DNA of 64,000 bases from Thiosulfatihalobacter marinus (GTDB lineage: Bacteria > Pseudomonadota > Alphaproteobacteria > Rhodobacterales > Rhodobacteraceae), in assembly GCF_016019955.1 (NCBI RefSeq), contig NZ_JAECRZ010000002.1:62001-126000 (forward strand), read 5' to 3'. The translations under genes and the position numbers were made by a program. Under the pieces are notes generated by a model, which was given only the letters and a program-made list of their open reading frames with translations, searched no databases and had not been told where the DNA came from. Shown here piece by piece: positions 1-64,000 of the stretch (its first letter is position 1; each line of letters begins with the position of its first letter).

Positions 1-1582
1 CGCCGATCACGGCGCATTCCGCCACCTCGGGATGGCTGGCGAGAACCTCTTCCATCGCGCCGGTCGACAGGCGGTGCCCGGCGACATTGATCACGTCGTC
101 GGTGCGCGCCATGATGTAGACATAGCCGTCTTCGTCCATCATGCCCGCGTCGCCGGTTTCGTAATAGCCGGGAAAAGTGTTGAGGTAGGATTTCTTGAAT
201 CGCTCTTCGGCGTTCCAAAGGTTGGGCAGCGTGCCGGGCGGCAGCGGCAGTTTCACGGCAATGGCACCCAGCGTTCCGGGCTCAACCGGGTGTCCGGCGT
301 CGTCCAGAATGGTCACCTCATACCCCGGCATCGGGACCGTCGGGGACCCAAGCTTGGTGGGCAGTTCCTCGATCCCAAGCGGATTCGCGGCGATGGCCCA
401 GCCGGTTTCGGTTTGCCACCAGTGATCAACCACCGGCACCTTGAGCTGGTCCTGCGCCCAGACGATGGTATCCGGGTCCGCGCGTTCCCCGGCAAGATAC
501 ACCTGCTTGAGACAGGAAAGATCATATTTTCCGACATATTCACCGGTCGGATCCTCGCGCTTTACCGCGCGGAACGCGGTCGGGGCGGTAAAGAACGACT
601 TGACGTTATGCTCGGAAATCACCCGCCAGAAAGTGCCCGCATCCGGCGTGCCGACAGGTTTGCCCTCGAACACGATGGTGGTGTTGCCATGGATCAGCGG
701 ACCGTAACAGATATAGGAGTGGCCCACGACCCAGCCCACGTCGGACGCGGCCCAGAACACGTCGCCCGGATCGACATTGTAGATATTCTTCATGGTCCAG
801 TTCAGCGCCACAAGCTGCCCGGCGGTGTGCCGGATCACGCCCTTGGGCTGGCCCGTGGTGCCCGACGTATAAAGGATATAGGCCGGGTGGTTGCCCTCGA
901 CCGGTACGCATTCGGCCGGCTCCACACCATACTGGAACCCATGCCAGTTGTAATCGCGCCCCTCGATCAGCTTGGCAACTTCCTGTTCGCGCTGGAAAAT
1001 GACGGTGAAATCCGGCTTGTGATCGGCCAGGTCGATAGCCCCGTCCAGCAGCGGTTTGTAATGCACCACGCGGCCCGGCTCCAATCCGCAGGAGGCGGCG
1101 ATGATCGCCTTGGGCCTGGCATCATTGATACGCACGGCCAGCTCGTTGGCGGCAAATCCCCCGAACACGACCGAATGAATGGCGCCCAGACGGGCACAGG
1201 CCAGCATAGCTTCCAATGCCTCGGGGATCATCGGCATGTAGATGATGACGCGGTCGCCCTTTTCCACACCCTTGGCGCGCAGCGCACCGGCCAGGTTGGC
1301 GACACGGTTGCGCAGTTCGACAAAAGAGATTTCGCGCTTGGTATGGGTAATGGGCGAGTCATAGATGATGGCGGTCTGTTCGCCGCGCCCGGCCTCGACA
1401 TGACGATCCACCGCGTTCCAGCAGGTGTTGACCCTGGCATCCGCAAACCATTCAAACAGGTTGCCGCCCTTGTCAAACAGCGCCTTGCTGGGCGGCTTGT
1501 CCCAGTCGATCGCCTGCGCTGCCTGCATCCAGAACCCTTCGGGGTCGTTCTTCCAGCTTTGGTAAACGTCTTGATAGCCCAT
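1..1582 (-). CDS. prpE: Propionyl-CoA synthetase, 3' end cut by window edge
   Basis: AMP-forming acyl-CoA synthetase that activates propionate (and other short acids) to the CoA ester via an acyl-adenylate, feeding the propionyl-CoA carboxylase route encoded at the other end of the window. About 527 codons are visible; the family is about 630 residues, so the C-terminal domain lies outside. The frame begins MGYQDVYQSWKNDPEGFW, as in PrpE, and carries the adenylation P-loop YTSGTTGQPKG and the later motif WWQTETGW. The ATG at 1582-1580 follows a good GGAGGA ribosome site. Several TTTGCAAA-like half sites lie upstream, which suggests control by a PccR-type regulator. Acetyl-CoA synthetase is a less likely alternative, given the PrpE-like N-terminus. 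Confidence 0.93.
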   Translation of the reverse strand, partial: MGYQDVYQSWKNDPEGFWMQAAQAIDWDKPPSKALFDKGGNLFEWFADARVNTCWNAVDRHVEAGRGEQTAIIYDSPITHTKREISFVELRNRVANLAGALRAKGVEKGDRVIIYMPMIPEALEAMLACARLGAIHSVVFGGFAANELAVRINDARPKAIIAASCGLEPGRVVHYKPLLDGAIDLADHKPDFTVIFQREQEVAKLIEGRDYNWHGFQYGVEPAECVPVEGNHPAYILYTSGTTGQPKGVIRHTAGQLVALNWTMKNIYNVDPGDVFWAASDVGWVVGHSYICYGPLIHGNTTIVFEGKPVGTPDAGTFWRVISEHNVKSFFTAPTAFRAVKREDPTGEYVGKYDLSCLKQVYLAGERADPDTIVWAQDQLKVPVVDHWWQTETGWAIAANPLGIEELPTKLGSPTVPMPGYEVTILDDAGHPVEPGTLGAIAVKLPLPPGTLPNLWNAEERFKKSYLNTFPGYYETGDAGMMDEDGYVYIMARTDDVINVAGHRLSTGAMEEVLASHPEVAECAVIG

Positions 1583-1669
1583 GGCATTCTCCTCCGAACT
1601 CGTTGCAAATGTGTTACGCAAGCCAACGGCTTTGCGGCAAGATACTTTGGCGACGCCGCGTCAGATTAC

Positions 1670-1798
1670 CGCAAAATATTTGCAGGAAAAGCGGATAATA
1701 GCTTGCAAATTTTTGCAAACATGGCGATATTCGCGATTTTCTTGGGTGTGACGCGAGTTTTTGCAAAACTGCAAATTTTCCGTGTGCAAAACTTGCAG
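1670..1798. promoter_or_regulatory. Cluster of TTTGCAAA-like half sites upstream of prpE (candidate PccR operators)
   Basis: The AT-rich leader of prpE contains repeated TGCAAA cores: a close pair at 1702-1719 (CTTGCAAA then TTTGCAAA) and a run at 1758-1797 (TTTGCAAA, CTGCAAA, GTGCAAA, TTGCAG), with another half site near 1677. Short-chain acyl-CoA regulators of the RamB/PccR type bind TTTGCAAA-type repeats, and a pccR gene is in this window. Spacing between half sites varies, so binding is inference. Confidence 0.55.
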
Positions 1799-1824
1799 CT
1801 CAGAGGCCGCGGGATTCGCCGCCC

Positions 1825-1873
1825 CTTCATTTTGCCGAAAATACTCCGGGGGGTGTGGGGGGCTGGCCCCCCA
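1825..1873 (-). repeat. Dispersed intergenic repeat, copy 1
   Basis: Minus-strand copy of a recurring intergenic element: a GC-rich hairpin (CCCCCCACACCCCCCGG side) followed by GAGTATTTTCGGCAAAATG. It sits directly 3' of the minus-strand malic enzyme gene. Other copies are at 11643, 20063, 20266, 25842, 37221 and 54932. Confidence 0.7.
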
Positions 1874-1880
1874 CTGCGAC

Positions 1881-4160
1881 CTAGCCGTAATGCGCCACAG
1901 GCGTTCCGGCGATTGCCGCCACGTTCAGCAAGCCGCGTGCGGTGATGGACGGGCTGACGATATGGGCCTTGTTGCCCATCCCCATCAGGATCGGTCCCAC
2001 CTCAAGCCCGTCCGAGCGCATCTTGAGGATATTGCGCACGCCCGAGGCCGCATCGGCATGGGCGAAGATCAGGCAGTTGGCCTCGCCCTTGAGGCGCGAA
2101 CGCGGGAAGATGCGCGCGCAAAGATCCGGGTCCAGCGCGGTGTCGACATTCATCTCCCCCTCGTAGACGAAATCGCATCCCCTCTGGTTGAGCAGGGCAA
2201 TCGCCTCGCGCAGGCGTTTGCCCGAGCCTTCACGATGGTTGCCGAATTGCGATTGCGAGCACAGCGCGATCCTGGGTTCCAGGCCGAAGCGCCGGATATG
2301 GCGCGCCGCGCCTTCGGTGATCCGCGCGATCTGGTCGGGGGTCGGGAGTTCCAGAACCTGGGTGTCGGCAACGAACAGCGGCCCGTCTTCCAGGATCATC
2401 AGCGACAAGGCACCATGCGGGCTGCGCCCGTCGCGGCCCAGCACCTGCGTGACATAATTCAGGTGCCAGCGGTATTCGCCAAATGTGCCACAGATCAGCG
2501 CGTCGGCATCGCCGCGCTGCACGGCCACCGCGCCAATCGCGGTGGTGTTGGTGCGCATCACGGCGCGCGCGATGTCGGGTGTCACGCCGTCCCGCTCCAT
2601 CAACTCGTGATAGGTGGTCCAGTAGTCGCGATAGCGCGGGTCGTTTTCCGGGTTCACGATCTCGAAATCCCGCCCGGGCCGGACCGACAATCCGTGGCGC
2701 TCGCAGCGCACCTCGATCACCTCGGGGCGACCGATCAGGATCGGGGTCTCGGTGGTTTCTTCCAGCACGGCCTGCGCGGCGCGCAGCACGCGCTCATCTT
2801 CGCCCTCGGCAAAGACGACACGGCGGCTCGAGGCGCGGGCGGTTTCGAACAGCGGGCGCATCAACAGCGCCGACTTGAATACGGACTGGTTCAATTTCTG
2901 CTTGTAGGCGGTCAGATCGTCGATGGGGCGCGTGGCCACGCCGCTGTCCATCGCGGCCTGGGCCACGGCGGCCGACACCACACCCACAAGACGCGGATCG
3001 AACGGTTTCGGGATCAGGTAGTCGCGCCCGAAATTCAGCTGTTCGCCCTTGTAGGCGGCCGCCGCCTCTGCCGATGTGGTGGCGCGCGCCAGTTCCGCGA
3101 TGCCGGACACACAGGCGATGGCCATGTCGTCATTGATCTCGGTCGCGCCCACGTCCAGCGCGCCCCGGAAGATGAACGGAAAGCACAGCACATTGTTGAC
3201 TTGGTTGGGAAAGTCGCTGCGCCCGGTGGCCATGATCGCATCCGGTTTTACCGCGCGCACCGCATCGGGCATGATTTCCGGCGTGGGATTGGCCAGGGCA
3301 AAGATGATCGGGGTGTCGCTCATCCGGGCCGCCATTTCAGGCTTGAGCACGCCGGGGCCGGACAGGCCCAGGAACATATCTGCGCCGCCGATCACGTCAT
3401 CCAGCGTGCGTAGCCCGGTATCCTGAGCGAATTCGGCCTTTTGCGGGTTCATGTCCTCGGTACGGCCCTTGTAGACCAGACCGTGAATGTCGCACAGCCA
3501 GACGTTTTCACGCCGGACGCCCAGTTTCAGAAGCATGTTGAGGCAAGCGATGCCCGCCGCACCGCCCCCCGTGGACACGATCTTGATGTCTTCAAAGGAT
3601 TTTCCGGCCACGCGCAGCGCGTTGGTGGCCGCCGCGCCCACCACGATGGCGGTGCCGTGCTGATCGTCGTGGAACACGGGGATGCTCATGCGCTCGCGGC
3701 ACAGTTTTTCCACGATGAAGCAATCCGGCGCCTTGATGTCTTCGAGGTTGATCGCGCCAAAGGTCGGCCCCATGGCGCAAACGATATCGGCCAGCTTTTC
3801 GGGGTCGGGTTCGTCCAGTTCTATATCGAAACAGTCGATATTGGCGAATTTCTTGAACAGAACCGCCTTGCCTTCCATCACCGGCTTGGAGGCCAGCGCA
3901 CCAATATTGCCAAGGCCCAGCACCGCCGATCCGTTGGACACCACCGCGACAAGGTTCTGGCGCGCGGTATACAGCGCGGCATTGGCCGGGTCGTCCTTGA
4001 TCTCTAGGCAGGCTTCGGCCACGCCGGGCGAATAGGCGCGCGACAGGTCGCGGCCATTGGCCAGCGGCTTGGTCGCGCGCACCTCCAGCTTGCCCGGTTT
4101 GGGATTGGCGTGATAGAAAAGCGCCGCCTGGCGCAGGGTTTCGTTGCTGTTGTCGGACAT
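1881..4160 (-). CDS. maeB: NADP-type malic enzyme with C-terminal phosphotransacetylase-like domain (paralogue 1)
   Basis: Oxidative decarboxylation of malate to pyruvate in the cytoplasm, producing reduced NAD(P). The 759-residue protein has the MaeB architecture: malic-enzyme N-terminal and NAD-binding domains (about 1-430, with [25 protein letters not shown] and the nucleotide loop GGGAAG), then a phosphotransacetylase-like domain (about 435-759, with [14 protein letters not shown]) thought to act in allosteric control. A second gene of exactly the same length is at 39337-41616. The two are clear homologues but not recent copies, since many positions differ. Which one prefers NAD and which NADP cannot be read from the sequence with confidence. 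Confidence 0.93.
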
Positions 4161-4542
4161 GTCAGGACTCGATTTCCAAATTTGGTTTAGCCTTAAACTA
4201 GTTTTCGCGCCGGGAAAATGGGCAATCCTGACGCAACGGCATCCTCTTGCAAATCATCCATGGGCGCTCCACAGTTTCCCGATAGCGAGGGAAGACATAT
4301 GCCGGAAGCTCGGGCCGAGATACGCCTGCCGACACGGGAATTGCGCATCGATGTCCCGTACTACACCAAAACGCCGGGAATGCGCATGGATAAGATATGT
4401 CCGGTTGGCGCCCCGTTGATCATGGTGGCGTTTGGTCCAACCGGCGCGATCCGCGTTGCGCGGGGTATGGCGCCCCGTTATGGCGAACCCGAATGGCCGT
4501 GGACAGCTTGCCCGGTGCAATCAAACCTTCCGTGGAGGAAAC
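4161..4542. other. Divergent intergenic region between maeB and cdd, with one doubtful small ORF
   Basis: This 382-bp gap carries the promoters of maeB (minus) and the cdd operon (plus). An ATG at 4299 with an upstream GAGGGAAG opens a frame of 92 residues that ends at 4577, overlapping the start of cdd by 35 bases. I recognise no family in it. It may be a leader peptide coupled to cdd or a chance frame. No clear terminator or riboswitch is visible. Confidence 0.3.
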
Positions 4543-4950
4543 ATGAGTCTGGAAAAAGCCGCCTTTGGTGTGCGTGAAAACGCTTATGCGCCCTATTCCC
4601 AATTCAAGGTGGGCGCGGCGATCCGCGCGGCCAATGGTACCGTATTCGCGGGCTGCAATGTCGAGAATATCGCCTATCCCGAAGGCACCTGTGCCGAGGC
4701 CGGGGCGATTGCCGCCATGGTCGCGGCGGGCGAGACGCGCCTGACCGAAGTGTTCGTGGTGGCCGACAGCCCGGTGCCCGTGACGCCATGCGGCGGGTGC
4801 CGGCAGAAGCTGGCCGAGTTCGGGGCGGGCGATGTGCCGGTGACGCTGTGCAATCTTGACGGGGTGCGGCAGGAAATGACATTGGCCGACCTTTTGCCGG
4901 GCGCCTTTGGCAAGGATCATCTGGCCGAGGGCCACGGGGATCGCGACTGA
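4543..4950 (+). CDS. cdd: Cytidine deaminase
   Basis: Zinc enzyme that deaminates cytidine and deoxycytidine to uridine and deoxyuridine; first gene of a nucleoside-salvage operon. The 135-residue length fits the small homotetrameric family. The first zinc ligand and catalytic Glu are in CAEAGAIA, and the other two cysteines are in PCGGCRQ. NVENIAYPEGTC is also typical. The start at 4543 follows GGAGGAAAC. A further in-frame ATG at 4432 would add 37 residues unlike the family. The stop lies one base before the deoA start, so the genes are probably cotranscribed and translationally coupled. Confidence 0.93.
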   Translation: MSLEKAAFGVRENAYAPYSQFKVGAAIRAANGTVFAGCNVENIAYPEGTCAEAGAIAAMVAAGETRLTEVFVVADSPVPVTPCGGCRQKLAEFGAGDVPVTLCNLDGVRQEMTLADLLPGAFGKDHLAEGHGDRD

Positions 4951-4951
4951 G

Positions 4952-6256
4952 ATGGATGCGCGCGCGATCATAGCAAAGCTGCGCCGGGGCGATGCGCCCG
5001 GGCGCGAGGAACTGACGTGGTTTGCCCAGGGGTTGGCCGATGGCGTGGTGAGCGATGCCCAGGCCGGGGCCTTTGCCATGGGCGTGTGCCTGCGCGGGCT
5101 GGGAGACGAAGGGCGTGTGGCGCTGACGCTGGCGATGCGCGACAGTGGCGATACGCTGACGTGGGATTTGCCGGGACCGGTATTGGACAAGCATTCCACC
5201 GGCGGCGTGGGCGATTGCGTGTCGCTGGTGCTTGCGCCCGCGCTGGCGGCCTGTGGGGCATATGTGCCGATGATCTCGGGGCGCGGGTTGGGCCATACCG
5301 GGGGCACGCTGGACAAGATGGAGGCAATCCCCGGGCTGTCGACCGGGCTGAGCGAAGACCGGTTTGCCGGGGTTGTGCGGGAAACCGGGTGCGCGATTGT
5401 CAGCGCAACGGCGGAAATCGCGCCGGCGGACAAGCGGCTTTACGCGGTGCGCGACGTGACGGGGACGGTGGAAAGCCTGGATCTGATCACCGCCTCGATC
5501 CTGTCCAAGAAACTGGCGGCTGGTCTGGAAGGTCTGGTGCTGGATGTGAAATGCGGCTCGGGCGCGTTCATGAAATCGGTGGACGACGCACGCGGGCTGG
5601 CGGGGGCGCTGGTGGAGACCGCAAACCTGGCCGGGTGCCGGACCAGCGCGGTGATTTCGGACATGAACCAGCCTTTGGCGGCGTCGCTGGGCAATGCGCT
5701 GGAAGTGGCCGAGGTGATGGACGTGCTGTGCAACGGGGCTGGCGGGCCGCTGGCGGAATTGTCGGTGTCGTTGGGGGGTGTTCTGCTGGCCGATGCAGGG
5801 CTGGCGGATGATCTGGATGACGGTATCGCGCGGATGCTGGCCGCCCTGACGGACGGGCACGCGGCAGAGCGGTTTGGCCAGATGGTGGCGGCCATGGGCG
5901 GACCAGTGCAATTCACTGAAAACTGGCAGCGGTTCCTGCCCGAGGCGATTGTGATCCGTGAGGTGCCTGCGCCCCGGTCGGGCTTTGTGACGGCAATCGA
6001 TGGCGAGGCGCTGGGCCTGGCCGTGGTGGCGCTGGGCGGCGGGCGGCAGGTGGAAAGCGACGTGGTGGATCCGGCGGTGGGCTTTTCCGAAGTGGTGCGG
6101 CTGGGACAGCATGTCGAAAAGGGGCAGCCATTGCTGCGCCTTCATGCGGCGCGCGAGGACAGCGCCCAGGCTGCGGCCAGAGCGGCGCAGGCGGCGATCA
6201 CGATTGGCGGCACGGCGCCTGCATTGCCGCCGCTCATTCACGAGAGGATACGCTGA
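4952..6256 (+). CDS. deoA: Thymidine phosphorylase
   Basis: Cleaves thymidine (and deoxyuridine) with phosphate to the base and 2-deoxyribose-1-phosphate. The 434-residue protein has the pyrimidine-nucleoside phosphorylase layout: helical domain, glycosyltransferase-family alpha/beta domain and C-terminal domain. KHSTGGVGD is the phosphate-binding loop, followed by SGRGLGHTGGTLDK. I chose the ATG at 4952, one base after the cdd stop, because the protein then begins MDARAIIAKLRRGD like the family. The ATG at 4907 lies inside cdd. Its product passes to DeoB, encoded next. Confidence 0.94.
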   Translation: MDARAIIAKLRRGDAPGREELTWFAQGLADGVVSDAQAGAFAMGVCLRGLGDEGRVALTLAMRDSGDTLTWDLPGPVLDKHSTGGVGDCVSLVLAPALAACGAYVPMISGRGLGHTGGTLDKMEAIPGLSTGLSEDRFAGVVRETGCAIVSATAEIAPADKRLYAVRDVTGTVESLDLITASILSKKLAAGLEGLVLDVKCGSGAFMKSVDDARGLAGALVETANLAGCRTSAVISDMNQPLAASLGNALEVAEVMDVLCNGAGGPLAELSVSLGGVLLADAGLADDLDDGIARMLAALTDGHAAERFGQMVAAMGGPVQFTENWQRFLPEAIVIREVPAPRSGFVTAIDGEALGLAVVALGGGRQVESDVVDPAVGFSEVVRLGQHVEKGQPLLRLHAAREDSAQAAARAAQAAITIGGTAPALPPLIHERIR

Positions 6257-7464
6257 TGGCGCGCGCCTTTTTGGTTGTGATGGATTCGGCGGGATGTGGC
6301 GGTGCGCCGGATGCCGATCGGTTTTTCAACGGCGACCTGCCCGATACCGGAGCCAATACGCTGGGCCACATCGCGCAGGCCTGCGCCGCGGGGCAGGCCG
6401 AAGAGGGCCGCAGCGGCGCGTTGCGCCTGCCGCATATGGACGCGTTGGGGCTGGGCGCGGCGATCCGGCTGTCCTCGGGCGATGACACGCCGGGGCTGGA
6501 GGCGAAGGCGACCGGGCTGTGGGGCGCGGCGACCGAGCAGTCCAACGGCAAGGACACGCCGTCCGGTCATTGGGAGCTGGCGGGGGTGCCGGTGCCGTGG
6601 GACTGGACCTATTTTCCCAAGGCCGAGCCGTGTTTCCCGCCCGATCTTGTGGACCGGGTGTGCGCGATTGCCGGAACCGACGGTATTCTGGGAAATTGTC
6701 ATGCGTCGGGAACGCTGATCATCGAGGAACTGGCCGAGGCGCATATCCGCACCGGGCGGCCAATCTGTTACACCTCGGTTGACAGCGTGTTCCAGATCGC
6801 CGCGCATGAAGACCATTTCGGGCTGGAGCGGCTTTTGCATTTGTGTCGCGAACTGGCGCCGGTACTGCACGAAATGCGTATTGGCCGGGTGATCGCGCGC
6901 CCGTTTGTGGGTGACGGCGAAACCGGGTATCTGCGCACTCCCAACCGCAAGGATTTTGCCATTGCGCCGCCTGAAAAGGTGCTGACCAACTGGGTGCAGG
7001 CGGGTGGTGGCGCGGTGCATGGCGTGGGAAAGATCGGCGATATCTTCTCGATGTCGGGCATTGACGACTGCGTCAAGGGCAGCGATGCCGACCTGATGGC
7101 GCATCTGCACGGTTTGGGGAAAACAGCAGGAGATGGCAGCCTGACCTTCGCCAATTTCGTCGAGTTCGACAGCGTCTATGGCCACCGCCGCGACGTGTCG
7201 GGCTATGCGCGCGCGCTGGAGTGGTTCGATACGGAAATCGGCAGGTTCATGGGCGAAATGCGCGCCGATGATCTGTTGATCCTGACGGCGGATCATGGCA
7301 ATGACCCGACCTGGAGCGGCACCGATCATACGCGCGAACGGGTGCCTGTTCTGTGTGCCGGAGTTGGAACGGGGCAGGCGGGGATTGTCGATTTTGTCGA
7401 TGTCGCGGCCAGCGTGGCCACCCATCTTGGGCTGACCCCGCCGCGCGGAAGGAGCTTTCTGTGA
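6256..7464 (+). CDS. deoB: Phosphopentomutase
   Basis: Isomerises (deoxy)ribose-1-phosphate to the 5-phosphate, linking nucleoside phosphorolysis to the pentose pool. The 402 residues have the alkaline-phosphatase-superfamily metal sites of this family: an N-terminal VVMDSAGCGGAPDA, then the phosphorylated-Thr region DTGANTLGH, and a C-terminal TADHGNDPT followed by GTDHTRE. The ATG overlaps the deoA stop by one base. The downstream gene overlaps this one by four bases, so translation of the block is coupled. Confidence 0.95.
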   Translation: MARAFLVVMDSAGCGGAPDADRFFNGDLPDTGANTLGHIAQACAAGQAEEGRSGALRLPHMDALGLGAAIRLSSGDDTPGLEAKATGLWGAATEQSNGKDTPSGHWELAGVPVPWDWTYFPKAEPCFPPDLVDRVCAIAGTDGILGNCHASGTLIIEELAEAHIRTGRPICYTSVDSVFQIAAHEDHFGLERLLHLCRELAPVLHEMRIGRVIARPFVGDGETGYLRTPNRKDFAIAPPEKVLTNWVQAGGGAVHGVGKIGDIFSMSGIDDCVKGSDADLMAHLHGLGKTAGDGSLTFANFVEFDSVYGHRRDVSGYARALEWFDTEIGRFMGEMRADDLLILTADHGNDPTWSGTDHTRERVPVLCAGVGTGQAGIVDFVDVAASVATHLGLTPPRGRSFL

Positions 7465-8447
7465 GCGTTTCGGACCTGCCCAAGGTCGAATTGCACCTGC
7501 ATTTCGAGGGCGCCGCCCCCCCTGAATTCATTCGCCAACTGGCGTTTGAGAAAAAGATTGATCTGAGCCGGATTTTCGCGCCTGACGGCAGCTATGCGTT
7601 CGAAAACTTCGTGCATTTCCTGCAAGTCTACGAGGCCGCGACCAGCGTGTTGCAGACGCCCGAGGATTTCGCGCGCCTGACCCGCGCGGTGCTGGAGGAA
7701 AGTGCGACGAATGGCGTGGTTTATACCGAAACCTTTCTGAGCCCTGATTTCTGTGGTGGCGGCGAAGTGGCGGCGTGGCGCGAATACCTGCACGCCATCC
7801 GCGAAACCGCCGACCGGGCCGAGGCGGATCTGGGGATCGTCATGCGCGGCATCGTCACGCCGGTGCGCCATTTCGGCCCGCAACAGGCCCGGCGCACGGC
7901 GCTGTGTGCGGCGGAAACGGCGGGCGACTGGATCGTGGGCCTTGGCATGGGCGGTGATGAGGGCAAGGGCAAACAGGGCGATTTTGCCTATGCGTTTGAC
8001 ATGGCGCGCGAGGCGGGGCTGCGCCTGACGACCCATGCGGGCGAGTTTGGCGGGCCCGACAGCGTGCGCGACGCGATCCGCGATCTGCGCGTTGAACGGA
8101 TCGGCCATGGTGTGCGCGCCATCGAAGATCCGGCGCTGGTCGAGGAGCTGGCGGCGCGCAAGATCACGCTGGAGGTGTGCCCCGGATCAAATGTGGTGCT
8201 GGGCCTGTACCCGGATATGCCCAGCCATCCGATCGCCCGGCTGCGCGATGCCGGTGTGCCGGTCACGGTGTCCACCGACGATCCACCGTTTTTCCACACC
8301 ACGATGCGGCGTGAGTATGACATGCTGGCCGCGGCGTTCGGCTGGGAAGAGGATGATTTTCTGGCGCTGAACCAGACGGCTCTGGCGGCGGCATTCTGTG
8401 ACGAGGATACCCGCGCGCGGGTCAAGACAAAACTGGAGAAAACCTGA
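7461..8447 (+). CDS. add: Adenosine deaminase (or adenosine deaminase-like purine deaminase)
   Basis: Hydrolytic deamination of adenosine and deoxyadenosine to inosine and deoxyinosine. The 328-residue TIM barrel shows the metal-binding HLHFEG near the N-terminus, THAGEF and STDDPPFF. The GTG start at 7461 overlaps the deoB stop in a GTGA arrangement and follows GGAAGGAGC. In-frame ATG codons upstream lie inside deoB. Some family members act on adenine or other adenosine-like purines, but the operon of nucleoside-salvage enzymes supports adenosine deaminase. Confidence 0.9.
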
Positions 8448-9076
8448 TGGATCACCTGACCGTCGTCGATCACCCGCTGGTACAGCACAAGCTGACATTG
8501 ATGCGGCGCAAGGAAACCTCGACGGGCGAGTTTCGCCGGCTGCTGCGCGAGATCAGCCAGCTTCTGGCCTATGAGGTGACGCGCGAATTGCCCATGACCA
8601 CGCGGCGGATCGAAACGCCGATGCAGGAGATGGACGCGCCCGTGCTGGACGGGCGCAAGCTGGCGCTGGTGTCGATCCTGCGCGCCGGGAACGGGTTGCT
8701 GGACGGGATGCTGGAACTGGTGCCTTCGGCGCGCGTGGGGTTTGTGGGTCTGTATCGCGACGAGGAGACACTCAAGCCGGTGCAGTATTATTTCAAGGCG
8801 CCGTCCGAGCTGAATGAACGGCTGGTGATCGCTGTTGACCCGATGCTGGCCACGGGCAATTCTTCGGCGGCCGCCATCGATCTTTTGAAGGCGCAGGGCG
8901 CCACCGACATCCGCTTTCTGTGCCTGCTGGCCGCGCCCGAAGGTGTGGCGCGCATGAAGGAGGCGCACCCGGACGTTCCCATCGTGACCGCGTCCCTGGA
9001 TGAACGCCTGAACGAGAAAGGCTATATCCTGCCGGGGCTTGGCGATGCGGGCGACCGTATGTTCGGGACGAAATAG
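8447..9076 (+). CDS. upp: Uracil phosphoribosyltransferase
   Basis: Makes UMP from uracil and PRPP, completing the salvage operon by capturing the base released upstream. The 209-residue length matches the family. The PRPP-binding loop appears as [14 protein letters not shown], and [13 protein letters not shown] is the second conserved segment. Its ATG overlaps the add stop by one base. It is the last gene of the five-gene block; a 77-base gap follows. Confidence 0.95.
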
Positions 9077-9153
9077 ACGATTTTGTGGCAACTCTGCGGT
9101 TTACTCAAATAGGTTTGTACGTCTAGACTACCCCTACATCTTGTGGGGGCAAA

Positions 9154-10554
9154 ATGAGAGTGACCAGAGTAATCGCGATCGGTGTGATCGCGGCGTCTTT
9201 GGGGTTGGGCGTGGTGCACGCCCAGTCCCTTAGTGCAATGGATTCTCCGGCGGAATTCCCGCCGTCGGATTACAAGGGCAAGCAATATGTCGACAGCCGG
9301 GGCTGTGTGTATATTCGCGCCGGAATCGATGGCAACACCACCTGGGTGCCGCGCGTGTCCCGTGACCGCAAGGTGATCTGCGGGTTCAAGCCGACCTTTG
9401 ACGAGCCCGTGGCGGGAACGGTCAAGCCTCCCAAGCTGGACAGGAATGTGGTGACGATCGCGCCGGCCGCCACGCCGACCGAGTCGCCTGCGATCTTTGG
9501 CACGAGCAAGCCGAAAACCGCGGCGCCGGCCGCCACGGCCACGGCTGCCAAGCCGAAGGCGGCGCAACCGGCCCCCAAGACAGTGGCAAAGACCACTCCC
9601 AAGCCGAAAACAGCGACAGCCACCACCACGGCGGTGGTCGCGACCAAGCCAAAGACCGCAACGGGGCGCACGACGACATCCAGCGGTCAGCCGCTCTATA
9701 CCACGCCCGTCGCCGTGCCTCCGACCGCCACGACGACGCCGAAACCAGCCGCGACGACAACCACGACCGCGCCACGCCGCACGACGACGCAACCGGCCCG
9801 TGCCGCCGGAAGCCTGTCGCCCTGTCGGGGCGGTGCCAGCACCTATAAGGGGATGAAAGTGCGCTGTGGTCCGCAAAGCGAAAGCCCGGTTACGCCCGGT
9901 TCGGGCAACCCGACGGCCGCATCGCCAAAGATGCAGTTTGACCGGCAAAGCTCGTTGCGGCGGGGAACGCCGGGGCAGATCGTGCGTGAAGGCGAGGTCA
10001 GCCCGGACACTCGTGTCTTGCCGCGTCATGTGTATGAAACGAACCTTGCCACCCTGGTCAAGACCGATGTCCCCGAGGGGTATCGCCGGGTTTTTGACGA
10101 TGGCCGTCTGAATCCGCGCCGCGCCGAGATGACCTTTGCCGGAAAGGCCCAGTCTGACCAGATATGGACCCGCAAGACACCGCGCCGGCTTATCCAGCGC
10201 AAAGTGGGTGATACGGTGGTGGTGTCGTCCAAATCGTCATCCTGGGCGGCGCCGTACGAACCCGAGCCCGAGCCCGCGCCAGTTGTGTCCTCGCGATCGG
10301 GTGCGGCCGAAAAAACGTTGCGGTTGAGCGGCACGCCATATGTTCAGGTCGGCACTTATGCCGACAGCGACACGGCGCAGGCGGTGGCCAGGCAGGTGCG
10401 TGAGCTGGGCCTGCCGGTGCGGATTGGCAAGTATCAACGAGGTCAGGACGTGCGGCGTATCGTGCTGGCCGGGCCGTTCAGCGGCACGACAAGCGCCGAG
10501 GCCGCGCTGGACAAGGCGCAAGGCGCGGGATTTGCCGGAGCGTTCCTGCGATAG
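9154..10554 (+). CDS. SPOR-domain envelope protein with long low-complexity linker
   Basis: Probably an exported protein that binds denuded septal peptidoglycan through its C-terminal SPOR domain. The 466 residues begin with a signal peptide (hydrophobic core then VVHAQS). A short Cys-containing domain follows (about 40-90, including SRGCVYIRAGIDGNTTWVPR), then a Thr/Ala/Pro/Lys-rich disordered linker (about 90-215). A second Cys-rich patch (SPCRGGASTYKGMKVRCG) precedes the SPOR domain at about 390-466 (PYVQVGTYADSDTA). Proteins of this layout are common in Rhodobacteraceae. The exact partner is unknown. Confidence 0.8.
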   Translation: MRVTRVIAIGVIAASLGLGVVHAQSLSAMDSPAEFPPSDYKGKQYVDSRGCVYIRAGIDGNTTWVPRVSRDRKVICGFKPTFDEPVAGTVKPPKLDRNVVTIAPAATPTESPAIFGTSKPKTAAPAATATAAKPKAAQPAPKTVAKTTPKPKTATATTTAVVATKPKTATGRTTTSSGQPLYTTPVAVPPTATTTPKPAATTTTTAPRRTTTQPARAAGSLSPCRGGASTYKGMKVRCGPQSESPVTPGSGNPTAASPKMQFDRQSSLRRGTPGQIVREGEVSPDTRVLPRHVYETNLATLVKTDVPEGYRRVFDDGRLNPRRAEMTFAGKAQSDQIWTRKTPRRLIQRKVGDTVVVSSKSSSWAAPYEPEPEPAPVVSSRSGAAEKTLRLSGTPYVQVGTYADSDTAQAVARQVRELGLPVRIGKYQRGQDVRRIVLAGPFSGTTSAEAALDKAQGAGFAGAFLR

Positions 10555-10563
10555 CCGGGTTGG

Positions 10564-11571
10564 TCAGCTGTCGCAAATCCCCTGAAGCGCAACCCAGTCG
10601 CCATCCCCGAGCACCGGTTTGGGGGTGGTCGTGAACGGATCGGCCTCGATCAGGGCGAGCGTGGTTTCGCCCGAGGCATCCAGCGCATAGGCATAAGGGC
10701 TGATGCGCAGTTTGGCGGTTTCGAAGGCAAGGATCAGCGCCTCGTCATCCGGGCGCTGCCGGTCGGTCAGGATCAGGTCTTCGGCATGGGCGCGCAGGAT
10801 GTCTTGGCTGAGGTCGCCGGTGGTGAGCAGGCGAAAACTGGCTGAAATTCCGGCCGCTTGGAGCAATTCGCCGAGGGCATCGCCTGCGCGCAACCGCTCG
10901 GCAACGACAAAGCCGGCGGTTACGTCCGGCTCTTCGAAGTCTTCGATCGTGGCGCGATTGAGCAGGACGATCCCGCCGGGCAGGGCCGCCGCGCCCTGCA
11001 CACCGCCGGGAACAACCACGAGGCGGCGTACGCCCAGCCGCCGTTCCAGCTTGCGCAGCGCCGGGCGGGCGAGAAACCCGTCGCATGGCGCTCCGGTGAG
11101 CCTTAGACTTTGGGCGAGCAACGCATCGCCGATATCCTGGCGCTTGGCCTGGGGCACCACCGAGAGCGCGTGGTTTCGCAGCGCGCCGGGCAACCAGAAC
11201 AGGGCCAGCGCGGCAATCGCCAGCGCTGTCGCCCCGGCGATGGCCCAGCGCAACCGTCCGGGTTTGGGTTTGCTCCGTGCCACGGCGGCGCAGAGTTTTT
11301 CGATTGCCTGGATCATGTCGGCTTCGTCTGCGCCGATCTCCAGCGTTTCGCCGGGGTCGCCATCTGGAAAATAGATGGCCGGGCGGGTTCCGGGGTTTTG
11401 CCGGCGTACGGCGGGCAGGGACCAGTGGGCCAAGGCCCGGTCCTGCATGTCGGTGATGACCAGTGTGGCATCGCCGATCGACACGATCACGTCGCGGCGT
11501 TGTTCGTTCGGTGCGGGCCGCCAGAGGGCGGTTGCCTCGAGCCGTTGGTATTTCTGGAGTGCCGTGGTCAT
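10564..11571 (-). CDS. Membrane-anchored protein resembling an M48 peptidase without the zinc motif
   Basis: Function unknown. The 335-residue protein has an N-terminal beta-rich domain (about 1-100), a transmembrane helix (about 118-140: AIAGATALAIAALALFWLPG), then a domain whose segment ALPGGIVLLNRATIEDFEEP resembles the M48 sequence that precedes HExxH. Where M48 peptidases have the zinc-binding HExxH, this protein reads FVVAERLR, so it is probably not a zinc peptidase. I start at 11571 (MTTALQKYQRLEA) rather than at the weaker start at 11610. It converges on the SPOR gene with a nine-base gap. The M48 relationship is my pattern reading, not a search result. Confidence 0.65.
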   Translation of the reverse strand: MTTALQKYQRLEATALWRPAPNEQRRDVIVSIGDATLVITDMQDRALAHWSLPAVRRQNPGTRPAIYFPDGDPGETLEIGADEADMIQAIEKLCAAVARSKPKPGRLRWAIAGATALAIAALALFWLPGALRNHALSVVPQAKRQDIGDALLAQSLRLTGAPCDGFLARPALRKLERRLGVRRLVVVPGGVQGAAALPGGIVLLNRATIEDFEEPDVTAGFVVAERLRAGDALGELLQAAGISASFRLLTTGDLSQDILRAHAEDLILTDRQRPDDEALILAFETAKLRISPYAYALDASGETTLALIEADPFTTTPKPVLGDGDWVALQGICDS

Positions 11572-11642
11572 TGGGGGCTGCTCTGCCTCTGATTTGGGCA
11601 CAGAGTACACGGGGACGGCGCGTTGGGCAACGCGCCGCGAAA

Positions 11643-11707
11643 GGGGGCCAGCCCCCTCCTGGCCCTTTGGGCCAGTTCACCCCCGGGATATTTCCGGCCA
11701 AAAGAAG
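11643..11707 (+). repeat. Dispersed intergenic repeat, copy 2
   Basis: GC-rich hairpin segments (GGGGGCCAGCCCCC and TGGCCCTTTGGGCCA) followed by the core GGGATATTTCCGGCCAAAAG. It lies between the minus-strand membrane-protein gene and the MITE. Confidence 0.7.
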
Positions 11708-11721
11708 TGCGGGGGCCGGAC

Positions 11722-11989
11722 CTAGGGTCAGGACCCATTAATCCTGCGCCACTGGTTTAACAGATTTGCTGTCTGACTACGTACAATGCCGCAGGAATAG
11801 TGGTTCTATTTCAAGGCATTGAAAGGACGTCAGGCGGCAAATCCGTCAAATCCGTAGGACGCCAAATCCACTTCATCCCAGCGGCTTGGCACGCTTGGAA
11901 ATAGAGCCACTATGTCCGGCGCGCGCCAAACCCCCGATATTTCGTGGATTTGGCGCCAGTGGTGCAGGATTAATGGGTCCTGACCCTAG
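11722..11989. mobile_element. MITE-like element with 34-bp terminal inverted repeats
   Basis: The outer ends, 11722-11755 and 11956-11989, are inverted repeats matching at 33 of 34 positions; both begin CTAGGGTCAGGACCCATTAA from the outside. A nested inverted repeat pairs 11797-11815 with 11894-11913. The element is 268 bp and has no transposase frame, as expected for a MITE mobilised in trans. The CTAG ends suggest an IS5-like (CTAG/YTAR-targeting) transposase. The right-hand CTAG contains the stop codon of the neighbouring acyl-CoA ligase gene. Confidence 0.8.
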
Positions 11990-13614
11990 AGGGATCTGGC
12001 CAGTTTGCGCAGTGCGAATTTCTGGATTTTGCCAGTCGATGTTTTAGGCAATTCCTGGAAAACCACCTGTTTCGGGGTCTTGAACCCGGCAAGGCCTTGG
12101 CGTGCGAAGGCGATGATTTCGGCCTCGTCGGCCGTGGCGCCGTCAAGCAGTTCGACGAAGGCGCACGGCACCTCGCCCCATTTTTCATCGGGTCTGGCGA
12201 CCACGGCGGCAAGATTGACGGCCGGGTGGTGCATCAGCACGCCTTCCACCTCGACCGAGGATATGTTTTCGCCACCCGAGATGATGATGTCCTTGGCACG
12301 GTCTGTGATCTGGACATAGGTGTCGGGGTGCTGGATGGCGATGTCGCCCGAGTGGAAATAGCCGCCCTTGAAGGCTTCGGCGGTGGCGTCGGGATTCTTC
12401 AGGTAGCCTTTCATCACGCCATTGCCACGGATCATGATTTCCCCCTGGGTTTCGCCGTCCATCGGGATCCGGGCCATGGTTTCATCCATGACGGTGACAT
12501 GTTCGTTGAAGGGCATGGCCACGCCCTGACGTGCCTTGATCGCGGCGCGTTCGCTGCCTTGCAGGCCGTCCCAGCGGGCGTGATCCCAGAGGCATTCGGT
12601 GGCGGGGCCGTAGACCTCGGTCAGGCCGTAGACCTGTGTGACGTTGAACCCCATCGGTTCGATCCTGGCCAGCGTGGCCGGGGCGGGGGGGGCGCCGGCG
12701 GTGAAGACTTGGACCGTGTGGTCAAAGGCGCGGCGTTCGCGTTCGGGCGCGTTGACCAGCATGTTGAGCACGATCGGGGCGCCGCCGAAATGGGTGACAC
12801 CTCCGTCGGCGATGGCGTTGAAGATGTTGGGGGCGGTGATGTCGCGGCAGCACACGAGCGTGCCGCCGATCATGGGCATCATCCAGGTGTGGCACCAGCC
12901 GTTGCAGTGAAACAGCGGCACGATGGTGAGGTAGACCGGGTGCAGCACCATGCGCCAGCTGAGCACCTGGCCCATGGCGTTGAGATAGGCGCCGCGATGA
13001 TGGTAGACCACGCCCTTGGGATGTCCCGTGGTGCCCGAGGTATAGTTCAGCGCAATGCTTTCCCATTCATCCTCGGGCAGGATCCAGGCAAATGTTGCAT
13101 CGGCCCCGGCCAGCAGGGTTTCATATTCGGTGTGACGCCCGGTTGCGGGATGGCCGTGCGCCGGGTCGGCGACTTCGATGATCGCGGGAGCGGTCCCTTC
13201 CATCGTTTCGCAGGCCGCTTTGGCCAGGGGCAGGAATTCGGTATCGACAAGCAGCACCTTTGCCTCGGCGTGATCAAGAATGTAGGCCACGGTGTGCACG
13301 TCCAGCCGGGTATTGATGCTGTTGAGCACGGCGCCGCAGGCGGGTACGCCGAAATGCGCCTCGGCGGCGGCGGGGATGTTGGGCAGCAGGGTTGAGACCA
13401 CATCGCCGGGTTGCACCCCGATCGCGGCCAGCGCCGAGGCCAGCCGGGTGACGCGGTCGTGGTATTCGCGATAGGTTTTGCGATGCGGGCCATGGGCCAC
13501 GGCAAGGTGATCGGGAAAGACATCGCGCGCGCGGTTCAACCCGGACAGCGGTGTCAGCGGTACGTAATTGGCGGCGCATTTGCCCAGCCCGGTTTCATCT
13601 TTCATCCAGCCCAT
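11986..13614 (-). CDS. AMP-forming acyl-CoA ligase (AAE/DmdB-like group)
   Basis: Activates a carboxylic acid to its CoA thioester through an acyl-adenylate. The 542 residues show the P-loop NYTSGTTGHPKGV, the motif VYGLTEVYGP, the hinge DRAKDIIISGGENIS and the C-terminal lysine region TSTGKIQKFALRKLA. This group includes medium-chain ligases and the methylmercaptopropionate-CoA ligase DmdB of DMSP users. Substrate cannot be assigned from the sequence. The stop codon TAG lies within the CTAG end of the MITE; because the target site is duplicated, the reading frame appears unharmed. Confidence 0.82.
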   Translation of the reverse strand: MGWMKDETGLGKCAANYVPLTPLSGLNRARDVFPDHLAVAHGPHRKTYREYHDRVTRLASALAAIGVQPGDVVSTLLPNIPAAAEAHFGVPACGAVLNSINTRLDVHTVAYILDHAEAKVLLVDTEFLPLAKAACETMEGTAPAIIEVADPAHGHPATGRHTEYETLLAGADATFAWILPEDEWESIALNYTSGTTGHPKGVVYHHRGAYLNAMGQVLSWRMVLHPVYLTIVPLFHCNGWCHTWMMPMIGGTLVCCRDITAPNIFNAIADGGVTHFGGAPIVLNMLVNAPERERRAFDHTVQVFTAGAPPAPATLARIEPMGFNVTQVYGLTEVYGPATECLWDHARWDGLQGSERAAIKARQGVAMPFNEHVTVMDETMARIPMDGETQGEIMIRGNGVMKGYLKNPDATAEAFKGGYFHSGDIAIQHPDTYVQITDRAKDIIISGGENISSVEVEGVLMHHPAVNLAAVVARPDEKWGEVPCAFVELLDGATADEAEIIAFARQGLAGFKTPKQVVFQELPKTSTGKIQKFALRKLARSL

Positions 13615-13704
13615 CCGACCCTCCCTTGATTCTTCTGGTACATGTCGGTTTTACGACAGACGATATGGCGGGCGGTAGCGCGTATTATTCCCCGGGGGGA
13701 CAGC

Positions 13705-14634
13705 ATGACCACATCGCAGCAGGATCATCCGATGGCGGCGGCGCTTTTGATGTTGGGCGCAATGGCGTTGATCGGGCTGATTGACAATTTCATAGCACGG
13801 ATCGCCGAAAGCATCGGGCTTTGGCAATTCGTGATGCTGCGTTCGGCGCTGATGGCGCCATTCCTTGTGGTGATGGCGCGGATTGGGCTGGGGCGGTTGC
13901 GCCCTTTGCGCTGGCGCCGGGTGCTGGCGCGGGGCGTGATGCTGTCGGTATCGATGTTCCTGTATTTCGGGGCGCTGGGGCTGATGCCGATCGCCGAGGC
14001 GCTGGCCGGGCTTTTCACGTCTCCGATTTTTGTATTGTTGATCAATGCGTTGATCCAGCGGGAAAGGATCGGACCCCGGCGTATCCTGGCGGTGGCGGTG
14101 GGGTTTGTCGGTATTGTGCTGGTGTTGCAGCCCGGCGCGCGCGGAGTCAGCCTGGTGATGCTGATGCCGGTGGCCGCGGGGTTCTTCTATGCGATCAGCT
14201 CGATTGCGACGCGCAGCTGGTGCGCCGGGGAAAGCGCTTTGTCGCTATTGGGGGCGAACATGCTGTTGCTTGGGGGGCTGTCCGGGCTGGTGCAACTGGG
14301 GATTGGTGTGCTGGGGTCTGAGAACGGGACATATCTGGCGCGCGGCTGGGTTTGGCCGGTCTGGGATGTGGCGCCGTGGCTGCTGGTGCAGGCGGTGGGA
14401 TCTTTGGCCGGCGTTTACGGCATCATTCGGGCCTATCAGCTTGACGTGCCGTCGAATGTTGCGGTGTTCGAATACTCGGCCCTGATCTGGGCGCCGCTGT
14501 TCGGTTTTTTGTTGTTTGGTCAGGGTGTTGGCCCCTGGCAGATCCTGGGGGTCGCGCTGATTGCATTGGCTGGAGTGATCATTGCGTTGCGCTCGCGCCC
14601 GTCTCGGAAAGCGCGATCCGGGCTCGCGCGGTGA
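13705..14634 (+). CDS. DMT-superfamily (EamA) transporter
   Basis: Inner-membrane exporter of metabolites or drugs, substrate unknown. The 309 residues form about ten hydrophobic helices in two EamA repeats; the N-terminal half contains FYFGALGLMPIAEALAGLFT-like sequence typical of the family. I start at the ATG at 13705 because it follows GGGGGGA at good spacing. An in-frame ATG at 13642 would add 21 residues. It is transcribed away from the acyl-CoA ligase gene. A second DMT protein is at 47854-48759. Confidence 0.85.
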   Translation: MTTSQQDHPMAAALLMLGAMALIGLIDNFIARIAESIGLWQFVMLRSALMAPFLVVMARIGLGRLRPLRWRRVLARGVMLSVSMFLYFGALGLMPIAEALAGLFTSPIFVLLINALIQRERIGPRRILAVAVGFVGIVLVLQPGARGVSLVMLMPVAAGFFYAISSIATRSWCAGESALSLLGANMLLLGGLSGLVQLGIGVLGSENGTYLARGWVWPVWDVAPWLLVQAVGSLAGVYGIIRAYQLDVPSNVAVFEYSALIWAPLFGFLLFGQGVGPWQILGVALIALAGVIIALRSRPSRKARSGLAR

Positions 14635-14744
14635 GGCCCGCCGGGGCGATGCCGCAAAACCACCCAATTCGCGGCTAACTTGTTTCGAAGTTTACACACC
14701 TAATGAGAACGGCGGAATTGACCGCCTTTCAGTTGAGGTTTGCG

Positions 14745-15395
14745 ATGTTTGGGGCCAAGCGTGGATCAGGGCGCCGGGATATGGTGGCGCGGCGGCGTCA
14801 AAGCCTGGATGATCCGGTGATGACCGGTGCGGGATGCGGCCTGATCGAGGGCACGCTGGTGGCCGGGCGCGCGGGCTGGGTGCCGGTAGAGACGCTGGCG
14901 CCGGGCGATGAGGTGCTGACCTTTGACAACGGTTTCCAGCCCCTGACGGCGTTGATCCGCGATGACGCATGGTGTGAGGACATGCTGTTGCCCCGGGTTC
15001 TGTGGCCGCTGGTTGTTCCGGCGGGAACGCTGGACAATCGCGAACCGTTTTGGGTGCTGCCCCATCAAGGCGTGCTGATCGAATGCGAGGACGTGACGGA
15101 CGCGCATGGCGATCCTTATGCCGTCGCGCCCGGCGCGGCGCTGGAGGCGTTGCCGGGTGTCGTGCGCCAGCAACCGGGCGGCAGCGCGGCGGCATTGTTG
15201 CCGGTTTTCGCTGGGGACGAGATGGTGTTTGTCAATCATGGTGCGTTGTTGTTCTGCCCAAGCCACTGGGGCTTGCGGGAAGGCATCCTGCCACGCAATG
15301 GCGGGGCGACCAGCTATCGGATGCTGACCGTGGGCGCGGCCAGTGCATTGATAGAGGAGATGCTGGCGGACCCGGACGACAGCGCCGTTGCCTGA
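14745..15395 (+). CDS. Hint-domain (hedgehog/intein-type) protein
   Basis: The 216 residues are mostly a Hint_2 domain as found in many Rhodobacteraceae proteins. A candidate nucleophile Cys lies in GAGCGLIEGTLV, followed by WVPVETLAPGDEVLTFD, the A-block pattern of hedgehog/intein folds. LPHQGVLIE and VNHGALLF are candidate later blocks. Such domains can self-cleave, but no extein or toxin domain is attached here, so the role is unknown. The ATG at 14745 follows GAGG; an upstream ATG at 14703 would add 14 residues and lacks a visible ribosome site. Confidence 0.75.
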   Translation: MFGAKRGSGRRDMVARRRQSLDDPVMTGAGCGLIEGTLVAGRAGWVPVETLAPGDEVLTFDNGFQPLTALIRDDAWCEDMLLPRVLWPLVVPAGTLDNREPFWVLPHQGVLIECEDVTDAHGDPYAVAPGAALEALPGVVRQQPGGSAAALLPVFAGDEMVFVNHGALLFCPSHWGLREGILPRNGGATSYRMLTVGAASALIEEMLADPDDSAVA

Positions 15396-15417
15396 CGAGG
15401 CGCGCCAGAAACGAAAA

Positions 15418-15443
15418 CGCCCGGCTGCCAAGGCAACCGGGCG
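15418..15443. terminator. Bidirectional terminator hairpin between convergent genes
   Basis: A CGCCCGG...CCGGGCG stem with inner TGCC/GGCA pairing lies between the Hint gene (plus) and fadB/J (minus). On the minus strand it is followed by GTTTTCGT, giving a partial T-tract; on the plus strand the T-run is weak. Confidence 0.6.
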
Positions 15444-15467
15444 CATCATGTGGCGTGGTGCGCAGGG

Positions 15468-17663
15468 TTACGCGGCTTCAGCCCTGGGGCCGAAGCGGCC
15501 ATAGAAACTCTGGCCCTTTTCGGCCATTTCGCGCAGCAGCGGCGGGCAGGCAAACCGTTCGCCAAACCTGGCGGCCAGTTCGTCGCAACGCTCGGCGGCC
15601 CAGGGTGCGCCGACGATGTCGAGCCAGCTGAACGGGCCACCCGACCACGGCATGAAGCCCCAGCCAAGGATCGCGCCCACGTCGCCTTCGCGGATGTCTT
15701 CCAGAACACCGGCCTCCAGCGCACGCACGGCTTCCAGCACCTGGGCAAAGATCAGGCGATGCTGCACTTCGGTTAGTTCGGGCTGATCGTCCAGCAACGG
15801 GAACTTGTCGTTGAAGCCCTTCCAGTATCCCAGGCGCTTGCCGGTCTCGTCATAGTCAAAGAACCCGGCCTTGGCCTTGCGGCCAAAGCGGCCCTCGTCG
15901 ACCATCCAGAAGGTCACGTCATCGGCGATGGATTTCGGATAGGCATCGCCCATCGCGGCCATGGTTGCCTTGGCGATCTTGGCGCCGAGGTCCAGCGAGG
16001 TTTCATCGACCAGCTGGATCGGCCCCACCGGGAAGCCCAGAAGCTGTGCAGCGTGATCCAGCAGCGGGCGCGCCACGCCTTCACCGGCCATCATCACACC
16101 TTCGTTTATGTAGGGGATGATGCAGCGGTTGGCATAGAAGAAGCGTTCGTCATTGACGACAATCGGGGTTTTCCTGATCTGGCGCACATAGTCCAGCGCC
16201 TTGGCCACGGCGCGCGGGCCGGTTTCCTTACCTTTGATGATCTCAACCAGCGCCATCTTCTCGACCGGCGAGAAGAAGTGGATACCGATGAACTGATCCT
16301 TGCGCACGCTCGCCTCGGCCAGACCGGTGATTGGCAGGGTCGAGGTGTTGGAGGCAAAGATCGCATCCTCGGGGATGATCGCCTCGACCTTCCTGGTCAT
16401 CTCGGCCTTGACGCCCGGATCTTCGAACACGGCTTCGATGATCAGGTCCACGTCCGACAGAGCGGTCAGATCCGTGGTGGCGTTGATTTTCGCCAGCATC
16501 GCGTCTTTCTGCTCGGGCGTTGCCTTCTTGCGCTTGATACCCTTGTCCATGAAGCTTTCGGAATAGGCCTTGCCCCGGTCAGCGGCGTCCTGCGTGGTGT
16601 CGATCAGGACAACATCCATGCCCGCCCTGGCCGACACCAGCGCAATGCCCGCGCCCATCATGCCAGCACCCAGAACGCCAACCTTTCTGACGGTCTGGTC
16701 CGGTACGTCGGGACGGTTGGCACCTTTTTCCAGCGCCTCCTTGTTGATGAACAGGGACTGGATCATCGCCGAGGAGGACGGGTTCATCAGAACGTTGACG
16801 AACCAGCGCGCCTCGATCTTCAGCGCCGTATCAAACGGCACCATGGCGCCTTCGTACACGGCGCTCAGCAGGGCCTTGGCGGCGGGGTAAACCCCCCATG
16901 TGTTGCCGTTGACCATGGCCGAGGCGCCCACGAAGGTCATGAAACCGGCGGGGTGATAGGGTTCGCCGCCGGGCATTTTATAGCCCTTGGCATCCCACGG
17001 CTTGACCAGATCGGCGTCTTTTGCGTTCAGCACCCAGTCTCGCGCGGCGGCAACCGGATCGTCCACCACTTCGTCGATGATGCCGGCGGCCTTGGCTTTC
17101 CCGGGATCGACCATCTTGCCCTGCAACAGGAAGGGCGAGGCAGCCATGGCGCCCATCTTGCGCACGAAACGGGTGGTGCCGCCCATGCCCGGGAAGATGC
17201 CGACCATGATTTCGGGCAGGCCGATCTTGGCCTTGGGGTTGTCGGCACAGAAAATGCGGTGGCAGGCCAGCGGCAGTTCCAGGCCGATGCCAAGCGCGGT
17301 GCCGGGCAGGGCGGCGGCAATCGGCTTGCCGCCCTTGTTGGTCTTGGGATCCATACCCGCGCGTTCGATCTTGCGCAGGAAGGTGTGGCCCTGCATCGTG
17401 AAGTCGAACAGCGCCTTCGCGGGCTCGTCACCGGCGTTTTCGCGGATCGTGCCCAGCACGTTCAGGTCCATGCCACCGGCGAAGGTATCCTTGCCGCTGG
17501 TGATCACGGCGCCCTTGATGGCGTCATTGGCCAGCACTTCGTCGATGCAGGCTTCCAGTTCGCCAAAGGCTTCCTGGCGCAGGACGTTCATCGACTTGTC
17601 AGCCACGTCCCAGGTGATGATGGCAACGCCGTCGTCGCCCACGTTCATTGTGAAATCGGTCAT
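15468..17663 (-). CDS. fadJ: Fatty-acid oxidation multifunctional protein: enoyl-CoA hydratase / 3-hydroxyacyl-CoA dehydrogenase
   Basis: Carries out the hydration and NAD-dependent oxidation steps of beta-oxidation. The 731 residues comprise an N-terminal crotonase domain (oxyanion region FAGGMDLNVLG near 61-71, then EIMVGIFPGMGGTTR) and a Rossmann 3-hydroxyacyl-CoA dehydrogenase domain starting at KVGVLGAGMMGAGIA (about 327-341), with IGIHFFSPV further on. Start at 17663 gives MTDFTMNVG and follows AGGGAGA. Downstream of the thiolase on the same strand, it forms a fadA-fadB type operon. FadB and FadJ cannot be told apart here. Confidence 0.9.
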   Translation of the reverse strand: MTDFTMNVGDDGVAIITWDVADKSMNVLRQEAFGELEACIDEVLANDAIKGAVITSGKDTFAGGMDLNVLGTIRENAGDEPAKALFDFTMQGHTFLRKIERAGMDPKTNKGGKPIAAALPGTALGIGLELPLACHRIFCADNPKAKIGLPEIMVGIFPGMGGTTRFVRKMGAMAASPFLLQGKMVDPGKAKAAGIIDEVVDDPVAAARDWVLNAKDADLVKPWDAKGYKMPGGEPYHPAGFMTFVGASAMVNGNTWGVYPAAKALLSAVYEGAMVPFDTALKIEARWFVNVLMNPSSSAMIQSLFINKEALEKGANRPDVPDQTVRKVGVLGAGMMGAGIALVSARAGMDVVLIDTTQDAADRGKAYSESFMDKGIKRKKATPEQKDAMLAKINATTDLTALSDVDLIIEAVFEDPGVKAEMTRKVEAIIPEDAIFASNTSTLPITGLAEASVRKDQFIGIHFFSPVEKMALVEIIKGKETGPRAVAKALDYVRQIRKTPIVVNDERFFYANRCIIPYINEGVMMAGEGVARPLLDHAAQLLGFPVGPIQLVDETSLDLGAKIAKATMAAMGDAYPKSIADDVTFWMVDEGRFGRKAKAGFFDYDETGKRLGYWKGFNDKFPLLDDQPELTEVQHRLIFAQVLEAVRALEAGVLEDIREGDVGAILGWGFMPWSGGPFSWLDIVGAPWAAERCDELAARFGERFACPPLLREMAEKGQSFYGRFGPRAEAA

Positions 17664-17714
17664 GTTCTCTGTCTCCCTGAAGGATGCAATTCTGTCAGGC
17701 CGCAAGGCCATGTA

Positions 17715-18149
17715 TTAGGTCAGGCCGTCTTTCCAGAAACCGGCGGTGATCGGGTTGATGATGGCGGCATAGCGAAACCCTTGCGGTGCAACCCGCAACA
17801 CCAGAGTCTGGCGCTGGGGGTCAACCGGATGGGCATCCAGTGTGATACGATGCACATCCACCGTCGCCACAAGCAGATCGGGACCGGGGCGGATCACGTC
17901 GATCACTTCCTGGTACCAGACCGGACCCGCCGCACCGTCCGAAAGACGGTTCAGCGTTTCCAGATGCGTGCGCAGCTGGTCGGCATCTTGCAGCACCTTG
18001 GTCCTGTCGCCGTAGATCAGGGAGACCGGGAAATCGTAATAGGTCTCCATCTGCGCAAAGTCGCCTCGCGCTCCGGTTCGCCGCGCGGTGTCGAGAAACG
18101 CCCGCACCTGCGCCACGACAGGCCCGATCTGATCACGTGTTTCCGGCAT
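17715..18149 (-). CDS. NTF2/SnoaL-like small protein within the beta-oxidation operon
   Basis: Function unknown. The 144-residue protein has the alternating helix and beta pattern of NTF2-like folds: an N-terminal helix then GDFAQMETYYDFPVSLIYGD, and a beta-rich C-terminal half. No catalytic motif is recognisable. It sits between the thiolase and FadJ genes, 21 and 51 bases from them on the same strand, so it is probably cotranscribed. A role in acyl-CoA handling is only suggested by position. The ATG follows CCAGGAG. Confidence 0.6.
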   Translation of the reverse strand: MPETRDQIGPVVAQVRAFLDTARRTGARGDFAQMETYYDFPVSLIYGDRTKVLQDADQLRTHLETLNRLSDGAAGPVWYQEVIDVIRPGPDLLVATVDVHRITLDAHPVDPQRQTLVLRVAPQGFRYAAIINPITAGFWKDGLT

Positions 18150-18170
18150 CTCCTGGCCCTCCGGTCTGGC

Positions 18171-19382
18171 TTAGACGCGTTCGATGATGGTGGCGGCCCC
18201 CATTCCAGAGGCGATACAAAGCGTCGCCAGGCCCACTTCCTTGTCCGAGCGTTCCAGCTCGTCCAGAAGGGTGCCGATGATGATCGCGCCCGTGGCCCCC
18301 AGCGGGTGGCCCATGGCGATAGAACCACCGTTGACGTTGACGAGTTCGGGGTCCACGTCGAACGCCTGTTGAAAACGCAACACGACCGAGGCGAAGGCTT
18401 CGTTGACCTCGAACAGGTCAATGTCGCCAATGGTCATGCCGCTATCGGCCAGGATCTTCTGCGTGGCCGGAACCGGACCGGTCAGCATGATCGTGGGATC
18501 GGTGCCGATCTTGCAGGTCTGGCGAATGCGGGCGCGCGGTTTCAGGCCGTATTTCTTGCCGAATTCCGCGTTGCCGACCAGCACACCCGCGGACCCGTCC
18601 ACGATGCCCGAGGAGTTGCCGGCGTGGTGGATGTGATTGATCTCTTCCAGATGCGGATATTTCATCAGCGCGATCTTGTCGAAACCGGGCATGACCTTGC
18701 CCATATCCTCGAACGAGGCCTTGAGGCTGCCGAGGCTTTGCATATCGGTGCCGGGGCGCATGTATTCGTCGTGCGCCAGGACAGGCAGGCCGTTGATGTC
18801 CCGCACGGTGATGATTGACCTTGCAAAACGGTTGTCATCCCAGGCTGCCTTGGCACGGCGCTGGGATTCCACCGCCAGCGCATCGGCCTGATCACGGGTG
18901 AATCCGTATTCGGTGGCGATGATGTCCGCCGAGATGCCTTGCGGGACAAAATAGCTGTCCATGGCCACCGACGGGTCAACCGCGACCGCCGCGCCGTCCG
19001 AGCCCATGGGCACGCGGCCCATCATTTCCACGCCACCGGCGATATAGGCATCGCCCGCGCCGCCCTTGACCTGGTTCGCGGCCAGGTTCACCGCTTCCAT
19101 TCCGCTTGCACAGAACCGGTTGATCGCCAGCCCCGGAATCGATTCATCCAGATCGGAGGCCATCACGGCAGTGCGCGCAAGGCAGCCACCCTGTTCCTTG
19201 ACCTGGGTTACATTTCCCCAGATCACGTCCTCGACAGCATGGCCGTCAAGCCCGTTGCGTTCTTTCAGCGCGTTCAGCACATTGGCCGACAGGCGCACCG
19301 ATGTGACTTCGTGCAGGGCGCCATCCTTGCGGCCTTTGCCGCGCGGGGTGCGCACGGCGTCATAGATATATGCTTCGGTCAT
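18171..19382 (-). CDS. fadA: Acetyl-CoA C-acyltransferase (3-ketoacyl-CoA thiolase)
   Basis: Thiolytic cleavage of 3-ketoacyl-CoA to acetyl-CoA, the last beta-oxidation step. The 403 residues show the nucleophile Cys in [11 protein letters not shown] (about residue 91), the catalytic His in [16 protein letters not shown] and the second Cys in LCIASGMG. I choose the ATG at 19382 ([13 protein letters not shown]): AAGGAG is six bases upstream. The ATG at 19388 abuts the ribosome site with no spacing. Genes for the NTF2-like protein and FadJ follow on the same strand. Confidence 0.92.
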
Positions 19383-19396
19383 TTGCATCTCCTTGA

Positions 19397-20035
19397 TCAG
19401 GCGCGGTCCGCTGGGGAGCCGGGCATCAGGTCATAGGGGTGTTTCCACCCCGGCGTTTCTTGAATGTTGGTCAGCCAACGGTCGATATTGGGCCAGTCGG
19501 CGCGATTGAACCCGAAGGGTTCGTCATAGAACAGATATCCGCAGCAGGTCAGGTCGGCGTTGGTCATGCCATCGCCCACGATCCAGTCACGTCCCTGAAG
19601 ATGCTTGTCCAGAATTGCATATGCGCCCTTCAGTCGTCCGAGATTGAACGCGATAACCTCTTGGGGCTGCTTGTCCTCGGGAAGGAAATTCATCAGGAAC
19701 CGCGTCATACCGGCCATGGAGCTGAGTTTGTGGTTATCCCACAATTGCCAGCGCAGAATTTCGCGCGCCTCGGCCTTGTCCTTGCCGCCGAACCTGCCGG
19801 ATTTTTCGGACACGTAACCCTGGATGATCGCCGATTGCGTCAAGGTGATGTTGCCATCGACAAGCACCGGGGCCTCGCCCATTTCGTTGACGGTTTCGCG
19901 GTATTCCGGGCTGCGGGTCTGGCCGGCGAAGAAATCGACCTTGACCGGCGTCCAGTCCAGTCCGCTGAGTTCAAGCGCCAATGCGGCCTTGTATGAATGG
20001 CCGGATTCCCCAAAGCAGTAGAGTTTGATCGTCAT
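19397..20035 (-). CDS. Glutathione S-transferase family protein
   Basis: Cytosolic GST fold of 212 residues: thioredoxin-like N-terminal domain beginning TIKLYCFGESGHSYKAALAL, with the cis-Pro and substrate Glu/Ser region EAPVLVDGNITLTQSAII, then an all-helical C-terminal domain. The N-terminal SGHSYK suggests a serine in the position that activates glutathione. It lies 14 bases upstream of the thiolase gene on the same strand and may lead that operon. The substrate is unknown. Confidence 0.82.
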   Translation of the reverse strand: MTIKLYCFGESGHSYKAALALELSGLDWTPVKVDFFAGQTRSPEYRETVNEMGEAPVLVDGNITLTQSAIIQGYVSEKSGRFGGKDKAEAREILRWQLWDNHKLSSMAGMTRFLMNFLPEDKQPQEVIAFNLGRLKGAYAILDKHLQGRDWIVGDGMTNADLTCCGYLFYDEPFGFNRADWPNIDRWLTNIQETPGWKHPYDLMPGSPADRA

Positions 20036-20062
20036 CGTTGCCTCCCTGTGGCTGATGTCGGA

Positions 20063-20114
20063 GCGGGGGTTTCACACCCCCGCACCCCCGTGGAGTATTT
20101 TTGGCAAAATGAAG
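20063..20114 (+). repeat. Dispersed intergenic repeat, copy 3
   Basis: A hairpin (GCGGGGGTTTCACACCCCCGC) continues to CCCCGTGGAGTATTTTTGGC and AAAATGAAG. It lies just upstream of the minus-strand GST gene and faces copy 4 at 20266-20288. Confidence 0.72.
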
Positions 20115-20265
20115 CCATTTAGCCTTTACGCCCCATTAAGGTTGATGTGCTTCCATCTCCTGTACGGTACAGGCTGGAGAGCCGATGGCCGCGCAAGGTG
20201 AAGCTCTGCCGTCCCGCCCTGTATCCACTTGGAAACCGGGCCGGATGGCAGAGTGGACCTGTCTC

Positions 20266-20288
20266 TTCATTTTGCCGGAAATACTCTC
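20266..20288 (-). repeat. Dispersed intergenic repeat, copy 4 (core only)
   Basis: On the minus strand this reads AGAGTATTTCCGGCAAAATG, the same core as copies 1 and 3 but without the long GC hairpin. It faces copy 3 across about 150 bases. Confidence 0.65.
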
Positions 20289-20354
20289 GCCGAAGGCATC
20301 CAGCTCTCTCGCAAGGCGCGTCCAGTTGCGATGAATGGCTGCCTGTGATTTCAA

Positions 20355-20567
20355 TCACCGTTTCCGTTCCTCGAGTTCCGAGTTGAAGCGGCGCAGCCGA
20401 TTCCCGAGCTTTTCCGTGTCTGTCACTCCGTCGAAATTCTCGAACAGAAAAGAGAGAGCCTCGCCTTCGTCGAGACCTGCCGCCGACGCAAATTTGCGCA
20501 ATCCGCGATAACCGTCCTCGGTCATGGCGATCTGAAAGCGTCGGGTCAGGCGGAAACGTTTGGGCAT
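20355..20567 (-). CDS. Small basic protein, possible ribbon-helix-helix type
   Basis: A 70-residue protein, MPKRFRLTRRFQIAMTEDGY at the start, followed by a helix with LRKFASAAGLDEGEALSFLF and a charged C-terminal helix ending EERKR. The pattern beta strand, helix, helix with basic residues near the N-terminus is compatible with a ribbon-helix-helix DNA-binding fold, but I recognise no family. The ATG at 20567 follows GGAGG at good spacing. It lies 52 bases downstream of the acyl-CoA dehydrogenase gene on the same strand. Confidence 0.55.
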   Translation of the reverse strand: MPKRFRLTRRFQIAMTEDGYRGLRKFASAAGLDEGEALSFLFENFDGVTDTEKLGNRLRRFNSELEERKR

Positions 20568-20619
20568 CGGTCCTCCGGTAACGGTATCCGGGAAGGCGGG
20601 GCACACCCCGCCACCCCCT

Positions 20620-22395
20620 TTAGAATGCGTTGGCCTCCAGAGCCATCACTGTGTCCGCGCCCGTCTGGATGCGCGCCAGGTGCATGGCCGTCGCCGGAAG
20701 GCGGCGGGCCATGTAATAGCGCCCGGTTGCCAGCTTGGTCTCGTAGAACGCGGCGTCAGAGGTGCCATTGTCAAGCGCGGACGTGGCGGCCCGGGCCATC
20801 TGCGCCCACATCAGGCCCAGGCAGACATGCCCGAACAGATGCATGAAGTCATACGAGCCAGACAGCGCGTTATTGGGGTTCTTCATCCCGTTTTGCATGA
20901 AATACATACCCGCTGCCTGAAGATCCTTGGAGGCGGTTTTCAGTGGTTCGACGAAGTCTTTCAGCGCCTCGTTGTCACCATTTTCCTTGCAGAATGTCTT
21001 GACCACATCGAAAAAGGCCATGACGTGCTTGCCGCCATCCTGAGCCAGCTTGCGGCCTACGAGGTCGAGCGCCTGGACGCCATTCGCGCCTTCGTAGATC
21101 ATCGCGATGCGGGCGTCGCGGGTGAACTGGCTCATGCCGTGTTCTTCGATATAGCCGTGGCCGCCATAGACCTGCTGGGCCTGAACGGTCATGTCATAGC
21201 CTTCGTCGGTCAGAAAGCCCTTGATGACCGGGGTCATCAGCGAGATCAGCCCGTCGGCATCCTTGTCGCCCTTGCGATGGGCGGCGTCGATCAGCGTTGC
21301 CCCCCAAAGGATAAAGGCGCGTGCGCCTTCGGCAAAGCTCTTCTGGTCCATCAGGGAACGACGGATATCGGGATGCACGATCAAAGGATCGGCTGGCCCG
21401 TCCGGGTTTTCGGTGCCGGTTACGGCGCGGCCTTGCAGGCGGTCCCTGGCATAGGCGGCGGCGTTCTGATACGCGACTTCGGCGGCCGCCAGCCCCTGCA
21501 TTCCCACGCCGATACGCGCTTCGTTCATCATGGTGAACATGGCGCGCATGCCTTTGTGTTCTTCACCCAGAAGATAGCCTTCGGCCTCGTCATAGTTCAG
21601 CACGCAGGTCGAGTTGCCGTGGATGCCCATCTTTTTCTCGATATTGCCCACCGATACGCCGTTGCGCGCGCCGATATTGCCATCGTCATCCACCTTGAAC
21701 TTGGGCACGATGAACAGCGACACCCCCTTGATGCCCTCGGGGCCGCCGGGGATCTTGGCGAGCACCAGATGGACGATATTGTCGGCCATGTCGTGATCGC
21801 CCGCCGAGATAAAGATCTTCTGGCCGGAAACCTTGTAGGTGCCGTTGGCCTGCGGCTCGGCCTTGGTGCGCATCAGCCCCAGATCCGTGCCGCAATGCGG
21901 TTCGGTCAGGTTCATGGTGCCGGTCCACTCGCAGGACACCATCTTCGGCAGCCATTTGTTTTTCTGGTCTTCGGTTCCGTGCGCCAGGATGGCCGACGCG
22001 GCGCCGTGGGTCAGACCCTGGTACATGGTGAAGGCCTGGTTGGCCGAAGAGAACATCTCGCCCACGGCGGTGCCGAGTACATAGGGCATGTTCTGACCGC
22101 CATATTCTTCGGGCATGTCCAGCCCCGTCCAGCCGCCGTCCTTGACTTGCTCGAATGCCTCTTTGAAGCCGGTCGGCGTGTAGACGACACCGTTTTCCAG
22201 GCGGCAGCCTTCGCGATCGCCGATTTCGTTCAGCGGGGCCAGGACTTCGCCGGTCAGCTTGCCGGCCTCTTCCAGTACGGCATTGGTGAAATCGGCTTCC
22301 AGTTCATCATATCCGGGAATATCGGATCCCGAAATGTTCAGCACGTCGTGCAACACGAACTGCATGTCCTTGACGGGGGCGGTATAGGTGGGCAT
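20620..22395 (-). CDS. Long acyl-CoA dehydrogenase (FadE/DmdC-like subfamily)
   Basis: FAD enzyme that introduces the alpha-beta double bond in an acyl-CoA. At 591 residues it belongs to the long bacterial subfamily with an extra N-terminal segment and a C-terminal extension, which includes DmdC (methylmercaptopropionyl-CoA dehydrogenase) and fatty acyl-CoA dehydrogenases. Motifs include [20 protein letters not shown] at the flavin site and the C-terminal [20 protein letters not shown] and [16 protein letters not shown]. The nearby fadA/fadJ genes favour a fatty acyl substrate, but DMSP-type substrates are possible. Two MerR regulators lie directly upstream. Confidence 0.85.
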
Positions 22396-22423
22396 CAGGT
22401 CTCTTCCCTTGACTTGGTCTGAA

Positions 22424-22825
22424 TTACTCGGCGGCTTTTTTCTCGTCGGTCAGCGAGGTGAGAATCTTTTCTCCCCATTTGAGTTGTTCGCGCAGATCGT
22501 CGATCGCCTCGTTCAACTCGTCCCGCTGTTCCTCCATGTCTTGCAGGCGCTGCTGGGCCACCTCGTAGGTGCGTTGCAGCTGGGTCGCTTGCTGGTCTCC
22601 CATGTCGTAGAGATCGAGAAGCTGGCGGATCTCTTCGAGCGAGAAACCGAACCGTTTGCCGCGCAGGATCAGCTTGAGCCGGGCGCGGTCGCGTTTCGTG
22701 AACAGCCGTTTCTGGCCCTCTCGAACCGGGAACAGAAGTTCCTTGGATTCGTAAAACCGCAGCGTGCGTGGCGTCACATCATAGGTGTCGCACATCTCGC
22801 GGATGGTCAGCATTGTGTCGCTCAT
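22424..22825 (-). CDS. MerR-family transcriptional regulator 1
   Basis: Dimeric DNA-binding regulator of 133 residues: winged helix at the N-terminus ([20 protein letters not shown], then [20 protein letters not shown]) and a coiled-coil dimer helix with many Q/E/R residues (about 75-125). It lacks the cysteines of metal-sensing MerR proteins, so it fits the LiuR-like group that controls acyl-CoA or branched-chain catabolism. It lies 28 bases upstream of the acyl-CoA dehydrogenase on the same strand. A paralogue is 264 bases upstream. Confidence 0.85.
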
Positions 22826-22891
22826 CGTCGTGTCCTCGATCTCGTCTGTTGAAAGACAAATTGGGAGATGCCCCGAGGGTTACAATAGTGC

Positions 22892-22907
22892 TTGACGTTG
22901 ACGTAAG
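22892..22907. promoter_or_regulatory. LiuR/MerR-like operator upstream of the MerR–acyl-CoA dehydrogenase genes
   Basis: TTGACGTTGACGTAAG fits the TTnACGTnnACGTnAA palindrome associated with alphaproteobacterial LiuR (MerR family), apart from the final base. A second imperfect site, GACGTTGCGTC, follows at 22911-22921. The positions are about 70-100 bases upstream of the 22825 start, as expected for a MerR-controlled promoter. Confidence 0.5.
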
Positions 22908-23089
22908 TAAGACGTTGCGTCACTTTCCGGGCGGATCCCAAGGCAGCGGATCATCGCCGATTTTCGGCCGGGATACCGCCCCAGGCCCTTGAAAACCGGG
23001 GCGTATCGCAAAAGCGGCACGGCCGGGGGCATGTCCCGGGTGCAGGATCAAAGTTTCGTGACGCTGCGTATTTTTTCGTCAGCCGCGGT

Positions 23090-23467
23090 TCAGCTGGTGC
23101 CCGAAAGCACGCTGACGGTTTCGTCGCGCAGCTTTTTCAATTCGGCCATGGCCTCGTCAAGTTGGGTGCGCTGTTCGACCAGTTCGGCATATTGCCGGTC
23201 CGCCATTTCGACAAAGGCGCGCATCTGGGCCTCGGTGCCTTCGTTCTCGTAGATCAAAAGCCATTGGCGGATGTCTTCCAGCTTGATCCCGAATTTGCGT
23301 CCGCGCATGACCAGCGTCATGCGCGCCACTTCGCGCGGGCCGAAATACCTGGATCTGCCTTCGCGGTCAGGTTGCAGGAGTTCGATATATTCGTAGTAAC
23401 GCAACGTCCTGGGCGTGACATCGAATCGCGCGCACATTTCCTTGAAAGACAGGCGAGTGTCGGACAT
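23090..23467 (-). CDS. MerR-family transcriptional regulator 2
   Basis: A 125-residue regulator paralogous to the one at 22424-22825: [20 protein letters not shown], wing region YFGPREVARMTLVMRGRKFG and a C-terminal coiled coil. No metal-binding cysteines are evident. The two proteins share the opening MSDT and most of the HTH, so they arose by duplication, yet their dimer helices differ. It may regulate itself or the acyl-CoA dehydrogenase genes downstream. Confidence 0.85.
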   Translation of the reverse strand: MSDTRLSFKEMCARFDVTPRTLRYYEYIELLQPDREGRSRYFGPREVARMTLVMRGRKFGIKLEDIRQWLLIYENEGTEAQMRAFVEMADRQYAELVEQRTQLDEAMAELKKLRDETVSVLSGTS

Positions 23468-23585
23468 CTGGCAGTTCTCCCTTGTCCTGAAAACTTATGT
23501 CGCATCCGCAGCAAGGGCAACCGCCCCCTTGCCCCCGAGACAATTTGGCGATCATAAATACCGTTGAACCATAGCGGAGCGGAAC

Positions 23586-24008
23586 ATGACCCCCGACAAG
23601 TCCCGGATTGCGGAGCAATTCATCAATGCGATTCCGCACTGCAAGGCGCTGAACATGAAGCTGACGCATATCGGTGACGGTGTGGCGGAGATGAAGTTGC
23701 CCTATGATCTGCGCATCGTCGGCGATCCGGAAACCGGCGTTGTGCATGGCGGCGCCGTGTCGGCGCTGATGGACACGTGTTGTGGCGCGGCGGCGATGAG
23801 CCACCCGTCTTCCCCTTCGGGCACCGCCACGATCGATCTGCGCATCGATTATATGCGCGCGGCCACACCCGGCCAAGCCATTCGCACCCGTGCCGAGTGT
23901 TATCACATCACGCGCAGCGTCGCTTTCGTGCGGGCCACCGCGCTGGACGACGATACCAACGCGCCGGTGGCCACGGCCACAGGGGCCTTTACGGTGGAGG
24001 GGTTGTGA
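23586..24008 (+). CDS. PaaI-type hotdog thioesterase 1
   Basis: Probable acyl-CoA thioesterase of 140 residues. The hotdog core shows VVHGGAVSALMDTCCGAAA, where the HGG loop and following Asp/Thr form the active site in the PaaI family, then TIDLRIDYMRAATPGQ. The substrate is unknown. Its stop overlaps the start of the next gene by one base, and that gene encodes a second hotdog protein, so the two may work as a pair or heteromer. Confidence 0.82.
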   Translation: MTPDKSRIAEQFINAIPHCKALNMKLTHIGDGVAEMKLPYDLRIVGDPETGVVHGGAVSALMDTCCGAAAMSHPSSPSGTATIDLRIDYMRAATPGQAIRTRAECYHITRSVAFVRATALDDDTNAPVATATGAFTVEGL

Positions 24009-24529
24009 TGGCGCGCAAACGTCCCGAGCCCGTGCAGGTTGTCAAACAGCGGCGCGATGCCGCGTTGAATGCGCTGGTGCATGGCGTGCCCTACATTCAG
24101 TTCCTGGGGATCGACTTCGAAAGGCGCGGGGACGAGTTGACCGCGACATTGCCCTTTGACAACAAACTGATCGGAAACCCCATCCTGCCCGCCATCCACG
24201 GGGGTGTCACGGCGGGGTTTCTGGAAACGACGGCCGTGATCGGGCTGGCATGGTCGGTGCTGTGGGACGATATCGAGACCGGACGTGTCGACTCGGAAGA
24301 GTTGGCTGTCGGGTATCTGCCGCGTTTGCCCAAAACCATTGATTTCACGGTGGACTACCTGCGATCGGGATTGCCGCGCGATGCCTATGCGCGCGCGCGG
24401 GTGAACCGGTCGGGGCGGCGCTATGCGTCGGTGCATGTCGAGGCCTGGCAGGATCAGCGCGCCGTGCTGTTTGCCCAGGCGACGGGCCATTTCCTGATGC
24501 CCCGGCGCGACGACGGCGCGGATGGCTGA
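24008..24529 (+). CDS. PaaI-type hotdog thioesterase 2
   Basis: A 173-residue hotdog protein, related to its upstream neighbour but longer. The central helix segment reads AIHGGVTAGFLETTAV, with Glu where the first protein has Asp, and TIDFTVDYLRSGLPRD follows. Such changes can alter substrate or quaternary structure. The ATG at 24008 overlaps the upstream stop by one base and its own end overlaps the MATE gene by eight bases, so the three genes form one operon. Confidence 0.8.
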   Translation: MARKRPEPVQVVKQRRDAALNALVHGVPYIQFLGIDFERRGDELTATLPFDNKLIGNPILPAIHGGVTAGFLETTAVIGLAWSVLWDDIETGRVDSEELAVGYLPRLPKTIDFTVDYLRSGLPRDAYARARVNRSGRRYASVHVEAWQDQRAVLFAQATGHFLMPRRDDGADG

Positions 24530-25841
24530 GGTCAGCGCCGTCACGCATCGCCGCGTGTTGGGCAATGCGTTGCCGATTGTTCTGTCCAATGCCACCGTGC
24601 CGATTCTGGGCGCGGTGGATACCGGGGTTGTCGGCCAGTTGGGCGAGGCCGCGCCGATAGGTGCCGTGGGTATCGGCGCGATCATCCTGTCCGCGCTTTA
24701 CTGGATCTTCGGTTTTCTGCGCATGGGCACGACCGGGATGACCAGCCAGGCGCATGGCGCGGGGCTCAGAGGCGAGGTCGCGGCGCTTCTGGTGCGCGCA
24801 CTGATAGTGGGATTGGCCGCCGGCATTGTGGTCATCGCGCTTCAGGCGGTGTTGTTTCGCGGTGCGTTCCTTTTGTCCCCGGCAAGCGCCGAAGTCGAGG
24901 GGATGGCGCGTGACTACCTGGCCGTTCGGGTCTGGTCCGCCCCTGCCGCTATCGGGCTGTATGGCCTGACCGGCTGGTTGATCGCGCTGGAGCGGGCCCG
25001 CGCGGTTCTGGTGGTGCAGGTCTGGATGAACGGGCTCAATATCCTGCTGGACCTGTGGTTCGTTCTGGGGCTGGGCTGGGGCGTGGAGGGCGTGGCCCTG
25101 GCCACATTCCTTGCGGAATGGAGCGGGTTTGCGCTGGCCTTGTGGTTGTGCCGCGGCGCGTTTGCACAGCCCGCCTGGCGGGACTGGCCGCGCATGTTCG
25201 ACAAGCGGCGGCTGAAGCGAATGGCCGCTGTCAACGGCGATATCCTGCTGCGTTCTTTGATGTTGCAGGCCATTTTCGTGTCGTTTCTGTTCCTGGGGGC
25301 GGATTTTGGCGATGTTGCGCTGGCCGCAAACCAGGTGCTGTTGCAGTTCCTGCATATCACCGCCTATGCGCTGGACGGGTTTGCCTTTGCGGTCGAGGCG
25401 CTTGTCGGGCAGGCGCTGGGCGCGCGCGACCGGGCCGGATTGCGGCGTGCGGCGGTGCTGTCCAGCCTTTGGTCGCTGGCGTGTGTTGTAATCCTGTCGC
25501 TGGGATTTGCGCTGGCGGGCGGGGCGATCATTGATCTGATGACCACGGCGCCGGACGTGCGCCTTTCGGCGCGCGATTACCTGCCCTATATGGTTGCCGC
25601 GCCGGTGTTGGGGGTGGCCAGCTGGATGCTGGACGGGATTTTCATCGGGGCCACACAGAGCCGCGAGATGCGCAACATGATGGGCCTGTCGCTTCTGGTG
25701 TATGTGGTGGCGGTGGCTGTCCTGGTGCCTGTATTTGGCAATCACGGGCTTTGGGCGGCGTTGCTGATCAGTTTTGTCGCGCGTGGGGTGACGCTTGGCT
25801 GGCGCTATCCCCGTCTGGAGGCGCTGGCGGACAGGGCGTGA
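24522..25841 (+). CDS. MATE-family efflux transporter (DinF-like)
   Basis: Cation-coupled multidrug or toxin exporter of the inner membrane. The 439 residues have about 12 hydrophobic helices in two MATE repeats. The N-terminal VLSNATVPILGAVDTGVVGQ is typical of the DinF group. The substrate is not predictable. It is the last gene of the thioesterase operon. The gene ends directly at repeat copy 5. Confidence 0.88.
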   Translation: MAEVSAVTHRRVLGNALPIVLSNATVPILGAVDTGVVGQLGEAAPIGAVGIGAIILSALYWIFGFLRMGTTGMTSQAHGAGLRGEVAALLVRALIVGLAAGIVVIALQAVLFRGAFLLSPASAEVEGMARDYLAVRVWSAPAAIGLYGLTGWLIALERARAVLVVQVWMNGLNILLDLWFVLGLGWGVEGVALATFLAEWSGFALALWLCRGAFAQPAWRDWPRMFDKRRLKRMAAVNGDILLRSLMLQAIFVSFLFLGADFGDVALAANQVLLQFLHITAYALDGFAFAVEALVGQALGARDRAGLRRAAVLSSLWSLACVVILSLGFALAGGAIIDLMTTAPDVRLSARDYLPYMVAAPVLGVASWMLDGIFIGATQSREMRNMMGLSLLVYVVAVAVLVPVFGNHGLWAALLISFVARGVTLGWRYPRLEALADRA

Positions 25842-25900
25842 GGGGGCGCTGCCCCCGCCGCCTGCGGCGACTCCCCCGGGATATTTGGGGCCAAAAGAAG
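25842..25900 (+). repeat. Dispersed intergenic repeat, copy 5
   Basis: It starts right after the MATE stop with a hairpin (GGGGGCGCTGCCCCC, CCGCCTGCGGCG) and continues into the core GGGATATTTGGGGCCAAAAG. It separates the MATE gene from the convergent arsC-like gene and could act as a terminator. Confidence 0.72.
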
Positions 25901-25912
25901 AGAGGGCGGGGG

Positions 25913-26251
25913 TCAGAGGATTTCGAGCACCGCGTCCGGGGGGCGTCCGATCGCGGCCTTGCCATTGGCCAGGACGATCGGGCGTTCGATCAGGATCGGG
26001 TTGTCGACCATTGCCGCAAGCAGGGTGGCCTCGTCATCGGATAGGGAGAGCCCAAGTTCGCGAAAGCGCGCGTCCTTGGGGCGCATCATCCGGATCAGCG
26101 GAACACTCAACAGGGCCTGAACTTTCTTGATCTCGTCCGCGCGGGGCGCGTCTTCGAGGTACTTGCGGATTGTCACCGCGCCTTTTTCCTGAAGCAGGGC
26201 GAGGGTTTGGCGGGACTTTGAGCAGCGCGGATTGTGCCAGATGGTGATCAA
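25913..26251 (-). CDS. ArsC/YfgD-family thioredoxin-fold reductase
   Basis: A 112-residue glutaredoxin-coupled arsenate-reductase-like protein. [15 protein letters not shown] contains the family's single redox Cys with CxxS spacing, and [11 protein letters not shown] is the conserved substrate-binding segment. No other ars genes are present. It overlaps pyrD by four bases (ATGA), so its job may be a housekeeping redox role rather than arsenic resistance. Confidence 0.85.
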
Positions 26252-27306
26252 AGCCAGTCATCCCTTTTGCTGCCCACGGCCTGGGACACGTTTGCGAACC
26301 CGTCTTGCGCCAGCAGGCGATCCAGACCGGTGAGGATGTCGGTGGCCAGAGACAGGCCGCCATAGACAAGCGCCGTGTAAAGCTGCACAGCCGTTGCCCC
26401 GGCGCAGATCTTGGCATAGGCGTCCTCGGCGGAGCCGATCCCGCCAACGCCGATCAGGGGCAGGCGGGTTTCGGTCAGCTGGCTCATCCGGGCCAGCACC
26501 CTGGTTGACCTGGCAAAGAGCGGTTTGCCCGACAATCCGCCGGGCTCGTCCCGGTGCGGGCTGGCCAGCCCTTCGCGTGAAAGGGTGGTGTTGGTGGCGA
26601 TGAGTCCATCGATGCCGGTTTCCAGCGCCACTTCGGCAATGTCGCCCAGTTCGGTATCGGTGAGATCGGGGGCGATTTTCAGAAAGACCGGGATTGGTTT
26701 GGCCAATGTGTTGCGCGTGTCCATCACCCCGTTGAGCAGAGCTGTCAGGGCCGATTTTCCCTGTAAGTCCCGCAGTTTTTCAGTGTTTGGTGAACTGACG
26801 TTGACCGTGGCGAAATCCAGCGAGGCGCCACAATGGGCCAGCACACGAGCAAAATCGGCGGCCCGGTCCGTGCTGTCCTTGTTGGCGCCGAGGTTCAGGC
26901 CGATCACCGCGTGGGGGGGGCGGTTTGCAAGGCGCGCGCCGATTGTCTCCATACCGTCATTGTTGAACCCGAACCGGTTGATTGCCGCGCCGTCCTGGCT
27001 CAGCCGGAACAGGCGCGGCCTGGGGTTGCCGGGCTGGGGACGCGGCGTGGCGGCGCCTGTTTCGAGGAAGCCGAAACCGGCGCGCGACAAGCCCTTGAGC
27101 GCGGTGGCGTTCTTGTCAAAGCCGGCGGCCAGGCCAACCGGGTTGGGCAGGGCGATCCCGGCCAGCGTGGTTTTGAGGCGCGCTGAGGTGATCGTGCCGG
27201 GCGCGGGGGCCAGCCCCAATTGCAGGGCCCGGATTGCCAGGCCATGCGCGGTCTCCGGATCGAGGTTGCGCAGGGCCTTCATGCCAAGGGTTTCGAGCGC
27301 CCTCAT
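26248..27306 (-). CDS. pyrD: Dihydroorotate dehydrogenase (quinone), class 2
   Basis: Membrane-associated FMN enzyme that oxidises dihydroorotate to orotate with quinone in pyrimidine synthesis. The 352 residues match class 2, with an N-terminal helical extension ([17 protein letters not shown]) that touches the membrane. [31 protein letters not shown] and [17 protein letters not shown] cover FMN and substrate contacts. It overlaps the arsC-like gene and the DUF952 gene by four bases each. Confidence 0.95.
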
Positions 27307-27644
27307 ATGCCCAGCCCTGCCGGGAAGCGATGCACGCCGTCAATCAGCGGCAGGGGCTGTGCCCACTGGACGTCGGACAGGCGCAACTCTCTGTAAAGGT
27401 GCGGGAACAGCGCGCCGCCCCGCGACGGCTCCCATTTGAGCGCATCGCCCAGGGGCGCGTCGTCAAGGCCCAGCAGGAACAGATCGTCCTGGCCCGCGAA
27501 ATGCCTGGCGGCGGTTTCGGCCACCTGCCCGGCGGTCGAAAGATGCACATACCCATCGGTCACATCTATCGGAGCGCCTTCGATGCGCCCCTCGGCGCGC
27601 AAAGTGGCCCATTCATGCGCCTGTAATATTTTAAAAACAGTCAT
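27303..27644 (-). CDS. DUF952 family protein
   Basis: Small cytosolic protein of 113 residues with unknown function. The start [12 protein letters not shown], then [20 protein letters not shown], and a C-terminal [13 protein letters not shown] are characteristic of DUF952. The ATG at 27644 is favoured over upstream in-frame starts, which would make the protein longer than the family. It leads the operon, overlapping pyrD by four bases. Confidence 0.85.
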
Positions 27645-27755
27645 AAAAGTGAAATGCATCGCGGGCGGTGCGAGGTCAAGCGGCTTAGGCTTTGACAGCC
27701 GGCCACTTTGAGGGGCACCATTTCGCAATAATAAATCAACAGAGAGGGGATTCTC

Positions 27756-29315
27756 ATGAAAGCTCGTTTGATGACGGGTGCAGCGGCCCTGGCCGTTTCG
27801 GCGGGTATGGCTGCGGCCGACTATTCGCTGACCATTCTGCACACCAATGATTTTCACGCCCGGTTCGAACCGATTTCCAAATACGATTCGGGATGCGGAG
27901 AAGAGGACAACGCCGAGGGCAAGTGTTTCGGGGGGTCCGCTCGCCTGATGACAGCCGTGACCGAGGCGCGGGCGCGCAACGAGAACACGATTCTCGTTGA
28001 TGGTGGCGACCAGTTCCAGGGCACGCTGTTTTACACCTATTACAAGGGTAAGCTGGCTGCGGAAATGATGAACAAGTTGGGCTATGACGCGATGACCGTG
28101 GGCAACCACGAATTCGACGACGGCCCCGAGGTTCTGCGCGGCTTCACGGACGCGCTGAAATTTCCGGTGCTGATGTCAAACGCGGATGTCAGCGGCGAGG
28201 GCTTGCTGAGCGATGCGATCCAAAAATCCACGGTGATCGAGAAGGGCGGCGAGAAGATCGGCCTGATCGGTCTGACGCCGCAGGATACCGATGAGCTGGC
28301 CAGCCCCGGCCCCAACGTGATCTTCACTGATCCGGTGGATGCGGTGCAGGGCGAGGTGGACAAGCTGACCGCGATGGGCGTGAACAAGATCATCGTGATC
28401 AGCCATTCAGGCTATGGTGTGGATCAGCGCGTTGCGGCGGAAACCACCGGAGTTGACGTGATCGTCGGCGGCCACTCCAACACCTTGTTGTCCAACACAT
28501 CGGATCGCGCCGTCGGGCCTTATCCCACAATGGTGAACAGCACCGCGATTGTTTCGGCTTATGCCTATGGGAAATTCCTGGGCGAGCTGAACGTGACGTT
28601 CAATGACGCGGGTGACATTATCGAGGCGAAAGGCGAGCCGATCATCATGGACGGTGCGGTGGCCGAAGATGCCGACACCAAGGCGCGCGTCATGGAAGCC
28701 GCAGTGCCGCTGGAAGAAATCCGCAAGCGTGTCGTGGCCCAGACCTCCGAGGCCATCGACGGAGAGCGCGATTCGTGCCGGGCGCGGGAATGCGCCATGG
28801 GGTCTTTGATTGCTGATGCGATGCTGGACCGGGTCAAGGATCAGGGTATCCAGATCGCGCTTCAGAATGGCGGCGGAATCCGCGCCTCGATCGATGCGGG
28901 CGATGTGACCATGGGCGAAGTATTGACGGTGCTGCCGTTCCAGAACACGCTGTCCACCTTTCAGGTCACGGGGGCCACGATTGTCGAGGCGCTGGAAAAC
29001 GGCGTCAGCCAGCATGAAGAGGGCGCCGGGCGATTCCCGCAGGTGGCAGGCATGTCCTTTGCCTTTGATGTCAGCCAGCCCGCTGGCAGCCGGATCAGCG
29101 ACGTGATGGTGGGCGGTGCCCCCATCGTGATGGACAAGGTCTATGGCGTGGTGTCCAACAACTATGTGCGTAATGGCGGCGACGGGTACAAGATGCTTCG
29201 CGATGCGATGAACGCGTATGATTTTGGGCCTGATCTGGCCGAGGTCACGGCGGAATTCCTTGCCTCCAAGGGGGCGTTTCAGCCCTATACCGATGGGCGC
29301 ATCGTCGCAAAGTGA
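27756..29315 (+). CDS. Periplasmic 5'-nucleotidase / UshA-like metallophosphatase
   Basis: Exported enzyme that dephosphorylates nucleotides outside the cell, releasing nucleosides and phosphate. The 519 residues carry a signal peptide (cleavage near AAADYS), the dinuclear-metal motifs ILHTNDFHARFEP, VDGGDQFQGT, TVGNHEFDDG and VIVGGHSNT, and a C-terminal substrate domain with QNGGGIRASID and FQNTLSTFQVTG. Its products could feed the salvage operon at 4543-9076, which is inference. The start follows GAGAGGGG. Confidence 0.9.
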   Translation: MKARLMTGAAALAVSAGMAAADYSLTILHTNDFHARFEPISKYDSGCGEEDNAEGKCFGGSARLMTAVTEARARNENTILVDGGDQFQGTLFYTYYKGKLAAEMMNKLGYDAMTVGNHEFDDGPEVLRGFTDALKFPVLMSNADVSGEGLLSDAIQKSTVIEKGGEKIGLIGLTPQDTDELASPGPNVIFTDPVDAVQGEVDKLTAMGVNKIIVISHSGYGVDQRVAAETTGVDVIVGGHSNTLLSNTSDRAVGPYPTMVNSTAIVSAYAYGKFLGELNVTFNDAGDIIEAKGEPIIMDGAVAEDADTKARVMEAAVPLEEIRKRVVAQTSEAIDGERDSCRARECAMGSLIADAMLDRVKDQGIQIALQNGGGIRASIDAGDVTMGEVLTVLPFQNTLSTFQVTGATIVEALENGVSQHEEGAGRFPQVAGMSFAFDVSQPAGSRISDVMVGGAPIVMDKVYGVVSNNYVRNGGDGYKMLRDAMNAYDFGPDLAEVTAEFLASKGAFQPYTDGRIVAK

Positions 29316-29345
29316 GCGGATTGCTCTCGAAAACCGGGGCGGCTG

Positions 29346-31097
29346 TCAGAGAGGCGGCCGCCCTTGTTCCTGCGCGAGTTCCGGCCAGAGGGCCGGGTCC
29401 AGCGCGGAGACAAGTGGCGCCATGAGTGCGGGATGGGCGCGCCATTTGCCCAATGAGCGATCGTGCACCGGTTCGCGGACCTGTTTGATCGAAGCGGTAC
29501 TGACAGCACCTTTTGTCTTGTCGGGTGCGGCCATGTCGGCCACCCAGTCCAGCCCGCAGGCCAGGGCAAGCTTTTGGCTGCTGCCCACCGGATCGGTGAC
29601 AAGATCGCGGTAGGAAATGGTCAGGATGTCGCCGGGAAAGCGGCTGTGCCACAGGGCCATGTAACGGCGGTAGAGGTTGGCGGCATGGGCGATCCAGTCC
29701 ATGCGCGACGTATAGCGCGTCATGTCCCCCTGAAGATGCACCTGCCACATGGAAAACGCCACTTCGCGCGGGTCGCGATCGATATTGATGAATACGGCGT
29801 GTGGGAATGCGAGGCGCAGATAGCCCATGTACATGTAATTGCCCGGCATCTTGTCGACAAATGCCGAAATTGTTTCGGGAAGGTCCGGCACGTCCCTGCC
29901 GTAGGCCAGGGCGATTTGCGCGGGGGTCAATGTGGCGCCACCGAGTATGGCGGCCATGGCGTTTTCGATCGCCCCAAGCTCGCCCAGGCCCTGCACCGCC
30001 GGATGGGCCGCGAGCATTCTTTCCACCAGCGTGGTGCCGGAGCGCGGCAGCCCCATGACGATGACCGGGCGTTTGTCCGGTGTTTTCTGCGCGGGCGGCG
30101 CGGGCGCATTTTCCGGGAACTGCGCCGCGATGGCCGCAAGCTGTGCCTCGGCGGCGGGCGGATCGTAGGGGGCGGCGCGCGCGCGCAGCGCGTTGGCACG
30201 CTCGAACGCCGCAAGCGCGGGTTCGGTGGCACCCGCCTGAAGGTGCAGACGCCCCAGCGCGTTCCGGATCAGCGCCACGGTCGCGGCTTCGCGCCGGTGA
30301 AGGCGTGCGGCGGCCTCCAGCCCGGCGATCACGTCCGCCGCCGCGCCGTCCTCGATCTCGGCCAGGCCCAGCAGGGCCGCGACGGTATCGGGCGCCTGAT
30401 CGAGGATGGCGCGGTATTCGGCCCGTGCCGCCGTCAACTGGCCGGTGCGCGCCAGCATGGCGGCAAGATTCTGGCGCGCCTCGATGTTGCCGGGGGCCAG
30501 TTCGGTGGCCTTGCGAAAACTGCTCAGCGCGTCGTCGTGCCGGTGCAGTTCGTTCTGCGCGGCGCCGATATTGAGCAGGTGCTGCGGGTTTGCCGATTCG
30601 GCCCGGAAGGCGGTGCGAAAATCCTCCAGCGCCGCCGCAAAGCGGTGCTGTTCGAACTGCGCCAGTCCACGCAAGGCGCGGGCAGGCACATGCGACGGCT
30701 GTTGCGACAGCGCCTTGTCGGCGGCGGCGATCGCGTCTTCGGGACGCGACAGTTGCAACAGACAACCCGCGTGAAGATGGTGCAGTTCCGCCGAACCGGG
30801 GCTGGCCGCCAGCCATTTTTCCAGCGCGGCGCAAGCCTTTGCGGGCTTGCCAAGGGCCAGAAGCGCGGCAACCAGGTAGCGTTTGATATCCTCGTCATCC
30901 GGGGCCAGGCGTAATGCGCGGGCCAGTTGGCTGGCCGCTTCGGCGCTTTGACCACTGTCGTGAAGCGCGATGCCGTAAAGCTTGGCGATGTCCGGGTGCC
31001 CGGGATTCTTGCGGGCCAGCACCCGCGCCGGTTTCACCGCCGCCCTGGCCTGTCCGGCGCGCAGCTTGTCCACGATATTGGCGATCTGGTCCTGCAT
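29346..31097 (-). CDS. TPR-repeat sulfotransferase
   Basis: Two-part protein of 583 residues. The N-terminal half (about 1-310) consists of TPR repeats, as in LAPDDEDIKRYLVAALLALG and ATELAPGNIEARQNLAAML. The C-terminal part is a PAPS-dependent sulfotransferase domain, with the 5'-phosphosulfate loop VMGLPRSGTTLVERM near 347-361 and the 3'-phosphate region VFINIDRDPREVAFSMW. The acceptor may be a protein or glycan. I start at 31097 (MQDQIANIVDKLRAG), since the longer frame to 31277 runs beneath the divergent SRAP gene. It converges on the nucleotidase gene. Confidence 0.85.
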   Translation of the reverse strand: MQDQIANIVDKLRAGQARAAVKPARVLARKNPGHPDIAKLYGIALHDSGQSAEAASQLARALRLAPDDEDIKRYLVAALLALGKPAKACAALEKWLAASPGSAELHHLHAGCLLQLSRPEDAIAAADKALSQQPSHVPARALRGLAQFEQHRFAAALEDFRTAFRAESANPQHLLNIGAAQNELHRHDDALSSFRKATELAPGNIEARQNLAAMLARTGQLTAARAEYRAILDQAPDTVAALLGLAEIEDGAAADVIAGLEAAARLHRREAATVALIRNALGRLHLQAGATEPALAAFERANALRARAAPYDPPAAEAQLAAIAAQFPENAPAPPAQKTPDKRPVIVMGLPRSGTTLVERMLAAHPAVQGLGELGAIENAMAAILGGATLTPAQIALAYGRDVPDLPETISAFVDKMPGNYMYMGYLRLAFPHAVFINIDRDPREVAFSMWQVHLQGDMTRYTSRMDWIAHAANLYRRYMALWHSRFPGDILTISYRDLVTDPVGSSQKLALACGLDWVADMAAPDKTKGAVSTASIKQVREPVHDRSLGKWRAHPALMAPLVSALDPALWPELAQEQGRPPL

Positions 31098-31206
31098 GTG
31101 ACGTGCCTTGTTGCTGTGGCCCTGAATAGGTGGATGCGGGAGGGCTGCCAAGATGTCATGGGCAAATTGCATGTCGCAGCCGGCAAAACCAGCTAATGTG
31201 CTTTTC

Positions 31207-31887
31207 ATGTGCGGTCGCTTTGCCATTACCCTGCCCAATGACGCCATGGCGCGGCTTTTCACCGCCGCGCCCGCCAATGATCTGCCCGACGGGCCGAATT
31301 ACAACGTGTGCCCGACCACGCGAATCCATGTTGTTGCCGGGTCCGAAGGCGGGCGGCGGCTGGTGGGGATGCGCTGGGGGTTTGTGCCGCGCTGGTACAC
31401 GTCGATGAGCGACGGCCCGTTGCTGATCAATGCCCGCGCGGAAACAATCGCACAAAAGCCTGCCTTTCGCGAGGCCTGCCGGGAACGGCGCTGCCTGATC
31501 CCGGTCAGCGGGTTCTACGAATGGACCAGGGACAGCAGCGGCGTGCGCTGGCCGTGGTATATCAAGGGGCCCGATACCCTGGCGCTGGCGGGGGTGTGGC
31601 AAAACTGGGGCCGGGGTGGGGAAAGCGTGGAAAGCTGCGCCATCGTCACCACGGCGGCCAACGCCGCCATGTCGCCTATCCATCACCGAATGCCCGTGGT
31701 TGTGGATCGCGCGGATTGGGGGCTGTGGCTGGGCGAGGAGGGGCACGGCGCGGCGCGCCTCATGCGGGCGCCCGACGAGGGGCTTTTGCGCTTTCATCCG
31801 GTGGATCGGGCGGTGAATTCCAACCGCGCCTCCGGCCCGGATCTGATTGCCCCGGTCAGCCGCGACAATCCGGAACCGTCGCAATAG
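31207..31887 (+). CDS. SRAP-domain protein (YedK/HMCES-type abasic-site DNA crosslinker)
   Basis: SRAP proteins covalently capture abasic sites in single-stranded DNA through Cys2. The 226 residues begin MCGRFAIT, putting Cys at position 2 after Met removal, which fixes the start at 31207. GMRWGFVPRW, LINARAETI, CLIPVSGFYEW and SPIHHRMPV hold the other conserved residues. An upstream ATG at 31153 would bury the catalytic Cys and is rejected. No SOS box is clear upstream. Confidence 0.93.
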   Translation: MCGRFAITLPNDAMARLFTAAPANDLPDGPNYNVCPTTRIHVVAGSEGGRRLVGMRWGFVPRWYTSMSDGPLLINARAETIAQKPAFREACRERRCLIPVSGFYEWTRDSSGVRWPWYIKGPDTLALAGVWQNWGRGGESVESCAIVTTAANAAMSPIHHRMPVVVDRADWGLWLGEEGHGAARLMRAPDEGLLRFHPVDRAVNSNRASGPDLIAPVSRDNPEPSQ

Positions 31888-32005
31888 ACGCGCGGGATTT
31901 TCAAGAAAACCGGAATAATGCTTCAGCCCGTGACGCCACGCTTTGTGGTTGGCCCGGGCGCACGGACGCGGTTTGATGGGGCAACCCGAAGGAAAGGTGC
32001 CGCCC

Positions 32006-32827
32006 ATGTCCACGCCCCCGTATTATGTTCCCCAGGGTGGGTTGCCGCCGCAAACGCAGCTTTTGACGGACCGGGCCATGTTCACCGAGGCCTATGCCGT
32101 GATCCCGCGCGGAACGATGAGCGATATCGTGACATCCAACCTGCCCTTGTGGGAGGGCACGCGGGCCTGGGTTCTGGCCCGGCCGCTCAGCGGTTTTGCC
32201 GAGACATTTTCGCATTACATCACCGAAGTGGCGCCCGGCGGGGGCAGCGACCGGCCAGAGCCGGACCCCCAGGCGCAGGGCGTCTTGTTCGTGGTGGAAG
32301 GGCAATGCGACCTGACCATCGCAGGCGTGGATCACAGGATGGGCGCGGGCGGCTATGCCTATCTGCCCGCCGCGTGTGACTGGCAGTTGCGCAACCGATC
32401 GGATGCGCCGGTGCGCTTTCACTGGGTGCGCAAAGCATATGAGGCCGTCCCGGGAATCGACGCGCCTGAGCCTTTTGTGACCAACGAAAACGACGTTGCC
32501 GCCCAGGCAATGCCGGGGACGGATGGCAAATGGGCCACCGCCAGGTTTGTCGATCCGGACGACATGCGCCACGACATGCATGTCAATATCGTGAATTTCG
32601 AGCCGGGCGCAGTGATCCCCTTTGCCGAGACCCATGTGATGGAACACGGGCTATACGTGCTGGAGGGCAAGGCGGTGTACCGGCTCAATCAGGATTGGGT
32701 CGAGGTCGAAGCCGGTGATTACATGTGGCTGCGTGCCTTTTGCCCGCAAGCCTGTTACGCTGGGGGGCCGGGGCGGTTCCGCTATCTGCTGTACAAGGAT
32801 GTCAACCGCCACATGAAACTGCGCTGA
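32006..32827 (+). CDS. allE: (S)-Ureidoglycine aminohydrolase
   Basis: Mn-dependent bicupin that converts (S)-ureidoglycine to ureidoglycolate during purine (allantoin) breakdown, a route that ends in glyoxylate. The 273 residues show two cupin halves; the C-terminal half has EPGAVIPFAETHVMEHGLYV and ends YLLYKDVNRHMKLR. The start at 32006 (MSTPPYYVPQGG) follows GAAGGAAAGG; the frame to 31943 is not family-like. It converges on bhcR. Other allantoin genes are not in the window. Confidence 0.88.
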   Translation: MSTPPYYVPQGGLPPQTQLLTDRAMFTEAYAVIPRGTMSDIVTSNLPLWEGTRAWVLARPLSGFAETFSHYITEVAPGGGSDRPEPDPQAQGVLFVVEGQCDLTIAGVDHRMGAGGYAYLPAACDWQLRNRSDAPVRFHWVRKAYEAVPGIDAPEPFVTNENDVAAQAMPGTDGKWATARFVDPDDMRHDMHVNIVNFEPGAVIPFAETHVMEHGLYVLEGKAVYRLNQDWVEVEAGDYMWLRAFCPQACYAGGPGRFRYLLYKDVNRHMKLR

Positions 32828-32838
32828 GCCCCGCGCGG

Positions 32839-33648
32839 TCAGGCCGGGGCGCCCTGTGCCCGGCTCAGAGCTCCGGCGGCGTCGCGGACTAGCGCGCCAA
32901 CCGTTTCCACGCGCGCAGGTGTCAGGCGCGTTGTCGGGCCGGAAACCGAGATCCCGGCCACGGCCTCGCCATGCAGGTTCAGAACCGGCGCCGCCAGACA
33001 TCGCATTCCAAGGGTACGTTCCTCGTTGTCATGGGCAAAGCCGCGGGCGCGGCTTTGTGCCAGGTCGGACAGCATCGTATCGACATCGATGATGGTGTTG
33101 GCGGTGAAACGTTCGGGCGCGCGCGCCATCAGGCGGGCCACACGTTCGTTCGGAGCCACGCAAAGCAACGCCTTGCCAATCCCTGAGCTGTGCAGCGGTG
33201 ACAGGGTGCCGGGGGCAAAGAAGGCGCGGATGGTTTCGTGGGTTTCGACCTGGCTGAGAAACAACACCTGATCGCCGCGCTCGATACCAAGATTGGCGGT
33301 TTCGCCGGTTTTCTCCATGAGCATCCGCATGATCGGTCTTGCGCGTTCGACCACGCTGGAGCGGCGCAGGAAGGCCGACCCAATACGGAACGCAGCGGGG
33401 CCGACATGCCATGTCTGATCGGCCGGATCTGTTTCGACAATGCCTCTCAGGCCCAGCGTGGTGAGCACGCGATAGATTGTCGCCGGACTTTGATCCAGGC
33501 CGGACGCTATCTCTGACAAGGTCTGGCCGCCCTGCGATGCCAGCGCCTCAAGAACATCCAGCGCCCGGTCAAGGGCCTGAATGCGGGTTTTGTCGCTTGA
33601 ATCGTGAAACCCCTTGGGGCGGCCGCGTTGGCGGATCGGGTGGCTCAT
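32839..33648 (-). CDS. bhcR: IclR-family regulator of the beta-hydroxyaspartate cycle
   Basis: IclR regulator (269 residues from the ATG at 33648) transcribed divergently from bhcABCD, the position described for BhcR, which senses glyoxylate in Paracoccus denitrificans. Winged HTH (TLSEIASGLDQSPATIYRVL) and the effector domain with SSGIGKALLCVAPNERVARL and APVLNLHGEAVAGISVSGP are visible. An in-frame TTG at 33684 would add 12 residues and is less likely. It probably binds the AT-rich intergenic region and controls the operon. Confidence 0.9.
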   Translation of the reverse strand: MSHPIRQRGRPKGFHDSSDKTRIQALDRALDVLEALASQGGQTLSEIASGLDQSPATIYRVLTTLGLRGIVETDPADQTWHVGPAAFRIGSAFLRRSSVVERARPIMRMLMEKTGETANLGIERGDQVLFLSQVETHETIRAFFAPGTLSPLHSSGIGKALLCVAPNERVARLMARAPERFTANTIIDVDTMLSDLAQSRARGFAHDNEERTLGMRCLAAPVLNLHGEAVAGISVSGPTTRLTPARVETVGALVRDAAGALSRAQGAPA

Positions 33649-33843
33649 TGGTGCATCCGGGCATGAAATGAAACTGTTGCACAACTATTTTGAAAAACAG
33701 TTTTGATCAATGAAAAATACTAACTTTTTGATAAAGAACAGAAAACTTACATTTTTTGCACAGAAAAATGCTTTTTCAAAAAAATTGAGCCCAGGAATTC
33801 CCCACCCTATGGTGCCTTGGAACCATGCCATGGAGGGCGTCTC
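33649..33843. promoter_or_regulatory. AT-rich divergent promoter region bhcR / bhcA
   Basis: This 195-bp gap is strikingly AT-rich for the window. It has two TTGCACA copies (33677-33683 and 33756-33762) and several TTTTGA/TCAAAA-type half palindromes, including TTTTGATCAATGAAAA and CTTTTTGATAAAG. Such patterns fit IclR operators and sigma-70 promoters. The exact BhcR site cannot be fixed by eye. Confidence 0.5.
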
Positions 33844-35031
33844 ATGAGTTTTCAGAACCCGGTTTTCATCCCCGGCCCGACCAACATGCCCGAGTCCCTG
33901 CGCCGTGCCGTCGACATGCCGACGCTGGACCATCGCTCGTCGTTGTTTGCCGAGATGCTGCACCCGGCGCGGGCCGGTGTGAAGCAGGTGCTCAAGAGCC
34001 TGGACGCCGAAGTGTTCCTGTTCCCGTCTACCGGCACCGGCGGTTGGGAGATTGCGTTGACCAATACGCTGTCGCCCGGCGATACGGTGCTGGCGGCGCG
34101 CAACGGCATGTTCAGCCATCGCTGGATCGACATGTGCCAGCGCCACGGGCTGAACGTGGAGATTGTTGAAACGGAATGGGGGCAGCGTATCCCCGCCGGG
34201 CGGTTCGAAGAGATACTGACCGCGGATCGCACCCATCGGATCAGGGCGGTTCTGGCCACCCATAACGAGACCGCCACAGGCGTGAAATCCGATATAGCGG
34301 CGGTGCGCGGCGCGATGGACGCCGCCGGGCATCCGGCGTTGCTGTTCGTGGACGGGGTCAGCTCGATCGCGTCGATGGATTTCCGCATGGATGAATGGGG
34401 CGTGGATATTGCCGTGACCGGATCGCAAAAGGGGTTCATGCTGCCTGCCGGTCTGGCCATTGTCGGATTTTCGCCCAGGGCCATGGCGGCTGTCGACACG
34501 GCGCGATTGCCGCGCACGTTTTTTGACATTCGCGACATGGGCCGCAGCTATGCGGCGAACGGCTATCCCTATACGCCCGCCGTGGGATTGCTGAACGGCC
34601 TGCGCCAAAGCTGTGACATGCTGTTGGGCGAAGGGCTGGACAATGTCTTTGCCCGCCACCGCCGGATTGCCGATGGGGTGCGGGCCGCTGTCAAGGCCTG
34701 GGGGCTGGAGTTGTGCGCCGCGTCGCCGGATCTGTATTCGGACAGCGTCAGCGCCATTCGCACGCCGGACGGGTTCAATGCGACCAGCATTGTGACCCAT
34801 GCCGCCGACACCTATGGCGTTGCCTTTGGCGTCGGGCTGGGCGAGGTGGCGGGCAAGGTGTTCCGTATCGGCCATCTGGGGATGCTGACCGATGTGCTGG
34901 CCCTGTCGGGCATCGCCACTGCCGAGATGTGCATGGCCGATCTGGGGCTGGATATCCGGCTGGGGTCTGGGGTTGCGGCGGCGCAGGAGGTCTATCGCGC
35001 CAGCGCGCCCGCCCTGAAGGATGCTGCGTGA
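33844..35031 (+). CDS. bhcA: Aspartate–glyoxylate aminotransferase (beta-hydroxyaspartate cycle)
   Basis: PLP class V aminotransferase that moves the amino group from aspartate to glyoxylate, giving oxaloacetate and glycine, thus closing the cycle. The 395 residues contain the PLP lysine in TGSQKGFMLP (about K196), the cofactor Asp in LFVDGVSSIASMDF and FIPGPTNMPESLRR at the start. The same fold serves serine–glyoxylate aminotransferases, but the bhcBCD neighbours settle the assignment. The ATG at 33844 follows GGAGGGCGTCTC. Confidence 0.93.
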   Translation: MSFQNPVFIPGPTNMPESLRRAVDMPTLDHRSSLFAEMLHPARAGVKQVLKSLDAEVFLFPSTGTGGWEIALTNTLSPGDTVLAARNGMFSHRWIDMCQRHGLNVEIVETEWGQRIPAGRFEEILTADRTHRIRAVLATHNETATGVKSDIAAVRGAMDAAGHPALLFVDGVSSIASMDFRMDEWGVDIAVTGSQKGFMLPAGLAIVGFSPRAMAAVDTARLPRTFFDIRDMGRSYAANGYPYTPAVGLLNGLRQSCDMLLGEGLDNVFARHRRIADGVRAAVKAWGLELCAASPDLYSDSVSAIRTPDGFNATSIVTHAADTYGVAFGVGLGEVAGKVFRIGHLGMLTDVLALSGIATAEMCMADLGLDIRLGSGVAAAQEVYRASAPALKDAA

Positions 35032-35999
35032 TGAAGGATATGACCATGGCCTTGCCGACCTATGACGACGTGCTGAAAGCGCGGGACCGCATCGCGCCAC
35101 ACGTCCGGCGCACGCCGGTGATGACTTCGGATTACCTGAATGACCTGACCGGGGCGCAGTTGTTCTTCAAGTGCGAGAACTTTCAGGAAGCGGGCGCATT
35201 CAAGGTGCGCGGGGCCTCGAACGCGGTGTTCGGTCTGGACGACGTGCAGGCACGCAGCGGCGTGTGCACCCATTCCTCGGGCAACCACGCGCTGTCGCTG
35301 AGCTATGCCGCCGGGCGGCGGGGTATTCCGTGCAACGTGGTGATGCCGCGCACCGCGCCCCAGGCCAAGAAGGACGCGGTGCGCCGCTATGGCGGCACGA
35401 TCACCGAATGCGAGCCCTCCACCAGTTCACGCGAGGCGGTGTTTGCGCAGGTGCAGGCTGCGACGGGGGGGGATTTTGTACACCCTTACAACGATCCGCG
35501 CGTGATTGCTGGGCAGGGCACATGCTCGGCGGAGATGATGGAACAGACCGACGGGCTTGACGCCGTAATTGCGCCGATTGGCGGCGGCGGCATGATTTCG
35601 GGCACCTGTCTGACGCTCTCGACCCTGGCGCCGGAGGTGGTGGTCTATGCGGCGGAGCCGGAGCAGGCCGACGATGCCTGTCGCAGCTTCAGGGCCGGGC
35701 ATATCATCGCCGACGACGCGCCGGTGACGATTGCCGATGGGCTGAAGGTGCCCTTGAAGGAAAACACCTGGCATTTCGTGTCCACCCATGTGCGCGACAT
35801 CTTCACCGCCTCTGAGGAAGAGATTGTCGAGGCGATGAAGATCACATGGAAATATCTGCGGGTGGTGATGGAACCGTCCAGCGCGGTGCCGCTGGCGACC
35901 ATCCTCAAGAACCGCGAGGTGTTCGCGGGCAAGCGCGTAGGCGTGATTGTCACCGGAGGCAATGTCGATCTGGATCACCTGCCCTGGATGGCGGGCTGA
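35031..35999 (+). CDS. bhcB: Beta-hydroxyaspartate dehydratase
   Basis: PLP fold-type II dehydratase that turns beta-hydroxyaspartate into iminosuccinate. The 322 residues resemble threonine dehydratase/serine racemase: PLP lysine in GAFKVRGASN (about K58), THSSGNHALSLSYAA and the glycine-rich phosphate loop PIGGGGMISG. The ATG overlaps the bhcA stop by one base (GTGATG), so translation is coupled. It shares the opening MKDMT with bhcC. The product is reduced by BhcD. Confidence 0.92.
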   Translation: MKDMTMALPTYDDVLKARDRIAPHVRRTPVMTSDYLNDLTGAQLFFKCENFQEAGAFKVRGASNAVFGLDDVQARSGVCTHSSGNHALSLSYAAGRRGIPCNVVMPRTAPQAKKDAVRRYGGTITECEPSTSSREAVFAQVQAATGGDFVHPYNDPRVIAGQGTCSAEMMEQTDGLDAVIAPIGGGGMISGTCLTLSTLAPEVVVYAAEPEQADDACRSFRAGHIIADDAPVTIADGLKVPLKENTWHFVSTHVRDIFTASEEEIVEAMKITWKYLRVVMEPSSAVPLATILKNREVFAGKRVGVIVTGGNVDLDHLPWMAG

Positions 36000-36028
36000 C
36001 GCCAGGCTGACCCAAAAGGATCAAGGAA

Positions 36029-37192
36029 ATGAAAGATATGACCAATCTGGACCAATTCGACGTGGGTTTCGACATTCCGGCCAAGCCGGGCATGGCCGAG
36101 GCCGATATACAGACCCCGGCGCTGGTGCTGGACCTGGATGCGCTGGAGCGTAACATCAGGAAGATGGGGGATTACGCCAAGGCGCATGGGATGCGCCATC
36201 GCGTGCATGGCAAGATGCACAAATCCGTGGATGTCGCCAAATTGCAGGAACGCCTGGGCGGCGCGGTGGGGGTGTGCTGTCAGAAGGTGAGCGAAGCGGA
36301 AGTTTTTGCACGTGGCGGGATCAGGGACATTCTGGTCAGCAATCAGGTGCGCGATCCGGCCAAGCTGGACCGGCTGGCGCGGATGCCCGGGCTGGGTGCG
36401 CGGGTGATTGTCTGTGTGGATGATATCGACAACGTCGCCGAATTGTCGGCGGCGGCAACCAGGCACGGCACCATGCTGGAATGCCTGGTCGAGATCGACT
36501 GTGGCGCGGGGCGTTGCGGGGTGACGACCGCGGCAGAGGTGGTGGCGATCGCCGGCGCCATAGGGCCTGCCGGGGGGCTGAAATTCACCGGCATCCAGGC
36601 CTATCAGGGCGCGATGCAGCATCTTGACAGATATGACGACCGCAAGGCGAAGCTGGATATCGCGATTGCGCAGGTCAAAGAGGCTGTGGACGCGTTGAAG
36701 GCAGAGGGGATCGGATGCGATCTGGTTTCCGGCGGCGGCACGGGATCCTATTATTTCGAAAGCAATTCAGGAGTTTACAACGAGCTGCAATGTGGCTCCT
36801 ACGCCTTTATGGACGCCGATTACGGCCGCATTCTGGACAAGGATGGCAATCGCATCGACCGGGGAGAATGGGAAAACGCGTTCTTCATTCTGACCCAGGT
36901 GATGAGCCACGCGAAGGCGGACAAGGCCATCGTGGATGCCGGGCTGAAGGCGCAATCGGTGGATAGCGGGTTGCCGGTGATTTTCGGGCGCGCTGATGTC
37001 GAATATGTCAAATGTTCGGATGAACATGGCGTGGTGGCCGATCCGGGCGGGGCTTTGAAGGTGGGCGACAAGCTGCGGCTGGTGCCGGGGCACTGTGATC
37101 CGACCGCGAATGTGCATGACTGGTATGTCGGGGTTCGCAACGGCGTTGTGGAATGTGTCTGGCCGGTCTCGGCCCGCGGGCGGGCATATTGA
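36029..37192 (+). CDS. bhcC: Beta-hydroxyaspartate aldolase
   Basis: PLP enzyme that joins glycine and glyoxylate to make beta-hydroxyaspartate, the entry step. The 387 residues follow the D-threonine-aldolase fold: N-terminal alanine-racemase-like barrel with the PLP lysine in HGKMHKSVD (about K62), and a C-terminal beta domain with the metal-site pattern PGHCDPTANVHDWYVG. The start follows AAGGA. D-threonine aldolase or D-serine dehydratase activity is possible in isolation, but the cluster supports BhcC. Confidence 0.92.
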   Translation: MKDMTNLDQFDVGFDIPAKPGMAEADIQTPALVLDLDALERNIRKMGDYAKAHGMRHRVHGKMHKSVDVAKLQERLGGAVGVCCQKVSEAEVFARGGIRDILVSNQVRDPAKLDRLARMPGLGARVIVCVDDIDNVAELSAAATRHGTMLECLVEIDCGAGRCGVTTAAEVVAIAGAIGPAGGLKFTGIQAYQGAMQHLDRYDDRKAKLDIAIAQVKEAVDALKAEGIGCDLVSGGGTGSYYFESNSGVYNELQCGSYAFMDADYGRILDKDGNRIDRGEWENAFFILTQVMSHAKADKAIVDAGLKAQSVDSGLPVIFGRADVEYVKCSDEHGVVADPGGALKVGDKLRLVPGHCDPTANVHDWYVGVRNGVVECVWPVSARGRAY

Positions 37193-37220
37193 GGATCGGA
37201 TCGCAAGCGATCCGACCGGG

Positions 37221-37267
37221 CGGGGGTTTCACCCCCGCACCCCCAGGATATTTTCAGCCAAAAGAAG
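37221..37267 (+). repeat. Dispersed intergenic repeat, copy 6, providing the ribosome site of bhcD
   Basis: A hairpin (GCGGGGGTTTCACCCCCGC) followed by AGGATATTTTCAGCCAAAAG. Its end, AAAGAAGGAACGG, supplies the Shine-Dalgarno sequence of bhcD at the normal spacing. The element therefore sits inside the bhc operon between bhcC and bhcD. Confidence 0.75.
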
Positions 37268-37276
37268 GAACGGATC

Positions 37277-38242
37277 ATGTGGATTGTGCCGGAGCGTGAG
37301 GTCGCGGCGTTGGTGACGCGCAAGGCGGCGTTTGACGCCGTGGAGCAGGTGTTCGCGGCCATGGCAGCGGGAGAGGCGCGCAATTTTCCGGTGGTGCGCG
37401 AGGCCCTTGGCCATGAGGAGGCGCTGTATGGTTTCAAGGGCGGGTTTGACGGTGTCGGGGGGGCGCTTGGGCTGAAGGCGGGGGGATACTGGCCTCACAA
37501 CATGGCGCGGCGCAGGGTGATCAACCACCAGTCGACCGTGTTTCTTTTCGATCCTGATACCGGACGGGTGCGGGCGATGGTGGGGGGAAACCTTTTGACC
37601 GCGTTGCGCACGGCGGCGGCGTCGGCCGTGTCGATCGCGCATCTGGCGCGCGGGGACGCCCGGGTTCTGGGGATGGTTGGTGCGGGGCATCAATCGGTGT
37701 TTCAGTTGCGCGCGGCGTTGGAACAGCGGGATTTTGACAGGGTGATCGGCTGGAACCTGCATCCCGGGAACCTGAAGCGCCTGGAAGTGGTGGCGCGCGA
37801 AAAAGGCGTGCCATTTGAAGCGGTTGCGCTTGAGGGGATGCGCGCGGCGGATGTAATCATCACGATCACGTCGAGTTTTGATGCGATCCTGACCCGTGAT
37901 CATGTCAGCCCTGGTACGCATATCGCGGCCATGGGGACGGACACGAAGGGCAAACAGGAGCTAAGCGCGGACCTGGTGGGGGCGGCGTCTGTGTTTACGG
38001 ACGAGGTGGCGCAATCGGTGTCCATCGGCGAGGCGCAGCACGCGGTTGCCTTGGGGGAACTGGAGGCCGGGAATATTGTCGAGCTGGGGGCGGTGATCAA
38101 CGGGACCCATCCGGGGCGGGGGGCGGCCGAGGAGATCACGCTGTTTGATGGCACCGGTGTGGGGTTGCAGGATCTGGCCGTGGCGGGCGCGGTGGTGGCG
38201 CGCGCGATCGAAGCCGGGGTCGCGACCGAAGTGGATATCTGA
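37277..38242 (+). CDS. bhcD: Iminosuccinate reductase
   Basis: NADH-dependent reductase that makes aspartate from iminosuccinate, the third step of the cycle. The 321 residues belong to the ornithine cyclodeaminase/mu-crystallin family: GMVGAGHQSVFQLRAAL is the Rossmann loop and FKGGFDGVGGALGLKAGGYW the substrate side. The gene is separated from bhcC by an 84-base gap carrying a dispersed repeat, which supplies its AGAAGGA ribosome site. It remains in the same direction and is probably in the same operon. Confidence 0.92.
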   Translation: MWIVPEREVAALVTRKAAFDAVEQVFAAMAAGEARNFPVVREALGHEEALYGFKGGFDGVGGALGLKAGGYWPHNMARRRVINHQSTVFLFDPDTGRVRAMVGGNLLTALRTAAASAVSIAHLARGDARVLGMVGAGHQSVFQLRAALEQRDFDRVIGWNLHPGNLKRLEVVAREKGVPFEAVALEGMRAADVIITITSSFDAILTRDHVSPGTHIAAMGTDTKGKQELSADLVGAASVFTDEVAQSVSIGEAQHAVALGELEAGNIVELGAVINGTHPGRGAAEEITLFDGTGVGLQDLAVAGAVVARAIEAGVATEVDI

Positions 38243-38309
38243 GGCTTTTCAGGCTGGTGTTTCGTGGCCAAACCCGTTCAATTGGCGCAAGTATGGCGGG
38301 GGGATGACC

Positions 38310-39317
38310 ATGTCAGATCGCACAATCCGGGTCTTCATCAACGGGTTCGGCCGAATTGGGCGCACCTTGTTGCGGATCCTGGCTCGGGGGCAGCATCCCG
38401 GTATCGAGATTGTCGGGATCAATGATATCGAGCCTTTGGAAACCTGTGCCTATCTCTTTGAATACGATAGCGTTTTCGGTGCCTATTCGGGGCAGGTGGC
38501 GGTGGCCGACGGGCGGTTGGTGATCGATGGGAGGCCGATTGCGTTCCATGATGCGCATGATCTGACGGCGCTGGATCTGGGATCGGTGGATGTGGTGCTG
38601 GAATGCACTGGCATGGCTGGTACACGGGCAATGGCCGAACGCGGGCTGTCGGCGGGGGCGCGCTCGGTCCTGATTTCGGGGCCGTCGGAGGAGGCCGATG
38701 TCACGCTGGTGATGGGGGCGAATGCGCATCTGCTGGCGGATCAGCGCATCGTGTCGAATGCCTCCTGCACGACCAACGCGCTGGCGCCGCTGTTGCGGGT
38801 GCTGGATGCGGAATACGGCCTGACCAGCGGTCATATGACGACGGTGCATTGCTATACCGGCAGCCAGCCGACGGTTGACAAGCCGCGCGGCGATTTGGCG
38901 CGCAGCCGGGCGGCGGCGCTGTCGATGGTGCCCACGACGACTTCGGCGCAGCGGCTGATAGACCGGGTTCTGCCACATCTGGCCGGGCGGGTCGAGGCGC
39001 GCGCCATTCGTGTGCCCACCGCCAGTGTTTCGGCAATTGATCTGACAATTCAGACAGTTAGGCCAACGGAGCGCGAGGTTGTGAATGCCGTTTTGCGGGC
39101 CGAGGCGGCGCGCGGCGCGCTGATCGGGTGGACCGAGACGCCGCTGGTGTCCACCGACCTTCGAGCGCGGCCTGAATCGCTGATCATAAGCGGGCGCGAG
39201 ACCTCGGTTTCGGTTGGGGGGTTGTTACGGGTCTTCGGGTGGTACGATAATGAATGGGGCTTTTCCAACCGCATGTTGGACATGGCGACGTTAATGGGGC
39301 GGCGGAACGCCGTTTGA
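38310..39317 (+). CDS. Glyceraldehyde-3-phosphate dehydrogenase family protein, closer in places to erythrose-4-phosphate dehydrogenase
   Basis: A 335-residue NAD-type GAPDH-fold enzyme: INGFGRIGRTLLRIL, the NAD-selecting Asp in GINDIEP, the catalytic Cys in NASCTTNALAP (about C153) and His in MTTVHCYTG. Segments such as DLARSRAAALSMVP and WYDNEWGFSNRMLDMA resemble Epd as much as GapA. It could act in glycolysis/gluconeogenesis, or make 4-phosphoerythronate for PLP synthesis. The start at 38310 (MSDRTIR) is chosen over 38304 because of spacing to GGCGGGGGG. It lies between bhcD and maeB on the same strand. Confidence 0.75.
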   Translation: MSDRTIRVFINGFGRIGRTLLRILARGQHPGIEIVGINDIEPLETCAYLFEYDSVFGAYSGQVAVADGRLVIDGRPIAFHDAHDLTALDLGSVDVVLECTGMAGTRAMAERGLSAGARSVLISGPSEEADVTLVMGANAHLLADQRIVSNASCTTNALAPLLRVLDAEYGLTSGHMTTVHCYTGSQPTVDKPRGDLARSRAAALSMVPTTTSAQRLIDRVLPHLAGRVEARAIRVPTASVSAIDLTIQTVRPTEREVVNAVLRAEAARGALIGWTETPLVSTDLRARPESLIISGRETSVSVGGLLRVFGWYDNEWGFSNRMLDMATLMGRRNAV

Positions 39318-39336
39318 GGGGACATCGGAGAACAAG

Positions 39337-41616
39337 ATGACGGAACAAAAAGAGGCGCAGGAAACTGCGCGCAAGGCGGCGCTGGATTATCACGAATTTC
39401 CCAAGCCCGGGAAGCTGGAGATTCGCGCCACCAAACCGATGACCACCGGGCGCGATCTGAGCCGCGCCTACAGCCCCGGCGTGGCCGAAGCCTGCCTTGA
39501 GATCGAGAAAAACCCCGCGGATGCGGCGCGTTACACGTCCAAGGGCAATCTGGTGGCGGTGATTTCCAACGGCACCGCCGTTCTGGGCCTTGGCAATATC
39601 GGCGCGCAGGCCAGCAAGCCGGTGATGGAAGGCAAGGCCGTGCTGTTCAAGAAATTCGCCGGCATCGACTGTTTCGATATCGAGGTGAACGAGCCCGATC
39701 CCGAAAAGCTGGCCGATCTGGTTTGCCGGCTGGAGCCGACATTCGGCGCCGTGAACCTTGAAGACATCAAGGCACCCGACTGTTTCCTTGTAGAGCGTAT
39801 TTGTAAAGAACGGATGAATATCCCGGTCTTTCACGATGACCAGCATGGCACCGCCATCGTGGCGGCCGCGGCGGCCTATAACGCCTTGATCGTGGCCGAT
39901 AAACAGGTGGACCGGATCAAGGTTGTGGCGCTGGGCGCGGGGGCGGCGGGGATCGCCTGTCTCAAGATGCTGATGACGATGGGGGTGCGGCACGAAAACA
40001 TCCTGATGCTGGACAGCAAGGGCGTGGTGCACAAGCAGCGCAACGACCTGACGCCGGAGAAGGCCGAATTCGCGCAGGACACCGACAAGCGCACCACGAT
40101 GGAGGCAATGGCGGGGGCAGACCTGTTCCTGGGGGTGTCCGGGCCGGGGCTGTTGACGCGGGAGATGGTTGCGCAGATGGCGGAGGACCCGATCATCTTT
40201 GCCCTGGCCAATCCCACGCCGGAAATCATGCCCGAAGAGGCCCGCGCGGCGGCGCCGGGGGCCCTGATCGCGACAGGGCGCAGCGACTATCCCAACCAGG
40301 TCAACAACGTGCTGTGTTTCCCGTTCATCTTTCGTGGCGCGCTGGATGTGGGCGCGACCGAGATCAACGACGAGATGAAGCTGGCCTGTGTCGAGGCGAT
40401 TGCCTCGCTGGCGCGGGAAACGACCAGCGCCGAAGTGGGGGTGGCCTATCGCGGCGAAGAGCTGTCTTTTGGGCCCAACTATCTGATTCCCAAGCCGTTT
40501 GACCCTCGTTTGCTGCCAACGATCGCGGTGGCGGTGGCCAGGGCGGCGATGGAGAGCGGCGTGGCAACGCGCGAGTTGGATCTGTTCGAATATGAGGACA
40601 GGTTGCAGGCCCAGGTGTTCCGTTCGTCGATGATCATGCGCCCTGTCTTCGAGGCGGCCAGCCGCACAAGGCGGCGGATCATCTTTGCAGAGGGCGAGGA
40701 TGAACGGGTTCTGCGTACCGCGCAGGCGATGATCGAGGAAACCGTGGATACGCCGGTTCTGATCGGGCGGCCGGAGGTTGTGGAGCATCGCCTGAAGCGG
40801 ACAGGGCTGAAGATCAAGCCCGGCGTGGATTTCGATCTGGTAAACCCGGAGCAGGACGAGCGGTTCCGGGATTACTGGACCCATTACCATGTCAAGATGC
40901 GGCGGCGCGGCGTGACGCCGGAATCGGCCAAGACAATCCTGCGCACCAACACCACCGCGATTGCGGCGATTGCCGTGGATCGCGGGGACGCCGACAGCAT
41001 GATCTGTGGCACGTTTGGCGAGTATCGCTGGCACCTGCGTTACGTGACAGAAGTGCTTGCAAACAAGGAGTTGCATCCGATTGCGTCCTTGTCGCTGATC
41101 CTGCTGGACAAGGGGGCGCTGTTCCTGGCCGACACACATATCCATATCGAGCCGACCTCGGAACAGGTGGCCGAAACCGTGATTGCGGCGGCGCGGCATG
41201 TGCGCCGGTTCGGGGTGGATCCCAAGATCGCCCTGTGCTCGGGCAGCCAGTTCGGCAACCTTGACAGCCATTCGGGACGCGTGATGCGCGGCGCGTTGGA
41301 ATTGCTGGACCTGAACGAACTGGAATTCGAGTATGAAGGCGAGATGCACACCGATGCGGCGCTGGACCCGGACCTGCGTGACCGGCTGTTCCCGGACGGG
41401 CGCCTGACGGGCAAGGCCAATGTGCTGGTCTATTCCAATACGGATGCGGCGGGCGCGACGCGCAACGTGTTGAAATCGGTGGCGGACGGGCTGGAAGTGG
41501 GGCCGATCCTGATGGGGATGGGCAACCGGGCGCATATCGTGACGCCATCGATCACGGTGCGTGGATTGCTGAACACGGCCGCGCTGGCGGGGACGGATGT
41601 GTCGTCTTACGGCTGA
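39337..41616 (+). CDS. maeB: NADP-type malic enzyme with C-terminal phosphotransacetylase-like domain (paralogue 2)
   Basis: Converts malate to pyruvate and CO2. The 759 residues have the same layout as the protein at 1881-4160: [20 protein letters not shown] and [10 protein letters not shown] in the malic domain, [10 protein letters not shown] in the nucleotide site, and a phosphotransacetylase-like C-terminus ([14 protein letters not shown]). It is 20 bases downstream of the GAPDH-like gene and downstream of bhcABCD. Oxaloacetate made by the cycle, reduced to malate, would be a substrate; that link is inference. Confidence 0.93.
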   Translation: MTEQKEAQETARKAALDYHEFPKPGKLEIRATKPMTTGRDLSRAYSPGVAEACLEIEKNPADAARYTSKGNLVAVISNGTAVLGLGNIGAQASKPVMEGKAVLFKKFAGIDCFDIEVNEPDPEKLADLVCRLEPTFGAVNLEDIKAPDCFLVERICKERMNIPVFHDDQHGTAIVAAAAAYNALIVADKQVDRIKVVALGAGAAGIACLKMLMTMGVRHENILMLDSKGVVHKQRNDLTPEKAEFAQDTDKRTTMEAMAGADLFLGVSGPGLLTREMVAQMAEDPIIFALANPTPEIMPEEARAAAPGALIATGRSDYPNQVNNVLCFPFIFRGALDVGATEINDEMKLACVEAIASLARETTSAEVGVAYRGEELSFGPNYLIPKPFDPRLLPTIAVAVARAAMESGVATRELDLFEYEDRLQAQVFRSSMIMRPVFEAASRTRRRIIFAEGEDERVLRTAQAMIEETVDTPVLIGRPEVVEHRLKRTGLKIKPGVDFDLVNPEQDERFRDYWTHYHVKMRRRGVTPESAKTILRTNTTAIAAIAVDRGDADSMICGTFGEYRWHLRYVTEVLANKELHPIASLSLILLDKGALFLADTHIHIEPTSEQVAETVIAAARHVRRFGVDPKIALCSGSQFGNLDSHSGRVMRGALELLDLNELEFEYEGEMHTDAALDPDLRDRLFPDGRLTGKANVLVYSNTDAAGATRNVLKSVADGLEVGPILMGMGNRAHIVTPSITVRGLLNTAALAGTDVSSYG

Positions 41617-41832
41617 GCGCGGCGAATCGGGGTTAACGTGTTGACAGGGCTGAGAAAGGCCCTGTCGGCGGCGCGTCGGTATCACGTCGGTATTGCGTGG
41701 GTGCCGGCCTGTCGAAAACCCGTGGTCAAGGCTGCGTGCGGTGCTGTTACCGGATGGACATCCGATATGTGAAAAAGACCGTGCCTGACATGCGATTCGT
41801 GCTAGCCTGCACGGGCAGCAAGGGAGAGTGGC

Positions 41833-42228
41833 ATGACAGTGGATGTTAACGCGGCCCGGGACATGGCCCGCGCCTATACGGCGGCGTGGAATTCGGGCGA
41901 TCCGGAAAACGTGGCGGGATTTTTTGCCGAGGATGGTGAAATCATCATCAATCGCGGCGATCCGTGGACCGGACGGTCAAGGATCGGCGAAATGGCGGCG
42001 GGATTTTTTGCCGACGTGCCGGATCTGAGCCTGACATGCGATGACTTCCGCCTGTCGGGCACCCATGCGGTTTTTGTCTGGACATTCACCGGACACGACG
42101 CGGGCACCAAAAATCCGCTGAATGTGCGCGGCTGGGAAGAATGGGACCTGGGCGAGGATCTGAAAGTGCGGGAATCGCGCGGATGGTTTGATGCCGAAGA
42201 GTATGCGCGGCAGGTCGAAGGCGGCTGA
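41833..42228 (+). CDS. SnoaL/NTF2-like protein
   Basis: A 131-residue protein of the NTF2-like superfamily: N-terminal helix MARAYTAAWNSGDPENVAGF, then FFAEDGEIIINRGDPWTGRS and a beta sheet including HAVFVWTFTGHDAGT. These are often small-molecule isomerases, hydrolases or binding proteins; the ligand is unknown. The ATG at 41833 follows AAGGGAGAGTGGC. The gene is preceded by a 216-base gap with no clear feature and followed by three hairpins. Confidence 0.75.
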   Translation: MTVDVNAARDMARAYTAAWNSGDPENVAGFFAEDGEIIINRGDPWTGRSRIGEMAAGFFADVPDLSLTCDDFRLSGTHAVFVWTFTGHDAGTKNPLNVRGWEEWDLGEDLKVRESRGWFDAEEYARQVEGG

Positions 42229-42234
42229 GGCACA

Positions 42235-42301
42235 CGGAATGCAATCTGCATTCCGGCCCTGAAAAGCGGGCTTTTCAGAGCTGTTTCCCGTGTCGGGAAA
42301 C
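42235..42301. repeat. Three consecutive perfect hairpins
   Basis: Three inverted repeats follow each other. The first, 42235-42255, has 9-bp arms CGGAATGCA/TGCATTCCG and a 3-base loop. The second, 42259-42278, has 9-bp arms CTGAAAAGC/GCTTTTCAG and a 2-base loop. The third, 42283-42301, has 8-bp arms GTTTCCCG/CGGGAAAC and a 3-base loop. They lie between the convergent SnoaL-like and SLC13-like genes. None has a classic T-tract on the plus strand. Confidence 0.85.
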
Positions 42302-42310
42302 TCCGGCCAC

Positions 42311-44083
42311 TCAGAGCGGCCAGAAGACCAGGATGGCGGGAACCGAGACCGCCACAACGATCAGTTCCAGCGGCAGGCCCATGCGCCAGTAATCCGCGAA
42401 ACGGTAGCCGCCGGGGCCCAGGATCAGGGTGTTGTTCTTGTGTCCGATGGGCGTAAGGAAGGCACAGCTTGCGGCCACGGCCACGACCATCAGGAAGGGA
42501 TCGGGCGAGACATTCAGCGTTTGTGCCATCTGGATGCCCACCGGGGCGGCCACGATGGTGGTGGCGGTATTGTTGAGCAGGTCCGAAAGTGTCATGGTCA
42601 CGATCATCAGCACCGTCAGCACGGCCCAGGCGGGAAATCCCTGGGTCAGCGAGACCAGACTGCCCGCGATCAGGGCGGTGCCGCCCGAGCTTTCCAGTGC
42701 GGTGCCAAGCGGGATCATCGACCCCAGCAACACCACCACCGGCCATTCGATCTGGTTGTAGATTTCCGAGATCGGCATGATCCTGGTGAGCACATAGCCG
42801 ATGGCAACAAGGCCAAGCGCCACAGGCAGATAGATCAGTTCCAGCGAGGCGGCGATCACGGCGGCCAGAAACAGGCCGATGGCCAGCCATGTCTTGGAAT
42901 TTGCGGTCACGACAAGGCCCCGGTCGGCCAGCGGCAGGCAGCCCAGCCAATCGGTGATGTCGGCTCCCCGCCCTTTGGGGACCAGAACAAGCAGGATATC
43001 GCCGGGCAGCACAACTGTCTTGCGGATCTGGCTGCGCACGCGCTGACCCTGACGGGAAATGCCCATCAGCACCGCGCCTTGCCGCCAGGCGAGCCCCAGC
43101 GCCTGTGCCGTCTTGCCGGCGATGCGGGCGGTTTCGGGCACGACGATTTCGATCACGTCCAGCCCGTCGCCCGCGGCCTTGAGCCGCTCTTCACGTTTTT
43201 CGTCGGAGAAGTTCAGCGCCAGGGCGGCGCGGAATTCGTCCAGCGCGTCGGGCGCGGCTTCGAGCACCAGCGCGTCGCCGTCGCGCAGGATATTGTTGCG
43301 GCCCGAGCCGTAGACGCGTTTGCCGCCGCGCAACAGGCCAAGGATGGCGACATCGCTTTCCTCGGCCTGGGGATCCAGTTCGCCCAGGCGCTGGCCGATC
43401 AGCTTGCTGTCGGCCGGGATGGTCAGTTCCGCGATATATTGCCCAAGGTCGGATACCTTCCTGCCCGCATCCTCGCGTTCGGGGATCAGGCGCCAGCCGA
43501 TCAGCGCCACGAAGGCGAGGCCGGCAATTGCGGTCAGCCCGCCGACCGGGGCGAAATCGAACATGCGGAACGGGGCGCCCAGCGTATCCTCGCGGATCGC
43601 GGCGATGATGATGTTGGGGGGCGTGCCGATGGCGGTGATCATGCCGCCCAGGATGGTGGCAAAGGAAAGGGGCATCAGCGAGCGTGCCGGGCTGCGTCCG
43701 GCCTTGCGCGCGGTCTGGATATCAACCGGCATCAGCAGGGCCAGCGCGGCGACGTTGTTCATGAAGGCTGACAGCACGGCGCCGATACTTCCCATCAGCG
43801 CGATATGGCCGCCCAGACCACGGGCGCTGTCCACCAGCGTGCGGGTGATCAGGAGCACCGCGCCCGACCGCACCAGCCCGGCCGAGACCACCAGCACCAG
43901 CGCCACGATGATCGTGGCCGGGTGGCCAAAGCCGGAAAACGCGTCCTTGGTGGGCACCACGCCCAGCACCACGCCGGTCATCAGGGCGGCGAAGGCCACG
44001 AGATCATAGCGGAATTTGCCCCAGAGCAGCATCACGAAGACGCCGCCGAAGAGGCTGAACAGGATAATCTGGTCGATGGTCAT
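42311..44083 (-). CDS. SLC13/DASS-like transporter with two RCK_C (TrkA-C) domains
   Basis: Inner-membrane anion (sulfate/carboxylate-type) permease of 590 residues. The N-terminal membrane half has several helices (LVAFAALMTGVVLGVVPTKD, FATILGGMITAIGTPPNIII). A central soluble stretch of about 200 residues has two TrkA-C-like domains. A second membrane half (PVVVLLGSMIPLGTALESSG, ATTIVAAPVGIQMA) follows. This layout is typical of bacterial SAC1/SLC13 proteins. The substrate is not predictable; sulfate or dicarboxylates are possible. The start at 44083 (MTIDQIILFSLFGG) was chosen over 44134. Confidence 0.85.
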   Translation of the reverse strand: MTIDQIILFSLFGGVFVMLLWGKFRYDLVAFAALMTGVVLGVVPTKDAFSGFGHPATIIVALVLVVSAGLVRSGAVLLITRTLVDSARGLGGHIALMGSIGAVLSAFMNNVAALALLMPVDIQTARKAGRSPARSLMPLSFATILGGMITAIGTPPNIIIAAIREDTLGAPFRMFDFAPVGGLTAIAGLAFVALIGWRLIPEREDAGRKVSDLGQYIAELTIPADSKLIGQRLGELDPQAEESDVAILGLLRGGKRVYGSGRNNILRDGDALVLEAAPDALDEFRAALALNFSDEKREERLKAAGDGLDVIEIVVPETARIAGKTAQALGLAWRQGAVLMGISRQGQRVRSQIRKTVVLPGDILLVLVPKGRGADITDWLGCLPLADRGLVVTANSKTWLAIGLFLAAVIAASLELIYLPVALGLVAIGYVLTRIMPISEIYNQIEWPVVVLLGSMIPLGTALESSGGTALIAGSLVSLTQGFPAWAVLTVLMIVTMTLSDLLNNTATTIVAAPVGIQMAQTLNVSPDPFLMVVAVAASCAFLTPIGHKNNTLILGPGGYRFADYWRMGLPLELIVVAVSVPAILVFWPL

Positions 44084-44214
44084 GTGCGCGCCCCGGTTTT
44101 GGTTGATCCAACCGCAGGCGCAAACGGAAAGCAAGCCGCTTGCGGGTTGTGGCCTGACTGCCGTATAGAAGCGCCGACATCACGGACACGTGCAGGAATA
44201 ACCGGAGGCGAAAC

Positions 44215-44955
44215 ATGGCCGGCCATAGTAAATGGGCGAATATTCAGCATCGCAAGGGGCGCCAGGACGCCGCGCGCAGCAAGCTGTTTTCGAAACTGTC
44301 GAAAGAGATCACCGTTGCAGCCAAGATGGGCGATCCCGACCCGGACAAGAACCCGCGGCTGCGCCTGGCGGTCAAGGAGGCCAAGACGCAATCGGTCCCC
44401 AAGGACGTGATCGAGCGCGCGATCAAGAAATCGACCGCCGGGGAAGGCGACGAATACGAGGAAATCCGCTATGAGGGCTATGGCCCCAATGGCGTGGCGG
44501 TGATTGTCGAGGCGATGACCGACAACCGCAACCGCACGGCTTCGACGGTGCGGTCGACCTTTTCCAAGAACGGCGGCAACCTGGGCGAGACCGGCTCGGT
44601 CGGGTTCATGTTCGAGCGCAAGGGCGAAGTGACCTATCCGGTGGAAGCCGGCGATGCGGACGCGATTTTCGAGGCGGCGATCGAGGCGGGCGCCGAGGAT
44701 GTGGAAAGCAGCGAGGATGGCCATGTCATCTGGTGCGCGGATACGGATCTGAACGACGTATCCAACGCGCTGGAGGCGGCGCTGGGCGAGAGCGATTCGA
44801 CCAAGCTGGTGTGGCGGCCGACCACCACGACCGAGATGGACCTGGACGGTATGCAGAAGCTGATGAAGCTGATCGACGCGCTGGAGGATGATGACGATGT
44901 GCAGCGCGTGACCACGAATTTCGAGGCCAGCGACGCGGTCATGGAACAGCTCTGA
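44215..44955 (+). CDS. YebC/PmpR-family protein (TACO1-like)
   Basis: Cytosolic protein of 246 residues: [20 protein letters not shown] at the start, then [18 protein letters not shown] and [20 protein letters not shown]. Family members bind DNA as PmpR-type regulators, or relieve ribosome stalling at proline stretches (the YebC2/TACO1 branch). Which branch this belongs to needs a tree. It is followed by a strong terminator. Confidence 0.93.
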
Positions 44956-44980
44956 GGCGGTGCATCCGTTGGCAATGAGA

Positions 44981-45006
44981 GGGCGCGTCCGGGGGGCGCG
45001 CCCTTT
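44981..45006 (+). terminator. Intrinsic terminator after yebC
   Basis: GGGCGCG...CGCGCCC stem with a short loop, followed by TTTTT, 25 bases after the yebC-family stop codon. It also abuts the end of the convergent acyltransferase gene. Confidence 0.85.
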
Positions 45007-45007
45007 T

Positions 45008-46078
45008 TCATGCGCCGCTGGGCTGGGTGGACAGTTTTCGGGCGCGCTGTTTGTCCAGCGGCAGGCCGAGGAACAGAAAGCCGGCCAGGGGGGAGCGCAG
45101 GATCAGGTTTTGCAGCAGAATTGGCCCGCCCATGCCGAACACGATCCCCACACCGACAATGCCAAGCAGGGGGATGGGTTCGCCCAGGGCGTGCCAGACC
45201 TGTGTCGCGAAGGCGGAGAAGAACACGTGGAACAGGTAGATCGCAAAGGAATATCTGCCGATGCGCGCCAGAAGGTTTGACGACGGGCGCAGCATGATCA
45301 GGCCGAAAATGGCGGAGAAGCCAAGGTAGATGGCGATCAGGCGGCGCGGCAGATCGGACAGGAGCAGGCTGCCGTCGGCGATGCGCCAGCCGATCACCAG
45401 CCCGACAATCAGCAGCGCCGCGCCCACGGGGCGGGCCTGCGGATGGGTGCGCAGACGCCGGCGCAGCGCCGGGGTCTGGTTGAGCAGATAGCCCGACATG
45501 AAGAACGGCAGAAGAAAGGCGGCGTTGGCGATCGAGAACCAGTTGACCAGCGGCAGCGGAAACAGCGCCAGCCCCCACCACAGGATGCCCAGAACGCCCA
45601 GCCCCATGGCCAGTTGCCTGTGGCCCGCGCCACCGGTCAGGCAGGCGAGCAGGGCAAAGGCCGACATGATCAGGAACGTGGCCTGAAGGAACCAGAAATG
45701 CGCATAGGAGGTGATCAGGATCATGCCCCAGGGCGTGGTTTCGTTGCCCACGCCCGAGCGTGCCAGCCAGAACAGCGTGCCCACTGTGGCCATCGGGATC
45801 AGCAGGCGGCGCGCTTTTTTGCGGACCACGGTGCGCGCGTCGGGCAGCAATCCCGTCACCTGGGCGAACACCATACCGGACACGAAGCTGAAGATCGGCA
45901 TCCGCATGTCCTGGGTCGTGTGGCTGATCACGCTGACGATGTTGTCATAGGGCAGTTCCAGCCCCTGTTCGGGCGAAATGCCCACGACATGGTGCAGCAC
46001 CAGCACGAAACATACGATCGCGCGGATGGTGTCGATTTCGGTGCGCATGGCGGCGGTCGTGGCTATGGCTGTGGTCAT
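45008..46078 (-). CDS. Acyltransferase-3 family membrane protein
   Basis: Integral membrane acyltransferase (OafA/NodX/OpgC type) that may O-acetylate or O-succinylate a glycan or small molecule. The 356 residues have about ten helices. The N-terminal EIDTIRAIVCFVLVLHHVVG contains the conserved Arg and His of the family, and RIGRYSFAIYLFHVFFS the C-terminal YLFH motif. The acceptor is unknown. There are no polysaccharide genes nearby. Confidence 0.82.
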   Translation of the reverse strand: MTTAIATTAAMRTEIDTIRAIVCFVLVLHHVVGISPEQGLELPYDNIVSVISHTTQDMRMPIFSFVSGMVFAQVTGLLPDARTVVRKKARRLLIPMATVGTLFWLARSGVGNETTPWGMILITSYAHFWFLQATFLIMSAFALLACLTGGAGHRQLAMGLGVLGILWWGLALFPLPLVNWFSIANAAFLLPFFMSGYLLNQTPALRRRLRTHPQARPVGAALLIVGLVIGWRIADGSLLLSDLPRRLIAIYLGFSAIFGLIMLRPSSNLLARIGRYSFAIYLFHVFFSAFATQVWHALGEPIPLLGIVGVGIVFGMGGPILLQNLILRSPLAGFLFLGLPLDKQRARKLSTQPSGA

Positions 46079-46152
46079 CGGGGCGCTCCGGCGCGGTCAG
46101 GGAGGTTTGCGGATGGTCTGATTGAAGAGGGTTAACCACGCAGGCGGGCGAT

Positions 46153-47034
46153 TTACGGGCCGATCAGTGCCGATTTTGTGGCCGCGCGCACGGCGCGGGT
46201 GAGGGGGGCAAGGGCCGGGGCCAGCAGGCGCGAGGTTTGCCAGAAAAGCGCCACGTCGCGGGCGGCGTCGGGCAGCAGCGGCACCAGCCGCCCGGCGGCG
46301 ATATGATCGCGTACCAGCGGTTCGGGATTCATGCCCCAGCCCAGTCCCAGCAGACAGGCCCGGACAAAGCCCTGCGACGAGGGCAGCCGGTGGCTGGGCG
46401 GGGTGGGTGCCTGACCCAGATGCGTCATCATCCAGTGATGTTGCAACCGGTCCTTGGCGTCGAAATGCAGCATCGGCGCGCGGGCGATGGCGGTGGCGGT
46501 CACGCCGTTCCCAAACCAGCGCGCCACATAGGCCGGGCTGGCGGTGGCCAGATAGCGCAGCGCCCCAAGCGGCGTGCTGTCGCAACCCGCCACCGGAGTT
46601 TCGTGGGCGGTGACGGCGGCCCCGACCTCGCCCCGGCGCAGCCAGTCGGCCGAAAAATCCTGATCATCGACAACAAGGTCAAACAGCAGGTCCGGCTGGG
46701 TGGCGGCGGCGGAAAGGAACCACGTGGCAAGGCTGTCGGCAGTCACGGCGATACGCAGCCGCGCGGGGCGGGGGGCTTCGCTGCCCAGATCGCGGGCCAG
46801 GGCCTGTTCCAGCAGCCCGACCTGATCCAGATGCGCCACCAGCCGCCGCCCGGTTTCGGTGCCGGTGCAGGGCTGGCCGCGCCGCACCAGCGGCGTGCCG
46901 ACCCGCTCTTCCAGCGCCTTGATGCGCTGCGAGATCGCAGATTGCGTGACCCCCAGCGCGGCGGCGGCGGAGTCAAAGCTGCCGCTGCGCAGAATGGCGG
47001 CCAGGGCAGAGAGCTGGGCGTGGTCGAAGTGCAT
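46153..47034 (-). CDS. argP: LysR-type regulator, ArgP/IciA group
   Basis: Controls the divergent LysE/ArgO exporter, probably in response to lysine or arginine. From the ATG at 47034 the protein is 293 residues: HFDHAQLSALAAILRSGSFD then LGVTQSAISQRIKALEERVG forms the HTH, as in ArgP. The effector domain has DLVVDDQDFSADWLRRGEVG. The in-frame ATG at 47067 would add 11 residues. The operator-like palindrome ATTAGCAAATCTAAT overlaps the start at 47034. Confidence 0.88.
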   Translation of the reverse strand: MHFDHAQLSALAAILRSGSFDSAAAALGVTQSAISQRIKALEERVGTPLVRRGQPCTGTETGRRLVAHLDQVGLLEQALARDLGSEAPRPARLRIAVTADSLATWFLSAAATQPDLLFDLVVDDQDFSADWLRRGEVGAAVTAHETPVAGCDSTPLGALRYLATASPAYVARWFGNGVTATAIARAPMLHFDAKDRLQHHWMMTHLGQAPTPPSHRLPSSQGFVRACLLGLGWGMNPEPLVRDHIAAGRLVPLLPDAARDVALFWQTSRLLAPALAPLTRAVRAATKSALIGP

Positions 47035-47047
47035 TAGCAAATCTAAT
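47033..47047. promoter_or_regulatory. LysR-type palindrome in the argP/lysE intergenic region
   Basis: ATTAG-CAAAT-CTAAT is a 15-bp palindrome with 5-bp arms, typical of LysR recognition (T-N11-A). It lies about 80 bases upstream of lysE and overlaps the argP start codon, which is compatible with autorepression. Confidence 0.55.
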
Positions 47048-47126
47048 CCGAGGTCAGGTTTCTTCATTTGTGTAAATCCATTGGTGTCTCTAGACAAGCC
47101 GCAAGGCAGAACGATGGAGAGGGCAG

Positions 47127-47729
47127 ATGTTGGAGGCAGGGCTTGCGGGATTCGCGCTTGGGTTCTCGTTGATCATGGCGATCGGGGCGCAAAATGCCTT
47201 TGTGCTGCGGCAGGGGCTGCGCGGGGAGTATGTGCTGCCGCTGGTGCTGACCTGCGCGGTTTCGGATGCGGTGCTGATCACCGCCGGGGTGGCCGGGTTC
47301 GGCGCGCTGGTGGCGGCCAATCCATGGGCGCTGGGGTTCGTGCGCTGGGGCGGGGCGGCATTTCTGTTCGTGTATGGCGCGATGAATTTCCGGGCCGCCG
47401 TGCAGGGCGGCGGCAGGCTGGAAGACAAGGGCCGCACCGCCGGGAGCCTGCGCGGTGCGCTGACCACATGTTTGTTGCTGACCTGGGCCAATCCGCATGT
47501 CTATCTGGATACGGTTGTGCTGCTGGGCGGGATATCGGCGCAATATGAACAGGCCTGGGCCTTTGGCGTGGGGGCGGCGCTGAGCAGTTTTGCGTTCTTC
47601 TTCACGCTGGGCTTTGGCGCGCGGCTGTTGCGCCCGGTTTTCACAAGCGCGCGGGCGTGGCGGGGGCTGGACGTGGTGGTGGGCGTCACCATGTGGGCCA
47701 TCGCGGCAAAGCTGATCTTTGGCACATAA
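47127..47729 (+). CDS. LysE/ArgO-family amino-acid exporter
   Basis: Exports basic amino acids. The 200 residues have about six helices. The N-terminal GFSLIMAIGAQNAFVLRQGL and LLTWANPHVYLDTVVLLGGI are hallmark segments of LysE/ArgO (AIGAQNAFVL, NPHVYLDT). Divergent transcription from an argP-type LysR gene supports Lys/Arg export. The start follows GGAGAGGGCAG. Confidence 0.92.
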   Translation: MLEAGLAGFALGFSLIMAIGAQNAFVLRQGLRGEYVLPLVLTCAVSDAVLITAGVAGFGALVAANPWALGFVRWGGAAFLFVYGAMNFRAAVQGGGRLEDKGRTAGSLRGALTTCLLLTWANPHVYLDTVVLLGGISAQYEQAWAFGVGAALSSFAFFFTLGFGARLLRPVFTSARAWRGLDVVVGVTMWAIAAKLIFGT

Positions 47730-47853
47730 GCCCGGGACAGACCCCGCATGCCGGGCCGCCCCGACAGGCGCCTGTGCGCCTTGGGCGTGGCGCCGGGATG
47801 GTTAACCTGTTCGCTATCTCGACACCGGTTGGCAAACATGGTCATGTGCACCC

Positions 47854-48759
47854 ATGACGACAGACTCTCAGCAAAAGCCGGTCGCGGGCGTGTTCTGGAT
47901 GTTGGTCACGGGCCTGTGTTTCGTGGCCGTGACCGCGCTGGTCAAGCTGGTGGGCACGCGGGTGCCTGCCGCCGAGGCGGCGTTTCTGCGCTATGCGCTG
48001 GGGCTGGTGTTCCTGTTGCCGATGATCCGCCCGATCCTGCGCGCCCGGCTGACCCGGCGCCAGCTGGGCCTGTTCGGCCTGCGCGGGCTATTGCATACGG
48101 GGGCGGTGATCCTGTGGTTCTTTGCCATGGCGCGCATCCCGCTGGCCGAGGTCACGGCGATGAATTACCTGTCGCCGGTCTATGTGACGCTGGGCGCGGC
48201 GCTGTTTCTGGGGGAAAAGCTGGCATTGCGGCGCATCCTGGCGGTGGCGATGGCGCTGGTGGGCGCGCTGATCATATTGCGCCCCGGATTTCGCGCGCTG
48301 GATCCGGGCCATGTGGCGATGTTGTTCACCGCGTTCCTGTTCGCGGGCGGCTATCTGGTGGCCAAGATACTGAGCGACGAAGTCAGCCCGGCGACGGTGG
48401 TGGGGATGCTGTCGATCACGGTGACGATCGGGCTGGCCCCGGCGGCCTGGGCGGTGTGGGTGACACCCGGCTGGTACGATCTGGCGATCCTGTTCGGCGT
48501 CGCCTGTTTCGCCACGGCGGGGCATTACGCGATGACGCTGGCCTTTGCCGCCGCGCCGGTGACGGTGACGCAGCCGGTCAGCTTTCTGCAATTGATCTGG
48601 GCGGTGCTGCTGGGCTGGGTGGCGTTCAGCGAGGCGCCCGATATCTGGGTGATCCTGGGCGGGCTGGTGATCATCGGCGCGATCAGTTTCATCACCTGGC
48701 GCGAGGCGGTGCTGAAGCGGCGCCAGATCACGCCCCTTGTGGGACAGACCAAGCTGTGA
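47854..48759 (+). CDS. DMT-superfamily (EamA) transporter 2
   Basis: Inner-membrane DMT exporter of 301 residues with about ten helices in two EamA repeats. LVTGLCFVAVTALVKLVGTR and AVTAMNYLSPVYVTLGAALF-type sequence (EVTAMNYLSPVYVT) mark the first repeat, and VTVTQPVSFLQLIWAVLLGW the second. It differs from the DMT gene at 13705 and is not a recent copy. The substrate is unknown. Confidence 0.87.
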   Translation: MTTDSQQKPVAGVFWMLVTGLCFVAVTALVKLVGTRVPAAEAAFLRYALGLVFLLPMIRPILRARLTRRQLGLFGLRGLLHTGAVILWFFAMARIPLAEVTAMNYLSPVYVTLGAALFLGEKLALRRILAVAMALVGALIILRPGFRALDPGHVAMLFTAFLFAGGYLVAKILSDEVSPATVVGMLSITVTIGLAPAAWAVWVTPGWYDLAILFGVACFATAGHYAMTLAFAAAPVTVTQPVSFLQLIWAVLLGWVAFSEAPDIWVILGGLVIIGAISFITWREAVLKRRQITPLVGQTKL

Positions 48760-48820
48760 GCTTTGCGCTTTGCCGGCGGCGATGCGCGCGCTAGGCTGAT
48801 CTCGTCAAGGGAGGAAAGAC

Positions 48821-49873
48821 ATGCGGCTGGCAGTATTGATTTTCGCGATTGCAATGGGATCTGGCGGCATGGCGCGGGCCGGGCTGGAGCTGTGCAATTC
48901 CAGCGGTTTCAGCCAAAGCGTTGCGGTGGGTTACAAGGACGGCGAAGACTGGGTGTCCAGAGGTTGGTGGAACCTGGACCCGGGCGAATGCAAGGAGCCG
49001 GTCAAGGGCGATCTGAAACAGCGCTATTACTATATCTTTGCCAGCGCCAGGGGGCGCGCGTTTACCCCAGAGAAGAAATACACGTTCTGCACGCAATCCG
49101 CCGCCTTCACGATCACCGGGGACACGGCGTGCAAGTCGCGCGGCTATGACATCAACAGCTTTGCACGTATCGACACGGGCAAGACCGCGAAACAGTTTTC
49201 GGTGTCGGTGGGGGCGGGCTATTTCACGCAGACCGCGCCGCCGCCCAAACCGCCGCATGTGGAAATGCAGGAGATCGCCGCCGGCATGTTGCCGATACGC
49301 CAGAATGCGCGCCCCGGACAGCTGGGCGAGCCGTTTTCGCAGACCGGCATCTTTCAGGGCTGCGAGCAGGGCGAAGAGGGGGCCTGGTGCGCCGTACATA
49401 GCGACGGATGGAAGTTCTATGCCTATTACGGTGGCGGCACGCCGGACTGGATGCTGGACAAGCTGGAGTTTTTGCCGGTGGGCACGCCGGTCGGGATTTC
49501 GGGTGACATGATCTATTTCGGGGATATCACGGTTGAGGTGGCGCTGCGCGAAGTGACGCATTTTCCCGGGCTGGACCCGTGGCAGGCGCAGCGCATCGCC
49601 ATGCAGGGGATGTGGCGCAGCGCGGATGATCCCAGTTCCGAGATTTATATCGAAGGGGCGGAGTTGCAGGAGATTTACGGCGGGGAATGGATGAGCCGCC
49701 TGTTCTTGCAGATCGCACCGCGTTGCGAGGACGCGCCGGATGTCGGGCCGGTGCTGATCCAGACCGACCCGGAAAGCCGGGACAGCTATTGCTACCTGAT
49801 CGAGGATGTCTCGGACGATCGGCTGGAGCTGATCTATTTTGGCAATCCCGATCCGCTGGTCTATCGCCGCTAG
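48821..49873 (+). CDS. Secreted DUF1036 protein
   Basis: Exported protein of unknown function. The 350 residues begin with a signal peptide (cleavage near MARAGLEL). The DUF1036 domain (about 22-125) includes LCNSSGFSQSVAVGYKDGED and the stretch KQRYYYIFASARGR. A Pro-rich hinge (APPPKPPH) leads to a second domain (about 150-350) with several cysteines that I do not recognise. The ATG follows AAGGGAGGAAAG. It converges on betI, whose stop lies 11 bases away. Confidence 0.78.
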   Translation: MRLAVLIFAIAMGSGGMARAGLELCNSSGFSQSVAVGYKDGEDWVSRGWWNLDPGECKEPVKGDLKQRYYYIFASARGRAFTPEKKYTFCTQSAAFTITGDTACKSRGYDINSFARIDTGKTAKQFSVSVGAGYFTQTAPPPKPPHVEMQEIAAGMLPIRQNARPGQLGEPFSQTGIFQGCEQGEEGAWCAVHSDGWKFYAYYGGGTPDWMLDKLEFLPVGTPVGISGDMIYFGDITVEVALREVTHFPGLDPWQAQRIAMQGMWRSADDPSSEIYIEGAELQEIYGGEWMSRLFLQIAPRCEDAPDVGPVLIQTDPESRDSYCYLIEDVSDDRLELIYFGNPDPLVYRR

Positions 49874-49883
49874 GGTTCTGTCC

Positions 49884-50516
49884 TTAGCCCTGGCTGTTGG
49901 AGCGCAGCAACAGCGCGGCCACTTCGCGCGCCTCGGCGCGGGCGCGGGCCGGTTGCAGCGGCGCGGCGGCCTGCGCGGCCTCCAGCCAGACCCCATCCAT
50001 GTAGGATTGCAGGGCCACGCGCACGGTTTCGCGGCGCGCGGGGCTCAGGAGCGCGCCCAGTTCGGCGCGAAAATGCGACGTGACGCGCGCGCGGTTGATC
50101 TGATGCAGCCGCGCCAGCGTGGGCACATAGGGCGCGCTGCTCCAGAACTGGACCCAGACCGAACATTGTTCGATCGTGTATAACCGGTCGGAGAAATTGG
50201 CATCCAGCACGGCGTTCAGCCGGTCGAGCGGTGTCTGGGCGGTGGCGTAACGTTCCAGCATGGCCTGTTTCAAAAGCGTCATGAGGTGGCGCATCGTGGC
50301 CTCCATCAGCTTTTCCTTGGAGCCGAAATAATAGTTGATCGAGGCCGCCGAGGCCCCGGCCAGAGATGCGATTTCCGCCATGGTGACAACGGCATAGCCG
50401 CGTTGATGCACCGCCGAAACAGTGGCGTCGATCAGTTCGCGATGGCGGATATCCCGGATACGTGTACGGCCCATTGGCGCACTTTGGCCGGATGCGTGCG
50501 GGGGTGCAATATTCAT
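49884..50516 (-). CDS. betI: TetR-family regulator of choline/betaine genes
   Basis: Represses bet genes in the absence of choline. The 210-residue form from 50516 (MNIAPPHASG) contains the HTH VTMAEIASLAGASAASINYY and the start of the BetI domain with MRHLMTLLKQAMLERYATAQ. An ATG at 50474 (MGRTRIRDIRHREL) gives a 196-residue form closer to typical BetI and is an equally reasonable start. It is divergent from betB, and a TTCAA/TTGAA palindrome lies in the gap. Confidence 0.9.
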   Translation of the reverse strand: MNIAPPHASGQSAPMGRTRIRDIRHRELIDATVSAVHQRGYAVVTMAEIASLAGASAASINYYFGSKEKLMEATMRHLMTLLKQAMLERYATAQTPLDRLNAVLDANFSDRLYTIEQCSVWVQFWSSAPYVPTLARLHQINRARVTSHFRAELGALLSPARRETVRVALQSYMDGVWLEAAQAAAPLQPARARAEAREVAALLLRSNSQG

Positions 50517-50541
50517 GTTCAAATAAAAAATGAAATGGTCA

Positions 50542-50555
50542 TTCAAAAAATTGAA
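50542..50555. promoter_or_regulatory. BetI-type operator palindrome
   Basis: TTCAA-AAAA-TTGAA is a 14-bp palindrome within an AT-rich stretch (50510-50560) between betI and betB. A weaker TTCAAATAAAAAATGAAA precedes it. Its position fits repression of both genes. Confidence 0.5.
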
Positions 50556-50621
50556 ATCCGGTGCTAGGCTCGCCGGATCGCCGGGGGAATCCCCCGTCCC
50601 ATTTCCGCAGGAGCGCACCCC

Positions 50622-52073
50622 ATGCAATTGCAACCCACCGCCAGCCATTTCATCGACGGCGCCTATGTCGAGGATACCGAAGGCGCCCCGATCGACATCA
50701 TTTACCCGGCGACCGGCCAGGTGATCGGGCGGGTTCATGCCGCCACGCCCGCCATCGTGGATCGGGCGCTGGCCAGTGCCGAGGCGGCGCAGCGGGACTG
50801 GGCCAGGAGGACGGGGCGCGAGCGGGGGCGTATCCTGACCCGCGCGGCGGCGATCATCCGCGAACGCAATCACGAATTGTCAGTGCTGGAAACCCACGAC
50901 ACCGGCAAACCCTTGCAGGAGACATTGGCCGTGGATGCCACCAGCGCGGCGGATGCGCTGGAGTATTTCGGCGGGCTGGCCGCCAGCCTGACGGGCGAGC
51001 ATATCGCGTTGGGCGAAGACTGGGTCTACACGGTCCGCGAACCGCTGGGCGTGTGCGTGGGCATCGGCGCGTGGAACTATCCCACGCAGATCGCCGCCTG
51101 GAAGGGCGCCCCGGCGCTGGCCTGTGGCAATGCGATGGTGTTCAAACCGTCGGAAACCACGCCGATCTGTGCGCTGAAACTGGCGGAAATCCTGGTTGAG
51201 GCGGGCTTGCCCAAAGGTGTGTACAACGTGGTGCAGGGCATGGGCGAGGTGGGCGCCGCGCTGGTGGGGGATCCGCGTGTCGCCAAAGTGTCGCTGACCG
51301 GATCGGTGCCGACCGGGCGTAAGGTATACGCGGCGGCGGCGGCGCAGATGAAGCATGTCACGATGGAGCTGGGGGGCAAATCGCCGCTGATCATCTTTGA
51401 CGACGCGGATCTGGACAATGCCGTGGGCGGCGCGATCAACGGCAATTTCTATTCCTCGGGGCAGGTCTGTTCCAACGGCACGCGGGTGTTCGTGCAGAAG
51501 GGCATCAAGGAGGCGTTCCTGGCGCGGCTGGCCGAACGGCTGGGCGACGCGGTGATCGGCGATCCGCTGGACGAGGCCACCAGCTTTGGCCCGATGGTGA
51601 GCGCGGCGCAGATGAATATCGTGCTGGGCTATGTTGACAAGGGCAAGGCGGAAGGCGCGCGGCTGATCTGTGGCGGGCAACGGCTGGCGCGCGACGGGTT
51701 TTATGTTGCGCCCACGGTGTTCGCCGATGTGAGCGACGACATGACGATCGCGCGCGAAGAGATCTTTGGCCCGGTGATGTCGGTGCTGGATTTCGAGGAC
51801 GAGGCCGAGGCGGTGGCGCGTGCCAACGCGACGGAGTTCGGCCTGTCGGCGGGGGTGTTTACCCGCGACCTGAGCCGGGCGCACCGGGTGATCGGGCAGA
51901 TGCAGGCGGGAAGCTGTTTCATCAATTCCTACAATGACGCCCCGGTCGAGGCGCCCTTTGGCGGGGTGAAGGCCAGCGGTGTGGGCCGCGAGAATTCCAA
52001 GGAGGCCATCCAGCATTACAGCCAGGTGAAATCGGTCTATGTGCGCATGGGCGACGTGGAGGCCCCGTTTTGA
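50622..52073 (+). CDS. betB: Betaine aldehyde dehydrogenase
   Basis: Oxidises betaine aldehyde to glycine betaine with NAD. The 483 residues have the ALDH motifs: MELGGKSPL (general base Glu), [11 protein letters not shown] (catalytic Cys) and PWNYP-type region [13 protein letters not shown]. The betI and betA neighbours confirm the assignment. The ATG at 50622 follows GCAGGAGCGCACCCC. The opening THFIDG-like sequence ([10 protein letters not shown]) is typical. Confidence 0.94.
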
Positions 52074-52152
52074 GCGCGCGCATCGCCCTTTTGCCACGCG
52101 CCCACCCGCCCACCCCGCCCGCCAAAAGGGCGATGGTTTGGGAGCGCGGATA

Positions 52153-53802
52153 ATGCAGGCGGATTATGTGATTGTCGGGGCGGGCAGCGCGGGCTGTGCG
52201 CTGGCCTATCGGCTGAGCGAGGCCGGCAAATCGGTTCTGGTGATCGAGCATGGCGGCAGCGATGCCGGGCCGCTGATCCAGATGCCGGCGGCGCTGAGCT
52301 ATCCGATGAACATGTCGATGTATGACTGGGGCTATCGCACCGCGCCCGAGCCGCATCTTGGCGGGCGGCGGCTGGCCTGTCCGCGCGGCAAGGTGATCGG
52401 GGGGTCAAGCTCGATCAACGGGATGGTTTATGTGCGCGGCCATGCCGGGGATTATGACCATTGGGCGGAAAGCGGCGCGACCGGCTGGGGCTATGCCGAT
52501 GTGCTGCCCTATTTCAAGCGCATGGAAAGCTGGCATGGCGGCGATAATGCCGACGGGTTTCGCGGCACGGACGGGCCGCTGCATGTCACGCGCGGACCGC
52601 GCGACAACCCGCTGCACACCGCGTTTGTCGAATCGGGGCGGCAGGCGGGCTATCCGGTGACAGAGGATTACAACGGGCGCCGGCAAGAGGGTTTCGGCGC
52701 CATGGAGATGACCGTGTGGAAGGGGCGGCGCTGGTCGGCGGCCAATGCCTATCTGAAACCGGCGCTGAAGCGCGAGAACTGCGATCTGGTCCGCGGGCTG
52801 GCCCGGCGCGTGGTGATCGAGGACGGCCGTGCCATAGGGGTGGAAATCGAGCGCGGCGGCAAGGTGCAGGTGATCGGTGCGCGCGCCGAAGTGATCCTGG
52901 CGGCCAGTTCGCTGAACTCGCCCAAGCTGTTGATGCTGTCTGGGATCGGACCGGCGGCGCATCTGGCCGAACACGGTATCGACGTGCTGGCCGACCGCCC
53001 CGGCGTGGGGCAGAACCTTCAGGATCACCTGGAGCTGTATATCCAGATGGCCAGCAAACAGCCGATCACGCTGTTCAAGTATTGGAACCTGTTCGGCAAG
53101 GCGCTGATCGGCGCGCAATGGCTGTTTGCCAAGACCGGGCTGGGGGCGTCCAACCAGTTTGAAAGCGCGGCATTCATTCGCTCGAAGCCGGGGGTGCGCT
53201 ATCCGGATATCCAGTACCATTTCCTGCCTATCGCGGTGCGTTATGACGGGCAGGCCGCGGCCGAAGGGCACGGGTTCCAGGCGCATGTCGGCCCGATGCG
53301 CTCGGCGTCGCGCGGGGCGGTTTCGTTGCAATCGGGCGATCCGAAAGCCGCGCCGCATATCCTGTTCAACTATATGAGCGCAGCCGAGGATTGGGAGGAT
53401 TTCCGCACCTGCATCCGCCTGACCCGCGAGATCTTTGCTCAGGACGCGTTTGCGCCCTTCGTCAAACACGAGATTCAGCCCGGCGTCGCGTTGCAATCGG
53501 ATGACGATCTGGACGGGTTCATCCGCGAGCACGTGGAAAGCGCCTATCACCCCTGCGGCACCTGCCGGATGGGGCGGGCGGACGATCCGCACGCGGTGGT
53601 GGATCCCGAATGCCGCGTGATCGGCGTGGACGCGCTGCGCGTGGCCGACAGCTCGATCTTTCCGCGCATCACCAATGGCAATCTGAACGGTCCGTCGATC
53701 ATGACCGGCGAAAAGGCCGCCGACCACATCCTGGGCCGCCGCCTGGCCGCATCGAACGAGACCCCCTGGTTTGCGCCGGGCTGGCAGGCGGAACAGCGCT
53801 GA
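52153..53802 (+). CDS. betA: Choline dehydrogenase (GMC oxidoreductase)
   Basis: FAD enzyme that oxidises choline to betaine aldehyde at the membrane. The 549 residues begin [20 protein letters not shown] (FAD loop), with [20 protein letters not shown], the GMC signature [16 protein letters not shown], and the active-site HPCGTC and [14 protein letters not shown] start at 52153 because the family begins here and a GGGAGCGCGG sequence precedes; frames from 52039 run into betB's end. It lies about 80 bases after betB. Confidence 0.92.
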
Positions 53803-53900
53803 AAAATGCGATTTCGCGCGCCGGTTTGATCCCTGTCAAGGCGGGGCGCGTTTTGCTGTCTGTAGGCTCTGTCCGACACGACGATAAAGGAGCGCACGAC

Positions 53901-54140
53901 ATGTCCCACACCCCCCATGAGCTGGCCGAAGAATTCCCCGAATTTGTCGAGAAAATGAGCGCGCTCAAGGTGAATGATGCGCATTTCGCCAAGCTGTTCG
54001 ACGACTATCACGAATTGAACCGCAAGGTGCATCGTGCCGAAACCAACGTGGAACCGCGCGAGGAATTGTCCGAGGTGGATCTGCGCAAGCGGCGCGGCGC
54101 GCTGAAAGACGAGATCTACGCCTATCTCAAGGCGAACTGA
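53901..54140 (+). CDS. YdcH/DUF465 family protein
   Basis: A 79-residue helical protein: SALKVNDAHFAKLFDDYHEL, then VHRAETNV and a C-terminal charged helix with LRKRRGALKDEIYAYL. YdcH proteins are common small cytosolic proteins with an unclear role. The ATG at 53901 follows AAAGGAGC. Its last 19 bases overlap the 3' end of the convergent hydrolase gene, so the two mRNAs are complementary there. Confidence 0.88.
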   Translation: MSHTPHELAEEFPEFVEKMSALKVNDAHFAKLFDDYHELNRKVHRAETNVEPREELSEVDLRKRRGALKDEIYAYLKAN

Positions 54141-54931
54141 TCGACAAAGCGCCACAGGCGCGGCAAGGTGTCAGAGCGCCACAGATCGGTGTGACCGGCG
54201 CCCTGGACGCCAAGAAATTGCTTTTCTTCCGAACGGGCAGCGGCCAATACCCGCTGCCCCATTTCATAGGGAATCAGATCGTCCTGGGTGCCGTGCATGA
54301 CCAGCAAGGGCAGAGTCAGGGCGGCGGCGCGGCGCAGGCTGGGCCACTGGTTGTCCAGCGACAGCGCGATCTCTTTGGTGCCCGGATAATGGTACTCGGC
54401 CAGATCGGCGATCGAGGTAAACGGCGCCTCCAGAACCAGTGCGGAAAAGCGCTGCGGCGCCGTGGCCACCAGCGCGATGCCCAAGGCGGCGCCAAGGCTT
54501 TCCCCATAGACTATGACAGGGGCCTCCATCCGGGCCAGCAGCGGCCAGAGCGCCACGGCATCGCCGATCAGGGCAGGCTCGACCGGTGTTCCGCCGCTGC
54601 CCGAGGAGCCGCGATAGGCGGGGGCGACCACCCCGTAGCCACGCGCCAGAAAGCGCCGGAATCGGCCGGCCCGCGCGGCAAGATTGCCGGCATTGCCATG
54701 AAAATACAGGATGACCGGCTGCCCGGGCCGGGGCGGCGCCGTCCAGACAATCAGGGTTTCGCCGTCCCGCTCAAGACGCTGTTCCACCACCCCGTCCAGC
54801 CCGGCCTCGGCGGGGGACTGGCGGGCCGGGTCAAACGGGTAGATGACCATCCGTTCGGCCACCCCGGACAAGGCGATCATTCCATAGGCGGTGACCACGA
54901 CAATCGTAAGCAGCTTGAACAGAAGGCGCAT
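54122..54931 (-). CDS. Alpha/beta-hydrolase, membrane-anchored
   Basis: Probable esterase or peptidase-like hydrolase of 269 residues. An N-terminal signal anchor (LLFKLLTIVVVTAYGMIALS) precedes an alpha/beta-hydrolase fold: the nucleophile elbow VIVYGESLGAALGIALV (GESLG, family pattern GxSxG), YFHGNAGN as the oxyanion strand and LVMHGTQDDLIPY for the acid, with the His in GAGHTDLW. This group includes the ABHD13/YfhR type. The start follows repeat copy 7 directly. Confidence 0.87.
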   Translation of the reverse strand: MRLLFKLLTIVVVTAYGMIALSGVAERMVIYPFDPARQSPAEAGLDGVVEQRLERDGETLIVWTAPPRPGQPVILYFHGNAGNLAARAGRFRRFLARGYGVVAPAYRGSSGSGGTPVEPALIGDAVALWPLLARMEAPVIVYGESLGAALGIALVATAPQRFSALVLEAPFTSIADLAEYHYPGTKEIALSLDNQWPSLRRAAALTLPLLVMHGTQDDLIPYEMGQRVLAAARSEEKQFLGVQGAGHTDLWRSDTLPRLWRFVDQFALR

Positions 54932-54964
54932 CTTCTTTTGGCTCCAAATATCCCCGCCGGAGGC
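54932..54964 (-). repeat. Dispersed intergenic repeat, copy 7
   Basis: On the minus strand this reads CCGGCGGGGATATTTGGAGC then CAAAAGAAG and runs directly into the ATG of the hydrolase gene. It lies between pccR and the hydrolase gene. Confidence 0.7.
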
Positions 54965-54976
54965 CTGAAATCTGTC

Positions 54977-56377
54977 TTACTCCACCTCATAGGGTAGCAC
55001 GCCGCGGGTGTTCTGATTGATCGTCAAGCGGCGTTCCAGAGGCGGTACCGAGCGTTGATGACAATGGGTGCGCTCGCAAATCCGGCAAGAAATGCCTATC
55101 GGTTCAAAGGCTTGCGGGTTTGAAATGTCCATGTGATCGGCATAGACCAGCGCATCGGCATGGCGGATTTCGCAGCCCAGCGCAATCGCGTAGCGCCGCA
55201 CCGGGGCACCAAAATGCCCGCCCGATTTGGACACGTCCCGCGCCAGCGAGATATAGCGCACACCATCAGGTGTTTCGGCCAGCTGACGCAGGAAACGGCC
55301 CGGGGTTTCAAAAGCGCGGTGTACGTTCCACAGGGGGCAGGCGCCGCCAAAGCGGGCGAATTGCAGGCGCGTGGCCGAATGGCGCTTGGTGATGGTTCCG
55401 GCCTGGTCGACACGCACGAAAAAGAACGGGATGCCCTTGGCGCCGGGGCGCTGCATGGTCGAAAGGCGGTGGGCAACCTGTTCGACCGAGGCGCCAAAGC
55501 GGTTGGCCAGCAGTTCCAGATCGTGGCGGGTTTCGCGCGCCGCCTGAAGAAAGCCGGTATAGGGCATCAGCGCCGCGCCGGCGAAATAGTTGGCCAGCCC
55601 GATCTTGGCAATGGCGCGGGCGGCTTCGGTCTGGAAGCGGGCAAGATCGAGCGTGGCCTCCAGCAACTTGTCGCTTTGCATCAGCGCCACCTGCAACAGC
55701 AACTGGAAGGTTTGCGTTTCCGGCTGGGCGTAGCGCGAGATTTGCAGGCGCGCCGCATCTGGATCGAACAGACGCTGGTCTTCGATATCGGTGAATTCCA
55801 CCGTGATGCCCCGCGCCCGCAACGCCGCGAGGGCGGTTGCGCGGATGCCGCCCTGGTCGGGCGCGGGCGCGGCGAAATGTTCGGCGGCCCGGTCGACGGC
55901 GTCTATGTAGTTGTCACAATAGTGAAAAAAGTCGCGCACCTCGTCCCAGGGGCTGGCCTGCATCTGCACGTCCTGCCGCCCCAGCGCCTCGTCCAGCGAG
56001 GCCAGCCGTTCATGGGTCTGGCGATAGGCGCGGTGCAGTTCCAGAAAGGCGCGGGCCAGTGCGGGCGCGTTGGACGCGGTCAGGCGCAAGTCGGCCAGCG
56101 GGGCGGAGGCTTCGGCCAGGACCGGGTCGGCCAGGGCCTCGCGCATATCCGACACAAGCCGCTCGCTGTCGCCGGTGGACAGCTCGGTCACGTCCAGGCC
56201 AAATTCCTGTGCCAAAGCCAGGACCACGGTGGTCGACACCGGACGGTTGTTGTTTTCCATCTGGTTGAGATAGGGCAGCGACACGCCGAGCTTCTGGGCA
56301 AAATCCTTTTGGGTCAGCGCAAGCCGGGTGCGGATCTCGCGCAGTTTGGCACCGGCATAGAGTTTCTGGGTGGGCAA
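54977..56377 (-). CDS. pccR: Short-chain acyl-CoA regulator of propionyl-CoA assimilation (XRE HTH + ScfR domain)
   Basis: XRE-family regulator (466 residues) with a C-terminal short-chain acyl-CoA regulator domain, the layout of PccR. The HTH is LREIRTRLALTQKDFAQKLG with LPYLNQMENNNRPVS. The C-terminal Cys pair region ISCRICERTHCHQR is typical of ScfR proteins. No ATG exists before the HTH; the TTG at 56377 is preceded by GGAGG at normal spacing and begins LPTQKLYAGAKLRE, as in the family. It lies in the propionyl-CoA gene block and probably controls pccB, prpE and itself. Confidence 0.88.
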   Translation of the reverse strand: MPTQKLYAGAKLREIRTRLALTQKDFAQKLGVSLPYLNQMENNNRPVSTTVVLALAQEFGLDVTELSTGDSERLVSDMREALADPVLAEASAPLADLRLTASNAPALARAFLELHRAYRQTHERLASLDEALGRQDVQMQASPWDEVRDFFHYCDNYIDAVDRAAEHFAAPAPDQGGIRATALAALRARGITVEFTDIEDQRLFDPDAARLQISRYAQPETQTFQLLLQVALMQSDKLLEATLDLARFQTEAARAIAKIGLANYFAGAALMPYTGFLQAARETRHDLELLANRFGASVEQVAHRLSTMQRPGAKGIPFFFVRVDQAGTITKRHSATRLQFARFGGACPLWNVHRAFETPGRFLRQLAETPDGVRYISLARDVSKSGGHFGAPVRRYAIALGCEIRHADALVYADHMDISNPQAFEPIGISCRICERTHCHQRSVPPLERRLTINQNTRGVLPYEVE

Positions 56378-56403
56378 GGGGGCCTCCGGCACTGGGGTTG
56401 CGT

Positions 56404-56427
56404 AGCTGCAAAGATAGCTTTGCAAAG
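56404..56427. promoter_or_regulatory. TTTGCAAA-type sites upstream of pccR
   Basis: AGCTGCAAAGA then CTTTGCAAAG occur about 30 bases upstream of the TTG start of pccR. CTTTGCAAAG is a perfect 10-bp palindrome. The arrangement suggests autoregulation. Confidence 0.55.
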
Positions 56428-56490
56428 CCGCGGGGGCCAGTGGGGATTTCCGGGGGGGCTCGTCGGCCCTGCGGGCCTGCCTCGCGCCTC

Positions 56491-57705
56491 TCAGAGGCCA
56501 AGCCGGTTTTCGCGGTGAATCACCAGGAGGATCACGACGACGCCGCCCAGCGAGGTGGCCAGCATCAGCCACAAGAGCGGGAACGGGCCGGAGCCGGGGC
56601 CGAGCAGCGCGCCCGCCAGCGCCGACAGCCCGGCGCCGCCGCCGATCATCATCGCCCCGGACAGGCCCGAGGCGGTGCCGGCCAGATGCGGGCGCACCGA
56701 CAGCGCGCCGGCGGTGGCATTGGGGATGGTCAGGCCGTTTCCGACCCCGACAAGCGACAGCAGGCCAAAGAAGGTTTCCGCCGAGCCGACCCCCAGCGGG
56801 AACATCAGCAGCGACAGCGCCACGCCGCTGGCCGCAACGCTACAGCCCGCCATCACCATCGGGTTGATGCCAAAGCGCACGGAATACCGCCCGGACAGGA
56901 AATTGCCCAGAAAATAGCCCACGGCGGGCGCGCCGAAATACAGGCCCATCTTGCTGGGACTCATCCCGAAAATCTCGGTCGCGACAAACGGGGCGCCGCC
57001 CAGATAGGCAAAGAACGCGCCCGAACTGAGGGCGCAGGCCATGGAATAGCCCCAAAAGCGCGGGCTGCGCAGGAGTTCGGGATATTCGTGGAACTGGCGG
57101 CCCAGGGACAGGCCGCTGGACTGTTTGGTTTCGCCCAGATCCGCCCAGGCCATCACAAGGATCACAAGGCCCGCCGCGAACAGTACCCAGAAGCTGGCCT
57201 GCCAGCCAAAGATCTGGTCCAGCGCGCCGCCCAGTACCGGCCCGAGCATCGGCACCACGGTCATGCCCATGGTCACATAGCCGATCATCGAGGCGGCCTG
57301 GTCGGCGGGCACCATGTCACGCACCACGGCGCGGCTGAGCACCATCGCCACGACCACCGCGGCCTGCATCATGCGAAAGGTCAGGAACAGGGCGGCGTTG
57401 GGCGCGAGGATACAGCCCAGCGTGGCCACGAGGAAAATCGCCATCCCGCCCAGGATCACCGGGCGGCGCCCCAGCTTGTCCGAGATCGGACCGATCAGCA
57501 CCTGCAAGACCGCGTTCACCGCCAGGTAGACCGCTACCGAAAGCTGCATCACGGCGTAGTCGGTTTCGAAATACGCGGCCATGCTGGGCAGGCTGGGCAG
57601 AAAGATGTTCATGCTCAGGGCCGAAACCCCGGCCAGCAGGATCAGCGTGAAGATGTTTGGTGGTGTTGTGCGGTCGAGAAATCGACTGCCCGTACGTGAT
57701 TTCAT
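56491..57705 (-). CDS. Bcr/CflA-type MFS efflux transporter
   Basis: Drug/H+ antiporter of the major facilitator superfamily with 12 helices (404 residues). ALSMNIFLPSLPSMAAYFET at TM1 and GPISDKLGRRPVILGGMAIF (the MFS loop DxxGRRP) are Bcr/CflA hallmarks. The substrate is unknown. I start at 57705 (MKSRTGSR) rather than upstream in-frame codons that lie in the pccB promoter. It is transcribed towards pccR and away from pccB. Confidence 0.87.
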   Translation of the reverse strand: MKSRTGSRFLDRTTPPNIFTLILLAGVSALSMNIFLPSLPSMAAYFETDYAVMQLSVAVYLAVNAVLQVLIGPISDKLGRRPVILGGMAIFLVATLGCILAPNAALFLTFRMMQAAVVVAMVLSRAVVRDMVPADQAASMIGYVTMGMTVVPMLGPVLGGALDQIFGWQASFWVLFAAGLVILVMAWADLGETKQSSGLSLGRQFHEYPELLRSPRFWGYSMACALSSGAFFAYLGGAPFVATEIFGMSPSKMGLYFGAPAVGYFLGNFLSGRYSVRFGINPMVMAGCSVAASGVALSLLMFPLGVGSAETFFGLLSLVGVGNGLTIPNATAGALSVRPHLAGTASGLSGAMMIGGGAGLSALAGALLGPGSGPFPLLWLMLATSLGGVVVILLVIHRENRLGL

Positions 57706-57765
57706 GAAACAGAGGTAGGGCGGGGGCGCGAAATTGTCCACGGGCGGGATGGTTGATTTGTGTAG

Positions 57766-57830
57766 TATTTGCAGTTTTTCAATATACACATTCCAATTTT
57801 TCCAAAGTTTGCAAATTTGCCGAAATTGGC
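57766..57830. promoter_or_regulatory. TTTGCAAA-type sites upstream of pccB (candidate PccR operator)
   Basis: The pccB leader has a perfect TTTGCAAA at 57808-57815, flanked directly by TTTGCCGAAA and preceded by TTTCCAAAG (57799-57807), with TTTGCAG at 57768-57774. PccR of Rhodobacter binds such sites at the pccB promoter. Spacing differs from a strict repeat, so the exact contact bases are uncertain. Confidence 0.6.
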
Positions 57831-57885
57831 TTTGTTGTTACGCAATGCTTGGCTATGTTGGCGCTCAAACCATAGGGGACCAGCC

Positions 57886-59418
57886 ATGAAAGATATCCTC
57901 CAGCAACTGGAAGAGCGCCGGGATGTGGCCCGGCTGGGCGGCGGGCAGCGCCGGATCGACAGCCAGCACGCCAAGGGCAAGCTGACCGCGCGCGAGCGGA
58001 TCGAACTGCTTGTGGACGAGGACTCGTTTGAAGAGTTCGACATGTTCAAAACCCATCGCTGCACCGATTTCGGGATGGAAAGGGACAAGCCCGCGGGCGA
58101 TGGCGTGATCACCGGCTGGGGCACGATCAATGGCCGCATGGTGTATGTGTTCAGCCAGGATTTCACCGTGTTCGGGGGATCGCTTTCGGAAACCCATGCC
58201 GAGAAGATCTGCAAGATCATGGATATGGCGGTGCAGAACGGCGCGCCGGTGATCGGGATCAACGATTCGGGGGGCGCGCGCATTCAGGAGGGCGTGGCCA
58301 GCCTTGCGGGTTATGCCGAGGTGTTCCAGCGCAATATCATGGCGTCCGGTGTCGTGCCGCAGATCAGCGTGATCATGGGCCCATGCGCCGGTGGCGCGGT
58401 GTACAGCCCGGCGATGACCGACTTTATCTTCATGGTCAAGGACACGTCCTATATGTTCGTGACCGGCCCGGATGTAGTGAAGACCGTCACCAACGAGGTG
58501 GTGACGGCCGAGGAGCTGGGCGGCGCATCGACCCATACGAAAAAGTCGAGCGTGGCCGACGGGGCGTTTGAAAACGATGTCGAGGCGCTGGCCGAAGTGC
58601 GCCGCCTGGTCGATTTCCTGCCGCTCAACAACCGCGAAAAGCCGCCAGTGCGTCCGTTCTTTGACGAGCCGGGGCGCATCGAAGACTCGCTCGATACGTT
58701 GGTGCCCGAGAACGCCAACACCCCATATGACATGAAGGAACTGATCGTGAAGATCGCCGACGAGGGCGATTTCTACGAGATTCAGGAAGATTTCGCCAAG
58801 AACATCATCACCGGCTTCGTGCGTCTGGAGGGGCAGACCGTGGGTGTGGTGGCCAACCAGCCGATGGTGCTGGCGGGGTGTCTGGATATCGACAGCTCTC
58901 GCAAGGCGGCGCGGTTCGTGCGGTTCTGCGACGCGTTCGAAATCCCGATCCTGACGCTGGTGGATGTGCCGGGCTTCCTGCCGGGAACCAGCCAGGAATA
59001 TGGCGGGGTGATCAAGCATGGTGCGAAACTGCTTTTTGCCTATGGCGAGGCGACTGTGCCGAAAGTGACGGTGATCACGCGCAAGGCCTATGGGGGCGCC
59101 TATGACGTGATGGCGTCCAAACATCTGCGCGGCGATTTCAACTATGCCTGGCCCACGGCGGAGATCGCCGTGATGGGCGCCAAGGGGGCGACCGAGATCA
59201 TTCACCGCGCCGATCTGGGCGATGCCGAAAAGATCGCGCAGCATACGGCCGATTACGAGGATCGCTTTGCCAACCCGTTCGTGGCCGCCGAGCGCGGGTT
59301 CATCGACGAGGTGATTCAGCCGCGCGGCACGCGCAAGCGGGTGGCCCGGGCCTTTGCCAGCTTGCGCAACAAGCAAGTCAAGAACCCGTGGAAGAAGCAC
59401 GACAACATTCCGTTGTGA
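57886..59418 (+). CDS. pccB: Propionyl-CoA carboxylase beta subunit (carboxyltransferase)
   Basis: Transfers CO2 from biotin to propionyl-CoA, giving methylmalonyl-CoA. The 510 residues have N- and C-terminal carboxyltransferase halves: [20 protein letters not shown] and [16 protein letters not shown] in the first, [20 protein letters not shown] and [18 protein letters not shown] in the second. Start at 57886 gives [15 protein letters not shown], as in the family. PccA is encoded at 61903 on the same strand after six small genes. Regulation by PccR is likely from the upstream sites. Confidence 0.95.
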
Positions 59419-59480
59419 TCGCAAAGGGGCGGGCGGGGTTTGGCCCCGCCTTATGCAAAGGCCGAAAGGAACGTGACCCG

Positions 59481-59612
59481 ATGACCCGGCTTTGGAAAAA
59501 CCAGTCCTTTATGCTGTCGCAGGCCGAAGGCCCGCGCGTTGCGGGCGCGGGACATATCGGGATCATCGGCGCCGACGGGGCCCCGACGCCTGACGCGGGC
59601 GTGCCGGCATGA
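59481..59612 (+). CDS. Small protein (43 aa) between pccB and pccA
   Basis: Tentative. An ATG at 59481 with AAAGGAA about ten bases upstream opens a 43-residue frame (MTRLWKNQSFMLSQAEGPRV...). It ends overlapping the next start in an ATGA, suggesting translational coupling. I recognise no family. A GC hairpin without a good T-run (59433-59452) lies between it and pccB. Confidence 0.45.
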   Translation: MTRLWKNQSFMLSQAEGPRVAGAGHIGIIGADGAPTPDAGVPA

Positions 59613-59962
59613 GCCGGGGGCGCTGGCATATCCGGAACGACGGGGACACCCTGACGCTGGCGCGGCGCAATCGCGCGCGGCTGGATGTGGCGGCGCGCAC
59701 CGACTTGCCCGATGCGGGACGGCTGCGGATCGCGCATCAGGTGCGCCAGGACATGTGGCGCGCGCTTCAGCATCTGCGCGGGTTTTCCCCCGTGGTGCGG
59801 GTGCGGCGCGAGGCCGGCCGGTTGCTTGTCACCGCCGGGGGCGAGATCAGCGGACCGGTGGCGCGCGCCCATATCGAGGAGATCATCCGCGATGTGCTGG
59901 AATGCCCGGGACGCCGGGCGCGCTGGCTGCGATATGCGCGCCACACCGGAGAGGCGTCGTGA
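59609..59962 (+). CDS. Conserved-looking hypothetical protein in the pcc block
   Basis: A basic 117-residue protein with Arg-rich segments: RGRWHIRNDGDTLTLARRNR, then a helix-rich centre (RIAHQVRQDMWRALQHLRGF) and a beta/helix end (IEEIIRDVLECPGRRARWLR). No motif is recognised. It is coupled to its neighbours by ATGA overlaps at both ends, so it is probably a real gene of the pcc operon. Confidence 0.6.
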   Translation: MSRGRWHIRNDGDTLTLARRNRARLDVAARTDLPDAGRLRIAHQVRQDMWRALQHLRGFSPVVRVRREAGRLLVTAGGEISGPVARAHIEEIIRDVLECPGRRARWLRYARHTGEAS

Positions 59963-60372
59963 TGCGCTGGTTTCTGGCTGCCATGACATTTGCCGCGATC
60001 GGAGGGCCCATCGGGGCCGCGGCCACGACCGGGGTGCAGGAGGAAGCCCCGGCCGTGCCCTCCGGCAATGACATCTACTTGCAGGAAATCCTGCTGGAGA
60101 CACGTGACGACAATTCGCGCGTGGCCCGGTTCCGCTATGTCATGCCGCTGATCCGGCAGGGTGTGGAGTTTGGCGAGATCGAGGCGGATTTCTTTCACCT
60201 TTGCATTGGCGTGGCGGTGCCGTATCTGGCCGTCGAGGGTGAAGAGGTGGATCAGGTGATCATCTCGATGGCCGACCGTGACACCGAATTCGGCGTGATC
60301 AACACGCTGGCCACGCAATTTTTCGAGGCTTTTTCGGTGCAGGACGGCACCTGTATCTGGGAGGGTTTCTGA
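59962..60372 (+). CDS. Secreted DUF6497-like protein
   Basis: A 136-residue exported protein: signal peptide (MRWFLAAMTFAAIGGPIGAA) followed by a domain with NDIYLQEILLETRDDNSRVA, ADFFHLCIGVAVPYL and ending DGTCIWEGF. The two cysteines could form a disulfide in the periplasm. I believe this is the DUF6497 family found next to pcc genes in Rhodobacteraceae; function is unknown. The start overlaps the previous stop by one base. Confidence 0.6.
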   Translation: MRWFLAAMTFAAIGGPIGAAATTGVQEEAPAVPSGNDIYLQEILLETRDDNSRVARFRYVMPLIRQGVEFGEIEADFFHLCIGVAVPYLAVEGEEVDQVIISMADRDTEFGVINTLATQFFEAFSVQDGTCIWEGF

Positions 60373-60574
60373 TGATACCACTATATCTTGCGCGCGCGAC
60401 TCGGGGTGCCGCCGCGACTGCGGCATTGCGGCCACAACACATTAGCTTGGCGCCCTATTCGTATCTTTTTGCACGGGATTCCGCTATTCTCCGGTCACGT
60501 CGTGGTGACACGAACGTGGGGCAGGCAGGGTTGAACGGCCCTGTTTCGAATGAAAACAAGAACTGGAGAAACGG

Positions 60575-60721
60575 ATGTCAAAGAGCATCAAAGCAGTGCT
60601 GGCACTTGGCCTTGTGGCCTTTGTCGCGGCCTGTGCGGATACCGCGCCGGTCGAGGAATATGTCGTGGTCGATCCCGAGCCCATCTCGGAAGAGCCGACC
60701 TACACCGGCAAGTACAAGTAA
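60575..60721 (+). CDS. Small lipoprotein
   Basis: A 48-residue protein: MSKSIKAVLALGLVAFVAAC then an acidic tail ending PTYTGKYK. The LVAFVAAC segment fits a lipobox with Cys at residue 20, so the mature lipoprotein would be only about 29 residues. The ATG at 60575 follows TGGAGAA. No function is known. It is separated from its upstream neighbour by 202 bases, so it may have its own promoter. Confidence 0.7.
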   Translation: MSKSIKAVLALGLVAFVAACADTAPVEEYVVVDPEPISEEPTYTGKYK

Positions 60722-60847
60722 ACCTGGCGATACGCTTTTCGGGCAGGCCTGCGGGCCTGTCCGCCACGATGCCTGCCACGAGTCCCGTCACCATGCCGGG
60801 AGGATGAACGGCGGGGGCCACGTTCCCATGATCCGGGGGCGCGCGGC

Positions 60848-61204
60848 ATGATCAAGCATCGCGGCTTTCCTGGCCGGCTGACCGGGACGGATTTCCAATT
60901 CACCATTCGCAGGGCCAATCCCAAAGGTGTCACGCCGATCACGCGGCGCGAACGCTTCAAGGATCGCCGCCCCGCCGACCGGCGCGCCGACGCGGCCTTT
61001 ATGGCCGCGCTGTGGACGCATTTCGGCGATCAGCCGTTTGAGCGGGGCAATCTGGACGCCGGGCGTCTGAGCTGGCTGTTCGGGCGCGAGGTGATCGCCG
61101 CCGAAGACCCGTTCGATCCCGAGAGCTATGAGGCGCTTCTGGTCATTGATGCGGACGTGGCGCGGGTGTCCTTTCCCGAGGCATTTGAAGAGGATTGGGC
61201 ATGA
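60848..61204 (+). CDS. Hypothetical protein (118 aa) in the pcc block
   Basis: Unrecognised 118-residue protein: a basic N-terminus (GFPGRLTGTDFQFTIRRANP), a charged middle (RRERFKDRRPADRRADAAFM) and an acidic C-terminus (EDPFDPESYEALLVIDADVA). Codon use matches its neighbours. The ATG at 60848 follows GGGGGCGCGGC. It may be a small cytosolic protein linked to propionate metabolism only by position. Confidence 0.6.
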   Translation: MIKHRGFPGRLTGTDFQFTIRRANPKGVTPITRRERFKDRRPADRRADAAFMAALWTHFGDQPFERGNLDAGRLSWLFGREVIAAEDPFDPESYEALLVIDADVARVSFPEAFEEDWA

Positions 61205-61550
61205 ACTTGCCGATGCGGCCAGCGATTGGGCAAGATGCGGCCTACAGCGGGGAAAACGCTGTCAGGGCAGTTGTTTCGCCGCGCCGCCGTGCCAATATAG
61301 CGGATATGGAGACAGGGCTTGTTCGGGTCCGCTCCTGTAACTGTGTATTCCGTTACCCTTCCCCTAACGGGCGGTCCTGTCCTGTCCCTTCAGGATCGCC
61401 CGGTTTTTCCGTTCAGAGTGATCCGGGTACACGGCAACGCAGATTGCGGGCCGGTTCGGTTGCCACGCTGGCCTTTGACGCGGCGCGGTGCGGGTTTTCC
61501 CGGACAATACGCCCTGCCTGTCAGCGACAGAACAAGGATGGAGACACGCT
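61205..61550. other. 346-bp intergenic region with an isolated terminator
   Basis: No convincing gene is visible. A strong terminator lies at 61370-61410 (stem CGGGCGGTCCTG/CAGGATCGCCCG followed by GTTTTT), 165 bases after the upstream stop. Directly before it a GTAAC...GTTAC pairing (61339-61358) is possible. The terminator could end the upstream transcript or a small RNA. Confidence 0.5.
61370..61410 (+). terminator. Intrinsic terminator in the pcc block
   Basis: The arms CGGGCGGTCCTG and CAGGATCGCCCG form a 12-bp stem with one G-T pair, followed by GTTTTT. It lies between the hypothetical gene at 60848 and the lipoprotein gene at 61551. Confidence 0.75.
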
Positions 61551-61772
61551 ATGTATCGCCTTTTCGACAAACGCCTCCCGCGGCTGCTTGGCATCGTTGC
61601 GCTTGGCGGTGTTGCGGCCTGTGGATCGACCACGGGAGAGCAGGCCCTTATCGGGGCCGGCGTTGGCACCGCGACAGCCGCGGTTGTCAACGGCAACCTG
61701 GCCGCAGGCGCCCTTGTGGGGGGCGCGGCCAATGTCATCTATTGCCGGGAAAACCCCGGCAAATGTAACTGA
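61551..61772 (+). CDS. Glycine-zipper-type small lipoprotein
   Basis: A 73-residue protein: MYRLFDKRLPRLLGIVALGG, then VAACGSTTGEQ, where the lipobox VAAC fits lipid attachment at Cys24. The rest is a Gly/Ala-rich stretch (IGAGVGTATAAVVNGNLAAG) like glycine-zipper proteins, ending YCRENPGKCN with two cysteines. The ATG at 61551 follows AAGGATGGAGAC. It precedes a strong terminator, so pccA downstream may depend on its own promoter or read-through. Confidence 0.75.
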   Translation: MYRLFDKRLPRLLGIVALGGVAACGSTTGEQALIGAGVGTATAAVVNGNLAAGALVGGAANVIYCRENPGKCN

Positions 61773-61817
61773 TCCGGTTGTCCCGTCCGCGCCCGCGCGG
61801 GCGGACCAACAGACGAG

Positions 61818-61856
61818 AGCCGCCCGCCCCGATCCGGGGCGGGGGGCTTTTTTATT
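61818..61856 (+). terminator. Strong intrinsic terminator before pccA
   Basis: GCCGCCCGCCCC...GGGGCGGGGGGC stem with a short GATC-centred loop, followed by TTTTTTA. It lies about 45 bases upstream of the pccA start. Confidence 0.85.
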
Positions 61857-61902
61857 GCCATAACGGCCCCGGCATCGGGCCAAGACCAAGAAGGGACATG
61901 AC

Positions 61903-63951
61903 ATGTTCGACAAGATCCTGATCGCCAACCGGGGCGAGATTGCCTGCCGCGTGATCAAGACCGCCCGCAAGATGGGCATCAAGACCGTGGCGATCTATTC
62001 GGATGCGGACAAGCAGGCGCTGCATGTGAAGATGGCGGATGAGGCGGTGCATATCGGCCCGCCCCCGGCCAACCAGTCTTATATCGTGATCGACAAGGTG
62101 ATGGACGCGATCCGCCAGACCGGTGCGCAGGCCGTGCATCCGGGCTATGGGTTCCTGTCGGAGAATTCAAAATTCGCCGAGGCGCTGGAGGCCGAGGGCG
62201 TTGCGTTTGTCGGCCCGCCGGTGGGGGCGATCGAGGCGATGGGCGACAAGATCACCTCCAAGAAGATCGCGCAGGAGGCCAACGTGTCGACGGTGCCCGG
62301 CTATATGGGCCTGATCGAGAATGCGGACGAGGCGGTGAAGATCTCTAACCAGATCGGCTATCCGGTGATGATCAAGGCGTCTGCCGGGGGCGGCGGCAAG
62401 GGAATGCGGATCGCCTGGAATGACGAAGAGGCGCGGGAAGGCTTTCAATCGTCGAAGAACGAAGCGGCGAACAGCTTTGGCGATGATCGGATTTTCATCG
62501 AGAAATTCGTGACCCAGCCGCGCCATATCGAAATTCAGGTTCTGTGCGACGCGCATGGCAACGGCATTTATCTGAACGAGCGGGAATGTTCGATCCAACG
62601 CCGCAACCAGAAGGTTGTGGAAGAGGCGCCCAGCCCGTTCCTGGACGAGGCCACCCGCAAGGCGATGGGCGAACAGTCGGTCGCGCTGGCCAGGGCGGTG
62701 GGCTATGCCAGTGCCGGGACGGTGGAATTCATCGTCGATGGCGACAAGAATTTCTATTTCCTGGAGATGAACACCCGTTTGCAGGTGGAACATCCCGTGA
62801 CCGAGCTGATCACCGGGGTGGACCTGGTGGAGCAGATGATCCGGGTCGCAAGCGGCGAGAAGCTGTCGATCACGCAGGACGATGTGCAGCTGAACGGCTG
62901 GGCGATCGAGAACCGGCTTTATGCCGAAGATCCCTATCGCGGGTTCCTGCCGTCGATCGGCCGCCTGACCCGGTATCGCCCGCCTGCCGAGCTGGCCGGT
63001 GGTCTGTTGCACGAGAACGGCAAGTGGCAGGGCGATGCCCCGGCCGGTGACGGCATTGCGGTGCGCAACGACACCGGCGTTTACGAGGGCGGCGAGATCA
63101 GCATGTATTACGATCCGATGATCGCCAAGCTGTGCACCTGGGCGCCGACACGGGGCGCGGCAATCGAAGCGATGCGCAATGCGCTGGACGGGTTCGAGGT
63201 GGAGGGGATCGGGCACAATCTGCCGTTCCTGAGCGCGGTCATGGATCATGCGAAATTCATCAGCGGCGACATGACCACGGCCTTTATCGAAGAGGAATAC
63301 CCGGACGGGTTCCAGGGGGTCGAGCTGGCCAGCGAAACGCTGCGCAGGATCGCGGCGGCGACGGCGGCGATGCATCGCGTGGCCGAGATCCGGCGCACGC
63401 GGGTTTCGGGCCGGATGGACAATCACGAGCGCCGCGTGGGAACGAATTGGGTGGTCACGCTTCAGGGCGAAGAGTTCCCGCTGAAGGTGAAGGCGGACAA
63501 GAAGGGATCGACCATCAAGTTTGCCGATGGCGGCAAGCTGCGCGTGACCTCGGACTGGACGCCGGGGGATCAGCTGGCCAGGGTGAAGGTGGGCGATGAC
63601 CTTCTGGTGCTGAAGGTTGGCAAGATCCCGGGCGGGTTCCGCATCCGCAGCCGGGGCGCGGATCTGAAAGTGCATGTGCGCACCCCGCGCCAGACCGAGC
63701 TGGCCAGGCTGATGCCCGAGAAGGTGGCGCCGGACACGTCCAGGCTGTTGTTGTGCCCGATGCCGGGACTGATCGTGAAGGTCAACGTGGAAGTGGGCCA
63801 GGAAGTGCAGGAAGGCCAGGCGCTGTGCACGGTCGAGGCGATGAAGATGGAGAACATCCTGCGCGCCGAGAGGACCGGCACCGTGTCCAGGATCAACGCC
63901 GGAGCGGGCGACAGCCTGGCGGTGGACGACGTGATCATGGAGTTCGAATAG
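61903..63951 (+). CDS. pccA: Propionyl-CoA carboxylase alpha subunit (biotin carboxylase + biotin carrier)
   Basis: Carboxylates biotin with ATP and bicarbonate and carries it to PccB. The 682 residues begin FDKILIANRGEIACRVIKTA (biotin carboxylase), include the ATP-grasp glycine loop KASAGGGGKGMRI and EMNTRLQVEHPVTE, then the BT/linker domain, and end with the biotin carrier motif VEAMKMENI (Lys about 648). Length and domain order fit PccA. It follows a strong terminator after the small-gene block. Confidence 0.96.
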   Translation: MFDKILIANRGEIACRVIKTARKMGIKTVAIYSDADKQALHVKMADEAVHIGPPPANQSYIVIDKVMDAIRQTGAQAVHPGYGFLSENSKFAEALEAEGVAFVGPPVGAIEAMGDKITSKKIAQEANVSTVPGYMGLIENADEAVKISNQIGYPVMIKASAGGGGKGMRIAWNDEEAREGFQSSKNEAANSFGDDRIFIEKFVTQPRHIEIQVLCDAHGNGIYLNERECSIQRRNQKVVEEAPSPFLDEATRKAMGEQSVALARAVGYASAGTVEFIVDGDKNFYFLEMNTRLQVEHPVTELITGVDLVEQMIRVASGEKLSITQDDVQLNGWAIENRLYAEDPYRGFLPSIGRLTRYRPPAELAGGLLHENGKWQGDAPAGDGIAVRNDTGVYEGGEISMYYDPMIAKLCTWAPTRGAAIEAMRNALDGFEVEGIGHNLPFLSAVMDHAKFISGDMTTAFIEEEYPDGFQGVELASETLRRIAAATAAMHRVAEIRRTRVSGRMDNHERRVGTNWVVTLQGEEFPLKVKADKKGSTIKFADGGKLRVTSDWTPGDQLARVKVGDDLLVLKVGKIPGGFRIRSRGADLKVHVRTPRQTELARLMPEKVAPDTSRLLLCPMPGLIVKVNVEVGQEVQEGQALCTVEAMKMENILRAERTGTVSRINAGAGDSLAVDDVIMEFE

Positions 63952-64000
63952 GGTGGATCGGGCGCGGCCATATTGCAGGGCGGAGCGCGGGCACATGTCC

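Follow-up and report, generated by a model that had tools for sequence, protein, structure and literature searches.

The known bhcR-bhcABCD operon in the window (the whole 64,000-nucleotide stretch of DNA analyzed here) probably lies inside a wider glyoxylate module with allE, gapL and maeB2, a reading towards which we lean and whose mechanism is our own reconstruction. The label gapL is given here to the window's GAPDH-family gene. The bhc core is already known; the GapL subfamily is unnamed and has no assigned function. The reading builds on features visible directly in the sequences, namely the gene set and its order, the GapL clade, the clade of bhc-linked maeB copies, flanks that are shared whether or not bhc lies between them, and the joint occurrence of bhc and gapL (once with maeB) in other orders. 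The gene neighborhoods further suggest that gapL and maeB2 may be part of a movable module for glyoxylate and purine breakdown.

Gene Layout of the Locus

32006..32827, + strand: allE, (S)-ureidoglycine aminohydrolase (NF008376, 530 bits; cut-off 338)
32839..33648, - strand: bhcR, IclR-family regulator (NF045644, 391.8 bits; cut-off 350)
33685..33784, no strand: candidate operator region between bhcR and bhcA (TGAAA-N5-TTTCA-type motif, EM-derived)
33844..35031, + strand: bhcA, L-aspartate--glyoxylate aminotransferase (NF045640, 747.4 bits; cut-off 650)
35031..35999, + strand: bhcB, beta-hydroxyaspartate dehydratase (NF045641, 583.5 bits, scanned from 35040; cut-off 550)
36029..37192, + strand: bhcC, 3-hydroxy-D-aspartate aldolase (NF045642, 748 bits; cut-off 690)
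37277..38242, + strand: bhcD, iminosuccinate reductase (NF045643, 552.1 bits; cut-off 500)
38310..39317, + strand: gapL, unnamed GAPDH-family paralogue (Pfam Gp_dh_N and Gp_dh_C over cut-off; clade and column comparisons)
39337..41616, + strand: maeB2, second malic enzyme with a C-terminal PTA-like domain (Pfam malic, Malic_M and PTA_PTB over cut-off)

AllE belongs to purine and allantoin breakdown towards glyoxylate, and its gene converges on bhcR, as the earlier note had described, with 11 bases separating the two. The genes bhcA, bhcB, bhcC and bhcD stand in the known order, and their products, together with the divergently encoded BhcR, all exceed their NCBIfam equivalog cut-offs; this bears out both the gene order and strands first proposed and the assignment of the core to the beta-hydroxyaspartate cycle. 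An operator-like motif, a candidate site, lies between bhcR and bhcA. The ATG of bhcB shares one base with the bhcA stop codon (an alternative bhcB start lies at 35040), and gapL has an alternative ATG at 38304. The GAPDH-family gene and maeB do follow on the same strand, but at distances of 67 and 19 bases rather than the 68 and 20 given before. maeB2 is indeed a second copy, the other being located at 1881-4160 on the - strand with 66% identity. A crude pattern scan of the + strand from bhcD to the end of maeB2 returned no terminator-like site, and a crude scan for promoters gave one promoter-like match, at 39222-39251, ahead of maeB2.

Compared with the bhcR-bhcABCD cluster of Paracoccus denitrificans as published text describes it, the window shares the four enzymes and the divergent BhcR, but is flanked by allE on the bhcR side and continues beyond bhcD with gapL and maeB2. 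The terms 'GAPDH', 'glyceraldehyde' and 'gap' do not occur in the main text of PMC11323563, according to a term search. In Paracoccus homiensis, gapL follows bhcD.

GapL as a Separate GAPDH Subfamily

In a tree of the GAPDH family, GapL forms a monophyletic subfamily of 98 members with an SH-aLRT support of 100. The last tree excludes two partial gapL copies from plasmids, L334 and L341, and the first excludes the broken gapL copy of L063, and alignment A1 is without the L063 and L072 copies. Like type I GAPDH (GapA), GapB and Epd, GapL contains both GAPDH Pfam domains, and the catalytic C149 and H176 together with T179, R231 and N313 occupy their alignment columns in 81 of 81 GapL sequences. 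It differs from these enzymes in forming its own clade, in its sub-cut-off scores, and in carrying S181, S209, A/G153 and an Arg in the VSxDFN motif; the window's GapL has A153 and the Arg at the N of that motif. S181 and S209 are present in 81/81 GapL sequences, versus Asp and Gly in 21 of 22 compared alphaproteobacterial GAPDHs, a set consisting of 20 high-scoring non-GapL proteins, L083 and the own-genome L001 (the count excludes L003, also of this genome, and the E. coli sequences). These altered positions could point to a different substrate. D32 and P188, each found in 80 of the 81 sequences and which we take to be indicators of NAD use, suggest that GapL may use NAD.

GapL scores below the GAPDH-I equivalog cut-off (TIGR01534, 341.5 versus 367.2 bits), below both erythrose-4-phosphate dehydrogenase cut-offs (285.7 versus 530.55; 282.9 versus 539), and below that of PRK07729, presumably the GapB-type GAPDH model (292.2 versus 546). 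The function of the ArsJ-associated GAPDH is set by its operon, and GapL would resemble it as a GAPDH paralogue with an operon-set job, but its neighbors are others and its score is again under the cut-off (NF033735, 265.7 versus 450). GapL is under purifying selection, the median dN/dS being 0.10 for the 204 pairs of congeners whose dS falls in the range 0.1 to 2. The protein is also a strong sequence match to solved GAPDH structures.

Distribution of gapL and bhc

Sampling one genome per genus, gapL was found in 81 of 198 genomes of the window's family. Its neighborhoods were taken as stretches of about 7 kb on each side, shorter at contig ends, with an 8-kb marker criterion. bhc lies within 8 kb of gapL in 28 of the 81, purine-breakdown genes in 40 and glycine-cleavage (gcv) genes in 13; 59 loci have one or more of these markers and 22 have none. 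In 26 of the 81 genomes the first marker gene after bhcD is gapL on the same strand, the order allE>gapL> occurs in 12 and allE>bhcR<bhcABCD>gapL> in 9, and 27 gapL genomes are without bhc. Seen from the bhc side, gapL is downstream of bhcD at 18 of 80 named bhcC loci, and the flanks of 50 of them contain one or more of a set of six purine genes. The earlier proposal of a unit extending beyond bhcABCD is right in that gapL follows bhcD in those 26 genomes and at those 18 loci and accompanies bhc on plasmids. It misses that gapL does not belong to bhc specifically: purine-gene neighbors are commoner than bhc (40/81 versus 28/81), and within the window's genus the usual neighbor is allE.

All 25 genomes of the window's genus contain gapL, which directly adjoins allE in 19; bhc occupies the slot between the two in only 2. 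Measured against the refuting condition of the earlier note, absence of these genes from the side of bhc in relatives, the outcome is mixed. maeB comes directly after gapL in 18 of the 25 (window included), mostly without bhc. Genome G100 serves as an empty-site comparison, with allE, about 110 bases, gapL and the same transporter, and without bhcRABCD or maeB. Within one genus, constant flanks that enclose bhc in some genomes and not in others provide natural test pairs. Malate synthase G exceeds its cut-off in 25/25 congeneric genomes. Glyoxylate carboligase, considered as the genus's alternative route, does so in 0/25 and was rejected. Purine/allantoin clusters (allE, allA, puuE, uraH, puuD, nucleobase permease) share allE with the window, but only allE is adjacent here, and the puuE of this genome lies on another contig.

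A class-wide sample yielded GapL in 4 of 289 genomes, all of the same family, but gapL is also found on Rhizobium, Agrobacterium and Rhizorhabdus plasmids and is therefore not family-restricted. bhc and gapL occur together on plasmids in these other orders; bhc is upstream of gapL in 11 of the 19 plasmid gapL records examined (29 were found), 3 with one transporter gene in between. The conjugative plasmid of Rhizorhabdus wittichii DC-6 has bhcR-bhcABCD-gapL-maeB, the window's order. Sulfitobacter plasmids offer annotated examples of the purine/allantoin clusters. IS elements are found near some of the plasmid-borne clusters.

The Second Malic Enzyme

The malic, NAD-binding and PTA-like domains of MaeB2 all exceed their Pfam cut-offs, and the protein falls under the NCBIfam subfamily cut-off PRK12861 (979.4 versus 1178). 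It shares the malic plus PTA-like architecture with the other MaeB proteins of the same genomes; in contrast to these, the bhc-linked copies form a separate clade (support 100/100), which is near-exclusive, containing one further member. A strict bhc-linked clade was rejected by the AU test for the seven alone (p 0.0045) because L252 nests among them; the L252 maeB comes from a 4.8-kb contig on which it is the sole query match. maeB as a bhc neighbor, a claim of the earlier note, is present in the window but rare, occurring at 5 of 80 named bhcC loci and in 2 of the 81 gapL neighborhoods. Deletion of cceR is described as lowering MaeB and PckA in P. denitrificans on glyoxylate (PMC11323563).

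A separate, stand-alone gene whose product matches the C-terminal domain of MaeB and no other part of it overlaps or abuts gapL in Rhizobium etli Mim1 and R. leguminosarum BIHB 1217. A true phosphotransacetylase was rejected for these genes, as the C-terminal region of the malic-enzyme model gives 123 and 117.6 bits versus at most 55.2 and 52 for the Pta models. Both the stand-alone proteins and MaeB diverge from E. coli Pta around the SYSTGTSG stretch.

Operator Motif and Regulation

The TGAAA-N5-TTTCA-type motif was learned by EM from 70 bhcR-bhcA intergenic regions. Its best predicted sites in the window, at 33765-33784 (score 29.7) and at 33685-33704 on the - strand (17.4), are in line with the palindromic BhcR site predicted before bhcA in P. 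denitrificans (PMC11323563). The motif is present in 27 of 28 bhcA upstream regions, which are partly training sequences; with a score of 20.5 ahead of the betaine genes in the window, it is not specific. When gapL was scanned for a motif of its own, none was found in 28 bhc-linked copies or in 27 copies without bhc, and one was found among 25 detached copies. In that single case (G177), gapL is divergent from bhcR with the motif between them (27.8), and bhcABCD, which has a separate motif, is located at a distance of about 0.8 Mb. With only this one of the 25 detached copies, and with the high score before the betaine genes, the motif was rejected as general proof of gapL co-regulation.

Another palindrome, TTTGATCAAA, is carried by gapL in 8/81 genomes and in several genomes also precedes polyamine genes; gapL is therefore not tied to glyoxylate alone. 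It is also found before omega-aminotransferases and, in genome G099, before pdxJ. A literature search for TTTGATCAAA, with most subscription papers outside its scope, gave no relevant title among the matches listed.

Proposed Mechanism and Alternatives

In the wider glyoxylate module, AllE would act on the path from purines through ureidoglycolate to glyoxylate, and BhcABCD would convert two glyoxylate to oxaloacetate. In genomes lacking bhc, malate synthase G may instead join glyoxylate and acetyl-CoA to form malate. MaeB2 would convert malate to pyruvate, and GapL, as a putative NAD-type phosphorylating glyceraldehyde-3-phosphate dehydrogenase, would support gluconeogenic growth on nitrogen-rich or C2 substrates. 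In the window, BhcR would control transcription of gapL, and possibly also of maeB2, through the bhcA promoter. The earlier suggestion that C4 carbon is routed to pyruvate or sugar phosphates would be compatible with such a scheme. Several observations count against it: the marker-free gapL loci (22/81), the 27 gapL genomes without bhc, the scarcity of bhc beside gapL among congeners (2/25), the rare maeB-bhc adjacency, the promoter-like match before maeB2, the lack of an operator motif at gapL outside G177, the low specificity of that motif, the TTTGATCAAA palindrome and the changes at GapL positions 181 and 209. Moreover, the genome has four other GAPDH-family genes, so an extra gluconeogenic GAPDH is not obviously needed.

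That gapL and maeB2 are passengers of a transferred cluster, their proximity having no functional meaning, appears unlikely. The gapL tree, weakly supported at 35 of its 83 inner branches, does show no fewer than 18 changes of bhc adjacency, neighbors vary, as the marker-free loci illustrate, and some clusters are plasmid-borne with IS elements nearby. However, the same partners turn up in many genera, other orders included, purine genes accompany gapL in about half of its loci (40/81), and GapL combines purifying selection with invariant signature residues.

It is more doubtful that GapL oxidizes another aldehyde to an acyl phosphate, which a PTA-like partner (the MaeB2 C-terminus or the Rhizobium stand-alone protein) would take. 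We hold it equally doubtful that GapL is a new GAPDH-superfamily enzyme acting in this way on an aldehyde from the metabolism of glyoxylate, glycine or amines; if GapL had such a substrate of its own, the glyoxylate module would have an uncharted branch past bhcABCD. The invariant S181 and S209 favor such a reading, as do the PTA-like domain of the maeB2 following gapL in the window and 17 more congeners and the stand-alone proteins at gapL in the two Rhizobium strains. Conversely, the latter fit the malic-enzyme C-terminus far better than the phosphotransacetylase models, neither they nor MaeB agree with E. coli Pta near SYSTGTSG, and T179 and R231 are kept, as expected with a phosphorylated substrate.

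The least probable proposal is that GapL is an erythrose-4-phosphate dehydrogenase feeding pyridoxal phosphate (PLP) synthesis for BhcA, BhcB, BhcC, GcvP and aminotransferases: BhcA, BhcB and BhcC match PLP-type families, which we take to be PLP users, gcv genes lie near gapL in 13/81, and TTTGATCAAA also precedes omega-aminotransferases and pdxJ, but GapL is far under both dedicated cut-offs, E. coli Epd reads HSAMHDQ versus HCYTGSQ in GapL, so that GapL retains T179 whereas Epd does not, and none of the products of the purine genes named near gapL (allE, allA, puuE, hiuH) is, to our knowledge, a PLP enzyme.

Relation to Known Work

The beta-hydroxyaspartate cycle is described as a route of glycolate use in marine bacteria and has found application in plant engineering and in studies of ethylene glycol, a plastic monomer (including PMC11166783). 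Literature searches with most subscription papers outside their scope found none that joined bhcABCD with glyceraldehyde-3-phosphate dehydrogenase, or hydroxyaspartate with xanthine and Rhodobacteraceae. The neighborhoods suggest that purines may be a regular glyoxylate source for the cycle. They also suggest that a natural bhc unit can carry a downstream end, GapL and MaeB2, which the passages covered here do not name as belonging to the cluster. The GapL family is compact, has an invariant signature and occurs in 81 of 198 sampled genera of the window's family, so that one enzyme assay could name many genes. Where plasmid records are annotated, gapL appears as a 'glyceraldehyde 3-phosphate dehydrogenase NAD-binding domain-containing protein' or an 'aldehyde dehydrogenase'.

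Gene Set and Sequence Features of GapL

The window, positions 62001-126000 of its contig, carries the beta-hydroxyaspartate cycle genes in a row with allE, a GAPDH-family gene (gapL) and a second maeB. The earlier note had proposed this order, and gene positions and profile scores confirm it:

32006-32827, +, allE; AllE over the NCBIfam equivalog cut-off
32839-33648, -, bhcR; BhcR over the NCBIfam equivalog cut-off
33844-35031, +, bhcA; over the NCBIfam equivalog cut-off
35031-35999, +, bhcB; over the NCBIfam equivalog cut-off
36029-37192, +, bhcC; over the NCBIfam equivalog cut-off
37277-38242, +, bhcD; over the NCBIfam equivalog cut-off
38310-39317, +, gapL, GAPDH-family gene with both GAPDH domains
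39337-41616, +, maeB2, second malic enzyme copy in the window
42311-44134, -, CitMHS/DASS-type anion transporter with TrkA_C domains
1881-4160, -, further maeB copy; 66% identity to maeB2

The gaps after bhcD and gapL are small, as claimed, but measure 67 and 19 bases; the figures of 68 and 20 were each one base too many. The claim that the unit extends past bhcABCD holds: gapL downstream of bhcD recurs in other genomes, so the extension is real and recurrent. The bhc core is already known. The extension is partly new, GapL being an unnamed GAPDH subfamily.

In the NCBIfam profile comparison, GapL does not reach the equivalog cut-offs for GAPDH-I, GapB-type GAPDH or Epd. A GapL profile built from the 17 rows of our GapL alignment A1 separated the hits in 198 Rhodobacteraceae genomes (one per genus), with 81 at 483.8 bits or higher and the next at 414.6. 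The GapL clade stands apart from other GAPDHs in the first tree (18 members, support 100/100), with 81 members (SH-aLRT 99) and with 98 members, 17 of them plasmid copies (SH-aLRT 100), where its sister is a single intermediate protein, L275. In conventional GAPDH numbering, C149, H176, T179, R231 and N313 are retained in 81/81 GapL proteins. Residues 181 and 209 are both Ser in 81/81, compared with Asp and Gly, respectively, in 21/22 other GAPDHs. Residue 153 is Ala or Gly in 81/81 and Cys in 22/22 others, and the Asn of the VSxDFN motif, present in 22/22 others, is replaced by Arg in 81/81. Among the compared proteins outside GapL, L275 alone combines S181 and S209. D32 and P188 presumably point to NAD use. 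Within the window's genus, GapL is under purifying selection (median dN/dS 0.10; 204 pairs with dS 0.1-2). Since the catalytic residues are kept, the signature residues are invariant and selection is purifying, GapL is very probably a functional protein in which the neighbors of the phosphate site are changed.

Gene Neighborhoods

We examined the surroundings of all 81 gapL genes, the window included, mostly over about 7 kb per side and less at contig ends. Markers were scored within 8 kb, and a BhcR-like gene within 0.5 kb was also counted. At least one marker lies near gapL in 59/81 (22/81 have none): bhc in 28, purine genes (allE, allA, puuE, hiuH) in 40 and gcv genes in 13. The next marker gene after bhcD is gapL in 26/81. 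A BhcC relative occurs in 106/198 family genomes, and bhcC is found in 54/81 genomes with gapL versus 52/117 without it. The 80 best of 597 bhcC matches, the named loci, include 18 with gapL downstream of bhcD and 5 with maeB there. Tateyamaria omphalii is one cultured species that has bhcABCD-gapL. Several gapL genomes share the order allE> gapL> permease< allA< puuE< hiuH>; others have allE> bhcR< bhcABCD> gapL>, with these purine genes coming after it. The segment allE>gapL> occurs in 12/81 and allE>bhcR<bhcABCD>gapL> in 9/81. The gapL tree shows at least 18 switches in bhc adjacency, with weak support for 35/83 of its inner branches.

At loci L119 (7988-9562) and L120 (8029-9612), a protein of 524-527 aa is encoded close behind gapL or overlapping it; for the copy at L119, NCBIfam gave no match at E 1e-10. 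A record named Vreelandella neptunia, a gammaproteobacterium (L063), contains bhcABCD-gapL-maeB, and its gapL appears broken, with the catalytic Cys replaced and the C-terminal frame lost.

All 25 genomes of the window's genus have gapL, and we inspected about 1.5 kb on each side of it. Immediately next to gapL stands allE in 19/25, maeB follows directly in 18/25 (window counted), the anion transporter adjoins directly in 7/25, and bhc adjoins in 2/25 (the window and genome G485). Therefore, bhc is the variable part of a slot in which allE and gapL are stable and maeB2 is frequent. In three genomes (L287, L292, L294), allE and gapL are separated by a lone bhcC relative (identity 64-67%), and a 132-base bhcC remnant occupies this position at L290, which is counted among the 19. 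Canonical bhcC (at least 78%, one partial) is present somewhere in 14/25 genomes, the lone relative only in 3/25, and no bhcC in 8/25. Judged by gapL, the nearest relative is G100; its order is allE, about 110 bases, gapL and then the anion transporter that the window shows from 42315 on, with neither the bhc nor the maeB insert; its bhc operon lies elsewhere in the genome, beside xdhB and guaD.

GapL is also encoded on 29 plasmid records (PLSDB). Gene order was inspected in 19 of these; the ten left out comprise seven further Aliiroseovarius crassostreae, one further Alloyangia pacifica and two Rhizobium records close by identity to inspected ones. Upstream of gapL lies bhc in 11/19, uraH follows gapL without bhc in 3/19, and 5/19 have neither. 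Plasmid pDC03 of Rhizorhabdus wittichii DC-6, typed as conjugative, carries bhcR, bhcABCD, gapL and maeB arranged as in the window; its gapL and maeB overlap by 4 bases, and the products carry older names. Two Agrobacterium plasmids have bhcR, bhcABCD and gapL. We regard these plasmid gene orders as the best indication that bhc and gapL are able to form a unit and stay together. On three Sulfitobacter plasmids (L329, L335, L340), bhcABCD is followed by an AmiS/UreI-type transporter, gapL and then purine genes; a transporter of this type between bhcD and gapL would fit urea release from ureidoglycolate. In Rhizobium bhc clusters (L337, 9009-10037; L339, 9013-10026), a stand-alone protein directly after gapL matches MaeB solely in its C-terminal PTA-like domain.

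Purine Link and Proposed Function

Six purine genes were looked for in the retrieved flanks of the best 80 of 597 bhcC loci: one or more are present in 50 and two or more in 47. Among the 56 loci exceeding 21 kb, the counts are 36 and 33. The link is present in 12/18 of these 80 loci with gapL and 38/62 without it. Purines are named as a glyoxylate source in the introduction of a 2024 mBio paper (PMC11323563). We found no report of a bhc-purine gene neighborhood in the literature searched, including passages of that paper.

We propose as the most likely course that purines (or glycolate) yield glyoxylate, which BhcABCD convert to oxaloacetate. MaeB2 may supply pyruvate from malate, and GapL is predicted to act at the triose-phosphate stage of gluconeogenesis. 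The mBio paper reports that MaeB and PckA are lower in Paracoccus on glyoxylate when the regulator CceR is absent (PMC11323563). In genus members without bhc, malate is the likely product of glyoxylate, because malate synthase G is present in 25/25 genomes and glyoxylate carboligase exceeds its cut-off in 0/25.

In a tree with 12 other copies, seven bhc-linked maeB genes and the L252 copy form one clade (100/100); the window's copy at 1881-4160 groups with 11 other copies that are not bhc-linked. Only two of the 81 gapL genes, those of the window and G055, have maeB in their surroundings. The pattern scan found a promoter-like match before maeB2, so co-transcription of this gene with bhc-gapL is only a possibility.

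Regulation

A motif learned from 70 bhcR-bhcA intergenic regions, TGAAA-N5-TTTCA followed by an A-rich stretch, is common to all 70. It scores at least 12 before bhcA in 27/28 cases, a set that partly overlaps the learning set, and before 8/596 control genes. Five of these eight are puuE or hiuH (at L132, L163 and L175), so purine and bhc genes are perhaps regulated together. Across the 81 gapL genomes, gapL has no site of its own, with G177 as the sole exception; there, gapL is divergent from bhcR, and bhcABCD, which has a separate predicted site, is located about 0.8 Mb away. Because gapL lacks such a site, transcription of the window's gapL would have to come from the bhcA promoter; the pattern scan of the + strand found no terminator-like site from bhcD to the end of maeB2. 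A caution on the specificity of the motif comes from an AT-rich site at 50532-50551 that scores 20.5, upstream of genes for betaine-aldehyde dehydrogenase, choline dehydrogenase and a BetI-type regulator (50622-53802).

A RamB-like acetate regulator, at 423.7 bits below the cut-off of 700, is encoded at 54977-56572 (-), about 13 kb from the bhc unit.

A second palindrome, TTTGATCAAA, lies 61-100 bases upstream of gapL in 8/81 genomes. Nine genomes searched hold 4-14 sites each, versus 0-1 for the reversed control; the window's genome has 8. In five genomes examined, many sites precede polyamine transport or breakdown genes and others precede unrelated or unnamed genes. The genes behind many of the sites encode a polyamine transporter, agmatinase, a GlnA-like protein and an omega-aminotransferase, with pdxJ in one genome. 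Because the palindrome stands before both gapL and polyamine genes, in some lineages gapL also seems to be part of a further regulon for nitrogen substrates.
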